Below, piece after piece: positions 1 to 64,000 of a stretch of 64,000 nt of DNA (positions are counted from its first letter, which is position 1; the number at the start of each line of letters is the position of its first letter). Source of the stretch: a virus; the IMG/VR virus record IMGVR_UViG_3300031952_000001, positions 147,983-211,982 of that record; one strand, written 5' to 3'. A model generated the notes under the pieces. That model searched no databases. It saw only the letters and a list, made by a program, of their open reading frames with translations, and was not told where the DNA came from. The translations under genes and the position numbers were made by a program.

Positions 1-94
1 CCGTTCCCGACGAGGTGTCGTAGCACGAGTCGTACAGGGCTCCGCAGAACATGAGAGTTCCGACGCCTTGCGTTCCTCCGCCGTAAGGTACCAT
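1..94 (-). CDS. hypothetical protein, partial at window edge
   Basis: An ATG on the minus strand at 92-94 opens a frame that stays open for 31 codons to base 1, so only the N-terminus (MVPYGGGTQG, rich in Gly, Ser, Thr and Tyr) is present. The start lies one base beyond the TGA of the upstream gene at 96-98, matching the tight spacing of the rest of this minus-strand operon. No family is recognisable from so short a fragment. Confidence 0.45.
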   Translation of the reverse strand, partial: MVPYGGGTQGVGTLMFCGALYDSCYDTSSGT

Positions 95-95
95 C

Positions 96-389
96 TCAGT
101 TCTTGTCCTTTCCCGGGAACTCGATCAGCTTCCCTTCCGAGGGTTTCTCTTTGTGAGGGACCAGTTCACCGATGATGTTGCTGTCCTCCATGACCCGGCA
201 GCGGATCACAGGGACGTCCTCCCCTTCGAGATCTATGTGCGAGATTGCGAACGCCACGCAGTTGGGCTGACAAGGCTTCCCTTGCCTCCAGCAGCCCAAG
301 AAGGCGTTCAGCCGACCGTCGAGAAGGCCGAGACCAAGGCCGACATTCCCAGGGTCGGGGATCTTTTCGATGCTCAGCTTACGGAACAT
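96..389 (-). CDS. hypothetical protein, 97 aa
   Basis: The start ATG (387-389) directly abuts the stop of the exonuclease gene (390-392), so the two are probably translated from one message. The protein has a cysteine cluster (CWRQGKPCQPNC) and a charged C-terminus ending FPGKDKN. There is no membrane segment or signal peptide. I do not recognise the family; it is one of several small cysteine-containing products of this operon. Confidence 0.7.
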   Translation of the reverse strand: MFRKLSIEKIPDPGNVGLGLGLLDGRLNAFLGCWRQGKPCQPNCVAFAISHIDLEGEDVPVIRCRVMEDSNIIGELVPHKEKPSEGKLIEFPGKDKN

Positions 390-923
390 CTACTTCCCCT
401 CCAGGTTGATCTTCAGGCCCATCTTCTGCATCTCCAGGATCGCCTCGGCGTTGCCCTTGGCGTCGTCGACCGGGTGGTGCGTGTGCACGGTCTTCCGAAG
501 GCGCTTCTTCCACTCGTGGTTCCTGCCGGCGTCCTTCACCAGCCCGCAGTACAGATCTCCGATCCTGCGGGCGGAGTGCCCGAACGGGTTCTTCCCGAGG
601 AACTTGTGGAAGTAGTAGTTGATGAACGACCAGTCGAACGCCGGGTTGTCGGAGATGAACACCGGCTTGTTTGGAGAGACCCACACCACCCAGTTCAGGA
701 ATTCCAGCATCGTTCTCTTGGGCTCCTGGAACTTCAGGTGCATCTCTCTGGTGGTGCTGCTGACCGAGAGCGCTTCCGGGATCCACAGGTCCGAGATCGG
801 AGCCGTCTGGCCGTAGAAGGTCCTGCTCAGCTCGGGCTCGACGACGACGGCACCGAAGCTCACCATCGAGTACAGACCAGGGCACGGCCCATCCGACTCA
901 ACATCCATCGAGATGAAGCTCAT
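390..923 (-). CDS. DEDDh-type 3'-5' exonuclease (DnaQ-like/RNase-T-like)
   Basis: Predicted to remove nucleotides from 3' ends of DNA or RNA using two metal ions. The RNase H-like DEDDh residues are visible: D7 and E9 in MDVESDG, D92/D97 in SDNPAFDW, and the ExoIII motif HHPVDDAKGNAE (His149 or His150, D154). At 177 aa it is a stand-alone domain with no polymerase attached. The layout resembles small phage and mycobacterial 3'-5' exoribonucleases of the Rv2179c type more than polymerase proofreading subunits. It overlaps the preceding gene (920-1204) by 4 bp, so translation is likely coupled. A role in host RNA or DNA turnover is inference. Confidence 0.85.
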   Translation of the reverse strand: MSFISMDVESDGPCPGLYSMVSFGAVVVEPELSRTFYGQTAPISDLWIPEALSVSSTTREMHLKFQEPKRTMLEFLNWVVWVSPNKPVFISDNPAFDWSFINYYFHKFLGKNPFGHSARRIGDLYCGLVKDAGRNHEWKKRLRKTVHTHHPVDDAKGNAEAILEMQKMGLKINLEGK

Positions 924-1204
924 GTCCTCAGGTCCCTCCCGCAGTAGGGGCAGAAGCTGTAATTCCCCTTGGCGTGCATGTCACTGTGGAGGACCTCCTC
1001 CACGCAAGGGAAAGCCGCTTCTGCGCGTTCCTGCATCGCCGTTCGACCCAAGGCGAGCCACTCCCGCAGGCCGTCCACCAGCTCCTTGTCGTTCTCGACG
1101 ACCTTGCCGTGGACTAGGATGTCCCCGCACTCCTTGAGTTCCAAGATCGGCTCGGCGCTCTTGTCGGGGAAGTGAAAGGTGATGCTGCGACCCATTTCTC
1201 TCAT
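920..1204 (-). CDS. hypothetical protein with C-terminal CxxC, 94 aa
   Basis: I chose the ATG at 1202-1204 because it overlaps the TGA of the upstream gene (1201-1203) in an ATGA arrangement; a longer frame upstream would run through that gene. The C-terminus carries FCPYCGRDLR, half of a zinc ribbon, with a single Cys earlier (ECGD). The function is unknown. Confidence 0.7.
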   Translation of the reverse strand: MREMGRSITFHFPDKSAEPILELKECGDILVHGKVVENDKELVDGLREWLALGRTAMQERAEAAFPCVEEVLHSDMHAKGNYSFCPYCGRDLRT

Positions 1205-1548
1205 GATGGCTTCACTTTCTTTTTCAAGGCCTCGATGCCGGCGTGGACGAGCTTCTCCAGAGCCTTCCACTCCTCCTTGCAGTAGTCTGCGGTGCCGACG
1301 GCCTTGGTCCACAGCCTGTGTAGGATCGCGTCTCCATAATCGTGGGGTTTGGGTCCGGCCCACTTGCACTCCGGGCACTCATCGAGCTTCTCCGGATCGA
1401 GATCCGCGAGGCGGATTCGGAACCCACACTTTCCGCAGACGTAGTGCCAAGGTCCTACCCGGAACCCACTGCCGAAGAAGTCCCGGTCGATGACATCCCG
1501 GATCATGCAGCTGACCCACGGAGGCGGTGTCTGGCTCGGGTCAACCAT
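1201..1548 (-). CDS. zinc-ribbon protein, 115 aa
   Basis: Two CxxC knuckles (CGKCGF near residue 39 and CPECKW near residue 60) form a classical zinc ribbon, followed by a helical C-terminal half ending in a lysine run. Such proteins often bind nucleic acid, but nothing here shows a partner. The start overlaps the end of the upstream gene (1541-1804) by 8 bp. Confidence 0.75.
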   Translation of the reverse strand: MVDPSQTPPPWVSCMIRDVIDRDFFGSGFRVGPWHYVCGKCGFRIRLADLDPEKLDECPECKWAGPKPHDYGDAILHRLWTKAVGTADYCKEEWKALEKLVHAGIEALKKKVKPS

Positions 1549-1804
1549 GTGATACCTCGTCGTATGCGCAGTCGTTGCAGTAGTCGGTGCTGCCCATCCC
1601 GAGGCAGGCTCCGAAGACGTGCCGGCAGCCAGGGCATTGAAACACGATCCCGCAGTTGCCGTCGCACCCTTCGTCGTGGCGTACCTTGAGACCGCTCGGA
1701 GCCCAGTCGAGGCAGTTGACCTTCCCTGCGCAGCGCTCCAGCTGAGGGTCTTCCTGCATGCAGTGGGCGCGGTTGGCGCACCTTCCTGTACCGAACTTCT
1801 TCAT
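1541..1804 (-). CDS. cysteine-rich small protein, 87 aa
   Basis: Eleven cysteines in 87 residues, including QCPGCRH and YCNDCAY, suggest two or more bound zinc ions. There is no signal peptide, so secretion with disulfides is unlikely. It lies 3 bp downstream of the 422-aa gene in the same operon. No family assignment is possible. Confidence 0.7.
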   Translation of the reverse strand: MKKFGTGRCANRAHCMQEDPQLERCAGKVNCLDWAPSGLKVRHDEGCDGNCGIVFQCPGCRHVFGACLGMGSTDYCNDCAYDEVSHG

Positions 1805-1807
1805 GGC

Positions 1808-3076
1808 CTACCAGAGCACCGAGAGGGTCGGCAGCGCGTTCGTGTAGGAGTTCTCCACGACGGCCTTCTCCTTGAAGTGCCGCAGCTCGACGAGGTACGA
1901 GAAGCGCTCCTCGAAGGGGCTGACGCGCTCGGTCTGGGACACGATCCGGGCCATGTCCTTGATCCAGCACCGTCCCGCCTCATGGACGACAGGGTAGACC
2001 TTTCCCTCGTTGCCGGGTTGATTGATCCCGCTGAGTGGGGTGATCAGTATCTTCTTGATCGGCAGATCCTTCTTGGTCTCGACCAGCTCCCACTTCTCGG
2101 GGTTCGGATCCGGGATCGAGACCTCTCTGCCGGAGGCGAGCACAATGGTCGCGCTCCAGGTCTCCTTGAGGGAGGACTTCGATATGTCCCGGTCCCACTC
2201 GACCACGTCGAAGGAGAACTTGGGAAATATATTCATATTCATGCCCAGATTCTTGGTCATCTCCGCGGCTCGCTGTATTCGTATGTCGGCCAGCTTCCCC
2301 TCCATGTCGAGCCGGTACTCCTCCCCCACCTCGTCCACCAGGGACTTGTACTCGGCCATGTGTTCTTTCGGGATGCGGAGGCCTCGGTCCAGGATGTCCT
2401 TCATCTCTCTCAGACGGATCTTCATGGCCTCCCTCCGTGCTGCATCCCCGGGGATCTTAACCGTGAATTCGCTACCATCACCGAAGACTTCCTTCGACAT
2501 GCCGTACGACTCGGCGAACAGCGCGAGCTTCTCGGCCGTGGAACGCTTCTGCACCTCGGGGTTCGGCTTCTCGAACCCGTGAGCCACGGCCTCTTGCTTT
2601 TCGAAGTGATCTCGATCCACCTGGAGAAGCTCCTTCTTCACCCCGAGAGCTGCAAACATGCGCCTTTCGGCATACGCGAGGTCCGCGTTGAAGTAGCCCT
2701 CCTTGAACAGGGATGCTGCGAGAGGGATCTTCTCGATTCTCTCCCGCGTGATGGGGGTGTTCGGGAGGATCGGCCCCGAAACCAGGTCTTCGAACTTCGT
2801 TCGAGGAACGTCCTTCACCGAAAGATCCTTCTCCTTCGGTGTCAGATGGCTCAGCTCCAAGGACTTGGTGGTCTTCCTGTGTTTCAGAAGGAGGTCATCC
2901 TCCGCAAACCACCGGGCCACTCCGGAGTACGCATCCATGTCGAGTACCACCCCCACGAGGTTCATGGGGTCGTCGGTGCACTGGATACGGGGGATTTTTA
3001 CGATCCCCATGGCACCGTGATACTCCTTACCTTCCGCGTTGACCCGTACCGCGTCACCTTCTTGGAACTTCGACAT
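1808..3076 (-). CDS. hypothetical protein with N-terminal KOW/SH3-like segment, 422 aa
   Basis: This is the longest product of the left operon. The first 35 residues (GDAVRVNAEGKEYHG then MGIVK) look like a KOW or small SH3-like barrel of the kind found in nucleic-acid-associated proteins. The remainder is charged and helical, with no catalytic motif I can name. I chose the ATG at 3074-3076, which leaves one base after the stop of the 57-aa gene upstream; an in-frame GTG at 3086-3088 is possible but poorly placed relative to a Shine-Dalgarno sequence. Confidence 0.75.
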   Translation of the reverse strand: MSKFQEGDAVRVNAEGKEYHGAMGIVKIPRIQCTDDPMNLVGVVLDMDAYSGVARWFAEDDLLLKHRKTTKSLELSHLTPKEKDLSVKDVPRTKFEDLVSGPILPNTPITRERIEKIPLAASLFKEGYFNADLAYAERRMFAALGVKKELLQVDRDHFEKQEAVAHGFEKPNPEVQKRSTAEKLALFAESYGMSKEVFGDGSEFTVKIPGDAARREAMKIRLREMKDILDRGLRIPKEHMAEYKSLVDEVGEEYRLDMEGKLADIRIQRAAEMTKNLGMNMNIFPKFSFDVVEWDRDISKSSLKETWSATIVLASGREVSIPDPNPEKWELVETKKDLPIKKILITPLSGINQPGNEGKVYPVVHEAGRCWIKDMARIVSQTERVSPFEERFSYLVELRHFKEKAVVENSYTNALPTLSVLW

Positions 3077-3077
3077 C

Positions 3078-3251
3078 CTACTTCCCACCTTTCAGCTTCT
3101 CGGCTTCCTGGTCGATCAGCTCTCGGGTCACGTTCGGGTTGTGGAGGCTCACGTTGCCGTGGGCGAAGCTGCGGCGCTGCTCCTCGCGCTCCTCGTCCGA
3201 CATCTCGTACCCGTCGGCCCGCTTGAGGATCTTCCTCATCTTCTCATCCAT
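3078..3251 (-). CDS. small hypothetical protein, 57 aa
   Basis: A short, highly charged frame starting MDEKMRKILKRADG and ending EKLKGGK fits exactly between its neighbours. Its ATG (3249-3251) overlaps the 168-aa gene by 8 bp, and its TAG (3078-3080) is one base from the next ATG. This phasing, repeated through the operon, supports a real gene despite its size. Confidence 0.65.
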   Translation of the reverse strand: MDEKMRKILKRADGYEMSDEEREEQRRSFAHGNVSLHNPNVTRELIDQEAEKLKGGK

Positions 3252-3750
3252 TGCTGTCCCCCGGGTCCACCCCGAGCCAAGCCTTGCGAAGGTGCTTCTC
3301 CAGATCGGGGTTCAGTTCCTCCTCGGCCAGCTTGCAGGTCTCGCAGGGAATCGTCTGCCGGTGAGGGCAGTCGTCGCAGGCCCTCTTGATGATGTCGATC
3401 ATCTGCTTCCCGAGCTTGTCGACGTTCTCGCAGATCGTTTTGGTCGCCTGGATGAAGGTCTTCGCTGCCTTCTCGGAGATGACGTCCTTGTTCATCTCGA
3501 TGACCGCCTTCGCATCGGCCAGCTTCTCCTCCAGAGAAGCGATCTTCTCGGCCGCGGTCTTGACGTCGCCCTCGCAGTCGGAGAGGTCGAAGGCGGTCTC
3601 GTCGTAGAGCTGCTCGTGCTCGTCCTGCATGTTGCTCAGCTCCAAGCCGCTTAGATCACCAATCGGCGGGTCCCCGATGAACAGGGCTCCGCGGAGGGTA
3701 CGGATCATGTTGAGCAGCTCTTCCCGGGTGATGTCCTTCGACTCACGCAT
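3244..3750 (-). CDS. coiled-coil protein with C-terminal cysteine cluster, 168 aa
   Basis: The ATG at 3748-3750 is chosen because it overlaps the upstream gene's stop region by 8 bp; longer upstream reading looks like a shadow of that gene. Residues about 45-120 form a long amphipathic helix (AAEKIASLEEKLADAKAV), followed by CDDCPHRQTIPCETC, which could hold a zinc ion. A scaffold or DNA-associated role is possible but not shown. Confidence 0.7.
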   Translation of the reverse strand: MRESKDITREELLNMIRTLRGALFIGDPPIGDLSGLELSNMQDEHEQLYDETAFDLSDCEGDVKTAAEKIASLEEKLADAKAVIEMNKDVISEKAAKTFIQATKTICENVDKLGKQMIDIIKRACDDCPHRQTIPCETCKLAEEELNPDLEKHLRKAWLGVDPGDSNG

Positions 3751-4225
3751 TCGAGGCCTGACCTTCCTGCTGCTCCTCGGCGAGAACTTTGTCGTTGAGG
3801 CCTTCAGCCGCCCCATGGGCACTGTGTTCCTCCGCAAGAACTTTATCGAAAATGCCGATGACCCGGGGAGCCTGCTTCCGGGCATACTCCCGCTCGGCGG
3901 CATTCAGGCCTCTGTACACCTCGAAGGCGGCCCTGAGGGACTTCTCCTCGGGTGTGAGGCTGTCCTTCTTCTTCTGGCGTTCGGAGTAGAAGTCCCGACG
4001 TTTCTGGAAGTAGGCCTTCTCCTGGCTCTCGAACTCCAGCATGGCTGCGAGTACCTTCTCTCCGACGGCCTTGGCGTTCTCGATGCTGTCGAAGGCCTGT
4101 CCCTCCTCCCAGGCACCCCCGGGGAGCCTCCAGGACAGCCAGAACTGCCCCTCGCGCTCCTGGATGCGAGCCTGGGCGTTGCCCTCACCGCACCGCAGGC
4201 AACCGTCTTTCCGCTTCCACTTCAC
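3743..4225 (-). CDS. hypothetical protein, first gene of the minus-strand operon, 160 aa
   Basis: An apparent ATG upstream (4285) would lie inside the promoter, so I take the GTG at 4223-4225, preceded by AAAGGTGG. The protein begins VKWKRKDGCLRCGEGN, with a CxxC near residue 9, then a mid-section resembling a small beta domain (QFWLSWRLPGG), then a charged helical C-terminus containing DKVLAEE twice, an internal repeat. The function is unknown. It should be the first product from the early promoter at 4257-4285. Confidence 0.7.
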   Translation of the reverse strand: MKWKRKDGCLRCGEGNAQARIQEREGQFWLSWRLPGGAWEEGQAFDSIENAKAVGEKVLAAMLEFESQEKAYFQKRRDFYSERQKKKDSLTPEEKSLRAAFEVYRGLNAAEREYARKQAPRVIGIFDKVLAEEHSAHGAAEGLNDKVLAEEQQEGQASNA

Positions 4226-4256
4226 TGGACCACCTTTCGCAATGCCGGACCTGGCA

Positions 4257-4285
4257 ACTATAAGTATGCCTGCTGCGGAAGTCAA
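4257..4285 (-). promoter_or_regulatory. early sigma70-type promoter for the left operon
   Basis: Read on the minus strand: TTGACT at 4285-4280, a 17-bp spacer, then TATAGT at 4262-4257. It is back-to-back with the rightward promoter 26 bp away and shares flanking bases with it (TTGACTTCC and GGCAT), suggesting a duplicated promoter cassette. Confidence 0.85.
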
Positions 4286-4311
4286 GACCCTCTTTTGGAG
4301 ATTTTCTGCCC

Positions 4312-4340
4312 TTGACTTCCTGATGGGGCATGATTATAGT
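4312..4340 (+). promoter_or_regulatory. early sigma70-type promoter
   Basis: TTGACT (4312-4317), 17-bp spacer, TATAGT (4335-4340). It drives the rightward early genes starting at 4400. Confidence 0.85.
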
Positions 4341-4399
4341 TCCCTGGTGGGGAAGGCAGGTGTGTAGTGAGCAACAACTCGAAGACCAAGGAGCACAAG

Positions 4400-4612
4400 A
4401 TGCCGGCAAACAAGGCGGGGAAGGGTTTGGTTCTGAAAGCCTATGACCCCAAGACGGGGTGGCTCGCACAGGGGATCACGACGGAGGACCTGTCAAAGGT
4501 TATGAGGGGCCTGCGCAAGGCCTTGACCGAAGCAGGGTTCGCCCCCGAGGAGACAAGTGAAATCCTGGTCTCTTGGTTCCAGGCGCAGAACTTCTTCGCT
4601 CTCCCCAAGTAG
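4400..4612 (+). CDS. hypothetical early protein, 70 aa
   Basis: First gene behind the rightward early promoter. I prefer the ATG at 4400 because AAGGAG sits six bases ahead; an in-frame GTG at 4367 would add 11 residues. The protein is basic at the start (MPANKAGKGLVLKAY) and then helical (EDLSKVMRGLRKALTEAG). Small early phage proteins of this kind often target host enzymes, but nothing in the sequence says which. Confidence 0.65.
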   Translation: MPANKAGKGLVLKAYDPKTGWLAQGITTEDLSKVMRGLRKALTEAGFAPEETSEILVSWFQAQNFFALPK

Positions 4613-4621
4613 GATCGGGAC

Positions 4622-4915
4622 ATGTCGAAATCCACCCCCATGATGTTCTCGACGTTCGGGTCCATGCGTAGCCCGGACGCCTCTCATGAGGTGAGGGTTC
4701 TCGAAAAAGTCCTCTTCGGAGCCAAAGTGAGGATCATCATCGATCCGGGGATGCCGCCCGATGAGCTGCGGTTGACCTCTCCTGCGGATGACAGCGTACT
4801 TTCCGAAATCAATGACATCAAGGTCCTGGAGGACGGCTCCGTCACCTACAAGGCCTCCTTGAAGATGCCTTTGAAGTACATCACCGTCGATCTCAGGGAT
4901 CCGGAGGGAAAATGA
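4622..4915 (+). CDS. hypothetical protein, 97 aa
   Basis: Follows the previous gene by 9 bp and overlaps the next by 4 bp (ATGA). It has alternating hydrophobic beta-like stretches (VLFGAKVRIIIDPGM, SLKMPLKYITVDL) and no cysteine pair or membrane segment. The family is not recognised. Confidence 0.7.
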   Translation: MSKSTPMMFSTFGSMRSPDASHEVRVLEKVLFGAKVRIIIDPGMPPDELRLTSPADDSVLSEINDIKVLEDGSVTYKASLKMPLKYITVDLRDPEGK

Positions 4916-5268
4916 GCGAGTGCGACCGACCGTTCACCTTGGAGGACTACCAACGCGACTGCGGGTACGGGCCCATCGATAAGATGGACTTCAAGGAGAC
5001 CTACGAGTTCCTCGACTGGATGAAGGTCGACGCGGAGGGGTTCCTGCGTGACGACAACCAGTGGCAGGTGGTCGCTCTCCTCCGGCAGAGGGGCAGGGTG
5101 CCCTTCCTTTCGGAGATGCCGGATCGTGAAGAGTTCGCTCCGCAGGACCTACCGTTCATCCGGCCGGGAGTGAAGCTGACGCAGTACCGCGGCCGGACGC
5201 ACATGCCTGGAGGCACGCGGATGAAGGGGTCGTTCTGGATCGTAGAGCTGGAGGAGGGACAAGGATGA
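4912..5268 (+). CDS. hypothetical protein, 118 aa
   Basis: An acidic, aromatic-rich protein (FKETYEFLDWMKVD, then a Gly/Arg-rich stretch near residue 95). It is joined to both neighbours by ATGA overlaps, so it belongs to one translationally coupled early operon. The function is unknown. Confidence 0.7.
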   Translation: MSECDRPFTLEDYQRDCGYGPIDKMDFKETYEFLDWMKVDAEGFLRDDNQWQVVALLRQRGRVPFLSEMPDREEFAPQDLPFIRPGVKLTQYRGRTHMPGGTRMKGSFWIVELEEGQG

Positions 5269-5621
5269 GCAGGTACGAGAATAGCTGGACCACCGAGTCC
5301 GACGGCAACGAAGTTCGATTCGGTCCGGTACGCATCGAGGTGAAAATCCGCAGGAAGCATGACCTCCGGGCAGGGAAGGACCTCGGGAACGTGGTCGACA
5401 TCTGTATCGGTCTGACCTCGGCGGAGTCCTCGCACATCGATGTGCCTCTCCAGCCGCCCGGAGAGCCTCTGGACGAAGAGCGCGCCAAGGAAATCGAGAC
5501 GGGGATCGCGTTCCTCTTGGAACCGGTCTGCGCCCGTTTCCTGGGTGAGCTGCGAGAGGCCCTCACTCTGGGGGCTCAGGTGTCGGCGGACAGGCTCCGC
5601 GAGCGCAAGGAGCACCCATGA
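5265..5621 (+). CDS. hypothetical protein, 118 aa
   Basis: The N-terminal half looks beta-rich (NEVRFGPVRIEVKIRRK) and the C-terminal half helical (AFLLEPVCARFLGELREAL). It overlaps the lipoprotein gene by ATGA. No family recognised. Confidence 0.7.
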   Translation: MSRYENSWTTESDGNEVRFGPVRIEVKIRRKHDLRAGKDLGNVVDICIGLTSAESSHIDVPLQPPGEPLDEERAKEIETGIAFLLEPVCARFLGELREALTLGAQVSADRLRERKEHP

Positions 5622-5920
5622 GGTGCTTCCTGATCGCCCTGGTGGTGTTCTGCTCTGGGTGCTTGGACCGGGCTAATTGTGACGACAACGCCCGGCAGCT
5701 CTATCCGGGTAGAAAGGTTGAAGTCCTTGAGGCGTCCTCTGAGCAGATCTACATCATCGACGGGAAGTACGCCGTTGGGTGTTCGGGAAGCGACTCTAGT
5801 GACTTCATCAGGATGAGCTGGAGGCCTTGGAAGGACTCTTGGTGCGATCACCATTGGTCGGGGCATGAGAACTACCAGAAGTGGTGTGTCCCCCCGAAAA
5901 CCCCCGAAAAGGCCCCTTGA
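5618..5920 (+). CDS. putative lipoprotein, 100 aa
   Basis: The N-terminus MRCFLIALVVFCSGC is a short lipoprotein signal with lipobox FCSGC, so Cys15 would be lipidated and the rest exposed in the periplasm or on the surface. The mature part has several cysteines and a Trp/His-rich segment (WCDHHWSGHENYQKWC) that could form disulfides. Phage lipoproteins can exclude superinfecting phage or act as lysis accessories; that role is inference from the signal alone. It is the last gene of the first rightward operon, and its stop overlaps the next promoter's -35 box. Confidence 0.7.
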   Translation: MRCFLIALVVFCSGCLDRANCDDNARQLYPGRKVEVLEASSEQIYIIDGKYAVGCSGSDSSDFIRMSWRPWKDSWCDHHWSGHENYQKWCVPPKTPEKAP

Positions 5921-5944
5921 CTTCTTGTTAAGGCTGACTATAGT
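5917..5944 (+). promoter_or_regulatory. early sigma70-type promoter
   Basis: TTGACT (5917-5922), 16-bp spacer, TATAGT (5939-5944). The TGA within the -35 box is also the stop codon of the lipoprotein gene. Confidence 0.8.
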
Positions 5945-5964
5945 ATCCAGCTAGGAGGTGAAAG

Positions 5965-6177
5965 ATGTTCGAGCAATCACTTTTCTGGGAATCCTTCGAG
6001 CGCTACTTTCTCGATAAGTGGGATCTCTACTTCTCGAAGCAGGCCGACGGGGTGCTGGTTCGGTTGTGGGTCCGTGCGTGGGACAGAACCTTCCGAATCA
6101 CACATGACGACAAGGTCGTTTACGAAGGCATCTCTCAAACGACGGTCGAGAAGTATCTGTTAGGTGGTGTGCCGTGA
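5965..6177 (+). CDS. hypothetical protein, 70 aa
   Basis: Strong AGGAGG ahead of the ATG. A small aromatic-rich protein (SFERYFLDKWDLYFSKQ) with beta-like strands after residue 30. It overlaps the next gene by 4 bp (GTGA). Unrecognised. Confidence 0.7.
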   Translation: MFEQSLFWESFERYFLDKWDLYFSKQADGVLVRLWVRAWDRTFRITHDDKVVYEGISQTTVEKYLLGGVP

Positions 6178-6509
6178 GCGAGGAAGACCTTCAGCTCTGC
6201 TCGGAGTGCCACACGGCCAAGCTGGGTCTCTTCAAAGATCCGTATTCCGGAAGGTCTTGCTGCTCGCGCTGCTGGACACAACGGGCTCTCGACGCCGAGA
6301 GGGCGCTGCGTGAGCAGAAGAGGATCTACGTGGTCCTGTCCTTGACGAACACGCAGAACGGCATGGCTATCGGGCCGGTCAACCCGGGAGCCTTCTGGAC
6401 CAAGGAAGAGGCAGCTCGCCAGGTCGAGAACCTCATGAAGATGGGGGAAGCGGCGTGGGCGGAGACCGTGGCTTTAGGTCACTTCGACTTGGAGGAGGAG
6501 CCCGAGTGA
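6174..6509 (+). CDS. zinc-finger-like protein, 111 aa
   Basis: GTG start overlapping the upstream stop. The N-terminus has CSECHTAKLGLF then CCSRC, a treble-clef or ribbon-like four-cysteine arrangement within residues 9-35. It is followed by a helix and a beta segment (KRIYVVLSLTNTQNG). The function is unknown; nucleic-acid or protein binding is plausible. Confidence 0.7.
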   Translation: MSEEDLQLCSECHTAKLGLFKDPYSGRSCCSRCWTQRALDAERALREQKRIYVVLSLTNTQNGMAIGPVNPGAFWTKEEAARQVENLMKMGEAAWAETVALGHFDLEEEPE

Positions 6510-6697
6510 ACGGAGTCCTCTTCACGCTTACTCCTCAACCGGACTGGACCGGCCAGGTGAGCTGTTCCTGCGGGAACCTGATCCCGCACCCGCCGAACCC
6601 GGAGAACGGAACTCGGATCGGGTGCATAGTCTGCAACGCGGTCTACATGTACGCGATGGACAAGCAGTGGGTGCCCGTAAAAGACGACGAGGGCTGA
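6506..6697 (+). CDS. zinc-ribbon mini-protein, 63 aa
   Basis: The GTG at 6506 overlaps the TGA of the preceding gene. CSCGN near residue 21 and CIVCN near residue 42 make a compact zinc ribbon that occupies nearly the whole protein. The longer upstream reading is a shadow of the neighbour and was dropped. Confidence 0.7.
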   Translation: MNGVLFTLTPQPDWTGQVSCSCGNLIPHPPNPENGTRIGCIVCNAVYMYAMDKQWVPVKDDEG

Positions 6698-6710
6698 AAG
6701 GAAGGTCTCG

Positions 6711-7208
6711 ATGAAGCAAGTGATGATGTACGTTTCGGACGAGTTCCACGAGATGCTCGCCACGCACATGATCGGCGACGAGGTCTTGATCTACGGCATG
6801 GACTTCTACTTCGACAGCTTCAGGACGGAACCTCTCTACTCCGAGTCCGAAGGTGAGGACATCCCGGTGCTCACCTGCAACGCGGCCTTCCGTGCGATGA
6901 CGGTGGGCAAGGGTCGCACCGCGACCGAGCACATCAAGGAGAATGATCGCCTGTCCGCTGCCTTGAAGGACTCGATGCAGGAGCGCGCGGAGCGTGTCGC
7001 TGAGGCGCAGGGTTGGAGCTTCTGCGAGGGTGTCGGGCTCGCTCTTCGGAACATCAACGGCGAGATCGTTCCGTGCAACGAGGAGACCCGAAGGATCCTC
7101 CGAACCACGACGGTGTCCGAGCTGCTCGATGGGGAGAAGCGCGGGATCACGCAGAAGGACTACGACGACGTCGAGGAGTGCTTCGAGCTTAGAGTGGAGA
7201 AGAAGTGA
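6711..7208 (+). CDS. hypothetical protein, 165 aa
   Basis: Begins with a beta/helix segment (MKQVMMYVSDEFHEMLATH), then a helical charged core (RLSAALKDSMQERAERVAEA). There is no catalytic motif. It overlaps the 59-aa gene by 4 bp (GTGA). Confidence 0.7.
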   Translation: MKQVMMYVSDEFHEMLATHMIGDEVLIYGMDFYFDSFRTEPLYSESEGEDIPVLTCNAAFRAMTVGKGRTATEHIKENDRLSAALKDSMQERAERVAEAQGWSFCEGVGLALRNINGEIVPCNEETRRILRTTTVSELLDGEKRGITQKDYDDVEECFELRVEKK

Positions 7209-7384
7209 AGCTCCAGACCCTCAAGAAGAAGGCTAAGTGGGCCCTGAAGCACCGGCCGCTCTCTCTGGAGACCAAGCGGATGCTCGAAGAGCTACTCACG
7301 AACCCTCACCCCGAGAGCCTCCCGCCGGAAGCTCTGGAGCTGATCCGCCAGAAAGTGCAACCCGAGCTTTCCCCGACCCCTTGA
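7205..7384 (+). CDS. small basic hypothetical protein, 59 aa
   Basis: GTG start overlapping the previous stop. Lysine-rich N-terminus (VKLQTLKKKAKWALKHR), then a helix (ETKRMLEELLTN) and a proline-rich tail. Its TGA (7382-7384) lies inside the -35 box of the next early promoter, the same arrangement as at 5917. Confidence 0.6.
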   Translation: MKLQTLKKKAKWALKHRPLSLETKRMLEELLTNPHPESLPPEALELIRQKVQPELSPTP

Positions 7385-7408
7385 CACACCAAAATTGATG
7401 GTTACATT
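7381..7408 (+). promoter_or_regulatory. early sigma70-type promoter
   Basis: TTGACA (7381-7386), 16-bp spacer, TACATT (7403-7408), ahead of the ATPase/peptidase gene at 7439. Confidence 0.65.
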
Positions 7409-7438
7409 AGTAGGCAGGGAAGAACAAGGAGGTTCGGG

Positions 7439-8869
7439 ATGCAGTGGTTCGAAGTCGACCGAAAGGGGCTGGGGAAGCTGCTGGAGCGCCGCGGCTTCGG
7501 GTTCGTACTCTTCGAGTTGGTACAGAACGCCTTGGACACCGCGGCGAAGGTGATCACGGTCGACTTCCATAAGGTCCCGCGCTCGCCGTACGCCACCATC
7601 TCCGTGGAGGACGACGATCCCACAGGGTTCAAGCGCCTGACGGACGCCTGGACGTTGTTCGCCGAGTCGGACAAGAAGGTCGACCCGACGCTGCGTGGCC
7701 GGTGGAACCTCGGTGAGAAGCTCGTTCTCGCCCTGTGCAAGACCGCCCGCATCGAGAGCACGACCGGTACCGTGGTATTCGATGAGAAGGGACGCCACCG
7801 AAACCGGTGCGCACCCCGTACGGCCGGCTCCAGGTTCTACGGCGAGTTGCGATGCTCGCAGGAGGACTACGAAGCCGCGTGCGAGGACTTCAAGGCGCTC
7901 ATCGTTCCGAAGGGTGTCGACTTGAGGTTCAACGGAGACACCCTGTCGTGGCGTGAGCCGGTCACGACTTTCAAGGCTCCCCTGGTCACCTTGATCGCGA
8001 ACTCCGAAGGGGCCCTGATGAAGACGACCCGTCAGGCTCTCGTGGATGTCTACGAGCCCCGGAGTGGCGAGGTCGGGACTTTGTACGAGCTGGGGATCCC
8101 GGTCATGGAAACGCAGGACAAGTTCCACTACGACGTCCGCCAGAAGATCCCCCTCGGGTTCGAGCGGGACAACGTGCCTCCGGTGTACCTGGCGGATCTC
8201 CGTGCCCATGTGCTCAACGAGACGGCCGAGCTGCTGGACAAGGAGGAGGCGACCCATGAATGGGTGTCCGAGGCCCTGGGGCGCAAGAACGTGGAGCCCG
8301 ACGCCGTCGACCGAGTGCTTGACCTCCGCTTCGGGAAGAAGCACGCCATCTGGGATCCGACGGACAAGGAGGCAAACAACCGCCTCATAGCCGAGGGGTA
8401 CACTGTCATTCATGGCCGGACGTTTTCGAGAGCTGTCTGGGAGAACATCCGGCTGGGGAAGACCAAACCCTCCGGGAAGATCTCCCCGACGCCGAAGCCC
8501 TACAGCAACGATCCGAACGCGCCCGAGGTGCACGTCCTTAGCGACGAGGAGATGACCCAGGAGATGCGTGAGTTCCGGGACTGGGCGGAGCACGTCTCCT
8601 ACCTGGGCATCGACATGCTCGTGCGAATTCGCCTGGTGAACACCACGAACAACTTCGCCGCATGCTTCGGTCACGGGTGCCCGCTAGACATCAACGTACG
8701 CAAGACCAAGAACCTGTTCCAGAACTGGAGTCACCACAAGATGGCGTGGCTCCAGCTCCTCATCCACGAGCTGGCGCACTACTACGCGGACAACCACCTC
8801 TCGGACGACTACCACCAGGCGTGCTGCAAGGTCGGAGCGCGGCTCGCGCTGTGCAAGGAGAAGCTCTAG
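7439..8869 (+). CDS. GHKL-family ATPase fused to a metzincin-like zinc site
   Basis: The first 100 residues carry Bergerat-fold ATP-binding motifs: N-box FELVQNALDTAAK (residues 25-37), an acidic G1-like segment VEDDDPTGF (56-64), and a glycine loop GRWNLGEKLVLALC (87-100). This resembles Hsp90/MutL/MORC-type ATPases. The middle third has no motif I can name. The C-terminus holds HELAHYYADNH (443-453), that is HExxHxxAxxH, the three-histidine zinc signature of metzincin peptidases with Ala in place of the usual Gly. The protein appears complete, with an in-place start and a preceding AGGAGG. ATP-gated proteolysis is inference; a purely structural zinc site is the alternative. Confidence 0.75.
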   Translation: MQWFEVDRKGLGKLLERRGFGFVLFELVQNALDTAAKVITVDFHKVPRSPYATISVEDDDPTGFKRLTDAWTLFAESDKKVDPTLRGRWNLGEKLVLALCKTARIESTTGTVVFDEKGRHRNRCAPRTAGSRFYGELRCSQEDYEAACEDFKALIVPKGVDLRFNGDTLSWREPVTTFKAPLVTLIANSEGALMKTTRQALVDVYEPRSGEVGTLYELGIPVMETQDKFHYDVRQKIPLGFERDNVPPVYLADLRAHVLNETAELLDKEEATHEWVSEALGRKNVEPDAVDRVLDLRFGKKHAIWDPTDKEANNRLIAEGYTVIHGRTFSRAVWENIRLGKTKPSGKISPTPKPYSNDPNAPEVHVLSDEEMTQEMREFRDWAEHVSYLGIDMLVRIRLVNTTNNFAACFGHGCPLDINVRKTKNLFQNWSHHKMAWLQLLIHELAHYYADNHLSDDYHQACCKVGARLALCKEKL

Positions 8870-8871
8870 CC

Positions 8872-9114
8872 TCACTCGATGGGTTCGGTCCCTTCCGGCA
8901 TCGTGATCAGATCGAAGTCGGCCTTGAGGACCTCGACGAGCCTCTCCACCTCCAGCATCCGGCACCTCGTTCGTCCCTGGATGCGGGCGTTCATCGTCAT
9001 CTTGGAGATCGACAAGGCCTTCGCCAGGTCCGTAGGGGTCAGGTCCTGTCGAATCATCGCGATCTTGATCTCCTTGCGGTTCAAAACGCGACCCTGAATC
9101 TTCCTTGCCGCCAT
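8872..9114 (-). CDS. XRE/lambda-repressor-like HTH regulator, 80 aa
   Basis: A single helix-turn-helix unit occupies residues about 14-60 (IAMIRQDLTPTDLAKALS, then SKMTMNARIQG), typical of Cro/C1-type regulators without a dimerisation or peptidase domain. It is convergent with the ATPase gene (2 bp between stops). A perfect 8-bp inverted repeat at 9130-9149, just upstream of its start, is a likely operator, implying self-regulation. Confidence 0.8.
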   Translation of the reverse strand: MAARKIQGRVLNRKEIKIAMIRQDLTPTDLAKALSISKMTMNARIQGRTRCRMLEVERLVEVLKADFDLITMPEGTEPIE

Positions 9115-9129
9115 TGATGCGCTCCTTTG

Positions 9130-9149
9130 GTTTACAAACCCTTGTAAAC
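9130..9149. promoter_or_regulatory. operator-like palindrome upstream of the XRE regulator
   Basis: GTTTACAA and TTGTAAAC are perfect inverted arms separated by ACCC. The site lies 15 bp upstream of the regulator's start codon. Confidence 0.6.
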
Positions 9150-9190
9150 TGATACCATAAATTCTTAAACTGGGGGAGCGGTTTTTAAGA

Positions 9191-9535
9191 CTACGCGGAT
9201 GGGCTTCTGCCGTAGGCCGAGCCGTACCATGAAATCGTGAGGATTCCGCCGTTACCTGTCGGAGGGTCTACCGCTACGTTGAAGACGGGAGTGATCGAGA
9301 AGGTGTAGCTCAGGGCCGTCAGCCACTCGCTGAATGGGGCGCTTTTGAAGAGCCCGATTTCCACCTCGGTAAGGTCCAGAGCGGTCGACAAAAGCTCCTC
9401 GCTGATCGCGGTGGTGACGGCGGTCTCGATCTTCGTCTTCACGGCCGCGGTGCTGGGCTCTTCGTCGATCTCCCCCTCCAGCCGGGCTGCGATGACTTCG
9501 AGAACCTGTGCCTGGGCTTCCTGCGCGGTGATCAT
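9191..9535 (-). CDS. hypothetical, probably virion-associated protein, 114 aa
   Basis: I chose the ATG at 9533-9535 (MITAQEAQAQVL) because AGGAGG is spaced correctly ahead of it. The first 70 residues are helical and acidic; the C-terminus is beta-like and ends GSAYGRSPSA. Its own promoter is of the late class otherwise found before structural genes, which suggests expression with the virion proteins although it sits among early genes on the opposite strand. Confidence 0.65.
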   Translation of the reverse strand: MITAQEAQAQVLEVIAARLEGEIDEEPSTAAVKTKIETAVTTAISEELLSTALDLTEVEIGLFKSAPFSEWLTALSYTFSITPVFNVAVDPPTGNGGILTISWYGSAYGRSPSA

Positions 9536-9560
9536 GGTATCCTCCTCTGTGACGCCTCGC

Positions 9561-9590
9561 AGTGTACCACAGCCTGTTTGCATTTTTAGA
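9561..9590 (-). promoter_or_regulatory. late-class promoter on the minus strand
   Basis: Read leftward: element TCTAAAAATGC (9590-9580), then GTGG and -10 TACACT (9566-9561). It serves the 114-aa gene ending at 9191. Confidence 0.7.
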
Positions 9591-9594
9591 TCTC

Positions 9595-9612
9595 ATAACA
9601 CTTTCGTGTTAT
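9595..9612. promoter_or_regulatory. perfect inverted repeat before the ParB-like gene
   Basis: ATAACAC and GTGTTAT flank a TTTC loop. The repeat lies between the divergent genes at 9535 and 9623 and could be an operator or a small mRNA hairpin. Confidence 0.5.
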
Positions 9613-9622
9613 GTTTTGCACC

Positions 9623-9979
9623 ATGCGCTTGGCCCTGTCAGATCGATCCCTTCTCAAGATTTCCGAGGCTCAGGTGGAGCCTTGGTTCGAGGATGTTCCC
9701 ATCGATAGCCTGTCTCCGACCGAGGACCTCGCCACAAAGGACCCCCGAGAAGTTGCTGACATGGCGGAGATGATGCGCCTCTCCGAGGGCTGGCCTGAAG
9801 GCATGCCTGAGATCTCCGTCCTCTACAACGGGGGTGGGGAGTACCTCATCGTCGATGGGCACCATCGGTGGCTCGCCGCCCAGGCCGCAGGGCTCGACTA
9901 CCTGCCGGCCAAGGTCTACCCCGAGGACTGGAACGATCTCTTCGATTACTCGAAAGAGTACGATTTCCGGCAGAAGTAG
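9623..9979 (+). CDS. ParB/Srx-fold (ParB-N-like) protein, 118 aa
   Basis: The core VDGHHRWLAAQAAGLDYLPA matches the conserved box of the ParB N-terminal/sulfiredoxin fold, preceded by the family-typical strand VPIDSLSP and a partner-strand region ISVLYNGGGEYLI. Only this domain is present, with no HTH or CTPase-linked C-terminus, so it is not a full partition protein. Relatives in phages act as nucleases, CTPases or modification-associated proteins, and the sequence does not choose between these. The start ATG at 9623 is preferred over 9611, which lies inside the inverted repeat. Confidence 0.7.
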   Translation: MRLALSDRSLLKISEAQVEPWFEDVPIDSLSPTEDLATKDPREVADMAEMMRLSEGWPEGMPEISVLYNGGGEYLIVDGHHRWLAAQAAGLDYLPAKVYPEDWNDLFDYSKEYDFRQK

Positions 9980-9983
9980 CCTC

Positions 9984-10011
9984 TTGACTTCTTACCGAAG
10001 CTCCCTATATT
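9984..10011 (+). promoter_or_regulatory. early sigma70-type promoter
   Basis: TTGACT (9984-9989), 16-bp spacer, TATATT (10006-10011), ahead of the gene at 10038. Confidence 0.8.
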
Positions 10012-10037
10012 ATCAAGCAGGTTAGAAGGGAGCACGC

Positions 10038-10313
10038 ATGTCCAAGCAAACCATCAAAGAGCAGATCGCAGAAATCGACGATGGGATCCTCCTCGCGGAC
10101 GGCTTCGAGGAGGCCCTGATTGGGGTCTCTACCCAGTTCACCCGCGGGACTATCGCGCTGTACGACTGGGACAAGTGTGTGAAGATCCTGATGGAGCGTG
10201 ACAAGATGGACTACGACGAGGCCGTCGAGTTCATGGACTTCAACGTCACCGGATCCTGGGTCGGGGAGAAGACGCCGGCTTTCGCTCGGCTGATGGTCGA
10301 GGAGCCCGAATGA
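10038..10313 (+). CDS. hypothetical early protein, 91 aa
   Basis: Starts MSKQTIKEQIAEIDDG behind AAGGGAG. Acidic and mixed helix/strand, with WDKCVKILMERDKMDYDEAV resembling a helical hairpin common in phage proteins with a conserved FMDFNVTGSWVGE-type ending. I have seen similar sequences in tailed phages without an assigned role. ATGA overlap with the next gene. Confidence 0.7.
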   Translation: MSKQTIKEQIAEIDDGILLADGFEEALIGVSTQFTRGTIALYDWDKCVKILMERDKMDYDEAVEFMDFNVTGSWVGEKTPAFARLMVEEPE

Positions 10314-10585
10314 CGCGCTGGACCTGGAAAGAGCTGGCCCACGTCAATTCCTACGGGGTGGGAAAGGACCAGCAGGCTTGGCGAGACAAGTCCTACGAGG
10401 ACTTCCTCGTCACCTACGGCTACATGGGGATCCTGGCCCTGGCGATCTCCAGGAAGATGTCGCCGGCCTCGAAGAGGTCCCAGCAGAGACCTACCATTTT
10501 CGACAACCGTCCTCTCGATGCGCTTCTGGGCCTCTACCGGAGGATGTACTGGAGGACGTACGGCAAGAAGGAGTGCGAGCCATGA
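10310..10585 (+). CDS. hypothetical protein, 91 aa
   Basis: Small basic, Trp/Tyr-rich protein (MTRWTWKELAHVNSYGVG) overlapping both neighbours by 4 bp. No motif recognised. Confidence 0.65.
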   Translation: MTRWTWKELAHVNSYGVGKDQQAWRDKSYEDFLVTYGYMGILALAISRKMSPASKRSQQRPTIFDNRPLDALLGLYRRMYWRTYGKKECEP

Positions 10586-10797
10586 CCGAGGAGCGCGTTC
10601 CCGTCCTCCCCATCACCTGCCCGATATATCACGGCAGGGATCGCTGCAACGGCGTCCTCAACTACAAAGGCACCTTCCACACGGACATGGGCACCGCGAA
10701 CGGGGTGGACCTGAACTACTTCACGGAATACTTCGTCTGCGCGGACTGCAAGACCGAGGTGCAACGCACCTACATATGGATGGTCACTCCTCGATGA
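10582..10797 (+). CDS. zinc-ribbon mini-protein, 71 aa
   Basis: The ATG at 10582 overlaps the preceding stop. CPIYHGRDRC near the N-terminus and CADC near residue 53 form a four-cysteine zinc ribbon. It ends the three-gene early operon. Confidence 0.65.
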   Translation: MTEERVPVLPITCPIYHGRDRCNGVLNYKGTFHTDMGTANGVDLNYFTEYFVCADCKTEVQRTYIWMVTPR

Positions 10798-10816
10798 CAA
10801 TCTTTCCCTCCAGGTC

Positions 10817-10845
10817 TTGACTTCACCTCCAGGCATGACTATATT
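10817..10845 (+). promoter_or_regulatory. early sigma70-type promoter
   Basis: TTGACT (10817-10822), 17-bp spacer, TATATT (10840-10845). Confidence 0.8.
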
Positions 10846-10870
10846 ACCAGCAGGGAAGCTAGGAGGTTCA

Positions 10871-11413
10871 ATGATCCAGATGATGCAGTCGGAAGCAGTT
10901 GTGGTGAAGATTCGGAAGGCGTTCATCGCCGGAGAGACCCAGACCGCGCTCGCGGCCAAGTACGGGTTCTCAAAAGAAGCGATTCGACAAGCCGTGCGGT
11001 ACATCACCTACAAGGACGTCGCCCCCGAGCTGATGAAGGCCTGCCTCGCTTCCGAGGCCCGGGGGAACAAGGCGCTCGATGGGAAGATCGTTGGGGAGAT
11101 GCGCAAGCTCTATCGTAAGGGTGCGACGGCCACCGAGCTGGCGGCCAAGTACGACTGTACGGTGTCGACCGTCCGGTCCGCTCTTCTGGGGAAGAGCCAA
11201 TATCCCACGAAGGTGCCACCTCTGGAAGAGCTGCGAGCGAACACTGTTCACGGGGAGCACCACCCACATGTCAAGCTCACCTCGAAACAGGTTTCCGAGA
11301 TTCGGAGACGGCGAGGTGAGGGTGAGCCCTACGCGAGTCTCATGAAGAAGTTCAAAGTCTCCTCCATGCAGATCCGGAGGATCGTGACGGGGGAGGCGAG
11401 GGCCAATGGTTGA
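10871..11413 (+). CDS. DNA-binding protein with three helix-turn-helix units, 180 aa
   Basis: Three similar HTH segments are visible in order: TQTALAAKYGFSKEAIRQAV (about residues 23-42), ATELAAKYDCTVSTVRSALL (about 92-111), and PYASLMKKFKVSSMQIRRIV near the C-terminus. They resemble Hin-type or homeodomain-like HTHs often found as DNA-reading tails of phage homing endonucleases, but no nuclease motif is present. The start at 10871 is set by AGGAGG. It may regulate transcription or be the remnant of an endonuclease. Confidence 0.75.
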   Translation: MIQMMQSEAVVVKIRKAFIAGETQTALAAKYGFSKEAIRQAVRYITYKDVAPELMKACLASEARGNKALDGKIVGEMRKLYRKGATATELAAKYDCTVSTVRSALLGKSQYPTKVPPLEELRANTVHGEHHPHVKLTSKQVSEIRRRRGEGEPYASLMKKFKVSSMQIRRIVTGEARANG

Positions 11414-11762
11414 CCTGGACGCCTTCGCGGAGGAGCTGGCGGCGCGGGTAGAGCTTCCGCTGGATAGTCCCTCCAGCCTGACGTGGCCTTGGATCCTTTT
11501 CACGATTCTCAGTATCGTCCTGGTGAACCTCTTCGGGGCCACTGCGGCTGTGGTCGGTGGCTGCTGCGGAATGTACCTCTTTTCTTTACTCGGGTGGGCC
11601 TGGAAGAGGGTCAAGGTGCGAAGGCTATTCGTGGGCCTGGCGGTCAAGTCCCGAGCGGCGTTTCCTGATGCCGGCAAGGAGGAGGTCATCATCGGTACCC
11701 TCCTGGCGTGGAAGAACAACGGGCTCCCCCCGATCAAGGTTCGCCTGCCCGAGCACTACTAA
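11406..11762 (+). CDS. membrane protein, 118 aa
   Basis: A soluble N-terminus is followed by one long or two short hydrophobic helices (WPWILFTILSIVLVNLFG and AVVGGCCGMYLFSLLGW, about residues 27-64), then a basic cytoplasmic-type tail. It overlaps the triple-HTH gene by 8 bp. Role unknown. Confidence 0.65.
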   Translation: MVDLDAFAEELAARVELPLDSPSSLTWPWILFTILSIVLVNLFGATAAVVGGCCGMYLFSLLGWAWKRVKVRRLFVGLAVKSRAAFPDAGKEEVIIGTLLAWKNNGLPPIKVRLPEHY

Positions 11763-12484
11763 TCGAACTTGATCTTCGGGAACCTGGTCTTCTTGGCGGG
11801 GACGGGGACCTGCAAGGCCGTGCTCCCGCGGGTAGGTGCGATACCTTCGACACGCCCCCACATCTCCAGGTGCCGGCGGTTGCGTATCCGCTCGATGATC
11901 CTGGAGACCGCGGTCCCCGCGACCCCGCTGAAGCACTCCTTGCAGATGTAGGTCCGCTCTTCGGAGCGCCCTTCCAGCTTCCGCAACTCCATGTCGTCCA
12001 GGGGCAGATCGACCGTGATCTTGACGACCACATGGTCGATAGTGATGTTGATGGCGGTCGGGAAGAACTCACAGGTCAACGGGAGGACGTCCTCCTCGGT
12101 GAAGGTGTCCTTGCAGCAGACGCACTGGAAGGTGCCCTTCAAGGACTCCTTCTTGAGCTGGGCCACCTGCCTCTTCAGCTCGTCGTTCTCCTCGCGGGTC
12201 TTGTTCAGCTCTACCTGGAGATCCTCACAGAACTGCTGGCTGAGTTCGCACTGGGCGTGCTGGGCCGCCTCCGTGGGCTGGAGCTTGCCCAAGACCTGGG
12301 CCTCGGCGAACGCGCCCCAGCCGGCCCTGTAGACGTTCCAGTCGCGCATCTTGGGATCGGAGTCCTTCAGCGTTCTGTACCTCGGGCTCATCACGAGGTC
12401 GAGGAACCTCCGAGCGACCTCGTTGTCCGGATGCCGGGGGTCCAGCGCGATCTCGTCCCAGTTGTGCTTCTTGTTTTTGAACAT
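11759..12484 (-). CDS. hypothetical protein with coiled coil and zinc cysteines, 241 aa
   Basis: Begins MFKNKKHNWDEIALD. A coiled coil spans about residues 85-120 (ELNKTREENDELKRQVAQL), followed by CVCCKD and CKEC, which may form a zinc-binding module around a beta-rich insert. Stops are convergent with the membrane protein gene and overlap by 4 bp. A weak promoter (TTGTGG, 17 bp, TTATAT) lies directly upstream with almost no leader, so the exact start is uncertain. Possible nucleic-acid-associated protein; unrecognised. Confidence 0.65.
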   Translation of the reverse strand: MFKNKKHNWDEIALDPRHPDNEVARRFLDLVMSPRYRTLKDSDPKMRDWNVYRAGWGAFAEAQVLGKLQPTEAAQHAQCELSQQFCEDLQVELNKTREENDELKRQVAQLKKESLKGTFQCVCCKDTFTEEDVLPLTCEFFPTAINITIDHVVVKITVDLPLDDMELRKLEGRSEERTYICKECFSGVAGTAVSRIIERIRNRRHLEMWGRVEGIAPTRGSTALQVPVPAKKTRFPKIKFD

Positions 12485-12543
12485 GGTCTGGAGTATATAA
12501 GACAGGCCTCCCAAGCTCCACAAAAAAAGTTTGTTCAGGTATC

Positions 12544-12572
12544 TTGACAACCCATCCAAGCTGACCTATATA
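12544..12572 (+). promoter_or_regulatory. early sigma70-type promoter
   Basis: TTGACA (12544-12549), 17-bp spacer, TATATA (12567-12572), ahead of the gene at 12599. Confidence 0.75.
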
Positions 12573-12598
12573 TGCTCAGTCACACAGTGGAGGGACGG

Positions 12599-12883
12599 AT
12601 GCCCAACTGCTTCAAGCACGCGAAGGACGGTATCACCATCGAGTGGGAAGTCGGAATCGACTGCCCCCTTTGTTCAGCACTGGACGAGCGCGCAATCCTG
12701 CAAGAGAGGCTCGACCAGGCTCTCGAAGAGCTGAAGACCATCCATGAGCGCTTCCAGGACATCATGGAAGAGGCCGCGGCGAGTGCACCTTCCATCCCCG
12801 CGAACAAGCGGCGCAGAGGCCCACAGGCTCCTGCCTCTCGGGACGTCTACGAAGACCTGGCGGACCTGGACGAGGGCGACTGA
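12599..12883 (+). CDS. hypothetical protein, 94 aa
   Basis: The N-terminus MPNCFKHAKDG then DCPLC may bind one zinc ion. A coiled-coil helix follows (LQERLDQALEELKTIHERF), then a basic Ala/Pro linker and an acidic tail. First gene of an operon running to 14370. Confidence 0.65.
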   Translation: MPNCFKHAKDGITIEWEVGIDCPLCSALDERAILQERLDQALEELKTIHERFQDIMEEAAASAPSIPANKRRRGPQAPASRDVYEDLADLDEGD

Positions 12884-12885
12884 AC

Positions 12886-13401
12886 GTGGCCCCACATCTC
12901 ATCGATACCGTGGTCACGCAGCTCCCCGAGTTCGTCGAGGGCTCCGATCCCGATGCCTACGCCCCGAGCGTGGTGCAGGCCATCGAGATGCTGAAGCCCT
13001 GGATGCACCAACTCTGCCGAATTTGGATCCGCGCCAAGGACGCCTACAGGCTGGTCGAGAACTCTGCGAACCCCGAGTACAAGCACCCTGAACTGCTGGG
13101 CCTCCCGTGGAGGGTTGCCCTGGCGCTCAAGTTCCGCGGGTTCCACCTGTACACTTGTATAGCTCTGAAATCGAAGGACTGGATGCTCGACCACGAGTAC
13201 CTGTTCCTGCTCCGTGCAACGACGTTGCCGCACTCCGTGGAGTCGCATCACCGGAAGGAATGGCCCCAGGAAGGCGAGGACTGGCTCCGGTGGATCGTGG
13301 ACTCCAGCCAGGTGATGACGTGTTTCTACGATCCTTACCAGAACCCCAAGATCAAAGAGTTCGTAAAGAAGAACGGCCGGCGCTGGCTGGGTGAGGAGTA
13401 G
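12886..13401 (+). CDS. hypothetical protein, 171 aa
   Basis: GTG start two bases after the upstream stop. Mostly helical with many Trp, His and Tyr (MLKPWMHQLCRIWIRAKDAY). No catalytic motif found. Confidence 0.65.
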   Translation: MAPHLIDTVVTQLPEFVEGSDPDAYAPSVVQAIEMLKPWMHQLCRIWIRAKDAYRLVENSANPEYKHPELLGLPWRVALALKFRGFHLYTCIALKSKDWMLDHEYLFLLRATTLPHSVESHHRKEWPQEGEDWLRWIVDSSQVMTCFYDPYQNPKIKEFVKKNGRRWLGEE

Positions 13402-13402
13402 C

Positions 13403-13585
13403 GTGGAAAATCGAGACATCGAGACGGTAGGCGACCTGCGGTCCGAGCTGGAGGGTATCGAGGACTCGGCCCCCTTCTATCTTTTCGAACAGATCAGCGC
13501 AGCTTCGATGGGTAAAAAGCTCGTCGTCCGGATAGAGATGTTGGACAAAGCGGTCGTGATGAACTGCGCGACCGAGAAGGAGTAG
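13403..13585 (+). CDS. small hypothetical protein, 60 aa
   Basis: The GTG at 13403 is preceded by GAGGAG and is preferred over an in-frame GTG at 13391 lying inside the upstream gene. Contains LRSELEGIEDSAPFYLFE, reminiscent of small phage proteins with a regulatory or inhibitor fold, but unassigned. Confidence 0.6.
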   Translation: MENRDIETVGDLRSELEGIEDSAPFYLFEQISAASMGKKLVVRIEMLDKAVVMNCATEKE

Positions 13586-13587
13586 CC

Positions 13588-14370
13588 ATGTTCAAGAAGC
13601 TCATCGACAAGATCTTCGGACGGAAGAAGCCGACGGTTCGAGACGAGATCCTGAAGGACCTGGAGAAGTTCGTTTCGATGGGCATCACCCAGACCTCCAG
13701 GTGGATCGCACCAACGAATATCACCGTCACCAACAGCACCTCGTCGATAACGAGCGGGCCAATGCTCTTCTTGAACACTGGCGGCATCATGGACTCCGGA
13801 ACTCCGGTCGGGGATCCCGAATCCTCGGACCAGCGCGTCGAGGTGACGCCCAAGGACATCGTCGCAGAGTTCGAGCAGCCGGTGGACATCAACCTGGAAG
13901 ACCTCGAACGGAAGCTGGGCCTGCTCTACGAGCGCGCCGAGCTGTACAAGACGACGATCCGGCAGCCCATCCCTCCGGACATCCGGCACGCGATCAGCAT
14001 CTTGGAGGCGCGGAAGAACTACCCGAAGCTCGCGGAGTGGATTCCCTGGAAGACCACGACGCAGGAGAAGATCAACGATCTGTGCAAGAAGTACAAGCTC
14101 TCGCACCAGGGCACCGAGGACTTCATCCCCGAGCTTCCCCAGGAAGCCGTGGACGAGATCACCGCCTACCGGAAGGTGCACGAGGCGGCGTTCTCCCACG
14201 AGCCCAAGATCACCCCTCCGGTGGTGCTCTCCATCATCGCCCCGACGAGCATGTTCAAGACTCGGAAGGGCGATCCCATCCTCCTGGCGAAGTCGCCCTT
14301 CGGCGATTTCTTCTACGTGCTCTGCGCGTGGGACGAGGAAGTCGCGTTCGTGAAAGATTTACTTGCGTAG
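13588..14370 (+). CDS. hypothetical protein, 260 aa
   Basis: Begins with a short basic amphipathic helix (MFKKLIDKIFGRKKPT) that could touch a membrane or nucleic acid. A Ser/Thr-rich stretch and a helical central region (DLERKLGLLYERAELY) follow. No known domain was recognised. Confidence 0.65.
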   Translation: MFKKLIDKIFGRKKPTVRDEILKDLEKFVSMGITQTSRWIAPTNITVTNSTSSITSGPMLFLNTGGIMDSGTPVGDPESSDQRVEVTPKDIVAEFEQPVDINLEDLERKLGLLYERAELYKTTIRQPIPPDIRHAISILEARKNYPKLAEWIPWKTTTQEKINDLCKKYKLSHQGTEDFIPELPQEAVDEITAYRKVHEAAFSHEPKITPPVVLSIIAPTSMFKTRKGDPILLAKSPFGDFFYVLCAWDEEVAFVKDLLA

Positions 14371-14448
14371 TTGGTAGGCCTGCGAGGCGGCTTAGAGACC
14401 TCGACGTGAAGGACCTGCTCGCGTATCTCGAAAAACAGGAGGCCCGAG

Positions 14449-14790
14449 ATGGATGCTCTGCTGGTGAAAGACCTGCGCTTGATGAGAAAGACTACATTCG
14501 AAAACGCTGCTCCAGCTATCTTGGAGACCCACAGGATCTGCAAAAAAGTGGATCTGCCCGGCATTCCCCCGGACGGACTGGCCCTTCAAGATGCACACAT
14601 GACCATGTTGATCGACGGGGCCGTGTACGATCTCGTGAACAAGTCTCTCCTTGTGCGCATCAAGTCGGAGGCTTTCTACGAAGCGGGCATGGTGGAGCGC
14701 TCGCTGCTGGCGCACCAGGCGCTCGGCTGGGCGATGTTCCAACCCCCAGAAAACAAGGAGAGGTCCGATGACAGAAGCAAAGAGGACTAG
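14449..14790 (+). CDS. hypothetical protein, 113 aa
   Basis: Starts 78 bp after the previous stop; that gap shows no convincing gene or promoter. Predominantly helical, with VERSLLAHQALGWAMFQPP near the C-terminus. It overlaps the next gene by 23 bp. Confidence 0.6.
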   Translation: MDALLVKDLRLMRKTTFENAAPAILETHRICKKVDLPGIPPDGLALQDAHMTMLIDGAVYDLVNKSLLVRIKSEAFYEAGMVERSLLAHQALGWAMFQPPENKERSDDRSKED

Positions 14791-15055
14791 CAAGAACGTT
14801 CTGGAGGCTCGAAAGATCCTCGAAGGTGACTGCGCTTCCTTGATGCCGGACAGCGGCGGGTTCTGTACCTGCCCGGCGACAAGTGATGGCGTGATCCTGT
14901 CGACGTACGGCTCGCGCGGCATCTTTCTCTCGGTGAAGAACCTCTACAATATCGTGGAGCACATTCTGGAGGGTAAGGCCCACTCCACACTCGTACTCGA
15001 CGAGTTTGACATTCCGGAAGTATCGGCCGTGGTAGAAGGAGAAGAGCCAAAATGA
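14768..15055 (+). CDS. hypothetical protein, 95 aa
   Basis: The ATG at 14768 follows AGAGGT. Contains a CTCP tetrad near residue 38 and a beta/alpha pattern afterwards. Stop overlaps the thymidylate kinase start by 4 bp. Confidence 0.6.
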   Translation: MTEAKRTSKNVLEARKILEGDCASLMPDSGGFCTCPATSDGVILSTYGSRGIFLSVKNLYNIVEHILEGKAHSTLVLDEFDIPEVSAVVEGEEPK

Positions 15056-15762
15056 CACTCGGGAAGTTCATCGTCTTCGAGGGCGCGGACGGTGCCGGCA
15101 CGACGACGCAGTCGAAGCTCCTGATGGAGGCTCTCCTAGCTCTCGGGCTGCCGGTGATTCAAACCTTCGAGCCCTCGAACAACGTGATCGGAAGGACACT
15201 GCGCGAAATCCTGTCAGGAAAGCATGGAGGTCTTGAAGTCTGGGGCTGGCGTGAGCTGTCGTACCTCTTCATGGCGGACAGGATCCACCATGTGAAGACC
15301 GTGATCGCCCCGGCCCTCAAGGCGGGGACGCACGTCATCTGCGACAGGTATTACGCGAGCACGCTCGTCTACCAGAGCACCAGCGCGCCTTCGCACAACG
15401 AGCAGCTCGACAGGATCTTTTCTCTCTTGAAAGAGATGCAGGGCCAGCCGGACTTCCTGGAACCCCACCTCTGGCTCTACCTGCGGGTCTTGGATGTCGG
15501 TGTTCTCGAAGCGCGCAGGTCGTCTCGGGGCAGCGAAGAAATCTATGAGAAGACCGAGCTTCAGCGGAAGGTTGTCGATCTCTATGAAACCTGGAGCGCC
15601 CGCACTGTGCGTCCACAGCACAGCACTGTCCGCCGGGTGGACGCAACCCGGGAGATCCGGGAGGTCTTCACCGATTGTCTTCGGAGCACCTTGCTCCTTG
15701 TCGCAGCGGAGAAGCTCGACCTGGTCGATGAGACCGTGGCGAAAGTCCTGGAGAAGATCTGA
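15052..15762 (+). CDS. tmk: thymidylate kinase (dTMP kinase), P-loop variant
   Basis: Would phosphorylate dTMP to dTDP with ATP, supplying dTTP for phage DNA synthesis in the cytoplasm. Family features: KFIVFEGADGAGTTTQ at residues 5-20, the DRY motif CDRYYAST (97-104), the substrate-side segment TFEPSNN, and a LID-like arginine-rich loop (EARRSSRGSEE). Length (236 aa) is slightly above the usual 200-215. The Walker A lysine is replaced by threonine (GADGAGTT instead of GxxxxGK[ST]). I recall GAGTTTQ variants among dTMP kinases, so it may still be active, but this could not be checked here. ATGA-coupled to the preceding gene. Confidence 0.85.
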   Translation: MTLGKFIVFEGADGAGTTTQSKLLMEALLALGLPVIQTFEPSNNVIGRTLREILSGKHGGLEVWGWRELSYLFMADRIHHVKTVIAPALKAGTHVICDRYYASTLVYQSTSAPSHNEQLDRIFSLLKEMQGQPDFLEPHLWLYLRVLDVGVLEARRSSRGSEEIYEKTELQRKVVDLYETWSARTVRPQHSTVRRVDATREIREVFTDCLRSTLLLVAAEKLDLVDETVAKVLEKI

Positions 15763-16265
15763 TGGCCGAAGAAGAAGTCTCCATCGGGGAGCTGTACAAG
15801 CTCTCGATCTACATGCAGGGCGTCTGGTGGTACGCAGACGATGACGACAACCCCTTCGACGTCGCCATGCTCGTCTGTCCGGACGGAGACAAGATGACGT
15901 ACCTGTACACGCTGCGGGGTGCCCAGATCCAGTTCGTCAGGACCGAGAAGACACCTTCGAAGCTCTGGGCCGCGCCGAGCAAGAAGAACCCCATCATGGA
16001 CAAGTTCGGGTGGAGGATCTGGAAGGACGATGCACCCATAAACTACATGCTGCCCCCGCGGCTCTATAATGACGCTGTGAGGGACCTGCTCCAGCAGACG
16101 CAAGAGTTCCGGCAGTCGCTCTCTGAGGCTCGAAAAGTGGTCACCGCTTTCGATACCAAGATCAAAAAATCCGCCGCGCTGAAGAAGTCGCGAGCGGAGT
16201 GGGCCGCGTGGGTTGCAGAACGAAGACCGGGAGGGACAAATGGCAGCAGAGGATCTGATCGATGA
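15762..16265 (+). CDS. hypothetical protein, 167 aa
   Basis: The start overlaps the kinase stop by one base. Aromatic N-terminal domain (IYMQGVWWYADDDD) with alternating strands, then a coiled helix (QQTQEFRQSLSEARKV) and a basic Arg/Gly tail. No function assigned. Confidence 0.65.
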   Translation: MAEEEVSIGELYKLSIYMQGVWWYADDDDNPFDVAMLVCPDGDKMTYLYTLRGAQIQFVRTEKTPSKLWAAPSKKNPIMDKFGWRIWKDDAPINYMLPPRLYNDAVRDLLQQTQEFRQSLSEARKVVTAFDTKIKKSAALKKSRAEWAAWVAERRPGGTNGSRGSDR

Positions 16266-16716
16266 CACTGAGGGCAGAGACCTCATTGATGACTTCCTGA
16301 AGAGGCAAAAACCCTTACTGGAAGATCTGACCGCTCGACAGAAGGAGATCCTGAGCATCATCTCCAGCCACATGGTTCGGGAAGGAGTCTCTCCCTCTCT
16401 AAGAGAGATCGGTCGCGATGCCGGCATCGCTTCTCTCAATGGAGTGGTTGACCACCTGAAGGCCTTGATCCGCAAAGGGTGGCTCCGGAACTCGGGGAAG
16501 GGGCGTGCCCGCGGGTACGTTTTGAGCGCCGCAGCTACAGGGGTTGTTCCCGGGGTGTCCAAGAATGTGAACCACATCACCTTGAGGAAGCTGAACGACT
16601 TCATTCGAGACTTTCCGGACAACGTCCTGGCTGATCTGGCATCTTGCGAAACCCCGCAGGACGGGGCCTTGCTTATCGTCAATCTCGTGGACGACATCCT
16701 GTCGGGCAACTACTAG
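16240..16716 (+). CDS. LexA-type winged-helix DNA-binding protein, 158 aa
   Basis: Residues about 30-95 (LTARQKEILSIISSHM, SPSLREIGRDAGIAS, HLKALIRKGWLRNSG) match the N-terminal DNA-binding domain of LexA, including the RARGY-type wing end. The C-terminal 60 residues lack the Ser-Lys peptidase of true LexA, so it would not self-cleave. A phage transcription regulator is likely; its operator is not evident. The start ATG at 16240 follows GGGAGG and overlaps the upstream gene by 26 bp. Confidence 0.8.
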   Translation: MAAEDLIDDTEGRDLIDDFLKRQKPLLEDLTARQKEILSIISSHMVREGVSPSLREIGRDAGIASLNGVVDHLKALIRKGWLRNSGKGRARGYVLSAAATGVVPGVSKNVNHITLRKLNDFIRDFPDNVLADLASCETPQDGALLIVNLVDDILSGNY

Positions 16717-17307
16717 ATGGTCACCTCGGTCCGGTTCCTCCAGAAGTTCTGTTGCTTCGAGCCGGGCGACACCTTCGAGTTCCGTCCTGGGGTGAACCTG
16801 CTCGTCGGCGACCAGGGCTGCGGGAAAAGCTCCTTGATGAACGCGATCCGTCTCTCGGATCGAAAGAACCCTGTCGTCGAGGTCGTGCTGGGGCAGCGGG
16901 GTGCGAAGGTGTTCGCCTTCGACTTCGAGCGGGACAACCCGCGGATGCGCTCCATGTCGTCCGAAGGTGACCTGTCCTACCAGATGAAGGCGGCCTGGGG
17001 CTCCCATGGGGAGTCCGTGAAGAGCATCCTCTCGGGGCTCCTGCCGGCCGTGCAGGGGCAGCTGCGGAAGCACCCTGATCTGACCCCGCTGGTCCTGCTC
17101 GACGAGCCCGACATCGGGCTGAGCATCCGCAGCTGCTACCGGGTGATCGGGGTCCTCCTGAAGCTGGAAGCGTTGGGTGCCCAGATCCTCTGCGCGGTCC
17201 ACAACCCTACGGTGATCGAGGCCTTTCCTCAGGTCCTGAGCCTGGAAGATCGGGAGTGGCTGGCATCCGAGGTGTTCATCGAACGTCAACGTCGTCACGA
17301 GCTTTAG
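16717..17307 (+). CDS. ABC/SMC-type ATPase, 196 aa
   Basis: Walker A GDQGCGKSS (residues 31-39) and Walker B LVLLDEPDIGL (125-135), followed by a switch histidine in AVHNPTVIEAF. The fold is a compact ABC ATPase of the AAA_21/OLD-N class rather than a transporter subunit: there is no long coiled coil and no membrane partner nearby. Last gene before the fibre cluster; its stop is 2 bp past the start of the next late promoter element. Confidence 0.75.
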   Translation: MVTSVRFLQKFCCFEPGDTFEFRPGVNLLVGDQGCGKSSLMNAIRLSDRKNPVVEVVLGQRGAKVFAFDFERDNPRMRSMSSEGDLSYQMKAAWGSHGESVKSILSGLLPAVQGQLRKHPDLTPLVLLDEPDIGLSIRSCYRVIGVLLKLEALGAQILCAVHNPTVIEAFPQVLSLEDREWLASEVFIERQRRHEL

Positions 17308-17334
17308 AACCTGTTCAGACCTCCGTGGTACACT
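17303..17334 (+). promoter_or_regulatory. late-class promoter
   Basis: Element TTTAGAACCTG begins at 17303, 26 bp before -10 TACACT (17329-17334). It drives the spike gene at 17359. Confidence 0.75.
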
Positions 17335-17358
17335 GCTCGGTGCCACAAGGAGGCACCG

Positions 17359-19050
17359 ATGACGCCGACCAAGATCCTCATCATCACTGTCGTGGGCAAC
17401 GCGCATCTCTCCATCGAAGGGATCCACGTCCGGGTGAAGGTGGATCCTCTCCATCCAGACTCGGTGTTTCTGCACGAAGTTCAGGAGGACTTTGAATTCC
17501 TGTACAACCTGGCGAGCTTCGTGGAGTCCGGCAAGGCCATCGTCACGATGGACGGAGACGTACTGACCGCGGATGTAGTGCGGTCCTTGGCGGAGCGTGA
17601 CACCTCCGAGATCGTGGGTGGTGGCGAGTTCACCAAGCTGACCGACGTTCCTCAGTCCTACGCCGGCCAGGCCGGAAAGGTCGTCAAGGTCAACCCGACT
17701 GCGACCGGCCTGGAGTTCGGGGTCGGGGGCGGCGGCGCGGGGGCCTTCACGGACCTCTCGGATGTCCCGGGTACCTACGTGGGTCAGTCCTTGAAGCTGG
17801 TTCGAGTCAACGTGGCTGAAGGCGGGTTGGAGTTCGTGGTGCCCCCCGCCACCCTGCCAGACCTCTCGGTGGTCCTGGGGAAGATCGATGCAGCGCTGGC
17901 GGCTCCCGCGACCGTGATCGTGTCAGGAGTCGGGGCCGGCGACCTCCAGACGGCCATCGCCGCCGCGGCGGACGGAGACGTGATCGAGGTCCGGACGAAC
18001 GCGACCTACAGCCCGATCACCCTGCCGTCGACCATGGTGCTCACCATCAGGGCCGGCATCGGCTACGGCCCCATGCTGACCGGGCTCAAGTGCATCCAGA
18101 TCCTGGATGGGGCGCATGATCACATCGTCAGCGGGTTCGGCTTTACGGCCTACACGACCGACGACAACAACGCCCAAGGTGCAGGGATCACGTTCCGCGA
18201 TCAAGGTTCAAAGTGCCAGGATCTCATCTTCCACAACCTGCACTTCGAGGAGGTCACCGCCGGCTCTGCGGTGCTCATGTCCTTCCATCGGAGCGTCGGC
18301 CCAGACGACTACGCCAACCCGCCACAGCCCGCGGAGATGTCGGACGGCATCTCGTTCGTCTCCTGCTCGTTCTACAAGGCGTGCAAGGACGGCACCGAGG
18401 GCGCGGCACTCCTTTTGCGAGGGTTCAACAAACCGATCTTCTACGGCTGCTACGTGGATGGTGCGGCTCTGAACTCCCGGGGGTTCATGCTCCAGAACTG
18501 CACGAACTTCCGGGTGGAAGGGAATCGGATCCAGTCGTTCACTGGGAACGGCGAGGGGCTCAAGATCGACTCCATTGGGCTCCCGGTCGCTGTCCGGAAC
18601 ACAGGGTACGTCATCGACAACGACGCCTACAAGTGCATCGAGGGGATCGACTGTGACGACGACTGCGACGTGGTCGTGCTCAACAACCGCTGTGTCGAGT
18701 GCACCGACGAAGGCATCTCCATCGACGGGGGTGCCGCGCCGGCCATCGCTCGGGTCTTGGCGGTCGGGAACATCTGCACTCTTGGGACCCGAGGCATCTA
18801 CGCCGAGGCGGGCTCTATCTGCGAGCTGTCGGGGAACTCGTGCTTCGGGAACACGACCGACTACTCCATCCTGAACGGCTACGTGCTCCCAGGCTCGAAC
18901 CTCACCACGCTCGGACCTGCCCGCAGGTACGTTCCGGCTCAAGGGGTTCCGTACATTCCCGCGGCCCCCGGCAACTGGGTGGGACCGGTCCCGACGACCG
19001 TGGCGGCTGCCCTCGACCGGATCGCAGCGGCAATCGGTCCCATCCCGTAG
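17359..19050 (+). CDS. tail fibre/tailspike protein with beta-helix, 563 aa
   Basis: The N-terminal 95 residues are a globular attachment-like domain. Two copies of a collar module follow (FTKLTDVPQSYAGQAGKVVK and FTDLSDVPGTYVGQSLKLVR, each ending GLEF), separated by a Gly-rich linker. From about residue 195 the sequence becomes a right-handed parallel beta-helix (GDLQTAIAAAADGDVIEV, then NNRCVECTDEGISIDGG-type turns), as in polysaccharide-degrading spikes. Catalytic residues cannot be placed by eye. It is predicted to be the adhesin or depolymerase at the tail tip, expressed late. Confidence 0.8.
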   Translation: MTPTKILIITVVGNAHLSIEGIHVRVKVDPLHPDSVFLHEVQEDFEFLYNLASFVESGKAIVTMDGDVLTADVVRSLAERDTSEIVGGGEFTKLTDVPQSYAGQAGKVVKVNPTATGLEFGVGGGGAGAFTDLSDVPGTYVGQSLKLVRVNVAEGGLEFVVPPATLPDLSVVLGKIDAALAAPATVIVSGVGAGDLQTAIAAAADGDVIEVRTNATYSPITLPSTMVLTIRAGIGYGPMLTGLKCIQILDGAHDHIVSGFGFTAYTTDDNNAQGAGITFRDQGSKCQDLIFHNLHFEEVTAGSAVLMSFHRSVGPDDYANPPQPAEMSDGISFVSCSFYKACKDGTEGAALLLRGFNKPIFYGCYVDGAALNSRGFMLQNCTNFRVEGNRIQSFTGNGEGLKIDSIGLPVAVRNTGYVIDNDAYKCIEGIDCDDDCDVVVLNNRCVECTDEGISIDGGAAPAIARVLAVGNICTLGTRGIYAEAGSICELSGNSCFGNTTDYSILNGYVLPGSNLTTLGPARRYVPAQGVPYIPAAPGNWVGPVPTTVAAALDRIAAAIGPIP

Positions 19051-19055
19051 GCCTC

Positions 19056-19087
19056 TTTTAAAAATCCAGAGAGACCTGTAGTATAGT
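19056..19087 (+). promoter_or_regulatory. late-class promoter
   Basis: TTTTAAAAATCC (19056-19067), 14 bp, TATAGT (19082-19087); a near-consensus member of the late set. Confidence 0.85.
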
Positions 19088-19106
19088 TCGAGCACGGAGG
19101 ACCTCC

Positions 19107-19982
19107 ATGAAGACGATACGAATCGCAGAGTCCGGGGCCGTCGACCGCTTGGTCAAGTTCTTCAACGCGCGCCAGGCGGCGCTTGCGGACAGGCTCCAGC
19201 AAGTCCTGGACATGTACACGCCGACGAATTCAAGGTCGCCTGCGGGCAACCCCTACGTCGGTGAGGGTCTCGAAGGGCAGAAGTTCACCGTGACCCCAGC
19301 CCCCACCCAGGATCCCAGCCAGGAGCTGGCCTACGTCAAGGACAACACCGGCATGGAGGTCATCGTGGACCCCATGATCGCCATCCAGTACCTCCAGAAC
19401 GCTCCTCCGGAGGGTGTCTCCTTGGAGTCCATCTGGAACACCCTCAATCAGGTGAGCGCCGAGAGCCAGACCAGCGCGCTGACGTTCTCCGGACAGGATG
19501 AGGCCGCGGAGTCCGCTTGGGACCAGGCGATCACGGCTGCCCAGAGGAAGAGGGCCGTAAGCGAAGTCGAGGAGGCCATCAAGGAGCAGGTTGAGTTCTA
19601 CAAGAGCCAGCTCGACGAGGACACGAAGCGCAAGATTCAGATGCTGAACGAGGACCTGTACAACGGCCCTCTCTACGTGAATCCCGAGGATCCCGACGAG
19701 TGGTCCTACGCCAGCGCTGAGGAGGGCTACGTTGCCTTCGATTTCCAGGCTGCCAGCCGAGAGGTTATGGGCATCCTTCAAGACGTCGTCCAGGGCTTCT
19801 ACGTCGACGAGTACGGAGGTACCTACAGCTCCGAAAACGAAGCCTATCAGATGGCGAACTTGGGGTCGGATCGCGATCCTGAAGACGAAGACGACCCCTG
19901 GCTGCCCATGCTTTGGGAGGTAGAATCCGGTCAGATCATCGAGAAGATCCTCGGCAAAGAGCTGTACAACACGATCAGGTAG
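19107..19982 (+). CDS. hypothetical virion-associated protein, 291 aa
   Basis: Preceded by its own late promoter and CGGAGG. Strongly acidic, with an N-terminal helix (VDRLVKFFNARQAALADRL), a Pro/Gln linker and helical segments. No enzyme motif. Late expression and position between fibre genes suggest a virion or assembly role; the family is not recognised. Confidence 0.65.
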   Translation: MKTIRIAESGAVDRLVKFFNARQAALADRLQQVLDMYTPTNSRSPAGNPYVGEGLEGQKFTVTPAPTQDPSQELAYVKDNTGMEVIVDPMIAIQYLQNAPPEGVSLESIWNTLNQVSAESQTSALTFSGQDEAAESAWDQAITAAQRKRAVSEVEEAIKEQVEFYKSQLDEDTKRKIQMLNEDLYNGPLYVNPEDPDEWSYASAEEGYVAFDFQAASREVMGILQDVVQGFYVDEYGGTYSSENEAYQMANLGSDRDPEDEDDPWLPMLWEVESGQIIEKILGKELYNTIR

Positions 19983-19991
19983 TCCCACCTC

Positions 19992-20020
19992 TTGACATCT
20001 CGCACAGGCTGATCTATAGT
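19992..20020 (+). promoter_or_regulatory. early sigma70-type promoter inside the late region
   Basis: TTGACA (19992-19997), 17-bp spacer, TATAGT (20015-20020), ahead of the regulator-like gene at 20063. Confidence 0.8.
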
Positions 20021-20062
20021 ATCACAGTACGGCAGTGGGGGCGAACGCCCTTCGGAGGTGCT

Positions 20063-20785
20063 ATGAGCCAAGTCGACGAGCTGACCGGCCTCTTCTCTGG
20101 GTTCCGAAAGACCATGCCCACCATCCCGCATCCTGCGAAAGTGCAGTACCGGAACTACTGGGTGCAGGAGGCTGCGCACAGCCTTCCGATACCGGCATCC
20201 GTACGCTTCGCGAATGGCAACCCTGATGGGGTCATGATCTTGGGCGTCCAAGGGTCCTACTTCCCGACCATGATCTTCTCCTGGGGACCCCAGGTGGTGT
20301 ACACCGAACTCGACGCGAGCTTCGACGATGTGGCCCTGGCTCATGCCCGTCGGAGGGTGTTCGATGGGCAGGACGAGAAGGACAACTTCTGCCCGATCTG
20401 CGAGCAGCGGGTGAAGCTCTACCGGCGCAAGCTCCACACGGAGATGGCACTGTTCCTGATCAAGCTGGTCAAGGCGTACCAGAAGGAGCCGCGGTGGTAC
20501 TCCACGCGCGAGCTGCTGCCGGCGACGTCCAAGGCGGCTACCGACGGTGCCTACTTGACACGGTGGGGCCTGGTGGAGAAGATGCCTTCCATGAACTCCG
20601 CGGGCGGCAAGGCCGGCATGTACCAGCCGACTCAGAAGGGCATCGACTTTGCCCAAGGGAAGAGCATGGTCGCGTCCCACGTCCACATCATCTGTGGGAA
20701 AACTGTGGGGTTCTCGGAAACCCCTGTTTTCATTGAGAATTGTCTGTGCAAAAAATTCAATTACGCCGAGCTGATGTTCGGCTGA
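20063..20785 (+). CDS. zinc-finger/winged-helix-like protein, 240 aa
   Basis: Residues about 110-115 have CPICEQ, followed by a long helix (LHTEMALFLIKLVKAYQ) and a winged-helix-like block (YLTRWGLVEKM, then GMYQPTQKGIDFA). Two later cysteines (ENCLCKK) may complete zinc binding. Such architecture suits DNA or RNA binding. It has an early-type promoter although it sits between late genes, so it may be a regulator made early. Start set by GGAGGTG. Confidence 0.65.
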   Translation: MSQVDELTGLFSGFRKTMPTIPHPAKVQYRNYWVQEAAHSLPIPASVRFANGNPDGVMILGVQGSYFPTMIFSWGPQVVYTELDASFDDVALAHARRRVFDGQDEKDNFCPICEQRVKLYRRKLHTEMALFLIKLVKAYQKEPRWYSTRELLPATSKAATDGAYLTRWGLVEKMPSMNSAGGKAGMYQPTQKGIDFAQGKSMVASHVHIICGKTVGFSETPVFIENCLCKKFNYAELMFG

Positions 20786-20797
20786 GAGGAGGCCTCG

Positions 20798-21316
20798 ATG
20801 GCGCAGAAGACCAAGGTGAAGATCACAACCATGACCCCGAAGACGAGAAAGAAGCTCGTGGCGAAGGCCAGGCCGTTCTCCGTGGTGAACCCCTTGGAGA
20901 AGGCGAAAGTTCTGGAGGAAGACCCCACCCTCGCGTACTTCATGGGGTCCGCGGAGCGGAAGGAGCATCTGAAGATCATCGAGAGCCTGAAGGCCCAGCT
21001 CGAAGAGGCTCGTAAGAGCTGCACCTCTAAGGAGGATCAGCAGTTCTTCTCGAACTACGCCGGCACGAGCGAGTTCCTGTACAACTCCGAGAGCGTCAGG
21101 GCGACCACGAGCTACGAAGCCCTCCAGAAGATGATCCACCTCTGGGAGGCCGAGGTCGTCCACCGCAAGGTGCTCGCCAAGGCCCTCAACAACTTCAGGA
21201 TGCTGCACGCCGACAGGCCGGTCCAGGTCTGCCCGTCTTGCGGGCTGGTCACGTCCTCCAAGATCCAGCAGACCATGCTTTGCCCCGACTGCAAGAGGAC
21301 CTTTAAGAAAAACTAG
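20798..21316 (+). CDS. zinc-ribbon protein, 172 aa
   Basis: Basic N-terminus, a helical middle (HLKIIESLKAQLEEARKS), and a C-terminal zinc ribbon CPSCGLVTSS then CPDCKRTF. It lies 12 bp behind the previous gene and shares its early promoter. The function is unknown; nucleic-acid association is likely from the ribbon. Confidence 0.65.
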   Translation: MAQKTKVKITTMTPKTRKKLVAKARPFSVVNPLEKAKVLEEDPTLAYFMGSAERKEHLKIIESLKAQLEEARKSCTSKEDQQFFSNYAGTSEFLYNSESVRATTSYEALQKMIHLWEAEVVHRKVLAKALNNFRMLHADRPVQVCPSCGLVTSSKIQQTMLCPDCKRTFKKN

Positions 21317-21335
21317 CGAGATAGGGTAAAATCTC

Positions 21336-21367
21336 GACAAGAAACCGGCGTGGTACTGTGATATAGT
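21336..21367 (+). promoter_or_regulatory. late-class promoter (weaker element)
   Basis: GACAAGAAACC (21336-21346) lies 26 bp ahead of TATAGT (21362-21367), before the gene at 21389. Confidence 0.6.
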
Positions 21368-21388
21368 GGCCGGGCTAAGGAGGACCTC

Positions 21389-21868
21389 ATGAAAGGACGC
21401 CCCGGATTCTGGATGCCCCCGGTTGAAAAACCGGAGGACGTGGGCATTTCGAGTGAAGACTCGTTGAACCGCATCGCGAACTCCCTCCCGGAGGCCGCCT
21501 TCCAGCTCGCGGCTCAGCGGGCTGCGCAGATGGGTCTGGAGTACGGGAACAGCGAGGTCTTCGACGGCGACCCGGGCTACCCCGACGAGAGGGGCTATGG
21601 TGGGGGCGGAGGCGGTGGTGGCCGGCAGGTCGAGGCGAACTTCGACGGCATCGCGGACGACGACCTGTACCGGGTCGCTCGCGCGCTGTACAAGTCCGGC
21701 CAGCCCGAGCAAAGCGTCGAGATGGACGACGGCTCCATCGTCGAGCTGCACCCTGATGACCTGGCGATCCTCATCGTCCGCCAGGGACGCTCCATGAACC
21801 ACGTCGACATCCGCTCGGCCCGCTCGATCCGGCATCTGGACCAGATGTGGTCGGAAATCGTCGGCTGA
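21389..21868 (+). CDS. hypothetical virion-associated protein, 159 aa
   Basis: Late promoter and AGGAGG upstream. An N-terminal segment (PGFWMPPVEKP) is followed by a helix, a run of eight glycines near residue 72, and a small acidic domain. The Gly-run linker between two small domains is typical of virion connectors but not diagnostic. Confidence 0.65.
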   Translation: MKGRPGFWMPPVEKPEDVGISSEDSLNRIANSLPEAAFQLAAQRAAQMGLEYGNSEVFDGDPGYPDERGYGGGGGGGGRQVEANFDGIADDDLYRVARALYKSGQPEQSVEMDDGSIVELHPDDLAILIVRQGRSMNHVDIRSARSIRHLDQMWSEIVG

Positions 21869-21874
21869 CCTCGG

Positions 21875-21906
21875 TTTAAAGATTCGACATCCGCGCGTGG
21901 TATAGT
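21875..21906 (+). promoter_or_regulatory. late-class promoter
   Basis: TTTAAAGATTC (21875-21885), 15 bp, TATAGT (21901-21906). Confidence 0.75.
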
Positions 21907-21930
21907 GTCCCCTGTCCAAGGAGGACCTCT

Positions 21931-22710
21931 ATGCGTAAATCCGGGCTGACTAGCGGCACTAGGGATCATCTTCGCCGGCTCACGGCCGAGAAGGTGGGCG
22001 GGATGAACCTGGACGAGGTGGTCGCGTCCCTGCCGAAGCCGCAGCCGGTTCGCCAGAAGCCTCGGCAAGCTCAGGTCCAGAAGGCCCCTCCGGTTCCCGC
22101 CCGCCAGGCCTGGGAGTACAAGGAGCCCGACTCCGACCGGGACATCTTCATGACCGTCCTCAACGAGGAGGCCAAGGATCCCATGGCGGAGCAGAGCAGC
22201 AAGCTCCTGGACGACACCCTCAAGGACATGCGGAAGGGCCCAGGGATCACCCCCGGGCTGTCCCCGAAGCGCCCGAAGGGCATGCCGAAGAGCCCCCTGA
22301 AGAAGGACTGGACTCTCCGGTCCGCTCAGAGGTTTCTTGCCCTCCTGAAGAGGGCCTACGACATCCGGAACTTCTACGTCGAGGACTCCGAGGGCCCCCA
22401 GGCCCCGGTGTCGATCTCGGCGTCCTTGAACATCCCGATGGCCGGGAGCGAGCGGGGTGTCAACGACCTCGAAGAGTACGTCTCCGACGTCATCACCCAG
22501 GCCTTGAACCTCGGCGGGGAGCACCAGCTGATCGTCACCGCGAAGAACGGATCGGTCGCTTCGGTCAGTGGCGCAACCCCGCCGCCGGTCTCGGTGAACC
22601 TCGAAGGCTTCGATCCGACCAAGGAGGCCGAGCTTCGCACCTTGATCGAGGGCCTGGTCGTGGAGGCCGTGGCGCAGTTCGCGGACAGCAGAGGTAGGAC
22701 CCGAGCGTAG
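21931..22710 (+). CDS. hypothetical virion-associated protein, 259 aa
   Basis: A basic helical N-terminus, a Pro/Gln-rich linker (KPQPVRQKPRQAQVQKAPP), then a mixed C-terminal domain (VSISASLNIPMAGSERG). It shares the late promoter at 21875 with the fibre genes that follow it with only one base of spacing. Confidence 0.65.
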   Translation: MRKSGLTSGTRDHLRRLTAEKVGGMNLDEVVASLPKPQPVRQKPRQAQVQKAPPVPARQAWEYKEPDSDRDIFMTVLNEEAKDPMAEQSSKLLDDTLKDMRKGPGITPGLSPKRPKGMPKSPLKKDWTLRSAQRFLALLKRAYDIRNFYVEDSEGPQAPVSISASLNIPMAGSERGVNDLEEYVSDVITQALNLGGEHQLIVTAKNGSVASVSGATPPPVSVNLEGFDPTKEAELRTLIEGLVVEAVAQFADSRGRTRA

Positions 22711-22711
22711 A

Positions 22712-24844
22712 ATGCCGCAGGTCAGGCACACACTCAAGATCTCTAACTTGACCCACCTTACGGGTCAGGGACACCCCTTGTCTCTCGTCGGCGGAGACAT
22801 CACAGGTGGTGCGCGGAAGACCGTGAAGCTCACGGTCCCGGTTCAGTCGTACATCGTGCTGGACCTCCACGAAGTCCAATTCGATGCCGACTTTGCGAAC
22901 ACCTTGAGCGAGTGGATCGATCAAGGCATGGTCGAGGTGCGCCTCGATGGGTTCCTCCAGACCTCGGCCCAGGTGAGCACCTACAAGTACGGAGGGGCCA
23001 GTGTCCCGGGGGCGAACTTCTTCACAGATCTCCAGGACGTCCCTGCCGACTATTCCAGCCATGCAGGGGAGCAGGTCATAGTCAACCCGACCGAAGACGG
23101 CTTGGAGTTTGGCCCCGCGGCAGGTTCCATCAACATCTTGTTCAACGGTGCCCCTCTCGGACCTGGGGTCACGAAGCTGAACTTCGTCAACGGACAGGAT
23201 CCGGCTGCGTACGACGGTGTGCTCGCGCAGCTGGACTCCGATCCGACCCAGGTCAACGCCTTCATCCACCCGCCGGCCTTCGTGTCGCACTTCAACACGA
23301 TGGACGGGACGACGAACGCCCTGGTGCCGGCGTATGCGACCTTCAACAGGTACCTCTCGAACCCGGGCGCGTTCGACATCACCGGTTGGGTGGCCGGAAA
23401 CACCTACGCCGGCTTCCATCAGACACCTCCGGGCGTCGGCGGCCCGATCCCCTACACCCTGGCGGGGAACTTCTCGATCCTGCTGAACGACGGCAGCTCG
23501 ACGTTCCGCGTCTTCGTGACGAGTGCGAGCGGAGCGATCCTTGCGGACCACGGCCCGGTCGGCATCCCCGCGGTCGGCTACAGCGCGACGGTCAACAACA
23601 TCACGATCAACATCGGCGCGCTGGCGGGGGACTCGTACAAGTTCCAGGCGAGCCTGTCCGTGTCGGTCCTCATCGACAACATCATCCCCCTGGGCGGCAA
23701 GTACAGCATCACCCTGGTGCACGACGATGGGGCCGAGGGCATCTTCACCTACAGCAGCGGCAACCTGTTCCACGATCCGAACACGAACCCCGCGGTGATC
23801 TCGGGTGGCCCTCCCCCGATCACCATCGTCGACAACGTCATCGTCGGGAAGTGGCTGAGCGGCATCCGCTACTACATCCGGAACGACACGTTCACCATCG
23901 GCATCACCGGGATCGACAACATCAACTGCGAGTCCTACCCGCAGCCGTTCGTGACGCTCAACGCCACGGACTGGGGGATCGGGAGCGGTGGTGGTCTCGG
24001 CTGGCTCACGCTGAACAGCGCGGACCTGATCGGCTGGACAACCGCCTGGAACAACACGGGCGCGTCCCACTCGGCGACCTACACGATCACCCGGGTGAAC
24101 TACCGCTTCATCAGCCCGGCGAACGCCTTCGTCTACTCCCGTCCCGAGGACTGGGTTTCTGGCGCGTGGGTGAACGACGGCGGGAACGCGGTCTGCATCG
24201 ACACGTTCCTGCCCGACAGTGACGGGCTGAACGAATACTACACGGACGAGGCTCGCCGCCGGACCGCGTTCAACCTGGTCGGTGCGTACAACCCGGGCGT
24301 GGCTTGGGTCAGCACCCAGGACATGCAGGCCTACGACGACAACGCCGGGGCCATGGTGCAGTCAGGACAGCTCCAGAGGCGCGTCACGAACTGGACGGGT
24401 CACCGACCGGGCCTGGGGGCGAACGCGGACTACAGTGGCGCTCAGCCCGCCACGCAGACGTTCTACCGCCGCTACCAGGCCAGCGACGGGACCTACCATG
24501 GGAGCTGCCGGTTCACGTTCAACAACGCAGCCGTCGTGGCGGACTTGCTCGCGAGCCGAACCCGCCTCTGGGTCTTCATCCCGAACGGCGTCTGGCGCAT
24601 CCGCGGCCGGGCCCACAGCGGAGTGCTGTGGGCGGCGACCTTCAACCTGGTCGTTCAGAATGGTGGCGTGTACGACAACGTACTCGACGTGCCGATCTAC
24701 ACGGCGAGCGCCGGCAACACCTTGGACGTGTCGTTCGGATCCTTCGGTCTGGGCGGCGCGTACATGCCGATCAACTATTTCGAAATGCACCTGGAGCTGA
24801 CCGCACTGTCGACGGCCGTCAGTTCCATTCAGGTCAGCTGGTAG
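22712..24844 (+). CDS. large tail fibre protein, 710 aa
   Basis: Residues about 95-130 carry the collar module FFTDLQDVPADYSSHAGEQV ending GLEFG, the same module found in the spikes at 17359 and 27487. The remaining 580 residues are beta-rich, with many Asn, Gly, Ser and Thr and no coiled coil, as in globular or fibrous receptor-binding tips. A host-attachment role is inferred from the module and the gene cluster. Confidence 0.75.
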   Translation: MPQVRHTLKISNLTHLTGQGHPLSLVGGDITGGARKTVKLTVPVQSYIVLDLHEVQFDADFANTLSEWIDQGMVEVRLDGFLQTSAQVSTYKYGGASVPGANFFTDLQDVPADYSSHAGEQVIVNPTEDGLEFGPAAGSINILFNGAPLGPGVTKLNFVNGQDPAAYDGVLAQLDSDPTQVNAFIHPPAFVSHFNTMDGTTNALVPAYATFNRYLSNPGAFDITGWVAGNTYAGFHQTPPGVGGPIPYTLAGNFSILLNDGSSTFRVFVTSASGAILADHGPVGIPAVGYSATVNNITINIGALAGDSYKFQASLSVSVLIDNIIPLGGKYSITLVHDDGAEGIFTYSSGNLFHDPNTNPAVISGGPPPITIVDNVIVGKWLSGIRYYIRNDTFTIGITGIDNINCESYPQPFVTLNATDWGIGSGGGLGWLTLNSADLIGWTTAWNNTGASHSATYTITRVNYRFISPANAFVYSRPEDWVSGAWVNDGGNAVCIDTFLPDSDGLNEYYTDEARRRTAFNLVGAYNPGVAWVSTQDMQAYDDNAGAMVQSGQLQRRVTNWTGHRPGLGANADYSGAQPATQTFYRRYQASDGTYHGSCRFTFNNAAVVADLLASRTRLWVFIPNGVWRIRGRAHSGVLWAATFNLVVQNGGVYDNVLDVPIYTASAGNTLDVSFGSFGLGGAYMPINYFEMHLELTALSTAVSSIQVSW

Positions 24845-24853
24845 GAGGAGAAC

Positions 24854-26155
24854 ATGTCGCTCGAAGGACGGTTGGAAAGCATTGTGCAGGATGGGGACGA
24901 GGTCATCTTGACCTATCGCGAGAGCGATACCACCTCGACGGTCCGCCGGCTTCAGCTGTCGGAGTTCGAGCGGCAGTTCGGCATGCTCTCCCTGTTCAAC
25001 AAGAACAAGGAGTCCATCTCCGTCGACCCGGCGAAGGACGATCCGGAGATCGACACGCTCCAGGAGCTGGCGAACTTCCGGCAGGAGGTCCTGGAGGACC
25101 TGAAGAAGCGCGGCTCACTCTTGCAGGCGAGTTACGACTCCCTGAAGGACTTCATCACGACGACCCTCGTCCAGCGTGAGAAGCTCGCTTCGGGCCTGAA
25201 CGACAGTACAGGCAAGAGCCTCGCCTCTGTCGCCATGCTGCTGGAGCAGTCCAAGGAAGCCCAGAACAAGGCCTTGGACACCATCATCGGCCGCGACCAG
25301 ACGATCCGGGCCATCATGTCCGACCTGGAGACCCGGAAGGAGTGGACCTGGGACAACGCCCGCCGCGTGCAGCGCGAGGTCGAGCTGAGCAACGCGGCTC
25401 TGGCCGAGTTCAAGGCCAAGACCGAGAAGCAGCTCACCGACATGAACGTTGCGTTGACGGCGAAGATGAACTCCTTCGACGGCATGTTGCAGAGGCTCCA
25501 GACCGACAAGGACATCATGATCAAGGGTGTCGTCTCGGACGCCGAGCGCCTCATCGCGCAGCACCGGGCCGCCCTGGACGACAAGACCGAGATGCTGCGG
25601 ATGCAGCAGATCGACATGTACAAGAATTCGTACCTGGAGAACGAGCTGATCCGCCGCACCGCGGTCGAAGCCGAGAAGGCCGGCATCGCGCAGCGGCAGT
25701 TCGACTCCTTCCAGAAGAAGATCGAGGAGAAGCTCGGGGCCATCAAAGAGACCCTCGCCGTGCAGAAGGCACGCCTGGGTGAGGGCTTCCAGCTGCCGGC
25801 CGAGCTGGTCGAGAGTCTCCTGAAGGAGGACCACTTCTCCGACCTCCAGAAGGCCATCGACCGGGAGTCCGTGGAGGTCGAGGAGCTGAAGGCCAAGCTG
25901 AACATCTGCGAGAGCCAGGCGGTCAAGGTCCGGGAGCTGTTGACCACCCTCATGAAGGCCTTGCAGGACGCTCCTGCGGAGGTCTTCGAGCTGGTGACGC
26001 AGCTGGACGAGAAGGCGAAGTCCTGGACCGAGAAGGTCGGCCTGCTGGAGACCGAACTGAAGAAGCGCGGTGCTCTGAAGGAGCTGACGAAGGTCGAGGT
26101 CGTGGAGAAGACCGAGGAGAAGAAGGGGTTCTTCAAGAGGTTGATCGGGAAGTAG
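24854..26155 (+). CDS. long coiled-coil protein, 433 aa
   Basis: Apart from a short beta-like start (MSLEGRLESIVQDGDEVIL), the protein is nearly continuous heptad-type helix rich in Glu, Lys, Leu and Gln. It ends in a lysine-rich tail with a hydrophobic patch (GFFKRLIGK). A rod-like fibre shaft or an assembly chaperone for adjacent fibres is plausible. AGGAGG precedes the ATG. Confidence 0.7.
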   Translation: MSLEGRLESIVQDGDEVILTYRESDTTSTVRRLQLSEFERQFGMLSLFNKNKESISVDPAKDDPEIDTLQELANFRQEVLEDLKKRGSLLQASYDSLKDFITTTLVQREKLASGLNDSTGKSLASVAMLLEQSKEAQNKALDTIIGRDQTIRAIMSDLETRKEWTWDNARRVQREVELSNAALAEFKAKTEKQLTDMNVALTAKMNSFDGMLQRLQTDKDIMIKGVVSDAERLIAQHRAALDDKTEMLRMQQIDMYKNSYLENELIRRTAVEAEKAGIAQRQFDSFQKKIEEKLGAIKETLAVQKARLGEGFQLPAELVESLLKEDHFSDLQKAIDRESVEVEELKAKLNICESQAVKVRELLTTLMKALQDAPAEVFELVTQLDEKAKSWTEKVGLLETELKKRGALKELTKVEVVEKTEEKKGFFKRLIGK

Positions 26156-26199
26156 GGACGAATAGGTATGCACGAATCTTGCAAATCTATGCAGTCTGA

Positions 26200-26219
26200 A
26201 AACCTCAAGAAAGAGGTTT
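26200..26219 (+). promoter_or_regulatory. hairpin that includes the ribosome-binding site of the next gene
   Basis: AAACCTC and GAGGTTT form a 7-bp stem with a 6-nt loop. The purine-rich right arm is the only Shine-Dalgarno-like sequence ahead of the ATG at 26227, so folding would hide it. Confidence 0.5.
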
Positions 26220-26226
26220 CATAGTC

Positions 26227-27477
26227 ATGGCTTTCCTCTCGGAAGAATTAGTTAATTTCTCATTTAAGGGGTGGAACGCCCTTCTGGGCACGGCTAATAG
26301 AAATACATCGCCCAACAATCTAGCGTGGTACGAAGAATTCTACCCTGCCGACGTCGAGGTGAAGCCCCTTCAGATCCTCGTCGAGTTCGACCAGATCCCG
26401 ATTGCCCCGGATCTCGTGACCGCGCAGGCGAACGCCGCGGCGGCCCCATCGAGGATCGCGGACTACTCCCTGGCGACAACCGCTATTCGGCTCACGCCAA
26501 CGGTCAACCAGACTGCGTTCTTCGCTCTGAGCACCTTCGGTGACTGGACGACAAGAATGCAAAACTGGTTGCTCCCCCAGCACTACCCCTTGGCGGACGG
26601 AACCCCCTCGTTCGGGTACCAGGTGCGGCTGTGGAACGGTGATCCGAATGCCGGTGGTGTCGAGATCTTTCCAACTACTGGAAAAATCGATGCTTTTACC
26701 GCTTGGACCTTCTCGTACGGTGCCGGCGCTATCGTCATCGCCTCGAACGCAGTGGCGGCACTCATCACCGACGTCAACCAGGTATATATTCAAGGATTTC
26801 AATACGTTGGCCCCACGGGTGTCGTCGCCAGCACGGCGAAGATCTTCACGTACCCCTTCACGGCGCAGATGGCGATCACGGTGCCCCACAACCTGGGGAC
26901 GAAGCGGCTGCTGTCCTACATCCACGACGACGGCACCAACGATTTCGAGATCACCGGGGTGGCGGCGACCTGGCGGTACACGGACGACAACAACATCGAC
27001 ATCACCTTCGCGACCCCGACCTCGGGGGTGGTCGTCGTGGGCAGCTTCGACGGCGAGACGTTCTACGGGGACTACGCCTCCGCGGTGAACCTGGTGCACG
27101 AGCATGCGTTCAACCAGAACCACGGGTACAACACGTACGACCCGGTGACCTTCGACGACTACAGGTACGCCCTGTCGGCGTACACCTTCAACGGGGCCTA
27201 CCAGGACCTGTCGAGCTGGGTGGCGGCTCGGGATGCGGAGTTCTGGCTGGTCGCAGGGATGCCGCGCCGGTACATGCAGACGTTCCCCAGCTCGACGACC
27301 TGGGTCGTGCAGCACAACCTCGGCCGGCGGGAGGTGTTCCTGAGCGTCCAGGGCATCGGGGCCCTCGTCGGCGTGGACATGTACTCCATGGCGGCTACCG
27401 TGCAGAGAAATCTGAACAATGTGACAATAACATGGGCTACTGCGAAGGCTGGCCGTGTTATGGTAGGGACAATCTGA
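26227..27477 (+). CDS. tail fibre protein with repeated HNLG modules, 416 aa
   Basis: Two copies of a beta module common in phage fibres are present: MAITVPHNLGTKRLLSYI and WVVQHNLGRREVFLSVQ, each followed by a strand pattern ending near a G-x-V-x-V-G motif. The N-terminal 100 residues differ and may attach to the baseplate. The first 100 bp are more AT-rich than the rest. Late fibre cluster. Confidence 0.7.
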   Translation: MAFLSEELVNFSFKGWNALLGTANRNTSPNNLAWYEEFYPADVEVKPLQILVEFDQIPIAPDLVTAQANAAAAPSRIADYSLATTAIRLTPTVNQTAFFALSTFGDWTTRMQNWLLPQHYPLADGTPSFGYQVRLWNGDPNAGGVEIFPTTGKIDAFTAWTFSYGAGAIVIASNAVAALITDVNQVYIQGFQYVGPTGVVASTAKIFTYPFTAQMAITVPHNLGTKRLLSYIHDDGTNDFEITGVAATWRYTDDNNIDITFATPTSGVVVVGSFDGETFYGDYASAVNLVHEHAFNQNHGYNTYDPVTFDDYRYALSAYTFNGAYQDLSSWVAARDAEFWLVAGMPRRYMQTFPSSTTWVVQHNLGRREVFLSVQGIGALVGVDMYSMAATVQRNLNNVTITWATAKAGRVMVGTI

Positions 27478-27486
27478 GGTGCATCG

Positions 27487-28926
27487 ATGAAGCAGCCATA
27501 CGGAAACGCGCTACCGGCAGCCCCCACCAGGGGGGACTCCTGCTTCCGTGACGATGGGACTCTGCACTTCTGCTACACAGATGGAGTCTGGACTCAGATC
27601 AGCGGCGGGGCCTCTGCGTTCACGGACCTCACGGATGCTCCGGCGTCCTACGTCGGACAAGCGGGGAACGTCGTTTCGGTCAACCCGGGCGAGACCGGGT
27701 TGCAGTTCAGTCCCGCGGGCGGGACTTCTCGGCTGGAGTATGGCACTGCGGTTGTAGTCCAGGGGGATTCTACCAATTGTATAAGAATTGATTTCCCCCC
27801 TGAAGTGAACAGGCACGCGGCCGACATGTACAATCATCCGGGTGAGTATTTCGGTAAATGTAAGTTTGATGTCTTTGAAATTACAGGGGGGACACCAGCT
27901 AGCATTGTAAACTCCTGGCTCGGTCAAAGTTTTGCCAATATTGCAGCTCTGTATGCCTTCATACTCGCTAACTTTATTCCGGGGAGTGGTCCAGGAAGGG
28001 TAGCGAACTGGGCCCTCATCAAGTGGTACGATGAAATCGACGACACCTATACACAGATTTCCAAGATCTGGGGGATCAACAAGTTCTACTCCATGCTGCG
28101 CGGCCGGGAGCACTACCGGGATTCCATTTACTGCCTCACCCCGGAGTGCATCCGCTGGAATAGGCTTGCTCTCTGGTTCGAGGACCTCTGTAACCAGAAC
28201 GTAGGGTTCGGACCGGGACACACATACAACCCTAATGATGAAAAAGCGATCTGGGTGTCCCGTAACGAAAAGAAGATGTACGGCCTGCCTCGTGCAGGGT
28301 TCACTTCATTTATAACCTCCGCTGGAGATCGGCGCATCTGGGACTGGGGTTCCTCTAGTTTTGACCCGCTTCCGGTACCGGTTGCTTATGTAAATACACC
28401 CTCTTGGGGGCTACCGCTCATGTACTGCCACCTCGACGTCAACACCGTTAGTTGGAGGTGGGATCCTGTTACCAATTATCTGTTCATGTATAATACCTCC
28501 CGTACTACATCGAGCACGGTGGTCTTATATGCCATGGAGTCTTCAGCTGACCCCAACCATCGGTCTTTGTTCTTGAAACCGCTCGGAATAGACCGCCTTG
28601 GTTTTAATTGGTTCGACTGCAGTATTTACGATCTGTACGGCCTCTATACCAGAAAAAATACGTCTCCTATCATACGGCAGCTTGCTGGCATTGCCCAGGA
28701 GACCGCCTCTCGTGACTTCGTGTGGGTCAACCGTCCCGGCTGGGACGTGGTTGCCCTCGGCCCTCAGGCTCGCTTATCGAAAAACATGGTGGGCTTGCAG
28801 CCCTGGACTACACAGTTTTTCCTGAGGGACAAAACGACCAAAAAAATATCTCGCGTCTCTGTAGCTCGCGTTGTTCGTTCTCAGAGGCACTACAACGCGC
28901 CCTTCAAGTACGAGGTGCGAAGATGA
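27487..28926 (+). CDS. tail fibre, receptor-binding paralogue A, 479 aa
   Basis: Modular. Residues 1-43 (MKQPYGNALPAAPTRGDSCF then DGVWTQISGGASA) match the N-terminus of the spike at 29072. A collar module AFTDLTDAPASYVGQAGNVV follows. From about residue 95 a large domain is homologous to the 395-aa protein at 30959: both share GIN-x5-RGR-x-H, (Y/F)G(L/A)P(R/K)AG, K(P/A)LGID and FRLRD/FFLRD. Base composition becomes more AT-rich at about 27775, exactly where this domain begins, suggesting domain exchange. A hairpin array follows the stop codon. Confidence 0.75.
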   Translation: MKQPYGNALPAAPTRGDSCFRDDGTLHFCYTDGVWTQISGGASAFTDLTDAPASYVGQAGNVVSVNPGETGLQFSPAGGTSRLEYGTAVVVQGDSTNCIRIDFPPEVNRHAADMYNHPGEYFGKCKFDVFEITGGTPASIVNSWLGQSFANIAALYAFILANFIPGSGPGRVANWALIKWYDEIDDTYTQISKIWGINKFYSMLRGREHYRDSIYCLTPECIRWNRLALWFEDLCNQNVGFGPGHTYNPNDEKAIWVSRNEKKMYGLPRAGFTSFITSAGDRRIWDWGSSSFDPLPVPVAYVNTPSWGLPLMYCHLDVNTVSWRWDPVTNYLFMYNTSRTTSSTVVLYAMESSADPNHRSLFLKPLGIDRLGFNWFDCSIYDLYGLYTRKNTSPIIRQLAGIAQETASRDFVWVNRPGWDVVALGPQARLSKNMVGLQPWTTQFFLRDKTTKKISRVSVARVVRSQRHYNAPFKYEVRR

Positions 28927-28938
28927 CAAGTTTATGCA

Positions 28939-29050
28939 GGTCCGCGAAGCGTCAGTCGGACCACCTAAGGTCTGCGAAGTGTCAGTCAGACCACAATAGG
29001 CCCGCGAAGCGTCAGTCGGGCCACTCAACGGATGCCCTCGTGATGAGGGC
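28939..29050 (+). repeat. array of three covarying hairpins plus a fourth stem-loop
   Basis: Three 24-nt hairpins start at 28939, 28969 and 28999 (30-bp period), each with a 6-bp stem and 12-nt loop. Stems are GGTCCG/CGGACC, GGTCTG/CAGACC and GGCCCG/CGGGCC, so stem changes are compensated on the other arm. The loop is CGAAGCGTCAGT (one C-to-T change in copy 2). A further stem GCCCTC/GAGGGC with a 5-nt loop spans 29034-29050. The region lies between two fibre genes and has no T-tract. Confidence 0.8.
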
Positions 29051-29071
29051 TTCACATAGGCAGTAGTCGCT

Positions 29072-30499
29072 ATGAAGTTCCCGTGCGGCGCAACTCTACT
29101 TCCGGCCCCAACGCAGGACGACATCCAGGTCCGCACGACGGATGACACTGTGCACTACTGCAAGACCCCAGGGGTGTGGACCCCGCTCGCCGGGGGTGCC
29201 TCGGCTGCCTACCGCCTGTACGATGCGGTGGTGAGCGCCATAGGCACTCCCGGCGTAGATTGCGATTTCAACGACGTCCAGTCGGCTGTCAGCTCGGGCG
29301 CGAAGACGATCTACATCCGCAAGGGCACCTACCTCAACGTCGGAGCAGCGCTCACTTTCAACGGCTTGAACAACGTCCGTCTCATCGGAGAGGAGTGGTC
29401 GTCGACCATCATTCAGTCCGATGACTCCTTGAACCATGTCGTCGAGATGTTCAGTTGCAGTGACATGTCCTTCGAGAACATTAAGTTCGAGTTCGCTCTT
29501 CCACTGACTGGTGGGAAGGACGCCATCGTCTACACCGTAGGTGCATGCCACCGCATCAACTTCCGCCGCTGCTGGTTCTCTGGGGACAGCCCCCGCGCGG
29601 CTCCGGGTTTCGTAGAGCGCGGGATCTATTCTATGAACGGTGCGAAGACCTATTGGAATATTGACTGGTGCAGGTTCGACCGGTTGGCTTACTCGGGGAT
29701 GACGCTGTATGACGGCTCCCCGGCGCGGGCTTGCAACTACATCAAGATCATCAACAACACGTTTACGGACGGAAGTGGGAACTTCGGTCTCGACACGTAC
29801 GTTGGCTGCAAGTTCTGGGTCATCTCCTTCAACCACTTCGAGAACCTGAACTCGCCGGTTGCCAGTATTAGCGGGGCGCTGTTTTTTAACGGCCAGGCCG
29901 GCAGCTCGCTCAACCTCAAGCACGCGGTGTCGTTCAATGTCTTCAAGAATGTCCCCCTTGCCTGTCAGTTCGATCATAACTGCCACGAGATCATCATCAA
30001 CGGGAACGTCTTTGACGGTACCGACGTGAACATCCGGTTCTGTCGCAACGACAACACACGGCATCATGTGAGTAACAACTACAACCATGGTGCTACCGCA
30101 CTTAACGTGGACATCGACTATACCAGCTTGGATGTGGACGCCGTCTTCTACCTCGGAGGAAACTGGCAGAACGAGCTGTGGAGGATCGTAGGAGATCCCA
30201 ACCAGCCGGCGTACCTGAACTCTTGGACGTTCGTAACGGCGTCTGCGAACGGCGCTGCGTTCGTCGTGGATGACAGCCACGAGGTCCTCCTCAGAGGGAA
30301 CGTGACGGGTGGCTCCATCGGTACGGTGATCTTCACGTTGCCTCCCAACCACAGACCCCCGGACTACCCCAGGCGCTTCGTCGTTGAGAGCAACGGCGGC
30401 TACGGGCTCGTGGAGGTCAACACGGCTGGGCAGGTGACCGCGCTGGCGGGCGACCCCACTCGGATCTGCTTGGACGGGATCCGGTTCAGAGTGAACTGA
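29072..30499 (+). CDS. tailspike with right-handed beta-helix, 475 aa
   Basis: The first 45 residues repeat the attachment domain of the gene at 27487 (LLPAPTQDD, then GVWTPLAGGASA). A pectate-lyase-like start follows (DCDFNDVQSAVSSGAKTIYI, typical of the first rung), then beta-helix coils with Asn ladders (IKIINNTFTDGSGNFGLDTY) to about residue 400 and a small C-terminal cap. Predicted surface-polysaccharide depolymerase or adhesin. Catalytic residues cannot be named without a structure. Confidence 0.75.
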   Translation: MKFPCGATLLPAPTQDDIQVRTTDDTVHYCKTPGVWTPLAGGASAAYRLYDAVVSAIGTPGVDCDFNDVQSAVSSGAKTIYIRKGTYLNVGAALTFNGLNNVRLIGEEWSSTIIQSDDSLNHVVEMFSCSDMSFENIKFEFALPLTGGKDAIVYTVGACHRINFRRCWFSGDSPRAAPGFVERGIYSMNGAKTYWNIDWCRFDRLAYSGMTLYDGSPARACNYIKIINNTFTDGSGNFGLDTYVGCKFWVISFNHFENLNSPVASISGALFFNGQAGSSLNLKHAVSFNVFKNVPLACQFDHNCHEIIINGNVFDGTDVNIRFCRNDNTRHHVSNNYNHGATALNVDIDYTSLDVDAVFYLGGNWQNELWRIVGDPNQPAYLNSWTFVTASANGAAFVVDDSHEVLLRGNVTGGSIGTVIFTLPPNHRPPDYPRRFVVESNGGYGLVEVNTAGQVTALAGDPTRICLDGIRFRVN

Positions 30500-30951
30500 T
30501 GGCACGCGGCATAGAAAAATGGGTCACCGGGCAGCAGTACAAGATGGGCGATTTTGTGATCGCCGAAAATCAAGAGCTGTTTGTCTGCATGTTCAACAAC
30601 ACCGCAGGGGCCAACTTCCTGACGGACCTCATCACGAACCACTACTGGGAGTACGTTTCCGCGCGCCAGACCATTCAGCCGGTGAACAGCAACATCGCCA
30701 TCACTCCCGTCCGGCCGTACCTTTACCTCGTGGACTGCTGGAACAACCCGGTCACGATCACCATCGACAGTAGCTTTTCTCCCGAGGGCTTGGAAATCTG
30801 CTTCAAGAAGGTCCGGGGCACGTACCCATTGACGCTGGTGAATGGAGGTGGGACCTTGATCGACGGGCAGGCGTCTTATCCGATCACGCCTCTCATGGAA
30901 ACCCTTCGCATGGTCTACGACACGAACCTGTCGTACTGGTGGATAGTGTGA
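30499..30951 (+). CDS. small fibre-associated protein with carbohydrate-binding-like start, 150 aa
   Basis: Start overlaps the spike stop (TGATG). The opening EKWVTGQQYKMGDFVIAENQ resembles the W-x(5-6)-Y-x2-GD-x-V signature of chitin-binding-type modules found on phage fibres. The remainder is beta-rich (PLTLVNGGGTLIDGQASY). It could be a fibre tip or spike chaperone. Confidence 0.6.
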   Translation: MARGIEKWVTGQQYKMGDFVIAENQELFVCMFNNTAGANFLTDLITNHYWEYVSARQTIQPVNSNIAITPVRPYLYLVDCWNNPVTITIDSSFSPEGLEICFKKVRGTYPLTLVNGGGTLIDGQASYPITPLMETLRMVYDTNLSYWWIV

Positions 30952-30958
30952 GGACACC

Positions 30959-32146
30959 ATGAGCTTCAAAGACAAATCGTACAAGAAGGTCATGTACGAC
31001 TCCTTCCTCTGCGTTGCAGTGGATGATCCTGTCGGCGCAGCTCTTTGGTACGGCAGGATGCGACGAACTGCTCCGACTCTCGAAGATGATGAGACGCGCC
31101 TTTTCGGTCATGCGTTCTACGACATCACCTTCCGCATCGGAGGCGCTGTTCTGAACCAGATAGAAGGGCTCACCCTTCCGGCGAACCTCGGGGCTCTGGC
31201 AGCCGCCGTGATGGCAGTGACGCCGAACGGCGGTGGTGTTTACACCCAAAACGCTGTCGTCACCGTGTACGACAAGGTCGACTACTCGATTCCGCGGATC
31301 GAGAAGGTCTACGGTATCAACACCCCCATGTACCAGATTCGGGGGCGGCGGCACGGCCGCGACCATAGGACCGCCGTTGCGCGTCCCTACTCCGCAGGAG
31401 GCCAGCGGTGGCCTGCCCTCTATGATTTCATCCCCGCAGCGTTCCAGGCGTGCTGGGGTATGATCCCAACCACCGTCCCTTCGGACGCCAACGGTGGTTT
31501 CCGAACCCTGTGGACGGGTTCTGATAGTCGGAAGCGCTTTGGTGCTCCGAAGGCCGGAATGGTCACCCAAGGGTATCTTCCCGGGGAGCGTTACTACTAC
31601 GACGATATTGCGAATACCTACAACGACTGCTTTGGTATTGAGATGACCATCGGATCCCCAGTCATCTGTTCCTGGGTGTCTTATGATACGTGGTGGTGGT
31701 ACCTCTACTACCAGCAGGAAAATACAAGAATGGCCTTTATCTATCCGCAGTGCCTTGTATACCCTCTGTACGATTTTGCTAATCCGAACCGCAAGGCCTT
31801 GTTGGTAAAGGCCCTTGGGATCGACAGTGTCCATGTGGACCGTTACGACACCTCACGCTACATGCTGGAGGTCGTTGGGGTTCGCAAGGACCGCACTCCG
31901 AAGCTGTTGAAGCAGTTCAGTGGCTCCCCTGGCGACTACAGTGAGTGGAGGAATGCTTTCAGGATCCCGAAGGCTAGCTGGCTGCCGAAGCAGGGGAGCC
32001 TGATGGGTGCGGGAAGCATCGAAGCCTGGAGGTTGAAGTTCCGTCTTCGTGACACCCTCACGAACCGGGTGGGGGCTTTCTCGAACGCGAGCATCGTACC
32101 GGTCATGAACACCCGGTACCGGAGGTTGTTCTTCATGGTGAAATAA
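30959..32146 (+). CDS. tail fibre, receptor-binding paralogue B, 395 aa
   Basis: Homologous along most of its length to residues 95-479 of the protein at 27487 but without the N-terminal attachment and collar modules: residues 1-30 are unique. Shared landmarks include VYGINTPMYQIRGRRHGRDH, RFGAPKAG, VKALGID and LKFRLRD near the end. It may be carried by the neighbouring 150-aa protein, or it may be a silent cassette exchangeable with paralogue A. It is also followed by a three-hairpin array. Confidence 0.7.
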   Translation: MSFKDKSYKKVMYDSFLCVAVDDPVGAALWYGRMRRTAPTLEDDETRLFGHAFYDITFRIGGAVLNQIEGLTLPANLGALAAAVMAVTPNGGGVYTQNAVVTVYDKVDYSIPRIEKVYGINTPMYQIRGRRHGRDHRTAVARPYSAGGQRWPALYDFIPAAFQACWGMIPTTVPSDANGGFRTLWTGSDSRKRFGAPKAGMVTQGYLPGERYYYDDIANTYNDCFGIEMTIGSPVICSWVSYDTWWWYLYYQQENTRMAFIYPQCLVYPLYDFANPNRKALLVKALGIDSVHVDRYDTSRYMLEVVGVRKDRTPKLLKQFSGSPGDYSEWRNAFRIPKASWLPKQGSLMGAGSIEAWRLKFRLRDTLTNRVGAFSNASIVPVMNTRYRRLFFMVK

Positions 32147-32165
32147 CCATGTTGACATTCAAGTA

Positions 32166-32252
32166 GGTCGCCTGGCTTAAAGTGCGACCGACTGAAGGCC
32201 GCCTGGATTCGAGTGCGGCCGATGGGGAGGCCGCCTGGATTAAAGTGCGGCC
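32166..32252 (+). repeat. second array of three covarying hairpins
   Basis: Hairpins start at 32166, 32197 and 32229 (31- and 32-bp spacing). Stems are GGTCGC/GCGACC, GGCCGC/GCGGCC and GGCCGC/GCGGCC. Loops are 12 nt: CTGGCTTAAAGT, CTGGATTCGAGT and CTGGATTAAAGT. The 6-bp stem and 12-nt loop match the first array exactly although sequences differ. It starts 20 bp after the stop of paralogue B. Confidence 0.8.
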
Positions 32253-32274
32253 GATGAGAGAAAGGGTTCTGATC

Positions 32275-32336
32275 TTGCGCCCGGCGGGGCCCGGTGTTTT
32301 AGAAATCCGAAACCCGCCATAGTATACTGGGCGCAA
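32275..32336 (+). promoter_or_regulatory. late-class promoter enclosed by an 8-bp inverted repeat
   Basis: TTTTAGAAATCC (32297-32308), 14 bp, TATACT (32323-32328). TTGCGCCC (32275-32282) and GGGCGCAA (32329-32336) are perfect inverted arms, the right one abutting the -10 box. It drives the gene at 32392. Confidence 0.8.
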
Positions 32337-32391
32337 CCGAGAACATTCGGAGGGCTGGTCCCTTCGTCACAAGTTTGCAAGGAGAAGCAAC

Positions 32392-33051
32392 ATGTACCTG
32401 TACCTCAGATGTCTGGGCTCCACGAACGTGACGGTCACGGGCGACAACAACGTCCCGAACGTCTCTCTCACCAAGGGCGAGACGGAGACGGTGCTGGCGT
32501 CCCAGGCCATGGGCAACGTCGTGTTCTGCGACTCGTGCGCGAGCCTCATCACGAAGGCCCACCTCGAAGTCCGCGTCGGCACGGCCACCGGCCGCATCCT
32601 GACGGCGGCGGAGATGGAAGCCGTGAAGAACGGCACGCTGTTCGATCTCGACGAGGACGGCATGGTCGACGAGGCCGAGCACCTCGCGGGCGTCGAGTTC
32701 ACCATCGATCTGGTGGACGGCGTGACCGAGTGGTCGATGGTCCTCCCGGGCGACGGCTCCAAGCGGTTCATCCCGAAGCGCGCCCTCGTGCTGTGCACCG
32801 AGGACGACACCCTGGCGGCGGACGCGACCCTGAGCATCGGCACGGCTCCGGCCGGCACCCAGTACCTCAACGGCGTGGCGCTCACCGGCCTCAACAACAC
32901 GAACATGGCTATCGAGAAGGTCATCGACGCCACGACGACGGCGATTCCGGCGGTCGCGGACAACGCGACCCTCTACTGCCGTCTCGCAGCGGCGGACACC
33001 GGCACGTCCGGCACCGCGAAGGTCGTGGTCGAGGGCACTTTCGTCGGCTAG
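32392..33051 (+). CDS. virion-associated protein with EF-hand loop, 219 aa
   Basis: AAGGAG precedes the ATG, and this gene has its own strong late promoter. Residues 85-96 read DLDEDGMVDEAE, fitting the 12-residue EF-hand calcium loop at positions 1, 3, 5, 6, 9 and 12. The rest is beta-rich with two early cysteines (FCDSC). Abundant expression and a small beta-rich body suggest a decoration or fibre-related virion protein; calcium could stabilise it. Confidence 0.65.
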   Translation: MYLYLRCLGSTNVTVTGDNNVPNVSLTKGETETVLASQAMGNVVFCDSCASLITKAHLEVRVGTATGRILTAAEMEAVKNGTLFDLDEDGMVDEAEHLAGVEFTIDLVDGVTEWSMVLPGDGSKRFIPKRALVLCTEDDTLAADATLSIGTAPAGTQYLNGVALTGLNNTNMAIEKVIDATTTAIPAVADNATLYCRLAAADTGTSGTAKVVVEGTFVG

Positions 33052-33062
33052 GACCCACTTCG

Positions 33063-33094
33063 CGCTAGCATCCAGGTACCCTTTGTTGTATGGT
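33063..33094 (+). promoter_or_regulatory. late-class promoter (weaker element)
   Basis: CGCTAGCATCC begins 26 bp ahead of TATGGT (33089-33094). The spacer holds TCCAGGTACCCTTT, also present at 42512 beside another late promoter. Confidence 0.5.
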
Positions 33095-33129
33095 AGGGCC
33101 TCGTCTGTCCTACACAACGAGGTGCCAAC

Positions 33130-33468
33130 ATGCCCGAACTGAAAAACGCCGCTGAGACCGAGGAGGTCATCGGCGGGGACGTTCTTCGGAACTCCATCGA
33201 CATCGTCACGAAGCCCGTCCTGGACCACCTGGAGGCGTCCGTCCTCCGGGCCATGGGGCTCATCACCGAGCAGGCTCCGAACCTGACGGAGCAGGAGAAG
33301 CTCCACTCCGAGGCCATCATGTACGAGACCGCGGCCCTGACCTGCATCGGCCGGGTTCTCCAGATCGCCAACCAGGTCGACGCGGGCCGGCAGCTCGCCC
33401 TCCGGGATTCGCTCTGGAGCCAGCTGGACCTGATGAGGAGCCCTGCCGGTGAGCCAAAAGCGGATTAA
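33130..33468 (+). CDS. hypothetical protein, 112 aa
   Basis: Helical, acidic, no cysteine cluster; starts MPELKNAAETEEVIGGDVL. First gene of a compact operon to 34877; it overlaps the next by 20 bp. Confidence 0.65.
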   Translation: MPELKNAAETEEVIGGDVLRNSIDIVTKPVLDHLEASVLRAMGLITEQAPNLTEQEKLHSEAIMYETAALTCIGRVLQIANQVDAGRQLALRDSLWSQLDLMRSPAGEPKAD

Positions 33469-33706
33469 GGACAAGCTGAAGCGCAAGGACGCCGTCCAGG
33501 CGCTCCGCGGGCTCGACTCTGTGAAGCAGCTCCCCGAGCTGCTGAAGCAGGCCTTGGAGGTCAACCAGGCCCTCGTCGAGGAGAACGCCCGGCTCAACGC
33601 CGAGGTCAGCAACATCCTCGAAGAGCACGACCAGCGCTTGACCACCCTGGAGAACGTCCTCGTGAAGAACTTCGCCGCCGCCACAGGAGGGTCTCATGAC
33701 GGGTAA
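33449..33706 (+). CDS. coiled-coil protein, 85 aa
   Basis: GTG start. Almost entirely helical with a basic beginning (SQKRIKDKLKRKDAVQ) and heptads thereafter (NARLNAEVSNILEEHDQRL). Overlaps the next gene by 11 bp. Confidence 0.65.
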   Translation: MSQKRIKDKLKRKDAVQALRGLDSVKQLPELLKQALEVNQALVEENARLNAEVSNILEEHDQRLTTLENVLVKNFAAATGGSHDG

Positions 33707-34073
33707 CTACATCCACGTCCTACTGGACAAAAATCCAGGTGGTACCGAGGGCCAAGAGATCTGCGGCGGCTGCAAGCTCACCCTTCCGGATGACCTGGTG
33801 GGTTGGGAGGAGTTCCTCAACGGCGAATACGTGCCCGAGCCCCCGAACGCCGAGGGTTACTACCCGGTGCTCATCCTTCCGAAAGGGTATCGAAGGGGTG
33901 AGGTGGTGCTCGTCGAGCATGAAGTCCTTTACGCCCGGCCGGCGCTCCGACGAAGGGACCTCTTCGTGTGGAGCGACCCCAAGCAAGGTGCCCGGATCGA
34001 GAAGCGCTGGAGCGTTCCTCTGCCCAAGATGACCTGCTCCCTGAACAACCCACTTTGGAGGAAGGTGCTATGA
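33696..34073 (+). CDS. hypothetical protein, 125 aa
   Basis: AGGAGG ahead of the ATG. Contains EICGGCKLTLP (one CxxC) and a beta-rich middle (GYYPVLILPKGYRRGEVVLV). Unrecognised. ATGA overlap with the following gene. Confidence 0.6.
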   Translation: MTGNYIHVLLDKNPGGTEGQEICGGCKLTLPDDLVGWEEFLNGEYVPEPPNAEGYYPVLILPKGYRRGEVVLVEHEVLYARPALRRRDLFVWSDPKQGARIEKRWSVPLPKMTCSLNNPLWRKVL

Positions 34074-34312
34074 ACCCAGACCGCGTCATCGTCGAGATCA
34101 AGACCAGCGAGCAGCACGGCAAGGCGTTCTGCGACGAGGGGTGCGACCACTTCGTGCTCTTCGTGAACTTCCCTCCGCAGGGCATCTGCAAGGTCTGCGG
34201 ACCGCTCGCCGAGCCGGACTCCTTGAACCGCTTCCCGCGTCACCTCGCCTGCAAGTACATCTGCGGCGAGGAGGTCCCCGAGCGCTTCTGGAGCCCGATG
34301 AGGGACGGCTGA
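34070..34312 (+). CDS. cysteine-rich small protein, 80 aa
   Basis: Five cysteines (FCDEGCDHF, ICKVCG, KYICGE) suggest zinc binding. The ATG at 34070 overlaps the preceding stop; its own stop overlaps the next start (TGATG). Confidence 0.6.
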   Translation: MNPDRVIVEIKTSEQHGKAFCDEGCDHFVLFVNFPPQGICKVCGPLAEPDSLNRFPRHLACKYICGEEVPERFWSPMRDG

Positions 34313-34737
34313 TGTCCCGCCTCTCCGAGGTCCTCGCGAAGCTCCAGAGGGAGTGCCCGGTCGGCGAGGACGGCCAGCCCGTCGGCGTCACCTACGAGGC
34401 CATCGTCGAGGCCCTCCGGCTCCACAAGATCGGGGAGGACTGGATCCTCCAGCAGCTCAGAGACATCGTCATCGCGGAGCTTGCGGCCGGCGTGGCTGCC
34501 TACCAAGGCACATGCGGGCCCGAGATCCGCTCTGCAACCCTGCACATCGCCGATGGCCGGCAGCTGGTCGCCTTGCTGAACGGCATCGTGGATGTCCAGG
34601 AGAAGCTCCGAAAGGAGCAGGAGGACTCATGGAAGAGACCAGAGCCACCTGGGTCTGGGTCCGATTCCCCGGACTCGGGAGAATCGAAGCCCAGATCCCC
34701 ATCCCCGCCGACTGCTTCAGCTCCTCAGGAGAGCTGA
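34312..34737 (+). CDS. hypothetical protein, 141 aa
   Basis: A helical N-terminal two-thirds (SRLSEVLAKLQRECPVG, EALRLHKIGEDWILQQL) may be a small HTH-like domain. The last 36 residues are Ser/Pro-rich and are encoded where the next gene runs in another frame, so the tail may be a by-product of the overlap. Confidence 0.6.
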   Translation: MSRLSEVLAKLQRECPVGEDGQPVGVTYEAIVEALRLHKIGEDWILQQLRDIVIAELAAGVAAYQGTCGPEIRSATLHIADGRQLVALLNGIVDVQEKLRKEQEDSWKRPEPPGSGSDSPDSGESKPRSPSPPTASAPQES

Positions 34738-34877
34738 TCAAGGAAGACGCCATCGAGTACGTCGAGCGGTGGATGACCGACGACCTCAAGATGGAGTACG
34801 GCTGCTGCGAGACCCGGGAAGAGATCCCTGAGGTCTCCCCCGGCGAGCACTACTTCGGCATCTCGACCTCCACCTAG
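34629..34877 (+). CDS. hypothetical protein, 82 aa
   Basis: AGGAGG six bases ahead of the ATG marks a real start inside the previous gene, giving a 109-bp overlap in a different frame. Small beta/alpha protein (ATWVWVRFPGLGRIEAQI) with a CC pair near residue 57. Last gene before the long non-coding region. Confidence 0.6.
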   Translation: MEETRATWVWVRFPGLGRIEAQIPIPADCFSSSGELIKEDAIEYVERWMTDDLKMEYGCCETREEIPEVSPGEHYFGISTST

Positions 34878-34879
34878 AG

Positions 34880-34969
34880 TTCAACCCTACCTTTAAGACC
34901 TTCAAGGTACCTTCAACCCTACCTTACCCTAGCCTTCAACCCTACTTTGAAAACCTTCAACCCTACCTT
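34880..34969 (+). repeat. iteron-like direct repeats TTCAACCCTACYTT
   Basis: Full 14-bp copies start at 34880, 34912, 34935 and 34956 (the third has TTT instead of CTT); a partial copy is at 34901. Spacing is 32, 23 and 21 bp. A related TTCAACCCTCCC occurs near 35260. Confidence 0.7.
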
Positions 34970-34992
34970 GAACCTTTGTTTTAACCACCACC

Positions 34993-35195
34993 AAGGTATA
35001 GTCAAGACCCCCTTGGTACCCCTTCTGGGAGCTGAAAATACCATAGGTTTGAACCCTTCAAAGAGGTCTTGACTATACCTTCCTGGCGGTTGCATCGATG
35101 GTTACTATTTTATTAGAAGTTATACGTTTCATAACCCGAAATACTGTCAAAATTATTCAATGATTTATAGCGAACTAGCCTCTTGACTATACCTT
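34993..35195. repeat. three copies of TTGACTATACCTT, two forming a 17-bp inverted repeat
   Basis: AAGGTATAGTCAAGACC (34993-35009) and GGTCTTGACTATACCTT (35065-35081) are perfect inverted arms 55 bp apart. A third copy in the second orientation is at 35183-35195. All three extend into a similar downstream sequence ending GGTT, so the real unit is about 23 bp. No -10 hexamer is correctly spaced, so these are not simply early promoters. Confidence 0.7.
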
Positions 35196-35482
35196 GCCGA
35201 CGGTTAGTGGCATACCTTCATAGGGTTGGAAGTCAAGGGGAAGATGGGCCTCAAATTCAACCCTCCCGGGAAGGGTCTTGGGTTGCAACCGCTGGTAAAC
35301 AAGATGTCAAGGCCTTTTGAAGGGTGTTAGAAGGCCTAGCCGCTCAAGGCCGCGCGCCGTGCGCCACTGGTATTCTTGCGCTTTTCAACTGGGTATTGCA
35401 GCTGGTGTCCGTTTTTACAGTATTTCTATCTTTCTAACTCGGTTTTCAACCTTTTCAACCCTGTTTTTGCGTTTTTTGCCGA

Positions 35483-35549
35483 GGGTATTCCTCAGATCCT
35501 TCAGAACTCTTCAGTTCCTTCAGAGTTCTTCAGGATCTTCAGAATACCC
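35483..35549. repeat. 67-bp composite palindrome of helically phased TTCAG units
   Basis: Nested inverted arms GGGTATTC/GAATACCC, GATCC/GGATC and GAACTC/GAGTTC are separated by symmetrical 4-nt TTCA or CTCA interruptions around a 13-nt centre. The same DNA reads as six (T/C)TCAG units at 35491, 35500, 35510, 35519, 35529 and 35538, spaced 9 or 10 bp. Confidence 0.75.
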
Positions 35550-35777
35550 CCAGATGATCTACAGGAACTCTATAGCTATGTACAAGAACCACTTGGGATC
35601 AGGATCGTCCGATCCTATTGATCCAGCTTTGTAAGTTTATTCATCAAAATTAGACTGGGATCGTCTGTACGACTTACCTTTAAGGGGCTCGAAGAGCATT
35701 CAACTTGGGAAAACCCCCGGGGCGATTTTTACATCATTTGGTGATGTATTGGCAAGGTATGCCTACAACCCGTAGGG

Positions 35778-35808
35778 TTTAAAAATTCAACAGGTCTTGT
35801 AGTACGCT
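35778..35808 (+). promoter_or_regulatory. late-class promoter
   Basis: TTTAAAAATTC (35778-35788), then -10 TACGCT (35803-35808), 40 bp before the ATG at 35848. Confidence 0.7.
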
Positions 35809-35847
35809 GCGGTTGTGGGCAGAATACTGGATTCAGGAGACTCAACA

Positions 35848-36312
35848 ATGACCAAAGCCACAACCCCTTCGGACTCTCCCGTCGAGCTGGCCCCAGAAGG
35901 ACTCAAGATTCGAGTTCGCTGGAAGTTCATCGTCTCTGTTCTCGGCTTCCTGCTGTGCGGGGGCAGCTTTGCCGGCGTGGCTGCGATGTTCAACGTCGGC
36001 ACCAGCGTTGCCGACGACTTCAGCACTTTCAAGTCCGAGCAGGGCTCTGCGCACCTGCACATCGACTCGGCTCTCGATTCTCAAGACTCGCGTGCGAAAG
36101 CGCAGGACGACAGGATCGAGGGTATCAGCAAGGTGGTCTCCTCCGTCCAGACGACGCAGCAGAGGGACGTTGCCCGTACAGAAGCTCGCCGGCTCACCGA
36201 AAAAATACAAAATCGAATTGAGCGTGAAGAATCGTACGACCGCCTCTACGAGCTAAATCTCAAGCATTTACAACGTGGTGAGGACCCTTGCGGCACCGTG
36301 AGCTGTGATTAG
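35848..36312 (+). CDS. membrane-anchored coiled-coil protein, 154 aa
   Basis: One hydrophobic helix (FIVSVLGFLLCGGSFAGVAA, about residues 27-46) is followed by a long helical tail (KAQDDRIEGISKVVSSVQ) and a C-terminal cysteine pair. The single-span, coiled-tail topology resembles phage spanins or membrane-bound packaging/lysis accessories. AGGAG precedes the ATG at 35848. Confidence 0.65.
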   Translation: MTKATTPSDSPVELAPEGLKIRVRWKFIVSVLGFLLCGGSFAGVAAMFNVGTSVADDFSTFKSEQGSAHLHIDSALDSQDSRAKAQDDRIEGISKVVSSVQTTQQRDVARTEARRLTEKIQNRIEREESYDRLYELNLKHLQRGEDPCGTVSCD

Positions 36313-36392
36313 CACCTTCGTTTTTGCCGATCATCTCCAGAGCAATCTCGTAACTTAAGATAGAGGGCATTTTTCGCCCAAAGGGAGGATCC

Positions 36393-37181
36393 GTGGAACT
36401 GACCACTCTCCAGCCGGCTTGCAAGATTTGCATCCTGATGCGGTTGGACAGCAACCTGTGGAAGGAGCTGCACCGCAAGGTCATCATCGAGCGGGTCAGC
36501 CGGGCGAAGGCGCTGACGTGGCTCAACCAGCGGGCGGAGATCCTGAACATCACCCGGGAGGAGAACAACTGGGAGCTGTTGCCGACGTTTTCCACCAACG
36601 GCATCGTCAAGCACTTCAAGATGCACATCACGGACTTCACCCAGGTCGAGGCGTACATCGCGGCTCAGAACATGTTCTCTCCCGAGGCTCGGGCGAACCC
36701 CGCGAAGATGGCGCTCCAGGCCTCGGCGGCATCGGAGATGGACGACTATCTCCGCCTGGAGTCCCTGATCTCCGCCTCGGTGGTGCAGCTCGAAAGCTAC
36801 GAGAAGACCTTGTCCGCGGCGGCCAGGAAGAACCAGGGTGACGGCAAGTCGCCGCCCATCGTGAACCTGGAGGAGGTGAAGATTTTCCAGAAGCTGATCC
36901 GGGAGCAGATGGCGATGAAGAAGGAGCTGGCGGTCCTTCAGGCCAAGCAGGCGGTCGCCGGCACCGCCCTCCGGGACGCTCTGGAGCGGGTCGTTGAAGT
37001 TGTTATGAACGCAATTCAGGATTCCATGGTAGAATTGCGGTCGAACCTGCACCAGCAGTACGCGAACCCGGAGTGGGGCGAGAAGCTGGCGAGGATGGTG
37101 GCCTACAAGATCGGGGAGCCCTTGAAGGCGTCGATCCCCTCGATTTTGGACGAGGTCTACAAGAAGTACAAAATACGATGA
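36393..37181 (+). CDS. putative terminase small subunit, 262 aa
   Basis: Assigned mainly by position two genes upstream of the large terminase. The GTG start follows GGGAGG. The N-terminus has paired cysteines and a helix-turn-helix-like stretch (LHRKVIIERVSRAKALTWLN); the middle is coiled (KKELAVLQAKQAVAG); the C-terminus is helical. Small subunits recognise the packaging site and activate the motor. A DNA-binding adaptor with a different role is possible. Confidence 0.5.
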   Translation: MELTTLQPACKICILMRLDSNLWKELHRKVIIERVSRAKALTWLNQRAEILNITREENNWELLPTFSTNGIVKHFKMHITDFTQVEAYIAAQNMFSPEARANPAKMALQASAASEMDDYLRLESLISASVVQLESYEKTLSAAARKNQGDGKSPPIVNLEEVKIFQKLIREQMAMKKELAVLQAKQAVAGTALRDALERVVEVVMNAIQDSMVELRSNLHQQYANPEWGEKLARMVAYKIGEPLKASIPSILDEVYKKYKIR

Positions 37182-37468
37182 GCCCAGTCACAAAGACCTT
37201 CACCCATGATCACGTCGTCCGCGACCCTGCGGGGAAACCGGTCGGCCGCGCGATCCTACTCAACGACAAGGGCTACACCGAGGGAGCCCCGCTTCCGGTG
37301 GCGGTCCTGCTCGTCCCGGTGACCGCGACGAAGAACATCCGGAGCTTCGTGTTCTACATCGACGGCATCGCGTACAGGATCCCGCAGGACACGCCTCAAG
37401 GGCGGATACTGCTCTCAGAGGGCATGCACAAGGTCAACCACGTTGTGCTCCAGAAAGTGAACCCGTAA
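37178..37468 (+). CDS. hypothetical protein, 96 aa
   Basis: The ATG at 37178 overlaps the upstream stop, and its own stop shares a base with the terminase ATG. A beta-rich small domain (GRAILLNDKGYTEGAPLPVA, FVFYIDGIAYRIP) is sandwiched in the packaging operon. Role unknown. Confidence 0.65.
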   Translation: MSPVTKTFTHDHVVRDPAGKPVGRAILLNDKGYTEGAPLPVAVLLVPVTATKNIRSFVFYIDGIAYRIPQDTPQGRILLSEGMHKVNHVVLQKVNP

Positions 37469-39723
37469 TGGAGACCGGTTTTCTCGACAACATCGGCAAG
37501 AGGATCGACACTGCGCTGGAGTCGAGGACGTCGAGCGGCTTGACCGGTCCCGAGGTCGAGTACCTCCGCCGGCCGGCTCCGAACATCTGCGAGTGGGTGA
37601 CCGGGCTCGACTACTGGAACGTGCCCACGACGTTCGACCACACCCGCCAGTACCAGATCATGCGCGACCTGTTCGGGGTGCGCTGTCCGATCTGCAACTC
37701 GATGAAGCCCGAGGCGGTCGACTGCTGGGGCAAGAGCCGGATGTACCTGGAGTCCGAGGTGCTGCTCTGCTGGGTCGAGAGCGAGCAGGACTTCGTGTGC
37801 CCGCGGTGCGGCAGCACGCAGCGCGAGCTGCTCCACGACGGCATCCTCCAGGCCTACAACGAGACGATCATCCTGGCCGGCATGCGCTCGGGGAAATCGT
37901 ACCTGGGCGCTCACATCGGAGGGTACTTCGAGAACTTCATATCGAGCCGGGCGATGTTCGGCCAGGGCCACCTCCAGAGGATGCTGAAGCAGGAGAAGAG
38001 CGAGTGGTTCGAGGTCACCTTCTCCGCGTCGACCGCGACCCAGGCGCAGCAGACCATCTACGCCAAGTACCGCGAGATGCGGAAGAACTCTCCGTGGATT
38101 CAGCGCTACTCCTCGTGGGTCCAGGCCTTCGAGTCTCAGCAACCCTCGGAAGTCGACCGCTGGATGTACAACACCAACGCCGACGCCATCCTGGATGGCT
38201 GGGCGCGCGTGCGCTACAACCGCATCGCTAGCGACTCGGCCGGTGTCGCCGGCAAGACGCGCATCATGGCGTCCATCGACGAGTGGGCTCGTCTCGCGGA
38301 CACCGAGGGCAGCCGCTCCGCGAAGGAGCTGTACCGCGTGCTGAACCAGTCCCTCGCCACGGTCCGCGCCGCGGTGATGCAGAACGAGCTTCCGTCTTTC
38401 CTGGGGATGATGCTGAACGTGACCTCGCCGATCTCGCAGGACGACCCGGCGATGGAGCACTACAACAAGGCGGCCGAGGGGATCCTGCCGAGGACGTACT
38501 ACTGGAAGGGCGCGACCTGGGACTTCAACCCGCAGATGCCGCGGCACGTCTTCGACGACGACTACGTGAAGGACGCCATGGGCGCGGAGCGTGACTTCGG
38601 GGCGAACCCGCCGAACGCCGAGAGCCCCTACGTGGACGACCCGAAGCGTTTCTGGAAGAGCATCGACTTCGACCGCGACCCCATCGCCCGCTTCCGGCCC
38701 TCGTTCTTCGAGGACACGACGGGCAAGAAGTACATCGGCATGGAGGTCGAGGAGTGCAAGCTGAACCACGTCAACCCCTACTACCTGTTCGGTGACGCCG
38801 GGCTCAACTGGGACTCGTTCGGGCTCGTCATGGCGCACTCCGAGTGGCTCAACGTGGACGACTTCGAGTCCGACGAGACTGGCCCCGACGGAGAGCCCCT
38901 CATTCGCCAGAGGGCTCCTGTGGGCCGCGGCAGGATGGAGCCTGTCGACGAGTACGGGGTCGTCTTCTCCGAGGACCTGGGGACGTTCCTCGGCGCGAAC
39001 ATGCCGGTCGGTGCCGACGGCGACATGATCATGGAGGCTCAGAAGAACCGCCGCCGCATGGCGAACTACTTCACCGCCTCGAACAAGGCCGGCGCTCGTC
39101 CGTTCGATCACATGAACGAGATGCTGTGCACGGTGATCGACTTCTCCGTGCGCATCGTTCCGACCCGGGAGCGGGACATCTGGTTCAACTCGGTCGTGAA
39201 CATCATCGCCGAGGTCCAGAAGAAGGTCCGGATCGCCGGGGTGGCGTTCGACCACTGGAACGCCGAGTCCACGATCCAGCAGCTCCGGACGATGGGCATC
39301 ATCACGACGAAGGTCCAGCTCGGGCCGGTCCACTTCATGAACTTCCTGCGGATGACCTACAACGGCCGGGTGAAGCTCCTTCCGCCACATGCGGAGGACA
39401 CCGTGGGCATCACGGACACGGGGGCCCTCGTGATCGCGACCCCGCAGGAGCAGATGCAAGGGCAGTCCGTCGCGCTGGTCGAGCTGCTCAAGCTCACGCG
39501 GTCTCCGGACCTGAAGAAGTTCTTCAACCCGAAGAAGGGGACCGTCCGGGGTCGAGACTCGGACGATCTCGCGCGCTGCTACGTCGGCGTCCACCATCTC
39601 ATCCAGGATTCTATTGTGGATTCTCAGGCAAATATGAAGAGAAAGATGAATATACGAAAGAGAATGGCTGCCACGGATACAAGCGCTCTAGGCTCTGTTG
39701 TCTCGGGGAGAGGTTCCTGGTAG
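37468..39723 (+). CDS. terL: terminase large subunit (packaging ATPase/nuclease)
   Basis: Motor that pumps DNA into the prohead and cuts concatemers. Walker A GMRSGKS at residues 138-144, Walker B MASIDEWA with D271-E272, and RNase H-like nuclease acids at FGDAG (D443), FDHWN and RDSDDLARC near the C-terminus. At 751 aa it is longer than typical 450-650-aa enzymes because of an N-terminal extension with CPIC (73-76) and CPRC (111-114), probably a zinc module, before the ATPase. The last 40 residues are AT-richer and basic (MKRKMNIRKRM). A TnpB gene begins 3 bp after the stop. Confidence 0.92.
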   Translation: METGFLDNIGKRIDTALESRTSSGLTGPEVEYLRRPAPNICEWVTGLDYWNVPTTFDHTRQYQIMRDLFGVRCPICNSMKPEAVDCWGKSRMYLESEVLLCWVESEQDFVCPRCGSTQRELLHDGILQAYNETIILAGMRSGKSYLGAHIGGYFENFISSRAMFGQGHLQRMLKQEKSEWFEVTFSASTATQAQQTIYAKYREMRKNSPWIQRYSSWVQAFESQQPSEVDRWMYNTNADAILDGWARVRYNRIASDSAGVAGKTRIMASIDEWARLADTEGSRSAKELYRVLNQSLATVRAAVMQNELPSFLGMMLNVTSPISQDDPAMEHYNKAAEGILPRTYYWKGATWDFNPQMPRHVFDDDYVKDAMGAERDFGANPPNAESPYVDDPKRFWKSIDFDRDPIARFRPSFFEDTTGKKYIGMEVEECKLNHVNPYYLFGDAGLNWDSFGLVMAHSEWLNVDDFESDETGPDGEPLIRQRAPVGRGRMEPVDEYGVVFSEDLGTFLGANMPVGADGDMIMEAQKNRRRMANYFTASNKAGARPFDHMNEMLCTVIDFSVRIVPTRERDIWFNSVVNIIAEVQKKVRIAGVAFDHWNAESTIQQLRTMGIITTKVQLGPVHFMNFLRMTYNGRVKLLPPHAEDTVGITDTGALVIATPQEQMQGQSVALVELLKLTRSPDLKKFFNPKKGTVRGRDSDDLARCYVGVHHLIQDSIVDSQANMKRKMNIRKRMAATDTSALGSVVSGRGSW

Positions 39724-39726
39724 TAA

Positions 39727-40881
39727 ATGCACCGTGCCTTCAAATTCCGACTCTTTACGAACTCCAATCAAGAGCGCGAACTCGGCGTCATGCTCGAAAC
39801 GCACCGCCGACTCTACAACCTCTGTTTGGAGCAACGGCGTGACCTCTACCGCCAGCACGGACATTCCGTCCGGTACATCGACCAGTCTGCGGAGTTCAAA
39901 GACCTGCGCAGCGACAACGCCTACTTCGCGCGGATCAACTTCTCTTCGGCTCAGGCCACGATGCGCCGTCTCGACAAGTCGTTCGTCGCGTTTTTCCGTC
40001 GCGTGAAGGCCGGACAGACGCCCGGCTATCCGCGTTTCAAGGCCAGCGACCGTTTCGACAGCATCGAGTTCCCGAACTACGGCGACGGCATCCGCCTGAA
40101 CGGCAATCGGCTTCGAGTTCAGCACGTTGGTGTGATTCGCTGTAAGGTTCACCGTCCCGTCGAGGGTGCAGTCAAGACGGCCACGCTCAAGCGCGAGGGT
40201 GGCAAGTGGTTCGTGATTCTGTCCTGCGATCTCGGAGACATTTGGGTTGAGCCGAGCACTCTTCCCGCCGTTGGCATCGACGTGGGTCTCGAAAACTTCC
40301 TCACCACTTCTGACGGTGAGGTCGTCGAGAACCCACGCTTCCTCAAGAAGGAACTCCCCGCCCTGCGCCGTGCTCAGCGTGCCGTCTCTCGCAAGAAGAA
40401 GGGTGGAGCGAATCGACGAAAGGCCGTCAAGGGCGTTCGTGTTATTCATGCGCACGTCGCCAACCAGCGGCGCGAGCATCATCATAAAACTGCTCTGAAC
40501 TTGATCCGTTGCTACGGCTTGATCGCGGTGGAGAGCCTGAACATTCTCGGAATGGTCAGGAACCACCGGCTCAGCCAAGCAATCGCGGACGCCGCATGGG
40601 GCGGCTTCCTGACGGTCCTGGGACACAAGGCTGAAAGAGCCGGTGTCACTGTGATGGCTGTAAATGCGTGGGGCACAAGCCAGGAGTGCAGCGGTTGCGG
40701 CGAAGACGTACACAAGGAGCTTCGTGTGCGTCAACACGTCTGCCCGCACTGTGGCCTGTCCCTGCACCGAGATGAGAACGCGGCCAGGAACATCCTGACT
40801 CGCGCTCTCCAGGCCCGGATGGGGCCTGTGGGCGTCAACGGGGAGAGCCCCGTTGCCCAAGAAGCCGTCTGCTTTAGCTGA
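39727..40881 (+). CDS. tnpB: TnpB (IS200/IS605-family OrfB), RNA-guided nuclease
   Basis: RuvC residues appear intact: D185 in GIDVGLENF, E269 in GLIAVESLNILG, D349 in LHRDENAARN. The zinc finger is CSGCG (321-325) with CPHCG (339-343). The N-terminal HRAFKFRLFTNSNQERELG is the family-typical wedge start, and 384 aa is normal length. There is no tnpA transposase nearby. TnpB cleaves DNA guided by an omega-RNA normally transcribed from the end of its own gene. It lies between terL and the next virion gene and may act as a homing-type element. Confidence 0.9.
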   Translation: MHRAFKFRLFTNSNQERELGVMLETHRRLYNLCLEQRRDLYRQHGHSVRYIDQSAEFKDLRSDNAYFARINFSSAQATMRRLDKSFVAFFRRVKAGQTPGYPRFKASDRFDSIEFPNYGDGIRLNGNRLRVQHVGVIRCKVHRPVEGAVKTATLKREGGKWFVILSCDLGDIWVEPSTLPAVGIDVGLENFLTTSDGEVVENPRFLKKELPALRRAQRAVSRKKKGGANRRKAVKGVRVIHAHVANQRREHHHKTALNLIRCYGLIAVESLNILGMVRNHRLSQAIADAAWGGFLTVLGHKAERAGVTVMAVNAWGTSQECSGCGEDVHKELRVRQHVCPHCGLSLHRDENAARNILTRALQARMGPVGVNGESPVAQEAVCFS

Positions 40882-40884
40882 CGG
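40865..40884 (+). mobile_element. right-end stem-loop of the TnpB element / probable omega-RNA 3' region
   Basis: CCGTC and GACGG pair, with an inner GCT/AGC stem closed by TT; the tnpB stop codon lies in the right arm. IS605-type tnpB genes commonly end in such a hairpin just before the element boundary. The sequence immediately downstream (from about 40885) would then act as guide. Confidence 0.5.
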
Positions 40885-40930
40885 AGTCATCACCGGAACT
40901 GTCGCTACTGGGAGGAGGATCTGATAGGTC

Positions 40931-41104
40931 ATGCCAAAGCGTAAACCGGTCGAGGTCATCAAGGTCGACGCTGCCTCTCGCGAGGTTAAGACTTTGACAC
41001 CTCCTCCGTGCTACCATGCCCGTTGTTCGTACTGCCGCCCTGAGGTTTGCGGCGAGTGGTTCACCACCTGCAAGGAGCTTCCTGATGGCGATCACCCTCG
41101 ATGA
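40931..41104 (+). CDS. small cysteine-rich protein, 57 aa, possibly spurious
   Basis: Frame MPKRKPVEVIKVDAAS to a Cys-rich end (CYHARCSYCRPEVC) with a loosely placed GGAGGAGG upstream. Five cysteines in a CxxxxCxxC pattern argue for a zinc-binding product. Against it, a late promoter lies inside the frame and it overlaps the next gene by 20 bp. Confidence 0.4.
   Translation: MPKRKPVEVIKVDAASREVKTLTPPPCYHARCSYCRPEVCGEWFTTCKELPDGDHPR
40986..41017 (+). promoter_or_regulatory. late-class promoter (weaker)
   Basis: TTAAGACTTTG (from 40986) is followed 26 bp later by TACCAT (41012-41017), upstream of the gene at 41085. Confidence 0.5.
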
Positions 41105-41948
41105 AGCGATAGAGTCCGCCAAGCTGTCCGCCGGCAAGGAGCGAATCCTTCGGCAGCAGCACTACTCGGACCTCCTCAACCAGCTCCCCGAGGAGGAGCG
41201 GTTCACCTTCACGATGGCGCTCGCCGAGCTGGACATCGGCCCTCGGACCGGCAACGTTGCGGCCTCCGCCGCGGTGGCCGAGTTCCTGCGCTCCGGGGCT
41301 GTGCGGGACGTCCTGCGCCAGAACACGGGGCTGGATGATCGGGCCATCGAGAACCGGCTCGTTAAGGCCGCGATGCACCGGGACGCGCAGTGGTGGCAGA
41401 ACCTGAAGGACCGGTTCAAGAACTGGTGGAGCCAAGGTCCCGAGGACGAGTACCAAGAGGAGTTCGGTGAGCCGTTCCCCGAGAGGGAACCAGGTACTGA
41501 AGACATGTACAGCATGGAACCGAAGGAAGTCATTGAGCCGATGGCCGAGCCCGCGCCGCCGGGGTACGGTCCTGGACCTGAGCCGAACATCCCGCCGCCT
41601 CCGGAGGAGATGCCGGGCCCGCCGGTTGAGCCCGTGGGGATCCCCGTGACCGAGGAGCCCCCACCGCCTCCTCCGGGCTTCGAAGACAAGCGGGACATGC
41701 CGGAGATGATCCCCGTCAAGTCGAGCAACCTGGAGGCTGTGGGGTACATTCCAGAGGAGGAGCTGCTCTACATCATCTTCGCGGAGAAGCGCTCGACCCC
41801 GCGGACCCTCTACAGGTACAGCAACGTCTCCCAGTCGGAGTTCGATGACCTGCTCACCGCCGACTCCCAGGGAAAATACTTCCATCAATACATTCGGAAC
41901 ACGAAACCGTACACAGGTCCCATCGATCCGGGCGCGTACGGCCTCTAG
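41085..41948 (+). CDS. virion-associated protein with proline-rich linker and KTSC domain, 287 aa
   Basis: The helical N-terminal domain (residues 1-130) contains an acidic helix (LNQLPEEERFTFTMALAEL) and a Trp-rich segment. A long Pro/Gly/Glu linker follows (GYGPGPEPNIPPPPEEMPG). The C-terminal 70 residues (SNLEAVGYIPEEELLYIIF, YRYSNVSQSEFDDLL, GKYFHQYIRN) match the KTSC domain, a small fold common in phages. AAGGAG precedes the ATG at 41085. Confidence 0.7.
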   Translation: MAITLDEAIESAKLSAGKERILRQQHYSDLLNQLPEEERFTFTMALAELDIGPRTGNVAASAAVAEFLRSGAVRDVLRQNTGLDDRAIENRLVKAAMHRDAQWWQNLKDRFKNWWSQGPEDEYQEEFGEPFPEREPGTEDMYSMEPKEVIEPMAEPAPPGYGPGPEPNIPPPPEEMPGPPVEPVGIPVTEEPPPPPPGFEDKRDMPEMIPVKSSNLEAVGYIPEEELLYIIFAEKRSTPRTLYRYSNVSQSEFDDLLTADSQGKYFHQYIRNTKPYTGPIDPGAYGL

Positions 41949-41955
41949 ACCTCTG

Positions 41956-41987
41956 TTTTAAAAATCCAAGACTGCCGCTGGTATACT
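41956..41987 (+). promoter_or_regulatory. late-class promoter (consensus)
   Basis: TTTTAAAAATCC (41956-41967), 14 bp, TATACT (41982-41987). The cleanest member of the set. Confidence 0.88.
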
Positions 41988-42006
41988 GGAGCCTTCAGGA
42001 GGTCCC

Positions 42007-42507
42007 ATGCGCAAAGGTCTTGGTTTGTCGGAACAGGCGATTCGCAGGATCGGAAGAGTGGTTCTTGCGCAAGACTACGCCATGGACCCTGCCTCGGGCG
42101 ACTTCATCATGCCCGAGGGACCTTCGGGCGTTCCCACGGCGGACACGGAAGGCCGGCTGAAGGCTCTGGAGGATGGGCTGGGCAACCTGCAAGCCCAGAT
42201 GCAGGAGCTTCAGATCCTGGGAACGGGCATCGCCGATCTGCAAGCTCAAGTGCAGGAGCTTCAGCAGTCCGGAGGGGCCGCTCCCGGGGCTGGCGCTGGT
42301 GGGCAACCTGCCGCGCCGGCACCTCGAAAGAAGCGGCAGCCGAAACAGCCGCAGCAGCCGCAGCAACAGGCCTGGCAGCCGACTTCTTGGTGGGATCACT
42401 TCAAGCAGGTCGTGATGCCCGACCAGATTCCCGGTGCTCAGCAGCCCGAGCAGTACCAGGAAAGCAACCCTGCGACCCAGTACGTCGGTTCGAAGAGACC
42501 ACGTTAG
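42007..42507 (+). CDS. virion-associated protein with coiled coil and Gln/Pro-rich region, 166 aa
   Basis: Own late promoter. The central helix has two similar heptad stretches (LGNLQAQMQELQILG and IADLQAQVQELQQSG), then an Ala/Pro/Gly linker, a Lys/Gln-rich run and an aromatic segment (SWWDHFKQVV). Probably a short oligomeric virion protein; no family recognised. Confidence 0.65.
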   Translation: MRKGLGLSEQAIRRIGRVVLAQDYAMDPASGDFIMPEGPSGVPTADTEGRLKALEDGLGNLQAQMQELQILGTGIADLQAQVQELQQSGGAAPGAGAGGQPAAPAPRKKRQPKQPQQPQQQAWQPTSWWDHFKQVVMPDQIPGAQQPEQYQESNPATQYVGSKRPR

Positions 42508-42528
42508 CTCCTCCAGGTACCCTTTCAA

Positions 42529-42561
42529 TTTAAAAATCCCTACGGGTGTCCGGGTTATACT
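42529..42561 (+). promoter_or_regulatory. late-class promoter
   Basis: TTTAAAAATCC (42529-42539), then TATACT (42556-42561); spacing is one base longer than in the other members. Confidence 0.8.
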
Positions 42562-42590
42562 CCTCGTGCTGAAGGCAACGAGGTATTTTC

Positions 42591-43265
42591 ATGGCGTTTT
42601 GGCCCTTTCCCAGTGGATACCCTGTGGTTCTCGATAACTTCCTCGTCTCACAAATCGACGGGGTGGACATCGTATGGGCCAACCACCCGAACTCCTTGGC
42701 CTCCGCGGTGATGGCCCTCCAAGCCAAGCTGAACACGGACAACGCCCTGGTTCAGAGCACGGGCGGGCTGGCGTTCGATCCGGTCGGTCACGTTGCGAAC
42801 CCAGCCCCTCCCGGGGTCCCCTCCTTGTGGATCGACACGACGACAGCTCCGAGCTACGCCATCATCTACACGGACGAGCTGGGGAACGACTACGACCTGA
42901 GGTACGCGGCGTCTGCCGGGTTCATCGGGTACGGGTTTGCTTGCCCCTTGGGCGTTGTGGCTGGGCAGCTCGCCTACATCGACGCAGCGAACTCGGTAGC
43001 CTTGGCGGGGGCGACCCCCGGGAACAAGGCGGACGGTCTGGTGATCAGCGTCTACGGGGGTGGTCTCGTGTGCGACGTCGCCTACAGGGCTGAGGTCTCC
43101 GGGTTCGGTGGCCTGGTCCCCGGCGCGGACTACTACCTCGGGGATGGTGGCGCTTTCGTCACCGAGCTGCTCATTCCCGTGACGGCGACTGTGAAGCAGA
43201 TGGTAGGTACCGCCCGCAGCGCGGCGACCTTGGTAATGAACCCGACCCTGCCGACAAGGGTCTAG
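42591..43265 (+). CDS. virion protein, beta-rich, 224 aa
   Basis: Starts MAFWPFPSGYPVVLDNFLVS. An N-terminal helix (LASAVMALQAKLN), then ALVQSTGGLAFDPVGHVANP, a fibre-type module, and strands with many Gly, Ala and Val. It stands first in an operon that leads to the long beta-repeat fibres, so it may be a connector or head-fibre base. Confidence 0.65.
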   Translation: MAFWPFPSGYPVVLDNFLVSQIDGVDIVWANHPNSLASAVMALQAKLNTDNALVQSTGGLAFDPVGHVANPAPPGVPSLWIDTTTAPSYAIIYTDELGNDYDLRYAASAGFIGYGFACPLGVVAGQLAYIDAANSVALAGATPGNKADGLVISVYGGGLVCDVAYRAEVSGFGGLVPGADYYLGDGGAFVTELLIPVTATVKQMVGTARSAATLVMNPTLPTRV

Positions 43266-43277
43266 CAGGAGGAGAGC

Positions 43278-43607
43278 ATGGCGATCAAGAAGTACAGGAT
43301 TTCACTGGCGGGCGTCCCGGCACAGCTCATCAGCCAGTTCGAGGGCGACTCGGTCATCAAGCTGCGCATCACGACGCAGTACGGCCCTCGGGAGGTCGTG
43401 CTCCGCGAGGGCGAGATCATCAAGACCGAGGACCAGCTCGTGAAGATCCAGCTGGAAGGCTACCGGCCTCCGAAGATCCCGAAGATCACGAGGCAGCCCA
43501 AGGGTGATCTGGAGGCAACGGTCAAGACGTACAACCACGAAGACTACGCGGACTTCAACCCGTTCGCGGTCGTCGCAAACAACCTGACCCACCACATCGA
43601 GCTGTAG
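43278..43607 (+). CDS. hypothetical virion protein, 109 aa
   Basis: AGGAGG precedes the ATG. Basic beta-rich N-terminus (MAIKKYRISLAGVPAQLIS) with a possible small barrel, then KIPKITRQPKG and a His-containing tail. Unassigned. Confidence 0.65.
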   Translation: MAIKKYRISLAGVPAQLISQFEGDSVIKLRITTQYGPREVVLREGEIIKTEDQLVKIQLEGYRPPKIPKITRQPKGDLEATVKTYNHEDYADFNPFAVVANNLTHHIEL

Positions 43608-43640
43608 GTGGGCAGAAACGATTCGAAAGGGAGGTAGATC

Positions 43641-45311
43641 ATGGTTTTGGCACTCGTAAGACCCTCAGGCATAGTTCGAAACTTTGTCGAGGCTACCGAC
43701 GTTCTGAACGCTCGGTACATCGACAACGCCGCTCCTGCCGGGACGATGGACATTGGCACTGTCAATGCCACTACGATCAATTTCGGTGCTGCGGGCACAA
43801 CGATCAACATCCCCGGTACGCTGCATCTGATCGACGGCAGTGTTCTCACGGGTGACGGTAACGTCACCCTGGGTGGGGGTGATGGTGATACCATCACTCT
43901 CGGCGGGGCGTTTGTCTCGGCGGGCGACATCGTGAACATCGGTACGGCCGGAGCTACAGACACGATTGTCAGTCTTCGGGTCGACATGACCATCGCCGAC
44001 ACGAAGGACCTCCGGTTCAGCCGTGTCACCGGTACGGGCGTCATGGTCCTGCCGAGCACGTCGGCGGGTGAGGCCGGCGCGATCCGGACCACCGCGGGCG
44101 GTGCGTTCGAGTGGTGGAACGGTGCTGCGTGGGTCGCCGCGGGAGCCGCGGCCGGCAACACGTTGCAGCAGTCGTACGACGCCGGCACCGGCACGATCAC
44201 CCTCGATGCTTCCGGCGACTTCATCATCAACCTGGCTACGGCTGCGGCACCTGCTGGTGATGATTTCATCGTGAATGCAGGCACCGACGGGCTGACGTTG
44301 CACATGTCCGGTGCGAACGCGATGAGCCTCCAGGCGGATGTCACCTCGTTCGCGGCTTCGGCGTCCACTACGATGGACCTCGATGCGGCGGGTGTGCTGT
44401 CGATCAACTCGTCCGCGGGTGTGATCAACATCGGCGATGATGCGATTGTTCAGAACATCTACATCGGTACCGGTGGTGCTCGAACCTTGGTTCAGCTCGG
44501 CAGCGCGGCTGTTGTCGAGGTCGAGGTCGATGCAGTTCTGATCGACATCAACGCGGGGGCCAACGGCTTCCATCTCGATGCGGCCGGCAACTCGAACATC
44601 ACGACCTCGGCCGGCATCCTGACGATCACCGCGGCGGCGGGTTCGACCTGGTCGACGGCGGCCGGCGCTCTGACCCTGACCTCGGCGGCTGCGGCCACCT
44701 GGTCGACGCTGGCGGGCGCGCTGTCCCTCACGGGCTTCACGGATCTGGCTCTGACCGCGACCGGCGGCGAGCTGACCTTCAGCGACAGCTGGCGGGCGGC
44801 CTCGGGCTACTCCGCGGCGATGCCGTTCGCGAATGCCCAGGCCGAGTGGACGTCGTTCGTGGCGAACTTCGGTGACGGCACCTCTCTGATCGCGGCGGTC
44901 AACGAGGCCTACTCGACGGGCGGCGGCTTCGAAGCCGTCACCACGGCCGGCACGACCGCGGGCTACGCCATCGGCGGTTCGGCCACGGACAACGAGATCG
45001 CGGATGCGGACGCGGACAGCGCGACCCTGCCCATCGCGAAGTGCTTCGGCTTCGCGAACGCAACGGTCGGTGCGGCCGGTACGGTCCTGGTACGGACGAG
45101 CGGCCGGATCATCGTGACCTCTCCGGCGAACGAGACCTGGGCGCGCGGCGAGATGATCTACCTGAGCACGACCGCGGGCCGAGTGACCAAGACGGCTCCG
45201 TCCGGTGCGGGCAACACGGTGCAGTGCGTTGGGTACGCGGCGGCGACGGATCTCGCCCCGGCTGGAACACATCAGATGTGGATCCACCTGACCATCCCGA
45301 CGTACGTGTAG
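43641..45311 (+). CDS. beta-repeat fibre protein, 556 aa
   Basis: Long run of short strands rich in Gly, Ala, Thr, Ile and Asn (GTVNATTINFGAAGTTINIP; AAGSTWSTAAGALTLTS repeated), typical of trimeric phage fibre shafts. A C-terminal globular part (from about residue 395) contains IIVTSPANETWARGEMIYL, resembling a capsid- or fibre-binding head. Followed by a strong hairpin at 45336-45367. Confidence 0.7.
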   Translation: MVLALVRPSGIVRNFVEATDVLNARYIDNAAPAGTMDIGTVNATTINFGAAGTTINIPGTLHLIDGSVLTGDGNVTLGGGDGDTITLGGAFVSAGDIVNIGTAGATDTIVSLRVDMTIADTKDLRFSRVTGTGVMVLPSTSAGEAGAIRTTAGGAFEWWNGAAWVAAGAAAGNTLQQSYDAGTGTITLDASGDFIINLATAAAPAGDDFIVNAGTDGLTLHMSGANAMSLQADVTSFAASASTTMDLDAAGVLSINSSAGVINIGDDAIVQNIYIGTGGARTLVQLGSAAVVEVEVDAVLIDINAGANGFHLDAAGNSNITTSAGILTITAAAGSTWSTAAGALTLTSAAAATWSTLAGALSLTGFTDLALTATGGELTFSDSWRAASGYSAAMPFANAQAEWTSFVANFGDGTSLIAAVNEAYSTGGGFEAVTTAGTTAGYAIGGSATDNEIADADADSATLPIAKCFGFANATVGAAGTVLVRTSGRIIVTSPANETWARGEMIYLSTTAGRVTKTAPSGAGNTVQCVGYAAATDLAPAGTHQMWIHLTIPTYV

Positions 45312-45335
45312 TCGCGACGGTCGATTGAAACCGAG

Positions 45336-45367
45336 TTCCCCCGTGCGTCTGGTGGCGCACGGGGGAA
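45336..45367 (+). terminator. strong intercistronic hairpin
   Basis: TTCCCCCGTGCG and CGCACGGGGGAA form a perfect 12-bp stem with an 8-nt loop. There is no T-tract, so it may protect or process mRNA rather than terminate. Confidence 0.6.
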
Positions 45368-45382
45368 TGATCGGAGGATTGA

Positions 45383-47095
45383 ATGGCGGACCTTCGAGCC
45401 CTCTCTCGTTTCAGCACCAGCTCGGGGTTGAGCATCGACCCTCGCCTGGTTCTGGATACCGACCGTGTTGCGGCAGGCGGCATGGTTCAGTCCACTGCTG
45501 CGACCCCTCTGAGCTTCCAGACGACCGGTGCGAACTCGGACATCACCCTCTCTGCGACCCGGAGCATCACGCTTGGCGCTACGACAGGGGCCATCACTCT
45601 GAACTCGGTGATCTCTTCGAATTTTACGGTGTCAGGAAACGTACTGGGTGCGGTTATCCTTACTCTGAGCGCCACCAACGCCGTAGGTGGTGGCACAGCA
45701 GACGTAGCAATTTCGTGTAAGAATACAGCCTCCGTAGCAGCCATAACGTTCGATGTAAACGCGACGGGAGCTATCACCCTAGATTCGGCTCTTTCGTCGA
45801 ACCTTACTGTTACGGCTGCCAGTCCACTTGCTCAGACTCTTACGTTGAGCTGCACGAACGGTGGGGCAGGTACAGGAAACGTCACTGTCACTTGTAAGGA
45901 TGTCTTAACCCTTTCCACTATAGGCGGTGCTCCTAGCTCCATTGTTATCAACAGTATCTCTGGTTTGAACATAGACTGCGTGCAGTGTGATCTGGATGCC
46001 ACAGGGGCCCTCAGCATCGACGCAGCCACTACTTCGAACATCACCTTGGGGGCGACCAGCGGCGGTGCTCAGACCCTGACGATCAGCTGCACGAACGCGG
46101 GTGCCGGAGCGGGTAACCTTACCGTCAGCTGTGAGGATACACTCACTATCGTCTCTACGGCACCCGGCATTATCGATATGGACTGTCGACAGTTCACACT
46201 CGACACGTCCCTGGACATCAGCCTGGACACGGTCAGCAGCTCGAACTTCTCTATCATCGCGAACAACGGTGGTGCTCAGACTCTTACGTTGAGCTGCACG
46301 AACGCGGGTGCCGGAGCGGGTAACCTTACCGTCAGCTGTGAGGATACACTCACTATCGTCTCTACGGCACCCGGCATTATCGATATGGACTGTCGACAGT
46401 TCACACTCGACACGTCCCTGGACATCAGCCTGGACACGGTCAGCAGCTCGAACTTCACGGTTGCGGCGACCAGCGGCGGTGCGGTTACACTCACGTTGAG
46501 ATGCACGAACGGTGGTGCCGGCGCGGGGAACTTGACTCTTGACTGCAAGAGCACGTTGAACATTGACTGTGCGGACTGCACACTGGACGCGACCGCAGCC
46601 ATCAGCTTGACCGCGGCGACGGCTTCGAGCTTCACGGTGTCCGGCGCTGCTGCGGATCTGACCCTCGGGGCGAGAGCTGCGACGATCACCCTGAACCAGG
46701 CCTCAGACACCGCCCTGGTGGGGTTCACGGCGACCTCCATCATCGGTGCCCTGAACGAGCTGAAGTTGACCGGTGGGGGTGCTGCGTTCATCTCGACGAC
46801 GATTCCAGCTGGCGCTTCCACTACGGATTCCTTCGCGTCTGTCCAAGATGGGGTAGCGGAGTGGCTCTACATCATCCGGTTCAATGGCAACATCCGCGGG
46901 GGCACCATCCTGGCGTCTTGGGATCAAAGCGTTCCAGATGCGAAACTCTACGAGACTGTCACTACGGACATGGGTGTGACGACGGACATCACGTTCACGG
47001 TTGTGCATAACGGTGCTCTCATGAGACTTAGCGCAGCCAACGCCGGGGTGAACGTCTACGACTTCAGGGCAGTGAGGCGTGTGGTATCGTTCTAG
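45383..47095 (+). CDS. beta-repeat fibre protein with recent internal duplication, 570 aa
   Basis: Repeats of the form TLTLSCTNAGAGAGNLTVSC alternate with strand-rich blocks containing regularly placed cysteines, unusual for a cytoplasmically assembled fibre. Two 69-residue units are almost identical at the DNA level (period 207 bp). The C-terminal 110 residues form a beta-sandwich-like head (ATTDSF, WLYIIRFNGNIRGGTIL). Probably a virion fibre adjustable in length by repeat number. Confidence 0.7.
   Translation: MADLRALSRFSTSSGLSIDPRLVLDTDRVAAGGMVQSTAATPLSFQTTGANSDITLSATRSITLGATTGAITLNSVISSNFTVSGNVLGAVILTLSATNAVGGGTADVAISCKNTASVAAITFDVNATGAITLDSALSSNLTVTAASPLAQTLTLSCTNGGAGTGNVTVTCKDVLTLSTIGGAPSSIVINSISGLNIDCVQCDLDATGALSIDAATTSNITLGATSGGAQTLTISCTNAGAGAGNLTVSCEDTLTIVSTAPGIIDMDCRQFTLDTSLDISLDTVSSSNFSIIANNGGAQTLTLSCTNAGAGAGNLTVSCEDTLTIVSTAPGIIDMDCRQFTLDTSLDISLDTVSSSNFTVAATSGGAVTLTLRCTNGGAGAGNLTLDCKSTLNIDCADCTLDATAAISLTAATASSFTVSGAAADLTLGARAATITLNQASDTALVGFTATSIIGALNELKLTGGGAAFISTTIPAGASTTDSFASVQDGVAEWLYIIRFNGNIRGGTILASWDQSVPDAKLYETVTTDMGVTTDITFTVVHNGALMRLSAANAGVNVYDFRAVRRVVSF
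46064..46456 (+). repeat. 207-bp tandem duplication within the fibre gene
   Basis: Units begin at 46064 and 46271. The 165 bp at 46085-46249 and 46292-46456 look identical, including third codon positions, so the copy is recent or maintained by gene conversion. Confidence 0.85.
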
Positions 47096-47120
47096 CTCTG
47101 GAAAGTGAAGGGGCTGAAAA

Positions 47121-49694
47121 ATGTCTAACGAGTTCGTCGTAAAGAACGGTCTTCATATCCCAGCGGGTCTTCTTGCCACCCCTTCGTTCGCGTTTGCCTC
47201 TGATACCGATACCGGCATCTACCTCTCCGGAGTGAACACCTTCGCTCTGGTTTCTGGGTCGGCTTCGCGAATATCCGTGGGGGATGCTGTAGGGGTTACG
47301 CCACGAACCAATAACAACTTCACGGTGACCACTGCGGGGTCCGGTCAGATCACGCTGACATCTGCGGACGCATTTAATATCTCGGGTGCTGCTGCCAGCT
47401 CGATCTACACGACCAACGCCAACCTGATGATCTACTCCGGTACAGGTGTTCTGGGCATTAGCTCTGATGCCACGACGACGACCGTTAATCTTGCTACCGG
47501 TGCCGGAGCGAAGGGCCTCACGCTGGGGAGCACGAACACGACTTCCCGCACTACGGTTCAGAGTGGTACCAACGGTACGTTCGTCACGAGCACTGGGGCC
47601 TTCACTGTGACAGGGGCAGCTGCCAGCTCCATCTATACGACCAACGTGGATCTGGATATTTACGCAGGTACGGGTAGGCTGTACTTGGGGGCCGATGCCG
47701 CTGCCAACCTCATCAGTCTGGGTACGGGTGCCGCTGTCAAAACTGTCATCGTCGGGAGTGTCAACACCACTTCGATCACCACCGTACAGAGTGGAACTGC
47801 GGGCACCAACATCACGAGCACCGGCTTCTTCTCCATCTCCAGCTCAGGCGCTGCCGACTGCAACATCTACACGTCGGCCAACGCGAAGATCAACATGTAC
47901 ACGGGTACAGGCACGATCAGCATCAGCGCGGATGTCGCGGCTACGACGGTCGCCATTGCTACGGGTGCTGCTGTCAAAACTGTCACCGTCGGGAGTGTCA
48001 ACACCACTTCGATCACCACCGTACAGAGTGGAACTGCGGGCACCAACATCACGAGCACCGGCTTCTTCTCCATCTCCAGCTCAGGCGCTGCCGACTGCAA
48101 CATTTACACGTCGGCCAACGCGAAGATCAACATGTACACGGGTACAGGCACGATCAGCATCAGCGCGGATGCCGCGGCTACGACGGTCGCCATTGCTACG
48201 GGAGCGGGGGTGAAGAGTACCACGGTCGGCAGCACGAATACGACCTCATCGCTCACCCTTCAAGGTGGTGGCGGTGCTGCCGGCACAGGTATCACCGTCA
48301 CGTCCACCGGGAACATCAGCATCACGACGAGCACTTACTTAGGTGTGTCGGCCAGGGTTGCCATGACGACCGACGTGGGGGGCTGGATCAAGAACAACAA
48401 CACCTACTTTGTCCCAGCAGGAGGTACGGCCCTCCAGACGTTGCTCACGGCCATCATCGCGACGACAGAGACTCCGGGGACCATCGTCCTGGGGTACGGC
48501 ACCCACACGATCAGCTGGACTGCTGCGACGACCGTAAACCAAGAAGTCACTATCATCGGTAGTGGGGCTACGATCAATTTCTCCAGCACCGATGCGGACT
48601 GCTGCCTCATTTTCTCCTCCAAGTGCATCCTCAGTAATATCAATTTCACCGGGCCGAACCCCGGCTGGCTCGCTCCCCAGATGGTGCGTGTGCAAGGGGA
48701 CTTCTCTGAGATCGTAGGTTGTAACTTCAACGGGGGTCCTGTTGGTGCCGGCACCTCCTACCTTCTCTACGTGGATGCTGCAAACGTCCTAGTGGATCAG
48801 TGCCAGCTTACTACTGCTGCCGTTGCAGCCGCCGCCGTGGTGGATTACAGTTTGTACTTCTCGGCGAACTCCCTTAGGAGCAAGGTGACTAGGAGCCGCT
48901 TCACTTGCGGTTTCTGCCAGACAGGATCCATTCTTCTGGCGGCGTCGACTACGGAAGTCATTATAGATTCTTGCAGCTTCTTGTGTGCGAACGTTCTAGG
49001 TCTCGCTCGGATCACATTTGAGGCGGGGACGTCTAGCTGTATAGTTTCAAAATGTAATTGGAACATAACAGCGGCGTCTGCTGGTCGAGTCTTCACATTC
49101 ACGTCTTCGGACACTGGAGGCTATCATTTAATCACACATAACAACATCTGGGAAGCCGCCTCTGCCCTTACCAACAGGGCCTCTGTGGTCTATGTGGCCC
49201 AACAGAATTGTCGGTTCGACTCCAACATCATCACAACTTTCAATAGGATCCATGGGGGCCTCCCCGATACCAATCTGGATCGCGCTGCCATCTACATTCT
49301 TGCGCACCACTGTTCGATTGTCGGAAACCTGTTCGACCTGGGAGGATCCGCCCAGGAGGCCATCGTAGTTCTGAAAACTGGAAACGTTGCAGCGGGTGCT
49401 GCGATGCTAGGCGTTTTCATCAGCAACAACTACTTCTATAACATCGACGGGATTACCGCTGGTGGGGGGTATGGAGTCTGGGTGAACTCGACCGCTGCCT
49501 TCCGTCCGGTGAACGGTATGGTGGACACCAACAAGTTCCATGCCAGTGGTAACGTCAGCAACTGTATAGGAACGGCTGCTGCCAACGGTGCGTTAAACTG
49601 GACGGCCGTAGGGAACGGCCGGAGTATCATAGGGGCTTTCACGGTGGGGGACTGGATCTCCGGTGGCGCTCAGATGATCGCGAGCAACCAGTAA
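47121..49694 (+). CDS. large tail fibre/spike with beta-repeat shaft and beta-helix, 857 aa
   Basis: The N-terminus SFAFASDTDTGIYLSGVNTF is the phage-fibre box with consensus D-x-DTGIY. Residues about 50-390 are shaft repeats (SAGTANITSTG-type turns, SISSSGAADCNIYTSANAKI), including a near-perfect 79-residue duplication. From about residue 430 a beta-helix begins (LQTLLTAIIATTETPGTIVL) with coils such as CILSNINFTGPN, likely a receptor-binding or depolymerase domain. Last gene before the early-type promoter at 49701. Confidence 0.78.
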   Translation: MSNEFVVKNGLHIPAGLLATPSFAFASDTDTGIYLSGVNTFALVSGSASRISVGDAVGVTPRTNNNFTVTTAGSGQITLTSADAFNISGAAASSIYTTNANLMIYSGTGVLGISSDATTTTVNLATGAGAKGLTLGSTNTTSRTTVQSGTNGTFVTSTGAFTVTGAAASSIYTTNVDLDIYAGTGRLYLGADAAANLISLGTGAAVKTVIVGSVNTTSITTVQSGTAGTNITSTGFFSISSSGAADCNIYTSANAKINMYTGTGTISISADVAATTVAIATGAAVKTVTVGSVNTTSITTVQSGTAGTNITSTGFFSISSSGAADCNIYTSANAKINMYTGTGTISISADAAATTVAIATGAGVKSTTVGSTNTTSSLTLQGGGGAAGTGITVTSTGNISITTSTYLGVSARVAMTTDVGGWIKNNNTYFVPAGGTALQTLLTAIIATTETPGTIVLGYGTHTISWTAATTVNQEVTIIGSGATINFSSTDADCCLIFSSKCILSNINFTGPNPGWLAPQMVRVQGDFSEIVGCNFNGGPVGAGTSYLLYVDAANVLVDQCQLTTAAVAAAAVVDYSLYFSANSLRSKVTRSRFTCGFCQTGSILLAASTTEVIIDSCSFLCANVLGLARITFEAGTSSCIVSKCNWNITAASAGRVFTFTSSDTGGYHLITHNNIWEAASALTNRASVVYVAQQNCRFDSNIITTFNRIHGGLPDTNLDRAAIYILAHHCSIVGNLFDLGGSAQEAIVVLKTGNVAAGAAMLGVFISNNYFYNIDGITAGGGYGVWVNSTAAFRPVNGMVDTNKFHASGNVSNCIGTAAANGALNWTAVGNGRSIIGAFTVGDWISGGAQMIASNQ
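47735..48208 (+). repeat. 237-bp tandem duplication within the spike gene
   Basis: Units start at 47735 and 47972 and differ by only a few bases by eye (for example GTCATC/GTCACC and GATGTC/GATGCC). Confidence 0.85.
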
Positions 49695-49700
49695 GAGGAG

Positions 49701-49729
49701 TTGACTCCGGCTGGCATTTTATATATAGT
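49701..49729 (+). promoter_or_regulatory. early sigma70-type promoter before the portal operon
   Basis: TTGACT (49701-49706), 17-bp spacer, TATAGT (49724-49729). An early-class promoter in front of head genes. Confidence 0.8.
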
Positions 49730-49765
49730 AGCCCCGGTGAACCTGCCAGCTAGGAGGAGATGAGG

Positions 49766-50371
49766 ATGTTGAAGAAGAATTCCAAATTGGCTGTAATCTG
49801 GAACACGCTCCAGGCCATCGCGGCGTCCCCGGTGAACGCGCGCCTGAAGTACGCGGCCAACATGAACCGCTCGCTGATCGAGCGGCCCGTGGCTGTCCTG
49901 GAGAAGACCCAGAAGGAGCCGGCCGAGCGCGAGTCCGAGTGGAACGCGGCCAAGGACCAGCTGATCCTGGAGCACTGCCTCAAGGACGACAAGGGCTCTC
50001 CCATCGTCTTCTCCGACGGCTACCAGTTCGCGAACAAGAACTCCTTCCAGGCGCTCCTGGACTCGACCAAGGTCAAGGACTTCTCCGATGTCCACGAGTT
50101 CCACCTCAAGCGCGAGCAGGACTACGTCCGCATCCTCGACGAGGAGGTCGACATCAGCGACTTCCCCTACAAGATCAAGTGGAGCTTCGTCGACTTGGAC
50201 GAGACGACCGGGGACTTCAAGGGGATCACCGGGGAGCAGATGTACGTGCTCATGTCCAACGGCATGATGGACGGCGAACCCCCGTGGATGGCCGAGGAAC
50301 CTGGACAGAAGTCCAGTCTCAAAGCGGTCCCTGATGTCGAGAAAATACCCGCTACGGCGGAGAAGGAGTAA
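49766..50371 (+). CDS. hypothetical head-operon protein, 201 aa
   Basis: The ATG at 49766 is chosen because AGGAGG is 8 bp ahead; the ATG at 49760 is too close. Helical and charged (LKYAANMNRSLIERPVAVLE), with an acidic middle and a Glu/Lys tail. A scaffolding or portal-associated role is plausible from position only. Confidence 0.6.
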   Translation: MLKKNSKLAVIWNTLQAIAASPVNARLKYAANMNRSLIERPVAVLEKTQKEPAERESEWNAAKDQLILEHCLKDDKGSPIVFSDGYQFANKNSFQALLDSTKVKDFSDVHEFHLKREQDYVRILDEEVDISDFPYKIKWSFVDLDETTGDFKGITGEQMYVLMSNGMMDGEPPWMAEEPGQKSSLKAVPDVEKIPATAEKE

Positions 50372-50377
50372 CCTCCA

Positions 50378-50770
50378 ATGAACGAGCAGAACACCCCCGA
50401 GACCGAATCCCCGCGGGAGGACAACGTGACCACCCTTCCGGTTCCGCCGGCAGCCCCCGCACCGGCAGCTCAGGAGCTGCCCACTGTGGGGTCTCCGAAG
50501 CGCTCCCATGTGAAGCTGAACCGGGCCCAGCGCGCCGAGGTGCGCTTGGCTTTCATGACCATCACGGAGGCGGAGACGCGGTTCAAGGCCGCGACGGAAG
50601 CCGCCAACGTGGCTCGAAGCTCGACGATGTCGGCCAGGTCCCAGGCTCTGGAGGCTCAGGCCAAGATTCTCCAGGAGCTGGACCTGTCCGACGACAACAT
50701 CGTCGATGTGGAGAACCTCGTGGTTCTGCCTCCGAAGGGTGAGTCGTTCGTGAAAGGCAGGAATGAGTAG
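50378..50770 (+). CDS. hypothetical head-operon protein, 130 aa
   Basis: Pro/Ala-rich start (LPVPPAAPAPAAQELP), then a helix (FKAATEAANVARSSTMSARS). Overlaps the portal gene by 8 bp. No family recognised. Confidence 0.6.
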   Translation: MNEQNTPETESPREDNVTTLPVPPAAPAPAAQELPTVGSPKRSHVKLNRAQRAEVRLAFMTITEAETRFKAATEAANVARSSTMSARSQALEAQAKILQELDLSDDNIVDVENLVVLPPKGESFVKGRNE

Positions 50771-53700
50771 CTTCATCCCGAACCGCCAGTCGTCCGTGTT
50801 CAAGCCGAGGATCATCTCCTCGGATTCCTCTTCCATGAGGCAGGAGATCGCGTCGAGCGTTCTCCCCAAGGGTGCCTCACTGGCGGTTCCGTCCTCGTTC
50901 CACCAGAGGACTGCTTCCGGCTTCTTCGGAGGCAACATGCCGATGGGGGTCTCCCCCTTCGGCTCGGGCGGCGGTGGCGGCAGCTCCATGTACCATATGC
51001 AGCGGCCCTACATGCCCGGGGTGGAGTCCCCCGACCGAGTCCAGTACCCAAGAACCCGAGAGGAAGCCAACCGGGCTTGGCGACTGTTCCATGAGACCGA
51101 CCCGATCTTCGGTACAGCCATGGACATGTACGCCGAGATGCTCGTCTCCGATTTCGACGTCATCGTCGGCGACGACAAGTCCTCCGAGATTCGGAACACC
51201 TTGGAGTACATGTGCCAGACGACCAACCTGATGGACAGACTCCGCTATATCATCCGCGAGTACCTGGTGCTCGGAGAGGCGATCCCTCACTGCTGGACGC
51301 CTGAGCAGAGCGTTCTGACTCCTGATGGGTTCAAGAGGATCGATACCGTCGCTGAGGGTGATCTGGTGCTCACCCATGAGCGTCGATTCCGACCTGTCAC
51401 GGAGGTGCACGTCAGGGAATATTCTGGCGATGTCTTGAATTTCGGCATTGAAGGGATCTCTGCGCTTCCGTGCAGGTGTACTCCGGAGCACCCTCTCTAC
51501 GTGTGGACTGAAGACGGTCCGGTTTGGAAGCGTGCGAAGGACGTGACCATTCTGGACCACATCGCAGTGGGGGTCGATAAGGACGTCGAAGACATCGAAG
51601 ATTTTGACGTCTCTGATGTCGTTCCCGAGTATTTTGATTTGTTGGCCGAGAACGACAAGCACAATGAGCATACGGGGCGGGAGCCCATTCCGGACATCGT
51701 CAAGGTCGACGAAGACTTCATGCGGCTGGTCGGGTACTACTACTCGGAGGGCAACGCCTTCGTGACCAGCCGGAAGGGCCGGCTGACTTTCTCTTTCCAC
51801 ATAGACGAGGCCCCCTATCACGAAGATGTGGCTCGGATCGTCAAGGCCAAGTTCGGAGTGGAGTGTCGCTTTGACATGAAGCCCGACACCCACACCTGCC
51901 AGATACATATTGATTCCAAGATCATTGCGAGCTTTTTCCTCAACCTATTTGGGACGGGTTGCAGGGACAAGCTAGTCCCTTCCTGGCTTCGGAAGTTGCC
52001 TATCCACAAGCAGAAGAGCTTTCTGATAGGGCTCTTCCGCGGGGACGGAAACATCTACTACAGCAAGGTGAGTAAGTTCACGACCGCTCAGGTGCAGCTG
52101 GCTCATGAAGGTGTTACCCATCTAGCTTGGCAGATGCTCTTGCGGATGGACGTTGCCGCGTCCTTCAACATCTTCAGCAGAGCCCGGTATGGCAGTTACT
52201 GGAAGTGCTCTTTCAATGCCGGCGTGTACTCTGCCCTCGCGGAAGAGATCTTTGAAGAGTATGTCGAGCCTGCTCTCATAGTCAGGAAGCATGCGCAGAT
52301 CCGTCACGACACTCTCTTCTATCGAGTTCGTTCCATCGAGCGTGAAGAGTACGAAGGCTCTGTGTACAACCTCGAAGTGGAGGAAGACCACAGCTACGTT
52401 GTGGGCGGCATCGTTAGCCACAACTGCTTCTTCGACGACAGCCTGGGGATCTGGACCTACATCGCGATGCACAACCCGGACTTCATCGAGGTCCTGGATT
52501 CCCCCATCGTGAACATGGACCCGATCATCAGCTTCATCCCCGACGAGTCCCTCAGGTCGATGATGTCCGCAGGTACGCCAGAGGCTCGCGAGTTCCGTGC
52601 GCGATTGCCGCCGGATTTCGTCTCCAGGATCCTCGCTCGACAGAAGATTCGCCTGTCGCCGCTGAACTGTACGTTCATTCCGCGAAAGCTCCATCCGTAC
52701 CAGACGCGCGGGACTTCGTTGGCGAGCAGAATGTGGCGAATCTTCATGGTCGAGGATGCGGTATATAATTCCACAATTGCGACATTCAGGAGACATGCGT
52801 CACCTGTTAAAGTGTTGAAACTTGGGGATCCTGCGACGGGCTGGATACCTGCGCCAGGTGCGGAAACTAAGCTACTTGAGATGCTTAACCGAGCTGAGGT
52901 GGATCCACACAGCTGGTTGATTTATCATTATGGGATTAACTTTGAGCAGTGGGGCACGACGGACAAGAGTGTCACAATTGGCAAAGAGCATGATGTGATA
53001 GAACGTGTGAAACTTTTGGCACTTGGGTTGTCCAAGAGTTTTATGACAGGCGAGGTCACGTACGCCTCATCGTTATACGATTCTTTCGTTAGATCTTCGG
53101 ATGATTCGACTGTTTTTCTTGGTGAGGTGCTAGTTGGAGATCTCGTTAAGGATCGGTTCGGTGACACCCAGAAAGTCACCAATGTTCTGAAGTACCCTTC
53201 GCCAGACAAGATGGTGAAGATCTCGGTGTACGGCAACCGCAGCTTGACGCTCACCGACAACCACTTCCTTCCCGTCTTCATGCGCCCGAGGACTTGTCTG
53301 TGTGGCTGTGGTACGCTGCTCGGTGATGAGCGCTACGTCGCCCAGGGCCACATGTTCTGGCGGTCGTTCGTTCCTGGTCACCACAAGCTCAGCGAACGTG
53401 GGGGCCGGGACCGGGTCTGGAAAGAGTACAAGCACGACGACAAGGTGATCGTCCGGTTCCCCGAGAAGCATGACCCTCACCAGAAGCTCATGGCTGCCGA
53501 GGTCATCAAGGGTGACTGGCTGATGATCCCTCGGAAGTTCGAGGTGTCCGACACGCCGGCCACGGAAGAGAACCTCAAGAAGGCTCGGTTGCTCGGATAC
53601 TACGTTGCCGAAGGCAGCGTGCGGGATGGGGCGACTCCTGGTGCCAACCCGAGCGCCACCTTTTCTTTTGGCAACGAAGAGAAGGAGCTGCTTTACGCGG

Positions 53701-55052
53701 AGGATGTAAAGTCTTGTGCAGCTTCTTTGGGTTTTGATGTCACTGTGCGCAAAGAAGCCGATCTTTGTTACACTGCTTACGTTCCTACTTCTTCTCGATC
53801 TCTCACGGACTGGTTGGATGTGAGCGCCCATCGTTACAGCCAGACGAAGTATCTTTCTTCCGAGGTCATGCACTGGAACCTGGATCTGAAGAAGGAACTC
53901 ATCAAGGGCATGTTCCGCGGAGATGGGTACATCTTCAAGGGGGGGAACGGCAAGACGACCAAGAACCGACTCGACATCGTGTACGTCACGACGTCTCAGC
54001 AACTCTCTTTCCAGGTGGAGTTGATCCTTGCTCAACTGGGGTACGCCAGCTCAGTGCATCAGAGCGAAGAGCGCGTGGACAAGAAGGGCTATGTACATAA
54101 GCCCTGCTGGAATATTTCCATTTTCGGAAAGCAGGCCATGCCTCTTGCCCAGTTCGTGTGGGGTGAGGTTCCGGCCGTGTGGGATCAGTTCAATTTCGAC
54201 GACTTCGATAAGGGCTCCCAGGGAGAGCGCTTCGAGTGCTTCAAGGACGATGACTTCCTGTACCTGCCGGTGACGAAGGTTGAGATCGTCGAGGTCGACA
54301 AGGAGAGGGATCCCTTCGTCTACAGCCTCACGGTCGAGAACACCGAGAGCTACACGCTGGACAACATCGCCTCTTACAACTCGGCCAAATCCGGTCTACA
54401 GGTCTTCCTTCGCCGTCTACTGTCTCTCCGACAGCTCCTGGAGAACCTCTGGATCTACCCGAAGTTCTTCCGACCGATTTCCGAGATCAACGACTGGACG
54501 ACGGCTTCCAAGAGCGAGGTGAACCACAACTACCGCGTCAAGCGGACCGCTCAGGAGATCCAAGAGCGGAACATGGTCATGGTTCCCACGTTGAAGTGGA
54601 AGAACAAGCTCGATCCGACCGTCGACACCGACGTGCTCGCGGCGTACCAGATCCTGGAGAAGTTCGGGATCAAGCTGTCGAAGGCGACCGTGTCTTCCGC
54701 GGTGGGAATCGACTGGGAGGACGAGCTGGAGAAGTCGCTCAAGGAGTTCAAGACCGAGAAGGAGAAGAAGGAGCAGACTCTCGGTCAGACGGAGTTGGCT
54801 CTGTACGAGGCCGAGCACGGGAAGGCCAGCCAGACGCCCGGTGGAGCCCCTCCGGGTGCTCCCGGCGGGCCTGGAGCGGGGGCGAAGCCTCCAGCGGCTA
54901 CTGGGAAGCCTCCGGGCGCGATGGGCGCTCCTGGCGCACCTCCAGGCGGTATGAACGATGCCTCGAATCCGCCAGGTAGCGCCGAGCCTGCGGTTCCGGG
55001 CGCTCTTGGCGGAGGGATCGAGGGTCCTGGCGGCGGTGGGTTGCCGGGATGA
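50763..55052 (+). CDS. portal protein interrupted by two inteins (1429 aa precursor)
   Basis: Dodecameric ring at the capsid vertex through which DNA passes. Exteins are residues 1-176, 555-768 and 1207-1429, giving about 613 aa after splicing, a usual portal size. Portal features include RAWRLFHETDPIFGTAMDMY, the Gly-rich N-terminus, VEDAVYNSTIATFRRHASPV, the stem-like GLQVFLRRLLSLRQLLENLW and a Pro/Gly-rich C-terminus. Both inteins sit inside conserved portal segments, typical intein targets. Coupled by ATGA to the next head gene. An AT-rich exon tract lies just left of intein 2. Confidence 0.88.
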   Translation: MSSFIPNRQSSVFKPRIISSDSSSMRQEIASSVLPKGASLAVPSSFHQRTASGFFGGNMPMGVSPFGSGGGGGSSMYHMQRPYMPGVESPDRVQYPRTREEANRAWRLFHETDPIFGTAMDMYAEMLVSDFDVIVGDDKSSEIRNTLEYMCQTTNLMDRLRYIIREYLVLGEAIPHCWTPEQSVLTPDGFKRIDTVAEGDLVLTHERRFRPVTEVHVREYSGDVLNFGIEGISALPCRCTPEHPLYVWTEDGPVWKRAKDVTILDHIAVGVDKDVEDIEDFDVSDVVPEYFDLLAENDKHNEHTGREPIPDIVKVDEDFMRLVGYYYSEGNAFVTSRKGRLTFSFHIDEAPYHEDVARIVKAKFGVECRFDMKPDTHTCQIHIDSKIIASFFLNLFGTGCRDKLVPSWLRKLPIHKQKSFLIGLFRGDGNIYYSKVSKFTTAQVQLAHEGVTHLAWQMLLRMDVAASFNIFSRARYGSYWKCSFNAGVYSALAEEIFEEYVEPALIVRKHAQIRHDTLFYRVRSIEREEYEGSVYNLEVEEDHSYVVGGIVSHNCFFDDSLGIWTYIAMHNPDFIEVLDSPIVNMDPIISFIPDESLRSMMSAGTPEAREFRARLPPDFVSRILARQKIRLSPLNCTFIPRKLHPYQTRGTSLASRMWRIFMVEDAVYNSTIATFRRHASPVKVLKLGDPATGWIPAPGAETKLLEMLNRAEVDPHSWLIYHYGINFEQWGTTDKSVTIGKEHDVIERVKLLALGLSKSFMTGEVTYASSLYDSFVRSSDDSTVFLGEVLVGDLVKDRFGDTQKVTNVLKYPSPDKMVKISVYGNRSLTLTDNHFLPVFMRPRTCLCGCGTLLGDERYVAQGHMFWRSFVPGHHKLSERGGRDRVWKEYKHDDKVIVRFPEKHDPHQKLMAAEVIKGDWLMIPRKFEVSDTPATEENLKKARLLGYYVAEGSVRDGATPGANPSATFSFGNEEKELLYAEDVKSCAASLGFDVTVRKEADLCYTAYVPTSSRSLTDWLDVSAHRYSQTKYLSSEVMHWNLDLKKELIKGMFRGDGYIFKGGNGKTTKNRLDIVYVTTSQQLSFQVELILAQLGYASSVHQSEERVDKKGYVHKPCWNISIFGKQAMPLAQFVWGEVPAVWDQFNFDDFDKGSQGERFECFKDDDFLYLPVTKVEIVEVDKERDPFVYSLTVENTESYTLDNIASYNSAKSGLQVFLRRLLSLRQLLENLWIYPKFFRPISEINDWTTASKSEVNHNYRVKRTAQEIQERNMVMVPTLKWKNKLDPTVDTDVLAAYQILEKFGIKLSKATVSSAVGIDWEDELEKSLKEFKTEKEKKEQTLGQTELALYEAEHGKASQTPGGAPPGAPGGPGAGAKPPAATGKPPGAMGAPGAPPGGMNDASNPPGSAEPAVPGALGGGIEGPGGGGLPG
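51291..52424 (+). mobile_element. intein 1 of the portal (378 aa) with LAGLIDADG endonuclease
   Basis: Begins Cys (CWTPEQSVLTPDG) and ends VSHN followed by Cys+1, the canonical class 1 arrangement. Hint blocks include GDLVLTHERRFRPVTEV, the block-B-like TPEHPLYVW and VYNLEVEEDHSYVVGG. The endonuclease motifs are LVGYYYSEGN and LIGLFRGDGN, with acidic residues retained. Confidence 0.88.
53067..54380 (+). mobile_element. intein 2 of the portal (438 aa), Ser1 type, with LAGLIDADG endonuclease
   Basis: Starts at the first Ser of SSLYDSFV, which aligns with the usual C-x3-D-[ST]-h-V block. It ends ASYN before Ser+1, so the penultimate His is Tyr. Block B is TLTDNHFLPVF; the endonuclease motifs are LLGYYVAEGS and LIKGMFRGDGY. 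The nucleophiles would be Ser/Ser rather than Cys/Cys. Confidence 0.82.
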
Positions 55053-56107
55053 CCCCAGAAGAGCTTCAGAAGATCTACGACGAGTGGCCGGAGGATGAGC
55101 CTCTGATGCCCTTCGACGACTTCCTCACGGGTGGGGCGATGGCACCCTTGGCCGTTCAAGACAGGGGCATGTTCAACCGCCAGATCAGCGGCGTGAAGAC
55201 CGCGCAGGATCTCGTGAACCCTCCTGAGGTCGAGCCCGAGATCCAGACTCGGAACGACCTTGCGCAGTTCGCGCAGACCGCGGTGGAGCTGTTGACGGAG
55301 GAGCAGTACACGCAGCTCTTCTTCGCTGCCAAGAAGGCGGCTTTCAAGACGTTCAACTTCCTCTCGATCAAGTCTTCCTTCAAGGGTGATGTGCCTCTGA
55401 GCGAGAGCGATCTCATCCTGGAGGAAGAGGACTACTATGTGCTCGAATTCCTGAGGGGCTCGACGAAGGACTACTTCCGGGTTCAGCAGATCGCCACGTT
55501 GATGGCGTACCGGGAGATGGGCATCGAGCTGGTCCGGTTCCAGAAGCGGGACTCCTGCCCTCTGTGCAAGGCTCATGACGGGTTGTTCTACGGGGTGTCC
55601 CACCTGCTCGACCTGCTGGGCTCCGGATCCGATCTGGTGCACCCGAGCTGCGACGTCGAGTGGTTCCCCATCATCGGTCGCGAGGGTTACGTGGGCCCTC
55701 TGAAAGGTTCCTTGGACCTGGAAGAGGTCATGGATCCGGACTGCCGGATGCTGCGGAAGGTGCCCGTGGAGATGCACGAGGAGATCCTGAAGGCGGTTTC
55801 CGAGCTGCCGTTCAAGATCGTCGACTTCGTGAACATGGCCGAGTACGGGCTCAACGACATCGACGATCTCGAAGATACGTCCGGGGTCGTGGTGTACTGC
55901 AAGGGAGACCGGCTGATCGTGCACAACAGCTACGTGGGGATGCGTGGGCCGGCGCAGTTCATCCAGGGGTTCCAGACCGCTCAGGTCGCGTTGGACAAGA
56001 TCGAGGTCGGAGATGCGAACGAGGAGGCCTTCTTCGTTCGGGGTCGCGCCGCGGTGAGACGTGAGGGATCGTTCTGGGACGCTGCCACTGGCGAGCGTCT
56101 CCTGTAG
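55049..56107 (+). CDS. head morphogenesis protein, Mu gpF/SPP1 gp7-like, 352 aa
   Basis: Residues about 125-215 hold the typical module: YRVQQ-type helix (DYFRVQQIATLMAYREMG), CPLCKAHDG and HPSCDVEW, as in minor head proteins that load at the portal vertex. The C-terminal half contains an extra domain (FKIVDFVNMAEYGLNDIDD) with no known function. ATGA overlap with the portal fits co-assembly. Confidence 0.78.
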   Translation: MTPEELQKIYDEWPEDEPLMPFDDFLTGGAMAPLAVQDRGMFNRQISGVKTAQDLVNPPEVEPEIQTRNDLAQFAQTAVELLTEEQYTQLFFAAKKAAFKTFNFLSIKSSFKGDVPLSESDLILEEEDYYVLEFLRGSTKDYFRVQQIATLMAYREMGIELVRFQKRDSCPLCKAHDGLFYGVSHLLDLLGSGSDLVHPSCDVEWFPIIGREGYVGPLKGSLDLEEVMDPDCRMLRKVPVEMHEEILKAVSELPFKIVDFVNMAEYGLNDIDDLEDTSGVVVYCKGDRLIVHNSYVGMRGPAQFIQGFQTAQVALDKIEVGDANEEAFFVRGRAAVRREGSFWDAATGERLL

Positions 56108-56115
56108 GAGGTTCC

Positions 56116-56271
56116 ATGGGGTTCAAGAAGACCGGAGATGCGTCGATGAGCGGGAAGCCGTTCCAGCCGAAGGACGTTGACACGGGGAAGACCCGCAACG
56201 ACACCATGACCACCGAGACGCCGAAGACGCCGGACGCCTCTGAGAAACCTGGCGGGGCGGAGAAGAAGTGA
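56116..56271 (+). CDS. small Lys/Thr/Pro-rich protein, 51 aa
   Basis: AGGAGG precedes the ATG. Low-complexity, hydrophilic (FQPKDVDTGKTRNDTMTTET) with no hydrophobic core; overlaps the next gene by GTGA. Possibly a short virion peptide or a disordered assembly factor. Confidence 0.55.
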   Translation: MGFKKTGDASMSGKPFQPKDVDTGKTRNDTMTTETPKTPDASEKPGGAEKK

Positions 56272-56594
56272 GAGCCTTCCTCATATCTCAGGGGGAGATC
56301 CCCATCGCGCTCGTGTTCCACGACCATGGGACGGGGGATCTGTACTGCCGTTCAGTGGTCAGGTCCTTTGCGGCGGCGTTCGATGCCGAGTGCTCCAAGC
56401 ACGCCATCACCTTCAAGAAAGAGGGCTCCAAAGGGGAGATCCTCCGCGCCGTCAGCTCCAGCCCTCGGGAGTACGATTGGGCCCGATCAGTGATTGATCA
56501 GCTCTGCGAGGGCTTCTGGACCTCCAAAGATCTGGGTACTGTGATAGGCACAGAATCCAGTATTGACGCCACGATCCGCAAGTATCTGATCTGA
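56268..56594 (+). CDS. hypothetical protein, 108 aa
   Basis: GTG start overlapping the previous stop. An alpha/beta domain starting MRAFLISQGEIPIALVFHDH; no active-site pattern. The end lies 20 bp ahead of a late promoter. Confidence 0.6.
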   Translation: MRAFLISQGEIPIALVFHDHGTGDLYCRSVVRSFAAAFDAECSKHAITFKKEGSKGEILRAVSSSPREYDWARSVIDQLCEGFWTSKDLGTVIGTESSIDATIRKYLI

Positions 56595-56614
56595 TTTTCC
56601 GGCCGAACGTCGTT

Positions 56615-56646
56615 TTTAAAAATCCGATAGCCCACCGTTCTATAAT
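56615..56646 (+). promoter_or_regulatory. late-class promoter
   Basis: TTTAAAAATCC (56615-56625), 15 bp, TATAAT (56641-56646), a consensus -10. It drives the protease-capsid operon. Confidence 0.85.
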
Positions 56647-56679
56647 ATCCAACAGAACAACAGGATTACTGTATCTAAC

Positions 56680-57588
56680 ATGGGATTTCCGAAAACAGCT
56701 GCGGTCGACGTCCTTGGTGTACGATCTGACTCCTCGTGGCAGCGGGTTGCTGCTGCTGGGAAGACCTCGTCGCACTTCATGGAGGACGGGCTCCAGCTGA
56801 ACCTCGAAGCGATCCTGGACACGGTGGCCGACACCTACCGGATCTCGCGAGATCCCCGAGACTACCTCCTGATTCCCTGTCGCGCGTGCAGTGCGGATCG
56901 CCCCAACGAGAACATGGACGGCTGGAAGCGTGAAGAGCTGCTGAGGTTCGATCCAAAGATCGGCCGGCGGGTCTACTCGACTTTCACGTTGAAGCCTCAT
57001 TTCGTGAATCACAACTCCGCGAACTTCTCTCTGTCGCGGGGTGTTCTTCTCGACTCACACTACAACGACCAGAACCCGGCTTCCGACGCGGTGAAGCGCG
57101 CGGTTTTCGACGCTACCGGCAAGGACGCCTCCCAGGACGAGTTCATCGAGACCCTGATCGCCGCCGACATGTCCAAGGACCCGTACTTGGCTGAGGCCTA
57201 CAAGAGCGGCTCGGTCTACCGATTCTCGATGGGTTGCGACGTGACGGACACGGAGTGTTCGATTTGCGAAAAGGTCGCAACGAACACCCTCCAGTTCTGC
57301 GAGCACGTTCGTGGGAAGCACTCCCGCAGGGCCTACCCCCTCAAGGGTGGCGGGCAGCGCAAAGCGTCGGAGTGGTGCAGGGGTACGATCTTCGCCGAGC
57401 TGTCGGCGGTGGACGACCCCGCGGACAAGGATGCTGAGATCCAGGAAGGCCTTCTGCGGATTGCCTCCAACGATCTTTCATTGACAGAGCGCGATCTTTA
57501 TGAAATCAGTTCGTTTGTGGCTCGGCACGCAAATCAGATTCCAGAGGCTCTGGCGGGGCTGATTAACTCAGCCCTTTCCAGGAGTTAG
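56680..57588 (+). CDS. prohead protease-like protein with zinc cluster, 302 aa
   Basis: Candidate catalytic residues are His107/His111 in LKPHFVNHNSANF and Ser183 in YRFSMGCDV, an order compatible with the herpesvirus/T4 gp21-type assembly protease fold. A cysteine cluster follows directly (C186, C193, C196, then CEH at 207-209), probably a zinc knuckle, after which KASEWCRGTIFAELSAVDDP resembles the terminal strand of prohead proteases. It lies upstream of a scaffold-like protein and the capsid gene, the standard place. The protease call rests on motif order and context. Confidence 0.7.
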   Translation: MGFPKTAAVDVLGVRSDSSWQRVAAAGKTSSHFMEDGLQLNLEAILDTVADTYRISRDPRDYLLIPCRACSADRPNENMDGWKREELLRFDPKIGRRVYSTFTLKPHFVNHNSANFSLSRGVLLDSHYNDQNPASDAVKRAVFDATGKDASQDEFIETLIAADMSKDPYLAEAYKSGSVYRFSMGCDVTDTECSICEKVATNTLQFCEHVRGKHSRRAYPLKGGGQRKASEWCRGTIFAELSAVDDPADKDAEIQEGLLRIASNDLSLTERDLYEISSFVARHANQIPEALAGLINSALSRS

Positions 57589-57598
57589 GAGAACGGTA

Positions 57599-59773
57599 AT
57601 GTCGGGACTGACTCAGCGGTTTCAGCTTTTCAAGACGGTTGCCGATCTCCACAGCCAGGGCAGGGTCAAGCTCTCGAATGAGGAGCAGCGGCTGATCGAG
57701 CGTGAGTCGATGGACCTCATTCGGAAGTCGATGCTGAATCGGACCGCCGAGAAGGCTCCTCCCGGATTCGAGAGCGTGCTTCAGCAGCTGTCGAAGGCTC
57801 CCGATGCGGATTCCGCCTACGGCATCATCGTGGAGTACCTGAAGTCCCAGGGGGACCTCGGTGGGGCTCCCGAGCCGAAGCCCGGCCTGCCCGGCATGGA
57901 CAAGGGTCCGGGCATGGGCATGGACAAGGGTCCGGGCCCAGGCCCCGGTCTCGACATGGACAAGGGTCCGGGCATGGGCATGGGCAAGGGTCCGGAGATG
58001 GGCGGCGGCATGGGCGGCGGTCCGGGGAAGCCCGGCCTCGACATGGGGAAGAGCCCGGATCACGTTCCGGAGGGACTCGGCGGCGAGCCCGGGATCATGA
58101 AGGGCAAACCCTCCGAAGGTCCGATGCACGAGAAGAAGGAATCCCCGATGGAGGAGGGTATGGAGCACGGTAAGCCGGCTCCGAAGCCCGAAGGTGGCCC
58201 GGCCCCGAAGCCCGAGTCTACCCCCGGCGAGAAGCCCGAGAGCTTCGGTGGTGGCGAGAAGTCCGAGAAGTCCGAGGGTGGTGAGGACAAGGACGACGAC
58301 AAGGGCGGCGAGAAGCCCGAGAAGAAGGACGACAAGGGCGAGGACAAGGGCGAGAAGAAGCCCGAGAAGAAGGACGACAAGGGCGAGGCTCCCAAGAAGG
58401 AGCGTGAGGCCCTGCGCCGTCGTGCCCAGGAGCAGGCCGAGCAGTCGAGGATCAAGAATCTCCAGAAGGAGAAGAAGGACTTCGGCAAGGAAATCACTTC
58501 CGACGAGATGGGACTCGAAGCGACGGAGGGTATGCCGATGTCCAACCCAATGCCTCAGGAGCAGACGAACGTCCGCGCGAAGAAGGTGCGCGTCCACACG
58601 ACGCCGTCCGGCACCATCGTCGCCAGCCACATCGACTTCGGTCCGATCTTCCACGCCGTTCCGTCGGAAGCGATCCGGGGCAACGCGGAAGAGCTGCGCC
58701 GCCTCGCGAACCGCGTCTACGGCAAGATCGTGTACGAGGGGTTCATGAAGGCCGCGAAGTTCTGCAACGCGAAGATCATCCGTTCGGCCGGCATCGATGA
58801 CGGCGTCGAGCTGAACCACGTCGAGACGGTCGAGCCGAAGACCAAGGGCATCACCGACGGCGCGGAGAACGTGAACCGCGAGAAGCCCGAGGGCGAGCTG
58901 GACTCTCTGACCAAGGATCCCGAGGTCGTCACGCGCGAGAAGCCCTCCATCGAGCAGCCGGATGTTCTGGCGGGTCGCCGCAAGGCGCTCGCCCGCGCTG
59001 CGCTCCTCAAGATGAAGCGCCGGCAGGGCGGGGACATCCTGGACCAGGCGGAGAACGTCACGAAGGATCACAAGCCGTCCAAGCCTACCTTCAACACGGG
59101 CGACGACGCCGAGACCAACGCGACGGAGCAGCACGGTGCTCCGGAGGGTCGCGTCATCGACGGCGGGGACAACGTGATCCGCAACGCGCAGACGCACTTC
59201 CAGAAGTTGTACGCCACGCGGATGGCGAAGAAGGTCGCCGCGGAGAAGGAGGCGTTCATCCGCCGGTTCACCCGGGCGATGCGCCTCTCCGCGACTCGGA
59301 TGCTGCTCAACCACGAGGAGCACCCGTTCAAGGCCGCCGCGGTCGACGTCCTCGCGGACAACAGCGGCAGCATCGAGTTCTCGGACGGCCAGCGCTACAC
59401 GGGCATGGACGTCGCCGCCGCGGTGGAGCTGACGGAGCTGATCGCTTCCGAGGGCCACAAGGCGTTCCTCGATGCGCTGCTCACGAAGGCGGCCGACCTC
59501 ATGGGGAAGGATGATCGGTACCTGGCGGATGCCGAGTCCGATCTCGCCAAGCTCGCGCCGGTTTCGGTTTCGGCCGGCCTCGCGGGCTCCAAAACGTCTT
59601 CTTTCCGCAACCGCTCCGTTTCGAAGAGGCGGGCGGCAGTGGAGGGGAATTTCGAAGTCACGCATGGGACCCCTGCAACCGGTCCTGAAATTTCAAAAAC
59701 AGCTGATCTGCGCGGAGCCCTCGGCGGCGGCACTCTCCTGGGTCGTAGGCTGGAGAGATTGGGCCGTGGGTAG
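57599..59773 (+). CDS. large low-complexity head protein, possible scaffold, 724 aa
   Basis: The N-terminal 80 residues are helical. Then come MDKGPG-type repeats (GMGMDKGPGPGPGLDMDKGP), and a highly charged Lys/Glu/Asp/Gly region (EKPEKKDDKGEDKGEKKPEK). The C-terminal 330 residues are globular and helical. Position between protease and capsid and the disordered charged core suggest a scaffolding or internal-core protein, possibly cleaved by the protease. Confidence 0.65.
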   Translation: MSGLTQRFQLFKTVADLHSQGRVKLSNEEQRLIERESMDLIRKSMLNRTAEKAPPGFESVLQQLSKAPDADSAYGIIVEYLKSQGDLGGAPEPKPGLPGMDKGPGMGMDKGPGPGPGLDMDKGPGMGMGKGPEMGGGMGGGPGKPGLDMGKSPDHVPEGLGGEPGIMKGKPSEGPMHEKKESPMEEGMEHGKPAPKPEGGPAPKPESTPGEKPESFGGGEKSEKSEGGEDKDDDKGGEKPEKKDDKGEDKGEKKPEKKDDKGEAPKKEREALRRRAQEQAEQSRIKNLQKEKKDFGKEITSDEMGLEATEGMPMSNPMPQEQTNVRAKKVRVHTTPSGTIVASHIDFGPIFHAVPSEAIRGNAEELRRLANRVYGKIVYEGFMKAAKFCNAKIIRSAGIDDGVELNHVETVEPKTKGITDGAENVNREKPEGELDSLTKDPEVVTREKPSIEQPDVLAGRRKALARAALLKMKRRQGGDILDQAENVTKDHKPSKPTFNTGDDAETNATEQHGAPEGRVIDGGDNVIRNAQTHFQKLYATRMAKKVAAEKEAFIRRFTRAMRLSATRMLLNHEEHPFKAAAVDVLADNSGSIEFSDGQRYTGMDVAAAVELTELIASEGHKAFLDALLTKAADLMGKDDRYLADAESDLAKLAPVSVSAGLAGSKTSSFRNRSVSKRRAAVEGNFEVTHGTPATGPEISKTADLRGALGGGTLLGRRLERLGRG

Positions 59774-59810
59774 CGCAGGGAAGCAACAGAGCGAGAAAGA
59801 GGGTTAGAAA

Positions 59811-60602
59811 ATGGTATTTTCACCTCGGATGGACGCCTTCAGAGTCAGTACCCGCGCGATGGGTATCGACCTGATGCGTTCGGTCTACACTCGCAACCTG
59901 GGCACGTACGTTGCCGCGGTCGGTACCACGTTCCGAGCCGGGATGCTCGTTCAGCTGAACGCATCCCAGGAGATCGAGATCTGTGGGAACGGCGGCGCGA
60001 CGAACCCGTTCGGGTTTGCGAAGTACAACAAGACGAGCACGCTGTGGGCGGCCGTCGTCGGAGAGCAGATCCAGCTGGTCGGTGTCCTGCCGACCAACCT
60101 GGCCCACGCCAACCTCTGGTCGGCGGCGGGCGGTGTCGGCGGCGTTCGCGTGTTCAACCTGAGCACGGGCGCGGCCTACATCGAAGGCGCGCTCAACGAC
60201 TACACCGTCACCTACATCAACGGCCAGGTCCAGCGGACGGCCGGCTCCACCATCCCGGCGGGCGCGTACGTCGGCGTCACCTACCAGTACGAGGTGACCC
60301 AGAGCGAGATGAAGTTCGAGGGGCGCAACTTCTGGAACTTCACCGACGACGTCTCCATCCAGGACAACAAGATCACGGTCATCAACGACTGGTCGCTGAT
60401 CTTCACCACCCAGTACGATGCCTCGCGGACCTACACCGTGAATCAGCCTCTGTACGCGGGTGACTCTGCGAACCTCCTCCAGGGCTTCGTGTCCAACGAC
60501 GGCGCGCTCGGCACTCCGTACGTTGGTCGTGTCTTCCAACTCCCGACCGCCGCGGACCCGTTCATGGGTATGCAGTACGCTGGCGGCAGGACTGCGCCGT
60601 AA
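59811..60602 (+). CDS. beta-rich head protein, possible capsid decoration, 263 aa
   Basis: Starts MVFSPRMDAFRVSTRAMGID. A beta-barrel-like body (YTVTYINGQVQRTAGSTIPA, GVTYQYEVTQSEMKFEGRNF) with Gly/Asn turns and no cysteines apart from one near residue 60. Immediately upstream of the capsid gene, where decoration or vertex proteins often lie. Confidence 0.65.
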   Translation: MVFSPRMDAFRVSTRAMGIDLMRSVYTRNLGTYVAAVGTTFRAGMLVQLNASQEIEICGNGGATNPFGFAKYNKTSTLWAAVVGEQIQLVGVLPTNLAHANLWSAAGGVGGVRVFNLSTGAAYIEGALNDYTVTYINGQVQRTAGSTIPAGAYVGVTYQYEVTQSEMKFEGRNFWNFTDDVSIQDNKITVINDWSLIFTTQYDASRTYTVNQPLYAGDSANLLQGFVSNDGALGTPYVGRVFQLPTAADPFMGMQYAGGRTAP

Positions 60603-60618
60603 AGAAAGGAGCGGAAAA

Positions 60619-61854
60619 ATGACGAATCCATATCGTTCGATCAGTTCGGATCGCCGTCCCGTCTCCGCGCAGCCGGCCCGGAGAGCGGAAGGCAACACCC
60701 CGCAGCCGCAGCCCAAGGGCATGGCGGTTCGGCCGAAGGGGAGGTTCGCCTCCCGCCAGGACGAGCGCCTGTTCGAAGGCAACGGCGCGTTCAACCCGCA
60801 GCGGCACGATGCCCACTCGTCGCGGCACGCGACGAAGGATCGCACCGACCGGCGCATGTTCGACAAGAAGGGTGAGGTCAACGCCTGGGATCGCCGGGAC
60901 GTCCTCACCCAGATCAACGAGCTGATGAACGGCGTGACCAAGCGCAACGCGAAGGCCCTGTCGTTCTACAAGCCCGAGACCGAGTCGAACATCTCCAAAG
61001 AGGCCCGGCGCGACATCCTCGCGGCGGCTCTCACCGACCCGACCAACCAGGGGTTCCACCTGGTCGGCCAGGAGCTGGCGCTCCCGATCAAGGTCATCCT
61101 CGACTACGAAGGGTTCGCGCGGAAGGTGTACCGCGTGCGGAAGCTGGCGCAGGCCGAGCTGTTCCGCATCCCGGTGGACATCCGTTCGACGGCCTGGGTG
61201 GTCGGTCAGGACGGCCAGAGCAACGAGTCCCGGATCAAGACGAAGTGGATCACTCCGCCGGAGTGGAAGGTCACTTCGTTCCCGTCGGTCGACATCATGG
61301 ACATCTACCAGATGAACTTCGATGTCCTCGACAGGGCCCAGGACACCGCGCGGCAGGAGATCGAGCTGAAAGAGGACCAGGCCGCCGTCGGCCTCATCGA
61401 CGAGGCGGCGCAGACGATCAACGCCGTGACCACGTTCGCCACGCTGGGCATCGGCGCGTTCGAGGACGTTCGCTTCCAGGTCGAGCGGCACCGCTTGATG
61501 GTCGAGAACTTCCTGATCTCCAGGTCCGAGCTGAGCGACATCGTGAAGACGATGTCGGCGGCAGTCGACCCGGTGACCGAGCGCGAGCTGATCCTCGCCG
61601 GCTACATCGGCAACGTGCTCAACGCGCAGATCCTGACCGCGGCCGGCACGGGCGTCGAGGAAGTCATCCCTCCGGGGACCTTCTACGCGACGACCGGCGC
61701 TGACTACATGGGCGAGATGGGCATCCGCATCGAGCTGTTCTCCGAGCCGTACAACAAGTACAGCCACCAGGAGACGGTGAAGGGCTGGGCGTTCATCGAG
61801 ATGGTCGGCTTCGGCATCGCGAACGCTCGCGCCTGCGCGAAGGGGATGAAGTAG
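60619..61854 (+). CDS. major capsid protein, HK97-fold, 411 aa
   Basis: Shell subunit. The ATG at 60619 has AAAGGAG upstream; a GTG at 60460 lies inside the previous gene. The basic N-terminal 90 residues may be the removed delta domain. Body features fit the HK97 family: YKPETESNISKEARRDILAA, LPIKVILDYEGFARKVYRVR (E-loop region), a spine helix DQAAVGLIDEAAQTINAVTT, and a late P-domain block GAFEDVRFQVERHRLMVENF. It is followed by a strong hairpin. Confidence 0.85.
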   Translation: MTNPYRSISSDRRPVSAQPARRAEGNTPQPQPKGMAVRPKGRFASRQDERLFEGNGAFNPQRHDAHSSRHATKDRTDRRMFDKKGEVNAWDRRDVLTQINELMNGVTKRNAKALSFYKPETESNISKEARRDILAAALTDPTNQGFHLVGQELALPIKVILDYEGFARKVYRVRKLAQAELFRIPVDIRSTAWVVGQDGQSNESRIKTKWITPPEWKVTSFPSVDIMDIYQMNFDVLDRAQDTARQEIELKEDQAAVGLIDEAAQTINAVTTFATLGIGAFEDVRFQVERHRLMVENFLISRSELSDIVKTMSAAVDPVTERELILAGYIGNVLNAQILTAAGTGVEEVIPPGTFYATTGADYMGEMGIRIELFSEPYNKYSHQETVKGWAFIEMVGFGIANARACAKGMK

Positions 61855-61868
61855 TTCATCCGTGGAGA

Positions 61869-61899
61869 GGGCCCCGGGGAATCACCTTTCCCGGGGCCC
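61869..61899 (+). terminator. strong hairpin after the capsid gene
   Basis: GGGCCCCGGGGAA pairs with TTTCCCGGGGCCC (13 bp including one G-T wobble) around a 5-nt loop. No poly-T follows, so attenuation or mRNA protection is as likely as full termination. Confidence 0.65.
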
Positions 61900-61964
61900 A
61901 AACCACTTAACCCCGCTGCGGCGGGAGATGGAGCGAAAGCTCTGGCACACCTGAGAGTTCATGG

Positions 61965-62807
61965 ATGTACCGTACAACAGGATCAGTCCCCGTTCTGGGT
62001 CGTAACGACGAGATCCTGTCGTACACGCATCCCGCCAGAGCAAGAAAATTGGTGGACTCAGGAAGGGCGCGAGTGGCAAACCGCGACCCTTTCATAATCA
62101 AACTGGCGAGAGATCCCAGGGAGGCTAACATGGAAGCAACATCGAGAGTTCCAGTCATCACCAACTTCACGGAGTATTTCCGTGAGGAGCGGGACGTGTA
62201 CGTCCAGAACAAGAGCAACACGCAGGTGTCGCTCCAGTTCGAGACGTCGCCGGGGCGTGTCGATTCGCTGCTGATCCCGCGCGACAAGAAGCCGCTGAAC
62301 CTCACGCAGATGGTGCCGTTCAAGGCCATCAAGGAGTCGGTCGATCTGCGCAAGATGGTGAACCGGCAGCCGCCGGTTCTCGTCCTCCTCACCGAGGAAG
62401 AGTACCTCGCGTACTACCAGCTGATCGCGCAGGCGGACAATGCCCCCATCGACAAGGTCATCGCGGAGGCTCAGCAGTACCAGAGGGACCTCCAGGACAA
62501 GCGCGTCTTCACAGCGCCCGAGCCCCGCGGTCGGAAGACTCTGGAGGACACGGCCGAGGATCGGAAGGACGAGCCGGCGGACCCGCAGGACAAGGTTACC
62601 GCGCGTATCGTGGGCATCTGTAACTCGGTCGGCGACGACGTCTCCGAGAAGGATCGTCTCGCGGCGGGCCCCATGCTGGAGGAGATCAAGGACCTCGACG
62701 CCGGGCAGCCGCTCACGCGGGCGGACTTGGAGTACATCCAGGGCCACGGCTTCTACAAGAGCGTCAAGAACTGGGCGTTGACGACCCACGCAGAGCGCTG
62801 GAGCTAG
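61965..62807 (+). CDS. virion protein with N-terminal RRXRR-like domain, 280 aa
   Basis: Residues 7-47 (VPVLGRNDEILSYTHPARAR, KLVDSGRARVANRDPFIIKL) match the RRXRR domain known from IscB, but no RuvC or HNH motif follows. The remaining 230 residues (NFTEYFREERDVYVQNKSN, LTEEEYLAYYQLIA, an acidic linker, a helical tail) look structural. A second in-frame ATG at 62130 has a better ribosome site (AGGGAGG), so a 225-aa form lacking the domain may also be made. Located right after the capsid gene and its hairpin. Confidence 0.72.
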   Translation: MYRTTGSVPVLGRNDEILSYTHPARARKLVDSGRARVANRDPFIIKLARDPREANMEATSRVPVITNFTEYFREERDVYVQNKSNTQVSLQFETSPGRVDSLLIPRDKKPLNLTQMVPFKAIKESVDLRKMVNRQPPVLVLLTEEEYLAYYQLIAQADNAPIDKVIAEAQQYQRDLQDKRVFTAPEPRGRKTLEDTAEDRKDEPADPQDKVTARIVGICNSVGDDVSEKDRLAAGPMLEEIKDLDAGQPLTRADLEYIQGHGFYKSVKNWALTTHAERWS

Positions 62808-62827
62808 TTCTTCGGCCCTCTTCACAC

Positions 62828-62859
62828 TTTAAAAAATCGAAGTCGTTTCGTGCTACTCT
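62828..62859 (+). promoter_or_regulatory. late-class promoter
   Basis: TTTAAAAAATC (62828-62838), then TACTCT (62854-62859) at the standard 26-bp distance. Confidence 0.75.
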
Positions 62860-62895
62860 GAGGCAGACGGATTCGTGTATTCAAAGAGGTGATTC

Positions 62896-63348
62896 ATGGG
62901 CAGAATGCGGCATAGGGTGGTCGAGGTTACGTTGCCCGACGGGCAGGAGATCCGGGTTGCGGATGCTCCCAACAGCGACTCGTTGAGGAACCTGACCATC
63001 ACGGTGGTACCTCTGTACGATGGCCCCCTCCTCCCCGCGGGCGGTAACGTCGTGTGCAAGATCTTCTACGGCGGCGGCTACGGACAGCCGGCCGTGGTGT
63101 TCGGTCCGAACTACGAGACAGGTGTACAGCAGGGTGGTATCGTGAATCTCGCCGGGGGCTCTGCCCTTCCGCGGCGCATTTTCACGGACGCGAACATCCT
63201 TCCTCCGGACAGGTGGAGGGATGGCACTACGGTTCGCGAGGATGCGAACCTCGCGAGGGCACTGCATCTGTACAACAACACAGGCGGCGGCGGTACTTTG
63301 CGCTGCAAGGTCATGTTCGACTCCGAGGAGCTGAACGAGGCCACCTAA
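62896..63348 (+). CDS. hypothetical virion-associated protein, 150 aa
   Basis: GAGGTG lies ahead of the ATG. Beta-rich with Gly loops (CKIFYGGGYGQPAVVFGPNY), no transmembrane segment. Late promoter and position before the lysis genes fit a virion protein. Confidence 0.65.
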   Translation: MGRMRHRVVEVTLPDGQEIRVADAPNSDSLRNLTITVVPLYDGPLLPAGGNVVCKIFYGGGYGQPAVVFGPNYETGVQQGGIVNLAGGSALPRRIFTDANILPPDRWRDGTTVREDANLARALHLYNNTGGGGTLRCKVMFDSEELNEAT

Positions 63349-63358
63349 GGAGGGTTCC

Positions 63359-63742
63359 ATGGAAGACATTCTCAACCTCTTGATCGAGTACGGTCCTTAC
63401 GTCGCGCTGGCGGTCATCGTCGCCGGAATCGTGCAGTCCTTGAAGCTCGCCTTCAAGAAGTTCTTTCTTCAGATGCCTCTCGGGATGAGGATCCTGCCGT
63501 TTCTCCCGCTGATGCTGGGCATGATCGGTGGGCTTCTTCTCCCGCAGGAGACTCTCGCTTCGAAGCTGATGGTCGGTGGCGCGTTGGGGACGTTGTCCTC
63601 GGTGATCTACGGTGCCATCACACGCACGTTCGTGAGCAACAACACCTTGCGGCAGAAGATCGAGATGAAGACCGGCAACGCGGCATCCACTTCGGTAGAG
63701 GCTATGGAGCCCCCGGCAGGCCCTGAGGGCGAAGTGAAATGA
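63359..63742 (+). CDS. holin-like membrane protein, 127 aa
   Basis: Three hydrophobic segments: YVALAVIVAGIVQSLKLAF, FLPLMLGMIGGLLL and LMVGGALGTLSSVIYGAIT, with a charged, disordered C-terminus. Length and topology fit class I holins that time lysis by forming inner-membrane holes. The ATGA overlap with a spanin-like gene strengthens this. No endolysin is visible in the window. Confidence 0.65.
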   Translation: MEDILNLLIEYGPYVALAVIVAGIVQSLKLAFKKFFLQMPLGMRILPFLPLMLGMIGGLLLPQETLASKLMVGGALGTLSSVIYGAITRTFVSNNTLRQKIEMKTGNAASTSVEAMEPPAGPEGEVK

Positions 63743-64000
63743 AGACCCTGGGGAAGATCTGGGCGTGGGTGAAAGCCCACTGGAAGTGGGTCGTCGCCGG
63801 CCTGGCGGTGGTCGTCGCGCTCATCGTGGGTGCGCGCATCGCGAAGGGGCGGGTAGGCCCTCCGCCCATCCCGGAGAAGATCCAGAAGCGCAAGGAGAAG
63901 GTCGCCTTCTTGCAGGGTGAGATCAGCCAGCTCGAAGTTCAGAAGACCACCATAGCGTCAAGGGAAGCCGCTACTGAAGAAGACATCAAAAAAATCAGTA
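63739..64000 (+). CDS. spanin-like membrane protein, partial at window edge
   Basis: ATGA-coupled to the holin-like gene and open to base 64000 (87 codons). Basic N-terminus, one transmembrane helix (WVVAGLAVVVALIVGARIA), then a coiled, charged segment (EKVAFLQGEISQLEVQKTT). This is Rz (i-spanin) topology; other single-span phage proteins are possible. Confidence 0.6.
   Translation, partial: MKTLGKIWAWVKAHWKWVVAGLAVVVALIVGARIAKGRVGPPPIPEKIQKRKEKVAFLQGEISQLEVQKTTIASREAATEEDIKKIS

Follow-up and report, generated by a model that had tools for sequence, protein, structure and literature searches.

Gene-specific three-hairpin arrays behind fibre-type genes of two uncultured phages, candidate 3′-UTR RNA control elements

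The coat-protein operators of MS2 and PP7 are single hairpins near a start codon, with a bulged A on the 5′ side of the stem and a loop of 4–6 nt. REPs have a sequence that is common across the genome, lie behind many unrelated genes and are associated with RAYT (Y1) transposases. Iron-responsive elements occur in several tandem copies in the 3′ UTR of the transferrin receptor. In these UTR hairpins of animal mRNAs, a C at the first loop position pairs with a G at the last but one and so closes the loop, the final base stays unpaired and a protein reads the loop (PMC8466369). The DGR target hairpin is a single hairpin with a stem of 7–10 bp and a 4-nt GRNA loop; the structure of its stem matters, not the stem sequence, and the loop is critical (PMC3240598).

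The stretch of DNA analysed here (the window, 64,000 nt) covers positions 147983–211982 of the 212-kb virus record IMGVR_UViG_3300031952_000001. It comes from a tailed phage whose terminase gene lies at 37468–39723, and the nearest annotated relative of the terminase is that of Virus Rctr197k (36% identity). Two hairpin arrays lie on the plus strand of the window. Array 1 (28939–29022) consists of GGTCCG-CGAAGCGTCAGT-CGGACC (28939–28962), GGTCTG-CGAAGTGTCAGT-CAGACC (28969–28992) and GGCCCG-CGAAGCGTCAGT-CGGGCC (28999–29022), with spacings of 30 and 30 nt. Array 2 (32166–32252) consists of GGTCGC-CTGGCTTAAAGT-GCGACC (32166–32189), GGCCGC-CTGGATTCGAGT-GCGGCC (32197–32220) and GGCCGC-CTGGATTAAAGT-GCGGCC (32229–32252), with spacings of 31 and 32 nt. 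As the first-pass annotation had reported and as can be read directly, the two are equal in copy number (three), stem (6 bp) and loop length (12 nt). Its description of array 2 as non-coding also holds, the array being intergenic: it starts 19 nt past a stop codon at 32144–32146 and ends 139 nt short of the next start at 32392. When all 212 kb of the record were scanned for runs of at least three perfect stem-6 hairpins with equal loop lengths, exactly these two triplet arrays came up, and 60 dinucleotide-preserving shuffles of the record gave a mean of 0.07 arrays, none of them with a loop of 12 nt.

Stem differences among the copies of arrays 1 and 2 were all double and compensatory; in array 1, pair 5 changed from C–G to T–A in the second hairpin and pair 3 from T–A to C–G in the third. 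With the observed substitutions placed at random, array 1 would show its compensatory-only pattern with a P of ~1e-4 and array 2 with a P of 4e-3. Such changes alone are no proof of selection, since template-switch repair of palindromes could make them too. The loops of both arrays are partly closed. In array 1, loop bases 1 and 11 pair (C–G) and U12 is bulged, which leaves 9 nt free; array 2 has the same C–G pair and bulged U12, and U2–A10 also pairs, leaving 7 nt. Taken as a whole, array 1 had an unexceptional folding energy (z = –0.97).

Array 1 begins 12 nt past the stop codon of P0001 (27487–28926, plus strand, 479 aa), which has an N-terminal anchor, a fibre-linker motif and a C-terminal domain shared with P0003. 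P0003 (30959–32146, plus strand, 395 aa), the gene ahead of array 2, is a paralogue of this C-terminal domain without the anchor (24% identity over ~370 residues, BLASTP E 2e-18), and the two are the only members of the domain family in the 212-kb record. The two window arrays had been taken as independent of one another. With paralogous genes in front of them and a finer motif in common (the 1–11 pair and the bulged U12), that independence does not stand. P0002 (29072–30499, plus strand) provides an internal control: it has only the N-terminal anchor in common with P0001 (tblastn 31.6% over 155 aa at the N-terminus), no array comes after it, and the following gene starts at 30499. The linker motif of P0001 is also found in phage tail proteins, among them the phrog_11660 tail protein, and at other sites of the window. 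Because of the anchor it shares with P0002 and this recurring motif, P0001 is likely, judging from its sequence, to be a fibre or putative receptor-binding tip, and its fibre-type matches are confined to the N-terminal part.

The domain shared by P0001 and P0003 had no meaningful match in Pfam, PHROGs or PDB, and the C-terminal domain family had none among 50,697 phage records. Relatives of P0002 and P0003, and of two small profiles, were sought in viral and genome contigs and none were found. The protein family showed no recognisable fold: a structural search gave no usable match, and both AlphaFold models (pLDDT 31 and 48) were too poor to interpret. A query that joined the P0001 domain with P0005 identified one IMG/VR contig, IMGVR_UViG_3300017971_000328 (locus L097), at 44% identity. 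This is a 55.9-kb contig of a second, distantly related uncultured phage, and it carries three consecutive genes of the domain family (7758–9164, 9668–11002 and 11185–12516), each followed by a three-hairpin array. Array B1 starts at 9183 (stem GGTGRG-CGTAACTAAGGT, spacing 32 and 32 nt), B2 at 11014 (stems AGCATG/GTCCTG/GGCCTG-TTTGGTTRKAAT, spacing 30 and 30 nt) and B3 at 12532 (stem GGCAGG-CCCATATTGAGT, spacing 31 and 31 nt); no other perfect-stem array was found in the whole 55.9 kb. The domain is modular in that it occurs with and without the anchor, in two to three copies per record. A short N-terminal anchor (MKQPYGSTLPVAPTVGDV...DGVWTAVG) starts several fibre genes that are otherwise unlike one another (27487–27610 and 29072–29190 in the window; 9668, 11185, 14297 and 14761 in L097), so that anchors and tips form a modular mix.

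A further array in L097, B4 (13858–13943, 11-nt loop CAGGTAGCAGT, spacing 31 and 30 nt), surfaced as DNA repeats and not through the hairpin criterion. Its stems have G·U wobbles and a mismatch in one copy, and C...AGU is still present; the wobbles are G·U on the sense strand and would be A·C on the other strand. B4 comes after P0007 (12662–13846), which adjoins the family genes and by eye resembles a distant member. We rejected P0007 as a family member, its profile score falling within shuffled controls (BLASTP 0.27). It may be a very distant member of the family, or the element may be able to follow other fibre genes; no homology of P0007 to the family is detectable, so that arrays are not limited strictly to family genes.

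The suggestion that the arrays represent a recurring element class rather than chance is borne out by this second phage, as six arrays (18 hairpins) are now known. Only these two phage records carry the element. The arrays track one orphan domain family plus one adjacent gene: an array follows all five domain-family genes of the two phages, the sixth (B4) lies behind the neighbouring P0007, and none of the three anchor-only genes (P0002 in the window, P0009 and P0010 in L097) has one. The copies always number three, and the spacing is 30–32 nt in six of six arrays. The first stem begins 11–19 nt past the stop codon in every case, which is just outside the terminating ribosome; the interval up to the following gene varies more. 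All six arrays are positioned relative to the preceding gene.

In the five arrays with 12-nt loops, all seven pairs had changed on both sides and 84 of 84 cells were paired (12 distinct hairpins), where the 100% pairing of the first six pairs is partly a matter of selection, arrays 1, 2 and B1–B3 having been picked by their perfect stems. The covariation score for these five arrays was 0.85, compared to 0.25 in shuffles and ~0.1 with slid partners. The seventh pair (loop positions 1–11), the unpaired U, the gene-family link and array B4 were not search criteria. This seventh pair is C–G in five arrays and U–A in one, and the unpaired U at the last loop position is invariant (18/18 copies). None of the 84 cells of the perfect-stem arrays is a G·U pair, which is unusual for RNA helices. 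Within arrays, loop differences amounted to 12/180 and linker differences to 37/90 (P 2e-11, the comparisons not being independent). From one array to another, 0–5 of the eight inner loop bases are the same. For the closest cross-phage gene pair, P0001 and L097:9668–10999 (49% identical), one of eight inner loop bases is common, and geometry and copy number are kept despite the differing loops. Loops that are near-constant within an array and differ between genes indicate a common scaffold with a gene-specific loop. The hairpins of B3 are identical in all three copies, which indicates that local homogenisation or duplication also occurs. For array 2 and B3, where the copies are near-identical, the minimum-energy fold pairs neighbouring units and not three hairpins, so the hairpins there would need to fold during transcription.

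The MS2/PP7 operators, which are bound by a phage protein, are likewise small hairpins with one bulged base, and their loops are read by sequence, as those of the arrays may be; the arrays differ in lying past the stop codon, in occurring in threes and in having the bulged base, a U, on the 3′ side. Iron-responsive elements have in common with the arrays the C–G closing pair (U–A in one array) and the unpaired last loop base. Their loop, of 6 nt, contains an AGU triplet and the lower part of their stem has a bulged C, whereas the arrays have gene-specific loops of 11–12 nt (8–9 nt free), no bulged C and no AGU triloop. By analogy, the resemblance to iron-responsive elements is one of architecture only, not of membership.

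We believe that the arrays are cis-acting 3′-UTR RNA elements, each belonging to a single fibre-tip (putative receptor-binding) gene, and that they are candidate protein-binding sites controlling that mRNA; we put the probability of this reading at roughly one half. With one shape throughout and a loop of its own for each gene, the array family suggests an mRNA control element of a gene-specific, undescribed kind. The scaffold common to the hairpins comprises a stem of 6 bp, a U bulged out on the 3′ side, a C–G closing pair (replaced by U–A in one array) and a loop of 9 nt (8 nt in B4); the stem sequence is free, and the near-constant loop of an array is private to its gene. The sequences of the two phages themselves show this structure, the copy number, the covariation, the closeness to the stop codon and the link to the domain family. 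We infer that the functional form is RNA and that an RNA-binding protein of the phage or the host would recognise the scaffold (bulged U and closing pair) in common, with the loop giving gene specificity. Three evenly spaced bound sites would then control the stability, translation or co-translational assembly of the fibre mRNA. An RNA-level element is favoured by the constant distance from the stop codon, the sense-strand G·U pairs of B4 and the conservation of the loops; a DNA-level element is favoured by the spacing of about three helical turns, the lack of G·U in the other five arrays and the likeness to the DGR target hairpin. A hypothetical extension, which we consider doubtful, is a private-address system in which a cognate factor (possibly the fibre domain or a chaperone) would read the loop, and the three sites would hold together the three nascent or freshly made subunits of a homotrimeric fibre so that paralogous fibres produced simultaneously stay unmixed.

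A DNA-level function would make the arrays target sites, single-stranded hairpins or cruciforms behind the receptor-binding domain, read by a recombination or diversification enzyme, through which tips are exchanged or varied. Their position directly past the stop codon of a putative receptor-binding domain fits such a role, as do the modular occurrence of the domain, the constant extrahelical T and the spacing near 31 bp, which is also that of three turns of B-DNA. Moreover, stem structure is kept with varying sequence and the loop is conserved, as in the DGR target hairpin (PMC3240598), and the DGR of Bordetella phage BPP-1 likewise has a short GC-rich inverted repeat past the stop codon of a receptor-binding gene, mtd (PMC3240598). 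DGRs have one such hairpin, with a GRNA loop common across systems, together with a reverse transcriptase and a template repeat, whereas the arrays have three hairpins with 6-bp stems and 12-nt private loops with a bulged U. Searches for a reverse transcriptase (PF00078) gave no match in the 212-kb record or the 55.9-kb contig (controls positive; the records may be incomplete), and blastn of 26000–33100 against the whole record detected neither the 3′ end of P0001 nor that of P0003 a second time, as a template repeat would require. A DGR target site was rejected on these two absences and on the wrong loop and copy number. An integron attC site was rejected as well, there being no integron-type tyrosine recombinase in the 212-kb record (PF00589, no match; controls positive 14/14), and this record also lacks a Y1 transposase. 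The gene-specific loops offer no common sequence for one enzyme to read, and the G·U wobbles of B4 suit a sense-strand RNA. On balance, we regard target sites in DNA as unlikely, while conceivable.

REP/BIME elements resemble the arrays as palindromic units arrayed at gene 3′ ends. In the arrays, by contrast, the inner loop differs by gene and a single gene group is followed, and REP/RAYT was rejected because the Y1 transposase family (PF01797) had no match in the 212-kb record (controls positive). A REP-like function is nevertheless worth weighing, in which the triplets of highly expressed fibre genes would do no more than stop exonucleases or mark where transcripts end, and the loop would have no role. 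The location immediately after the stop codon, the GC-rich stems, the further hairpins after array 1, B2 and B4, and the local duplication seen in B3 fit such passive protection. It does not account for loops that vary less than linkers within arrays or for neighbouring genes without such arrays, and exactly three copies, the 30–32-nt spacing and an invariant bulged U would be superfluous for a passive block; together with the missing REP-type transposase in the 212-kb record, this makes it rather improbable. No T-run follows the array hairpins in the sequence, as an intrinsic terminator would call for, and a terminator scan that takes only loops of 3–8 nt lists none of them. An unrelated single hairpin 3′ of array 1 (29034–29050, plus strand, GCCCTC-GTGAT-GAGGGC), also without a T-run, may mark a transcript end or a processing site. 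A weak promoter-like site (32300–32328, plus strand, TAGAAA-17-TATACT) separates array 2 from the gene that follows, in a region where the promoter scan overall was not clearly above shuffles.

The private loops might be read by base pairing rather than by protein, as seed sites for another RNA or DNA (kissing or guide interactions). They differ by gene, are near-constant in triplicate and have 8–9 free bases that could act as a seed. Complementarity within the own gene and its flanks was not above chance (P 0.67–1.0), and the window arrays had only two 10-nt antisense matches in the 212 kb, no more than chance, so that we think base-pairing loops a poor candidate. Far less probable still is a type III antitoxin-like RNA, tandem repeats that bind the protein product of the neighbouring gene: the repeats of 30–32 nt do lie in tandem beside a gene, but they come after the linked gene and not before a toxin, and loop complementarity to gene and flanks, through which a pseudoknot might form, was not above chance. 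Among Pfam families, hence also those of type III toxins (ToxIN and kin), none matched the window genes adjoining the arrays. CsrA-type GGA loops were also rejected, as GGA occurs in only two of three array-2 loops and in none of array 1.

We examined 72 fibre loci (788 kb), fetched through the fibre-linker motif, for triplet hairpins of this kind. The link to fibre genes that the first-pass annotation had proposed stands insofar as the arrays follow fibre-type genes; as a general feature of such genes it fails, and the search it had recommended near other fibre genes came back empty (0 in 72 loci, compared to 0.4 expected in shuffles). In the two phages, a covariance model derived from 15 hairpins recovered the known arrays and nothing more; it gave no convincing match in the 72 loci or in Virus Rctr197k, which has no domain-family member and no comparable hairpin array. 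Near-identical phage contigs (L015–L017) end before reaching the fibre region. In a looser scan, matches at control loci looked like low-complexity or short-period repeats, with the exception of an unrelated palindrome array in L016. Across IMG/VR, the loop pair pattern of array 1 had no match, and the loop pattern of array 2 had four, which lacked hairpins and resembled coding repeats. In the window, Rfam 15 gave no match at gathering score, and even with E values up to 1 neither window array was matched; one weak, irrelevant match fell in L097, outside the arrays. In the open-access literature we found nothing relevant on tandem hairpins behind phage fibre genes.

Phages often have several paralogous fibre or receptor-binding genes, and how the expression and assembly of these are kept separate is poorly understood. 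If our reading is correct, an RNA element of fixed geometry with a gene-specific loop behind each member of one family would be a new layer of control, and the motif would be a new RNA family missing from Rfam, with an explicit covariance model. Eighteen defined hairpins are at hand, and the signature to search for is three 24-nt hairpins, 30–32 nt apart, 11–19 nt past a stop codon.

Several features elsewhere in these genomes were also observed. The window has an AT-rich, non-coding stretch upstream of the terminase region (34878–35780) with repeats of CCTTCAACCCTACCTT and long inverted repeats (34971–35015 with 35059–35103), which looks like a replication origin or control region. In L016, a contig whose terminase is 98% identical to that of the window phage, a different hairpin array begins at position 638, with three palindromes, TACCTTGAA-GACC-TTCAAGGTA and variants, 32 nt apart; it apparently sits in the counterpart of this AT-rich stretch. 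Two stretches of the Virus Rctr197k genome (KX853510; L023:10803–12317 and 19281–19535) carry a CRISPR annotation within a phage genome. Finally, a 1429-aa protein of the window (50763–55052) matches a portal-protein profile at residues 544–770; the match is bordered by stretches fitting unrelated profiles, and the protein is unusually long for a portal-like protein.

Follow-up and report, generated by a model that had tools for sequence, protein, structure and literature searches.

The non-coding DNA upstream of the terminase genes of a large phage contains a composite palindrome, which raises the question of whether this locus is read as duplex DNA or as a folded strand, and what such a fold would do. 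The site was analysed in a 64,000-base stretch (the window) comprising bases 147983-211982 of a 211,982-base phage record, and positions given below are those of the window unless another record is named. This phage and the relatives compared with it are known only as metagenomic sequence. A first-pass annotation had described three inverted arm pairs with symmetric bulges at 35483-35549 together with six (T/C)TCAG units spaced 9-10 bp, and had proposed that identical faces recurring at each helical turn would serve a multimeric protein on duplex DNA.

The arm pairs and the units were both found. The plus strand of the site reads GGGTATTC CTCA GATCC TTCA GAACTC TTCAG TTCC TTCA GAGTTC TTCA GGATC TTCA GAATACCC, and the six YTCAG units start at 35491, 35500, 35510, 35519, 35529, and 35538 (spacing 9, 10, 9, 10, and 9), which is beyond chance, as no run exceeded three units in ten order-3 Markov genomes of the same size. 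The 4-nt TTCA/CTCA bulges are real as symmetric interruptions, but structurally they are 2x2 GA/GA internal loops of the minus strand, where each bulge reads CT-GA-AG opposite CT-GA-AG with two G·A oppositions between standard pairs. A scan blind to composition and loop letters, in which any hairpin with symmetric internal loops was scored, gave this site 22.5, the top value of the 212-kb record, compared with 17.5 for the runner-up and a maximum of 18.0 in 25 simulated genomes. The RNA folding energy was -46.7 kcal/mol (z -8.9) for the minus strand and -31.7 kcal/mol (z -5.6) for the plus strand. The hairpin occurs in one copy and was the sole strong hairpin with a GNA triloop and G·A-type loops in the three long records scanned (G000, G001, and G003); a CTGAAG-array pattern matched at least 120 stretches in viral contigs, many of them rows of repeats. 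These results confirm that 35483-35549, upstream of the terminase genes, is a genuine element and not a product of chance.

The hairpin lies within a non-coding stretch of approximately 970 bp (about 34878-35847), with about 300 bp between it and a small gene for a membrane-protein-like product and about 850 bp between it and the terS-like gene, both downstream; the earlier placement in non-coding DNA ahead of terS was correct, with its 900 bp amended to about 850 bp and the small gene coming first. Searches of PHROG and Pfam returned no match for the small protein. The AlphaFold model of the TerS-like protein had a pTM of 0.39, and a structure search with it matched no known structure. An ORF spanning the hairpin (35376-35621) was rejected as a conserved protein, its L002 counterpart reaching only 36% with 26% gaps. 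Similar DNA was not detected among 50,697 named phage records, and the closest named relative by TerL was Virus Rctr197k, at 36%. The polymerase and helicase genes, at about 42-72 kb of the record, are far from the hairpin at 183 kb, which counts against the reading preferred below, and GC skew showed nothing notable at the hairpin site. A block near-identical in the window and in L002/L003 shares the hairpin's non-coding region and may be part of the same locus.

Several other features of this region and record were observed in passing. A TTCAACCCTACCTT(GAA) repeat array lies upstream of the hairpin at 34878-34984 and, in a longer form, at L003 600-800; inverted and direct copies of GGTATAGTCAAGA / TCTTGACTATACC occur at 34992-35007, 35067-35082, and 35181-35196; and TCTTGACT, with 18 copies in the record against an expected 8.3, is over-represented and may be a phage regulatory motif. 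TnpB-like genes (OrfB_IS605, Cas12f1-like TNB) are located at 39727-40881, right after terL, and elsewhere in the record (L132 16409-17593; record 96409-97593), and a gene just before terS in L145 (345-1550) is TnpB-like by size and reading alone, without a family test. A portal-like protein of 1429 aa (50763-55052) matches portal families over only part of its length, and one stretch of it has simultaneous matches to endonuclease, RNR, helicase, and polymerase families, a pattern that would suit an intein with a homing endonuclease. The N- and C-terminal parts of a 779-aa RecA (L131 3456-5795; record 63456-65795) lie about 500 residues apart, and this protein probably carries an intein.

Known identities for the hairpin itself were also considered. 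An intrinsic terminator was rejected because neither strand has a U-run in the flanks of the window hairpin, an Rfam RNA family because none fits (no match above the gathering cut-off in the window), and an IS200/IS605 end or REP element because Y1_Tnp was absent from four records and the site is single-copy.

Relatives, both close and distant, were gathered by TerL searches, and in each of them the intergenic DNA ahead of the terS operon was inspected. Within the clade defined by TerL identity of about 64% or more, a strong hairpin was found in every species whose contig extends far enough, giving nine species; the contigs of L125 and L179 end before the site and are therefore outside the count. 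All relatives' hairpins were written on the strand antisense to terS (Table 1), and the structure given for L251 is that of RNAfold. The hairpins measure 42-84 nt, stand 235-350 bp before the first gene, and occupy the same strand relative to terS/terL in 9/9 species. Conservation in relatives, on which the first-pass annotation had made its proposal partly depend, was thus found at the same locus. At TerL identities of about 55% or less (L186, L187, L189, L191, and others), hairpins with G·A loops were not found; long perfect hairpins without such loops were observed ahead of the same operon at L187 1821-1854 and L189 2946-2977.

Table 1. Features of the hairpin locus in the window and hairpins of related phages (hairpins 5' to 3', terminal loops in brackets).
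Feature	Position	Strand	Details
G·A hairpin	35483..35549	-	GGGTATTCT-GA-AGATCCT-GA-AGAACTCT-GA-AG[GAA]CT-GA-AGAGTTCT-GA-AGGATCT-GA-GGAATACCC; folding, generic scan, pair check
GAA terminal triloop	35515..35517	-	G-C closing pair here; C-G in L002, L126, L138, L146
Inner GA/GA loop	GA 35520..35521, partner GA 35511-35512	-	folding, pair check
Middle GA/GA loop	GA 35530..35531, partner GA 35501-35502	-	folding, pair check
Outer GA/GA loop	GA 35539..35540, partner GA 35492-35493	-	one T·G wobble closes; folding, pair check
A-rich tract 3' of hairpin (T-tract on +)	35464..35477	-	A-run in this flank, 7/9 species
Block near-identical in window and L002/L003	35100..35243	.	alignment
Operon gene 1, small protein	35848..36312	+	relatives in L004 and L138 with predicted membrane segment
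terS-like gene	36393..37181	+	called by position; C10, C13, H74, H78 invariant
Terminase large subunit gene	37468..39723	+	PHROG 17415, E 5.6e-38
L002/L003 hairpin		antisense to terS	GTAT-GA-C-GA-AGATCCT-GA-AGATCCT-GA-AGAATTCC[GAA]GGAATTCT-GAA-AGGATCT-GA-AGGATCT-GA-G-GA-ATAC
L126 hairpin		antisense to terS	GCC-GTA-GG-GA-GGACTCTCTAC-GGA-GC[GAA]GC-GGA-GTAGAGAGTCT-GA-CC-GGA-GGC
L138 hairpin		antisense to terS	GCT-GGA-GGAAGATTCCTTGC[GAA]GCAAGGGATCTTCC-GAA-AGC
L146 hairpin		antisense to terS	GAGTTTC-GA-GAATCCT-GA-CC-GGA-GT-GA-AGAATTCT-GGA-GC[GTA]GC-GTA-AGAATTCT-GA-AC-GTA-GG-GA-AGGATTC-GAA-GAAACTC
L178 hairpin		antisense to terS	AAAGAATCAACGGTAT-GA-GCATTAC-GA-G[GTA]C-GA-GTAATGC-GAA-ATGCCGTTGATTCTTT
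L144 hairpin		antisense to terS	GCTT-GA-GAAAAATAACCATA[CTAG]TATGGTTATTTTTC-GA-AAGC
L004 hairpin		antisense to terS	ACT-GGA-GTAATATACCTAA[TTTA]TTAGGTATATTAC-GAA-AGT
L251 (contig of L145) hairpin		antisense to terS	CGGTTTTCT-GA-GTTT-GA-C-GAA-GATCCTGATTCT[GATA]AGAATTAGGATC-GA-G-GA-AAAC-GA-AGAAAACCG

The stem letters are largely unrelated among most species while pairing is intact, and pairing has therefore been kept through replacement. In the stems of eight hairpins, 170 pairs are Watson-Crick and 4 are G·T, with mismatches of any other sort absent, and L251 adds 25 and 1, giving about 195 against 5 (about 2.5% G·T) over the nine species. When the window was aligned with L002, the AGAACTCT/AGAGTTCT arm was seen to replace AGATCCT/AGGATCT of L002, and the tip was rebuilt. 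The loops are constant in type: on both of its sides, every one of the 23 internal loops has G as its first and A as its last base (GA/GA, GNA/GNA, or GA/GAA), as compared with 18/386 loops of 2-3 bases per side, on either strand, in a generic scan of three long records, 6-7 of those 18 being the elements themselves. Each of the six triloops is GNA (background 18/174 on either strand); these occupy the template strand in 6/9 species, closed by C-G in four and by G-C in the window and L178. Pairs closing the internal loops place a pyrimidine 5' of G and a purine 3' of A in 42 of 46 cases (binomial p 2.6e-9), and the four exceptions are all G-C, each next to a one- or two-pair spacer. The pyrimidine-GA-purine context is that which favours sheared G·A pairs. 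The asymmetric loops of L002, L178, and L251 were missed by the blind scan and found by RNA folding, which favours G·A mismatches, and most loops of these three are pinned by flanking stems of at least 4 pairs. Under DNA parameters, L126 alone was not significant (z -1.8).

The comparison bears directly on the proposal that a multimer binds duplex DNA through TTCAG units in helical phase. Although the window has six units at 9-10 bp beyond chance, unit and spacing are not kept, whereas the one-strand fold is kept in all species: L138, L144, and L004 lack units and phasing, and in L126, L146, and L178 both are irregular. L138 has no repeated unit, the loops of L146 lie 2-8 bp apart with varied sequence, and L144 and L004 have one loop each. 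A duplex site also gives no reason for G to stand opposite A, and this proposal retains next to no probability. A folded strand, by comparison, is very probably what is conserved, judging from the aligned loci, where the potential fold, its strand, its persistence with replaced stem letters, its place, and its copy number are all directly readable.

A fold of the plus strand, acting as an RNA leader of the late operon through tandem U·C loops (e.g. as an antitermination or stability element), has only a slight chance of being the working form. It folds better than shuffles, and a promoter-like TGTATATTA was read directly upstream on the plus strand in L126, L146, and L251, but its RNA folds are weaker than those of the minus strand wherever compared, and the pyrimidine-GA-purine rule fits sheared G·A pairs of the minus strand, not U·C loops. 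By eye, the region upstream of the hairpin in L126, L138, L146, L178, L144, L004, and L251 contains the promoter-like TGTATATTA, a small inverted repeat (e.g. ATCGTAATACGAT), and then GGCCGCGCAA-like bases.

The minus-strand hairpin could instead act as RNA if a leftward antisense intergenic transcript folded into it and regulated the late operon or bound a protein. RNA energies strongly favour the minus strand, in L138 a promoter-like TGTATATT on the antisense strand directly adjoins the hairpin (that record's remaining six copies face the opposite way), and -10-like hexamers adjoin the hairpin in L144, L178, and L002. However, no leftward promoter signal before the hairpin rises generally above local background, in L138 and L144 transcription starting just past the hexamer would cut into the basal G·A loop, and the few G·U pairs, the missing Rfam match, and the absence of GNRA or UNCG tetraloops from all nine hairpins speak against RNA. 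We regard a transcript as the acting molecule as unlikely. DNA is somewhat favoured over RNA on the GNA triloops, the lack of those tetraloops, and the low G·T content, none of which is decisive; sheared G·A motifs stabilise RNA too, and, against DNA, energies under DNA parameters differ little between the strands (minus -19.8 versus plus -17.1).

The reading we prefer, at a probability of roughly one half, is that of a single-copy, cis-acting site working as a folded single strand, the G·A hairpin antisense to the terminase genes. Sheared G·A motifs (GA/GA, GNA/GNA) would link its Watson-Crick stems, and its tip would in most cases be a GNA triloop; the folded strand is the template for the terminase genes. 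As DNA, the hairpin would form either by extrusion, as a cruciform arm, or in single strands exposed during replication. G·A motifs matter only in a self-folded strand, and the minus strand alone has them; its arm would be stabilised by them, and the plus-strand arm, with T·C mismatches, would be weaker, so that the site would have a direction. A phage protein would recognise the shape of the hairpin and then start a DNA transaction. Genes for SbcD- and SbcC-like subunits of a palindrome-specific nuclease are encoded by this phage (L131 6051-7178 and 8231-10366), despite the strong palindrome kept in it.

The loop types and flank rule match known DNA motifs, namely tandem sheared GA in a pyrimidine-GA-purine context, (GNA)2 internal loops, and GNA triloops, e.g. 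d(GCGAAGC). Those motifs are known mainly from short oligonucleotides, whereas here a single evolving genomic element unites them. The promoter hairpins of phage N4 act as DNA, and their sheared G:A loop has been published (PMC4496689). N4 DNA was used as a shape control and gave GTTGC-GAA-GCAAC and GAAGC-GGA-GCTTC on the template strand. The N4 early promoters are template-strand DNA hairpins with a GNA triloop and a sheared G·A pair closed by C-G; the predicted hairpins here have a template-strand GNA triloop in six of the nine species and its C-G closure in four, and such a d(C-GNA-G) tip would suit a promoter hairpin serving a phage RNA polymerase. In contrast, the stems of N4 promoters are 5-7 bp long, lack internal G·A loops, and end about 5 bases before the transcription start, and these promoters occur in several copies, whereas the hairpins here are present once per genome, are 42-84 nt long with stems several times longer, and stand 235-350 bp from the first gene. 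Moreover, N4 early promoters are read by a virion RNA polymerase, the core of which had no match in G000, G001, and G003 (N4 control positive). A promoter of this type is very improbable. A PF00940 search also gave no match, and was uninformative because its control likewise matched nowhere.

No particular function reaches more than a doubtful standing. The most specific hypothesis is a replication or priming start; as at the phage G4 origin, the hairpin would have a tract of its own strand on the 3' side. G4 primes at a CTG located 3' of its stem-loops (PMC6783573). Here, a strand-specific hairpin is followed directly by (C)CTG on its 3' side in 5/9 species, an A-rich tract lies in the same flank in most species, and a DnaG-type zinc ribbon was present in 4/4 records searched; the DNAG_N domain was not detected. 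Confidence in priming is low because the window lacks the CTG and the enrichment is weak: the CTG is also absent from the junction in L002, L144, and L178, and four CTG at one offset were equalled in about 3% of random flank sets. G4 differs further in being a single-stranded DNA phage with three stem-loops and no known G·A loop theme. The hairpins resemble the d(C-GNA-G) hairpins of N4 promoters and the G4 origin, a likeness that does not by itself place them in either family.

Alternatively, the locus may be a pac site, at which the terS-like protein or the terminase would recognise the hairpin as a landmark and begin packaging. Consistent with this, it is single-copy and keeps one orientation and one place ahead of terS/terL across the nine species, and a single copy beside terS is also usual for the pac sites of headful phages. 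The known ones, however, are duplex sequences; the terS call is positional, its model lacking a known structural match, and we know of no pac site that uses an extruded hairpin. That nine contigs pass through the site unbroken argues weakly against a fixed cos end. The chance of a pac site is small; from its location it would be nearly as likely as a priming start, which we rank slightly higher with little confidence.

No description of such an element was found in the literature, and the hairpin is probably a functional structural signal of a hitherto undescribed kind. We tentatively suggest, at somewhat less than even odds, a new class of cis-acting element, a DNA secondary structure kept in one strand of double-stranded DNA phages, built with sheared G·A motifs, read by shape, and starting replication or packaging. 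To our knowledge, very few natural sheared-G·A DNA hairpins working in cells have been recognised, the N4 promoters being the main one. Nine phage species keep 23/23 G·A-type loops with rewritten stems, a comparative signature usual for RNA. The hairpin gives a defined site with which to look for a protein that recognises folded DNA, and it may reveal how replication or packaging begins in these large phages.

Follow-up and report, generated by a model that had tools for sequence, protein, structure and literature searches.

Two predicted inteins in a phage portal gene, one with a stripped serine-initiated active site

A large environmental phage, virus record IMGVR_UViG_3300031952_000001 of 211,982 bases, has in its final 64,000 nucleotides (hereafter the window) a single 1429-aa open reading frame (ORF) without internal stop, in which portal sequence alternates with two intein-like segments, and the locus raises the question of how a portal subunit could be obtained from such a precursor when the second segment has an unusual set of splice residues. 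In a PHROG comparison the ORF matches phrog_16240 (E 5.8e-63) in three stretches, and between these lie Pfam matches to Intein_splicing (3.7e-18) and, in two stretches, LAGLIDADG_3 (2.1e-17). All three profiles score far above chance, which bears out an earlier sequence-only reading in which a portal is split here by two LAGLIDADG inteins. Upstream is the terminase large subunit, and downstream are a head maturation protease and the major head protein (PHROG), the gene order expected of a portal. The portal assignment also has a predicted fold behind it, as a model of an uninterrupted relative (L004; pLDDT 66.8 and pTM 0.54, low to middling values) finds its best matches in the portals of phages lambda, T4 and G20C. 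A search by sequence for solved portal relatives returned none that was convincing, no portal relative was found in bacterial and archaeal genomes, and across the window's virus the Intein_splicing and LAGLIDADG_3 profiles matched the portal ORF only. Elsewhere in the window, a TnpB-family RNA-guided nuclease (39727–40881, + strand; NF040570, E 4e-83) adjoins the terminase gene, and an 857-aa protein with near-identical internal repeats and no Pfam or PHROG match (47121–49694, + strand) is possibly a tail fibre. The parts of the ORF are as follows.

50763–55052, + strand: portal precursor ORF, 1429 aa (613 aa without both inteins)
50763–51290, + strand: N-extein, aa 1–176, ending GEAIPH
51291–52424, + strand: intein 1 (site a), aa 177–554, 378 aa, from C1 to SHN
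52425–53066, + strand: middle extein, 214 aa, starting with the native Cys+1 and ending GEVTYA
53067–54380, + strand: intein 2 (site b), aa 769–1206, 438 aa, from S1 to SYN
53067–53069, + strand: Ser1 of intein 2, codon TCA
53193–53195, + strand: Tyr43 of intein 2, aligned (by eye) with the NX-motif His of Ser1 inteins
53262–53264, + strand: His66 of intein 2, in block B (TxxH); neither splicing segment, N- or C-terminal, has another His
54324–54326, + strand: Ser420 of intein 2, block F position 4 (commonly Asp)
54345–54347, + strand: Glu427 of intein 2, where most portal inteins have the block F His (DHSY)
54375–54380, + strand: Tyr437-Asn438, with which intein 2 ends
54381–55052, + strand: C-extein, 223 aa plus stop, starting with the native Ser+1 (SAKSGL)

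The boundaries follow from relatives that lack the insertions. Uninterrupted IMG/VR portals read EAIPHCF or EAIPHNF at site a and GEVTYASAKSGL or GEQTFASAKSGL at site b (for example L004, L005 and L026), and excision of the in-frame inserts at both junction pairs restores exactly the sequence of these relatives, the Cys+1 of site a and the Ser+1 of site b being residues native to the portal. The three exteins sum to 613 aa (176 + 214 + 223), in agreement with the size of about 613 aa that had been put forward for the spliced portal. Because the uninterrupted portals and the Cys1-initiated inteins at site b (L002, GEVTYA/CSL; L006, GEVTYA/CSV; slashes mark junctions) fix the boundary, Ser1 of intein 2 is the leading Ser of an SS pair (aa 769, nt 53067), to which the Cys1 of these relatives aligns. 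The second Ser was also considered as Ser1 and was rejected, as it leaves one surplus residue relative to all uninterrupted relatives.

Both inteins carry the two LAGLIDADG helices with their acidic residues kept (LVGYYYSEG and IGLFRGDG in intein 1, LLGYYVAEG and KGMFRGDG in intein 2). Intein 1 is otherwise canonical, as its Cys1, HN and Cys+1 had already indicated: it reads C1, TPEH in block B, DHSY in block F and SHN/C at its end, with the penultimate His kept, and its Cys1, terminal Asn, Cys+1 and block B TxxH are those of class 1. Its nearest annotated relative is the portal intein of Eggerthella phage LE2-3 (29%), with which it pairs as sister, on long branches, in a tree of 21 inteins. 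Against annotated phages it matched 30 records at identities of at most 35%, and a viral scan with intein 1 alone returned no close relatives outside portals. Site a (EAIPH/CFFDD) is occupied in the window only, among the portals collected.

Intein 2 also has the residues of class 1 (S1, terminal Asn, S+1 and TxxH, here TDNH), and it lacks the penultimate His that is usual, though not obligatory, in that class. Its block F reads ESY and its end SYN/S. The Ser1, Ser+1 and penultimate Tyr noted previously all hold once the boundary is fixed by relatives; this was half of the oddity, the block F Glu and the Ser at block F position 4 (F:4) having gone unremarked. The Ser1 and Ser+1 are those of cysteine-less inteins, which combine Ser1 with Ser or Thr at +1, and H66 is the only His among the N-terminal 75 and C-terminal 50 residues. 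A HINT fold is indicated by Pfam and NCBIfam matches and, for intein 2, by its predicted structure: the AlphaFold2 model (pLDDT 89.6, pTM 0.90) finds in Foldseek, as best matches, inteins with LAGLIDADG endonucleases (TliVMA, 7qsu, E 9.1e-21, and PI-SceI). In a sequence comparison with annotated phages, intein 2 matched 7 records, all weakly and over part of its length, and a viral scan with intein 2 alone returned no close relatives outside portals. Between block B and the endonuclease (window 53295–53384) is a CxCGCG...H stretch (CLCGCG...H), common to most portal inteins of the group, that looks like a metal-binding insert.

A further departure is seen at the NX motif, whose His is preceded by Arg or Lys. 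Aligned by eye, this register holds Lys42-Tyr43 in intein 2, Val-Tyr in the site-b intein of another phage (L070_b, described below) and Arg-His in PI-PkoII (2cw7), and in all three, again by eye, 30 residues without a gap separate a conserved Val from the TxxH His. PI-PkoII resembles intein 2 in having Glu at the place of the block F His (VYDLSVEDNENF), and its penultimate residue we take to be His. Its Arg-His is probably the NX motif, going by the motif description in PMC10189870. Tyr occupies the NX register in the Cys1 site-b inteins L002, L006 and L063 as well, and is therefore not restricted to Ser1 members. What is unusual in intein 2, as read from its residues, is the combination: Ser1 and Ser+1 together with Tyr at the penultimate position, Glu for the block F His and Tyr for the NX His.

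The portal gene itself is frequently invaded. Among 56 distinct portal ORFs from 87 IMG/VR loci (50 clusters at 95% identity), at least one intein is present in 18 (15 clusters) and two or three in 8 (6 clusters); these counts are lower bounds, because contig ends truncate several of the ORFs, and the search patterns, taken from the middle extein, may have missed some of the copies that inteins split. A portal with two inteins had been thought uncommon, and this does not hold for the group. The portal ORFs of L063 (from 2458) and L079 (from 4129; 1996 codons stop to stop) have three each. At least eight sites are used, namely PEFE/SPDRQ, EAIPH/CFFDD, YED/SIYNAS, EDAVF/SATIA, VFNA/TIQTA, DPQ/SWLIY, GISK/SFLHGE and GEVTYA/SAKSGL, where the last, site b, and the insert of L024 there, one residue apart, are taken as one; LE2-3 adds another, and the mycobacteriophage portals of Tyke and ET08 two more. 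The portals of the window, L004 and L002 are 77–79% identical in the middle extein and differ in which inteins they carry, a pattern consistent with homing-driven gain and loss. In the tree, the window's site-b intein clusters with other site-b inteins, L022_b excepted. Judged from sequence, this phage group has an intein hot spot in its portal gene. One intein-free portal ORF (L016, from 5192) has a long C-terminal extension at residues about 670–1212.

The family also shows which features of intein 2 are its own. Complete sequences were read for 22 portal inteins, a count that omits the one of L011, whose end is missing. Of these, 13 have Tyr as penultimate residue, 4 have Phe, 2 have His (intein 1 of the window and LE2-3), and one each has Arg, Cys or Leu. 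With penultimate His absent from 20 of the 22, its loss, previously counted among the peculiarities of intein 2, is the family norm, and it is the combination of residues that stands as unusual. Position 1 is Ser in the window's site-b intein, L070_b, L079_d1 and L082_d1, and Cys in the remaining portal inteins. Block F retains its His (HSY or HTY) except in a core site-b group, which reads ESY in the window and L070_b, SSY in L002 and L006 and NSY in L063. Across 20 aligned portal inteins, a set to which L070_b and LE2-3 do not belong, T63 and H66 of block B, P155, V418, Y429 and N438 are invariant. The site-b inteins have fewer protein-changing than silent differences (pN/pS of 0.15/0.72 for L002 against L006 and 0.33/0.74 for the window against L006), a comparison that is crude, synonymous sites being near saturation, and that points to selection against protein change.

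Three side observations concern other inteins of these phages. L079 (6331–7428) and L082 (5809–6945) carry a second, separate group of Ser1/Ser+1 portal inteins (YED/SIYNA) that keeps the block F His. A consensus-like portal intein, that of L079 site e, has matches in 6 annotated phage records. In LE2-3, an intein-like stretch (MW679026.1, 45222–48335; LE23_71) is 25% identical over its full length to a portal intein, and its tRNA synthetase label looks doubtful.

Two site-b inteins are without an endonuclease. L063_b, at 210 aa, keeps an intact splicing module (C1, NSY, SYN/S). L070_b (L070, 6646–7050) is 135 aa long, with Ser1, TDNH, ESY and SYN/S, no Cys and one His; it thus carries, at the same site in a different phage, the residue set of intein 2. 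That this set is shared argues that the stripped active site works and would be hard to explain without splicing, because an endonuclease-less insert in an essential gene should persist only if it is spliced or harmless. We tentatively propose, as a plausible idea that falls short of probable, that the site-b portal inteins are a natural lineage reduced to one catalytic His, with Tyr or Phe at the penultimate position and the block F His gone, in which two divergent phages have come to Ser1 and block F Glu with no NX His, and that L070_b has a near-minimal splicing active site.

Comparison with known systems, drawn from excerpts of the papers cited here by PMC number, places both the portal and the residues. 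The portal inteins of cluster C1 mycobacteriophages (Bixzunavirus; PMC5050341) are in a homologous large-phage portal and do not always keep the penultimate His (Tyke, ASKN/C); those of Tyke and ET08, however, are inserted near HW/CRLFYA and KFS/TLNL, one per portal, and begin with Cys1. The portal of LE2-3 (MW679026, LE23_67) likewise has a LAGLIDADG intein, but a single one, at MRA/CLEVYA and with a canonical SHN/C. Two inteins in one essential packaging gene are described for the TerL of the Mic1 cyanophage (PMC7156551) and of a crAss-like phage (PMC7886860), although these are in terminases rather than portals and of other intein types. In the open-licence literature we found no account of a portal that carries two inteins, or three, and none of Tyr as the residue usually found at the penultimate position, and the excerpts of PMC7765530, PMC12363816 and PMC3556154 hold nothing on doubled portal inteins.

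Phage inteins without the penultimate His, and phage portal inteins, have thus been described, and those in the excerpted text have Gly, Lys or Ser in its place and are all Cys-initiated (PMC5050341). Splicing without this His has precedent (PMC5050341, PMC7664689), as does a general tolerance of active-site changes (PMC7664689, PMC4031507). The Ser1/Ser+1 inteins are a recognised subgroup of 58 inteins in 16 alleles (PMC10189870); PolB16 OarG, Psp Pol-1 and PI-PkoII/TkoII, like intein 2, have Ser1, Ser+1, terminal Asn and TxxH, but differ from it in keeping the NX His, which is Tyr in intein 2. According to the same excerpts, the NX His is highly conserved among the 58, where Tyr or Asn replaces it in two exceptions, and the inteins that were tested with Ala in its place hardly spliced any more.

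Taken together, the reading that fits best, and that we consider likely, is a portal precursor with two class 1 inteins, independent of each other and mobile, of which intein 2 is a stripped oxyester variant. Both inteins would have to leave the precursor to yield the 613-aa subunit of the portal ring, and virion assembly would then depend on both splicing events, as had been proposed and as we infer here. Intein 1 would take the ordinary thioester route, using Cys1, TxxH, the block F His, the penultimate His, Asn and the native Cys+1. Intein 2 would take an oxyester route through Ser1, the native Ser+1 and the terminal Asn, with the block B His alone remaining; this His may activate the first junction, and Asn cyclisation may be mainly fold-driven, with Tyr437 and Glu427 assisting at most. 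Both inteins probably home into empty portal genes, because their two-motif endonucleases keep the acidic residues. Against this reading, the nearest relatives of intein 2 are Cys1 inteins, while C1S inactivated several inteins of that kind (PMC10189870, in excerpt), and intein 2 has Tyr where Ser1 inteins normally keep the NX His. A Tyr-to-His change, suggested earlier as a splicing test for intein 2, may mislead, because replacing the penultimate Gly of a phage intein by His impaired its splicing (PMC5050341).

Intein 2 might instead be slow or conditional, loss of the helper His residues having tuned it so that portal maturation awaits a cue and splicing serves as a timer of head assembly. 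The penultimate residue did set the splicing rate of a mycobacteriophage intein (PMC5050341), paired inteins occur in the packaging genes of other phages and are proposed as sensors for Mic1 TerL (PMC7156551), and retention of the stripped set in the endonuclease-less L070_b could point to a benefit beyond mobility. However, the non-His residue sped up that mycobacteriophage intein rather than slowing it (PMC5050341), and the close relatives L004, L005 and L026 are intein-free at site b, so no general need for a timer is visible; we regard this as unlikely. Poor ligation would be expected of a Ser1 intein without the NX, penultimate and block F His, and intein 2 could therefore have ceased to ligate and merely cleave one or both junctions, the portal being built of pieces. 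Portal rings generally need intact subunits, though, and the intact Ser+1 and Asn, the selection on the protein, a splice product identical to the empty site and the persistence of the residue set in L070_b make this very improbable. We give still less credence to initiation by a class 2- or class 3-like route that bypasses Ser1: the active site is unorthodox and has Ser at F:4, but class 3 requires an F:4 Cys within a WCT triplet and no position-1 nucleophile (PMC4031507, PMC5050341), class 2 likewise has none and uses Cys+1 (PMC4031507), whereas each of the 23 inteins read begins with Ser or Cys and the +1 residue of intein 2 is Ser, so that class 2 or 3 chemistry was set aside. That intein 2 is in fact a Cys1 intein, with a Ser codon introduced by sequencing or assembly, as its three nearest site-b relatives (L002, L006, L063) and the single record of the window's virus might suggest, has a negligible chance, since TCA is two base changes from the TGT or TGC of the relatives and could not arise by a single base error, and since the independent Ser1 intein L070_b uses AGC in an ORF identical in four loci (L070, L071, L072 and L083).

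With the precursor read as losing both inteins by splicing, the points of interest become the portal as a hot spot and a stripped Ser1 site that a minimal natural intein has in common with intein 2. If intein 2 and the L070 mini-intein do splice, few helper residues would suffice and the NX His would be dispensable for Ser1 chemistry; L070_b, short and free of cysteine, would be of the type wanted in protein labelling and is a candidate for tool development. For annotation, the portal size of such phages should be taken after splicing. The phage group offers a dense natural series, in which one host protein has at least eight sites and from zero to three inteins, with Cys1 and Ser1 and maxi and mini forms, and which lets intein gain, endonuclease loss and active-site drift be traced in an essential virion gene.
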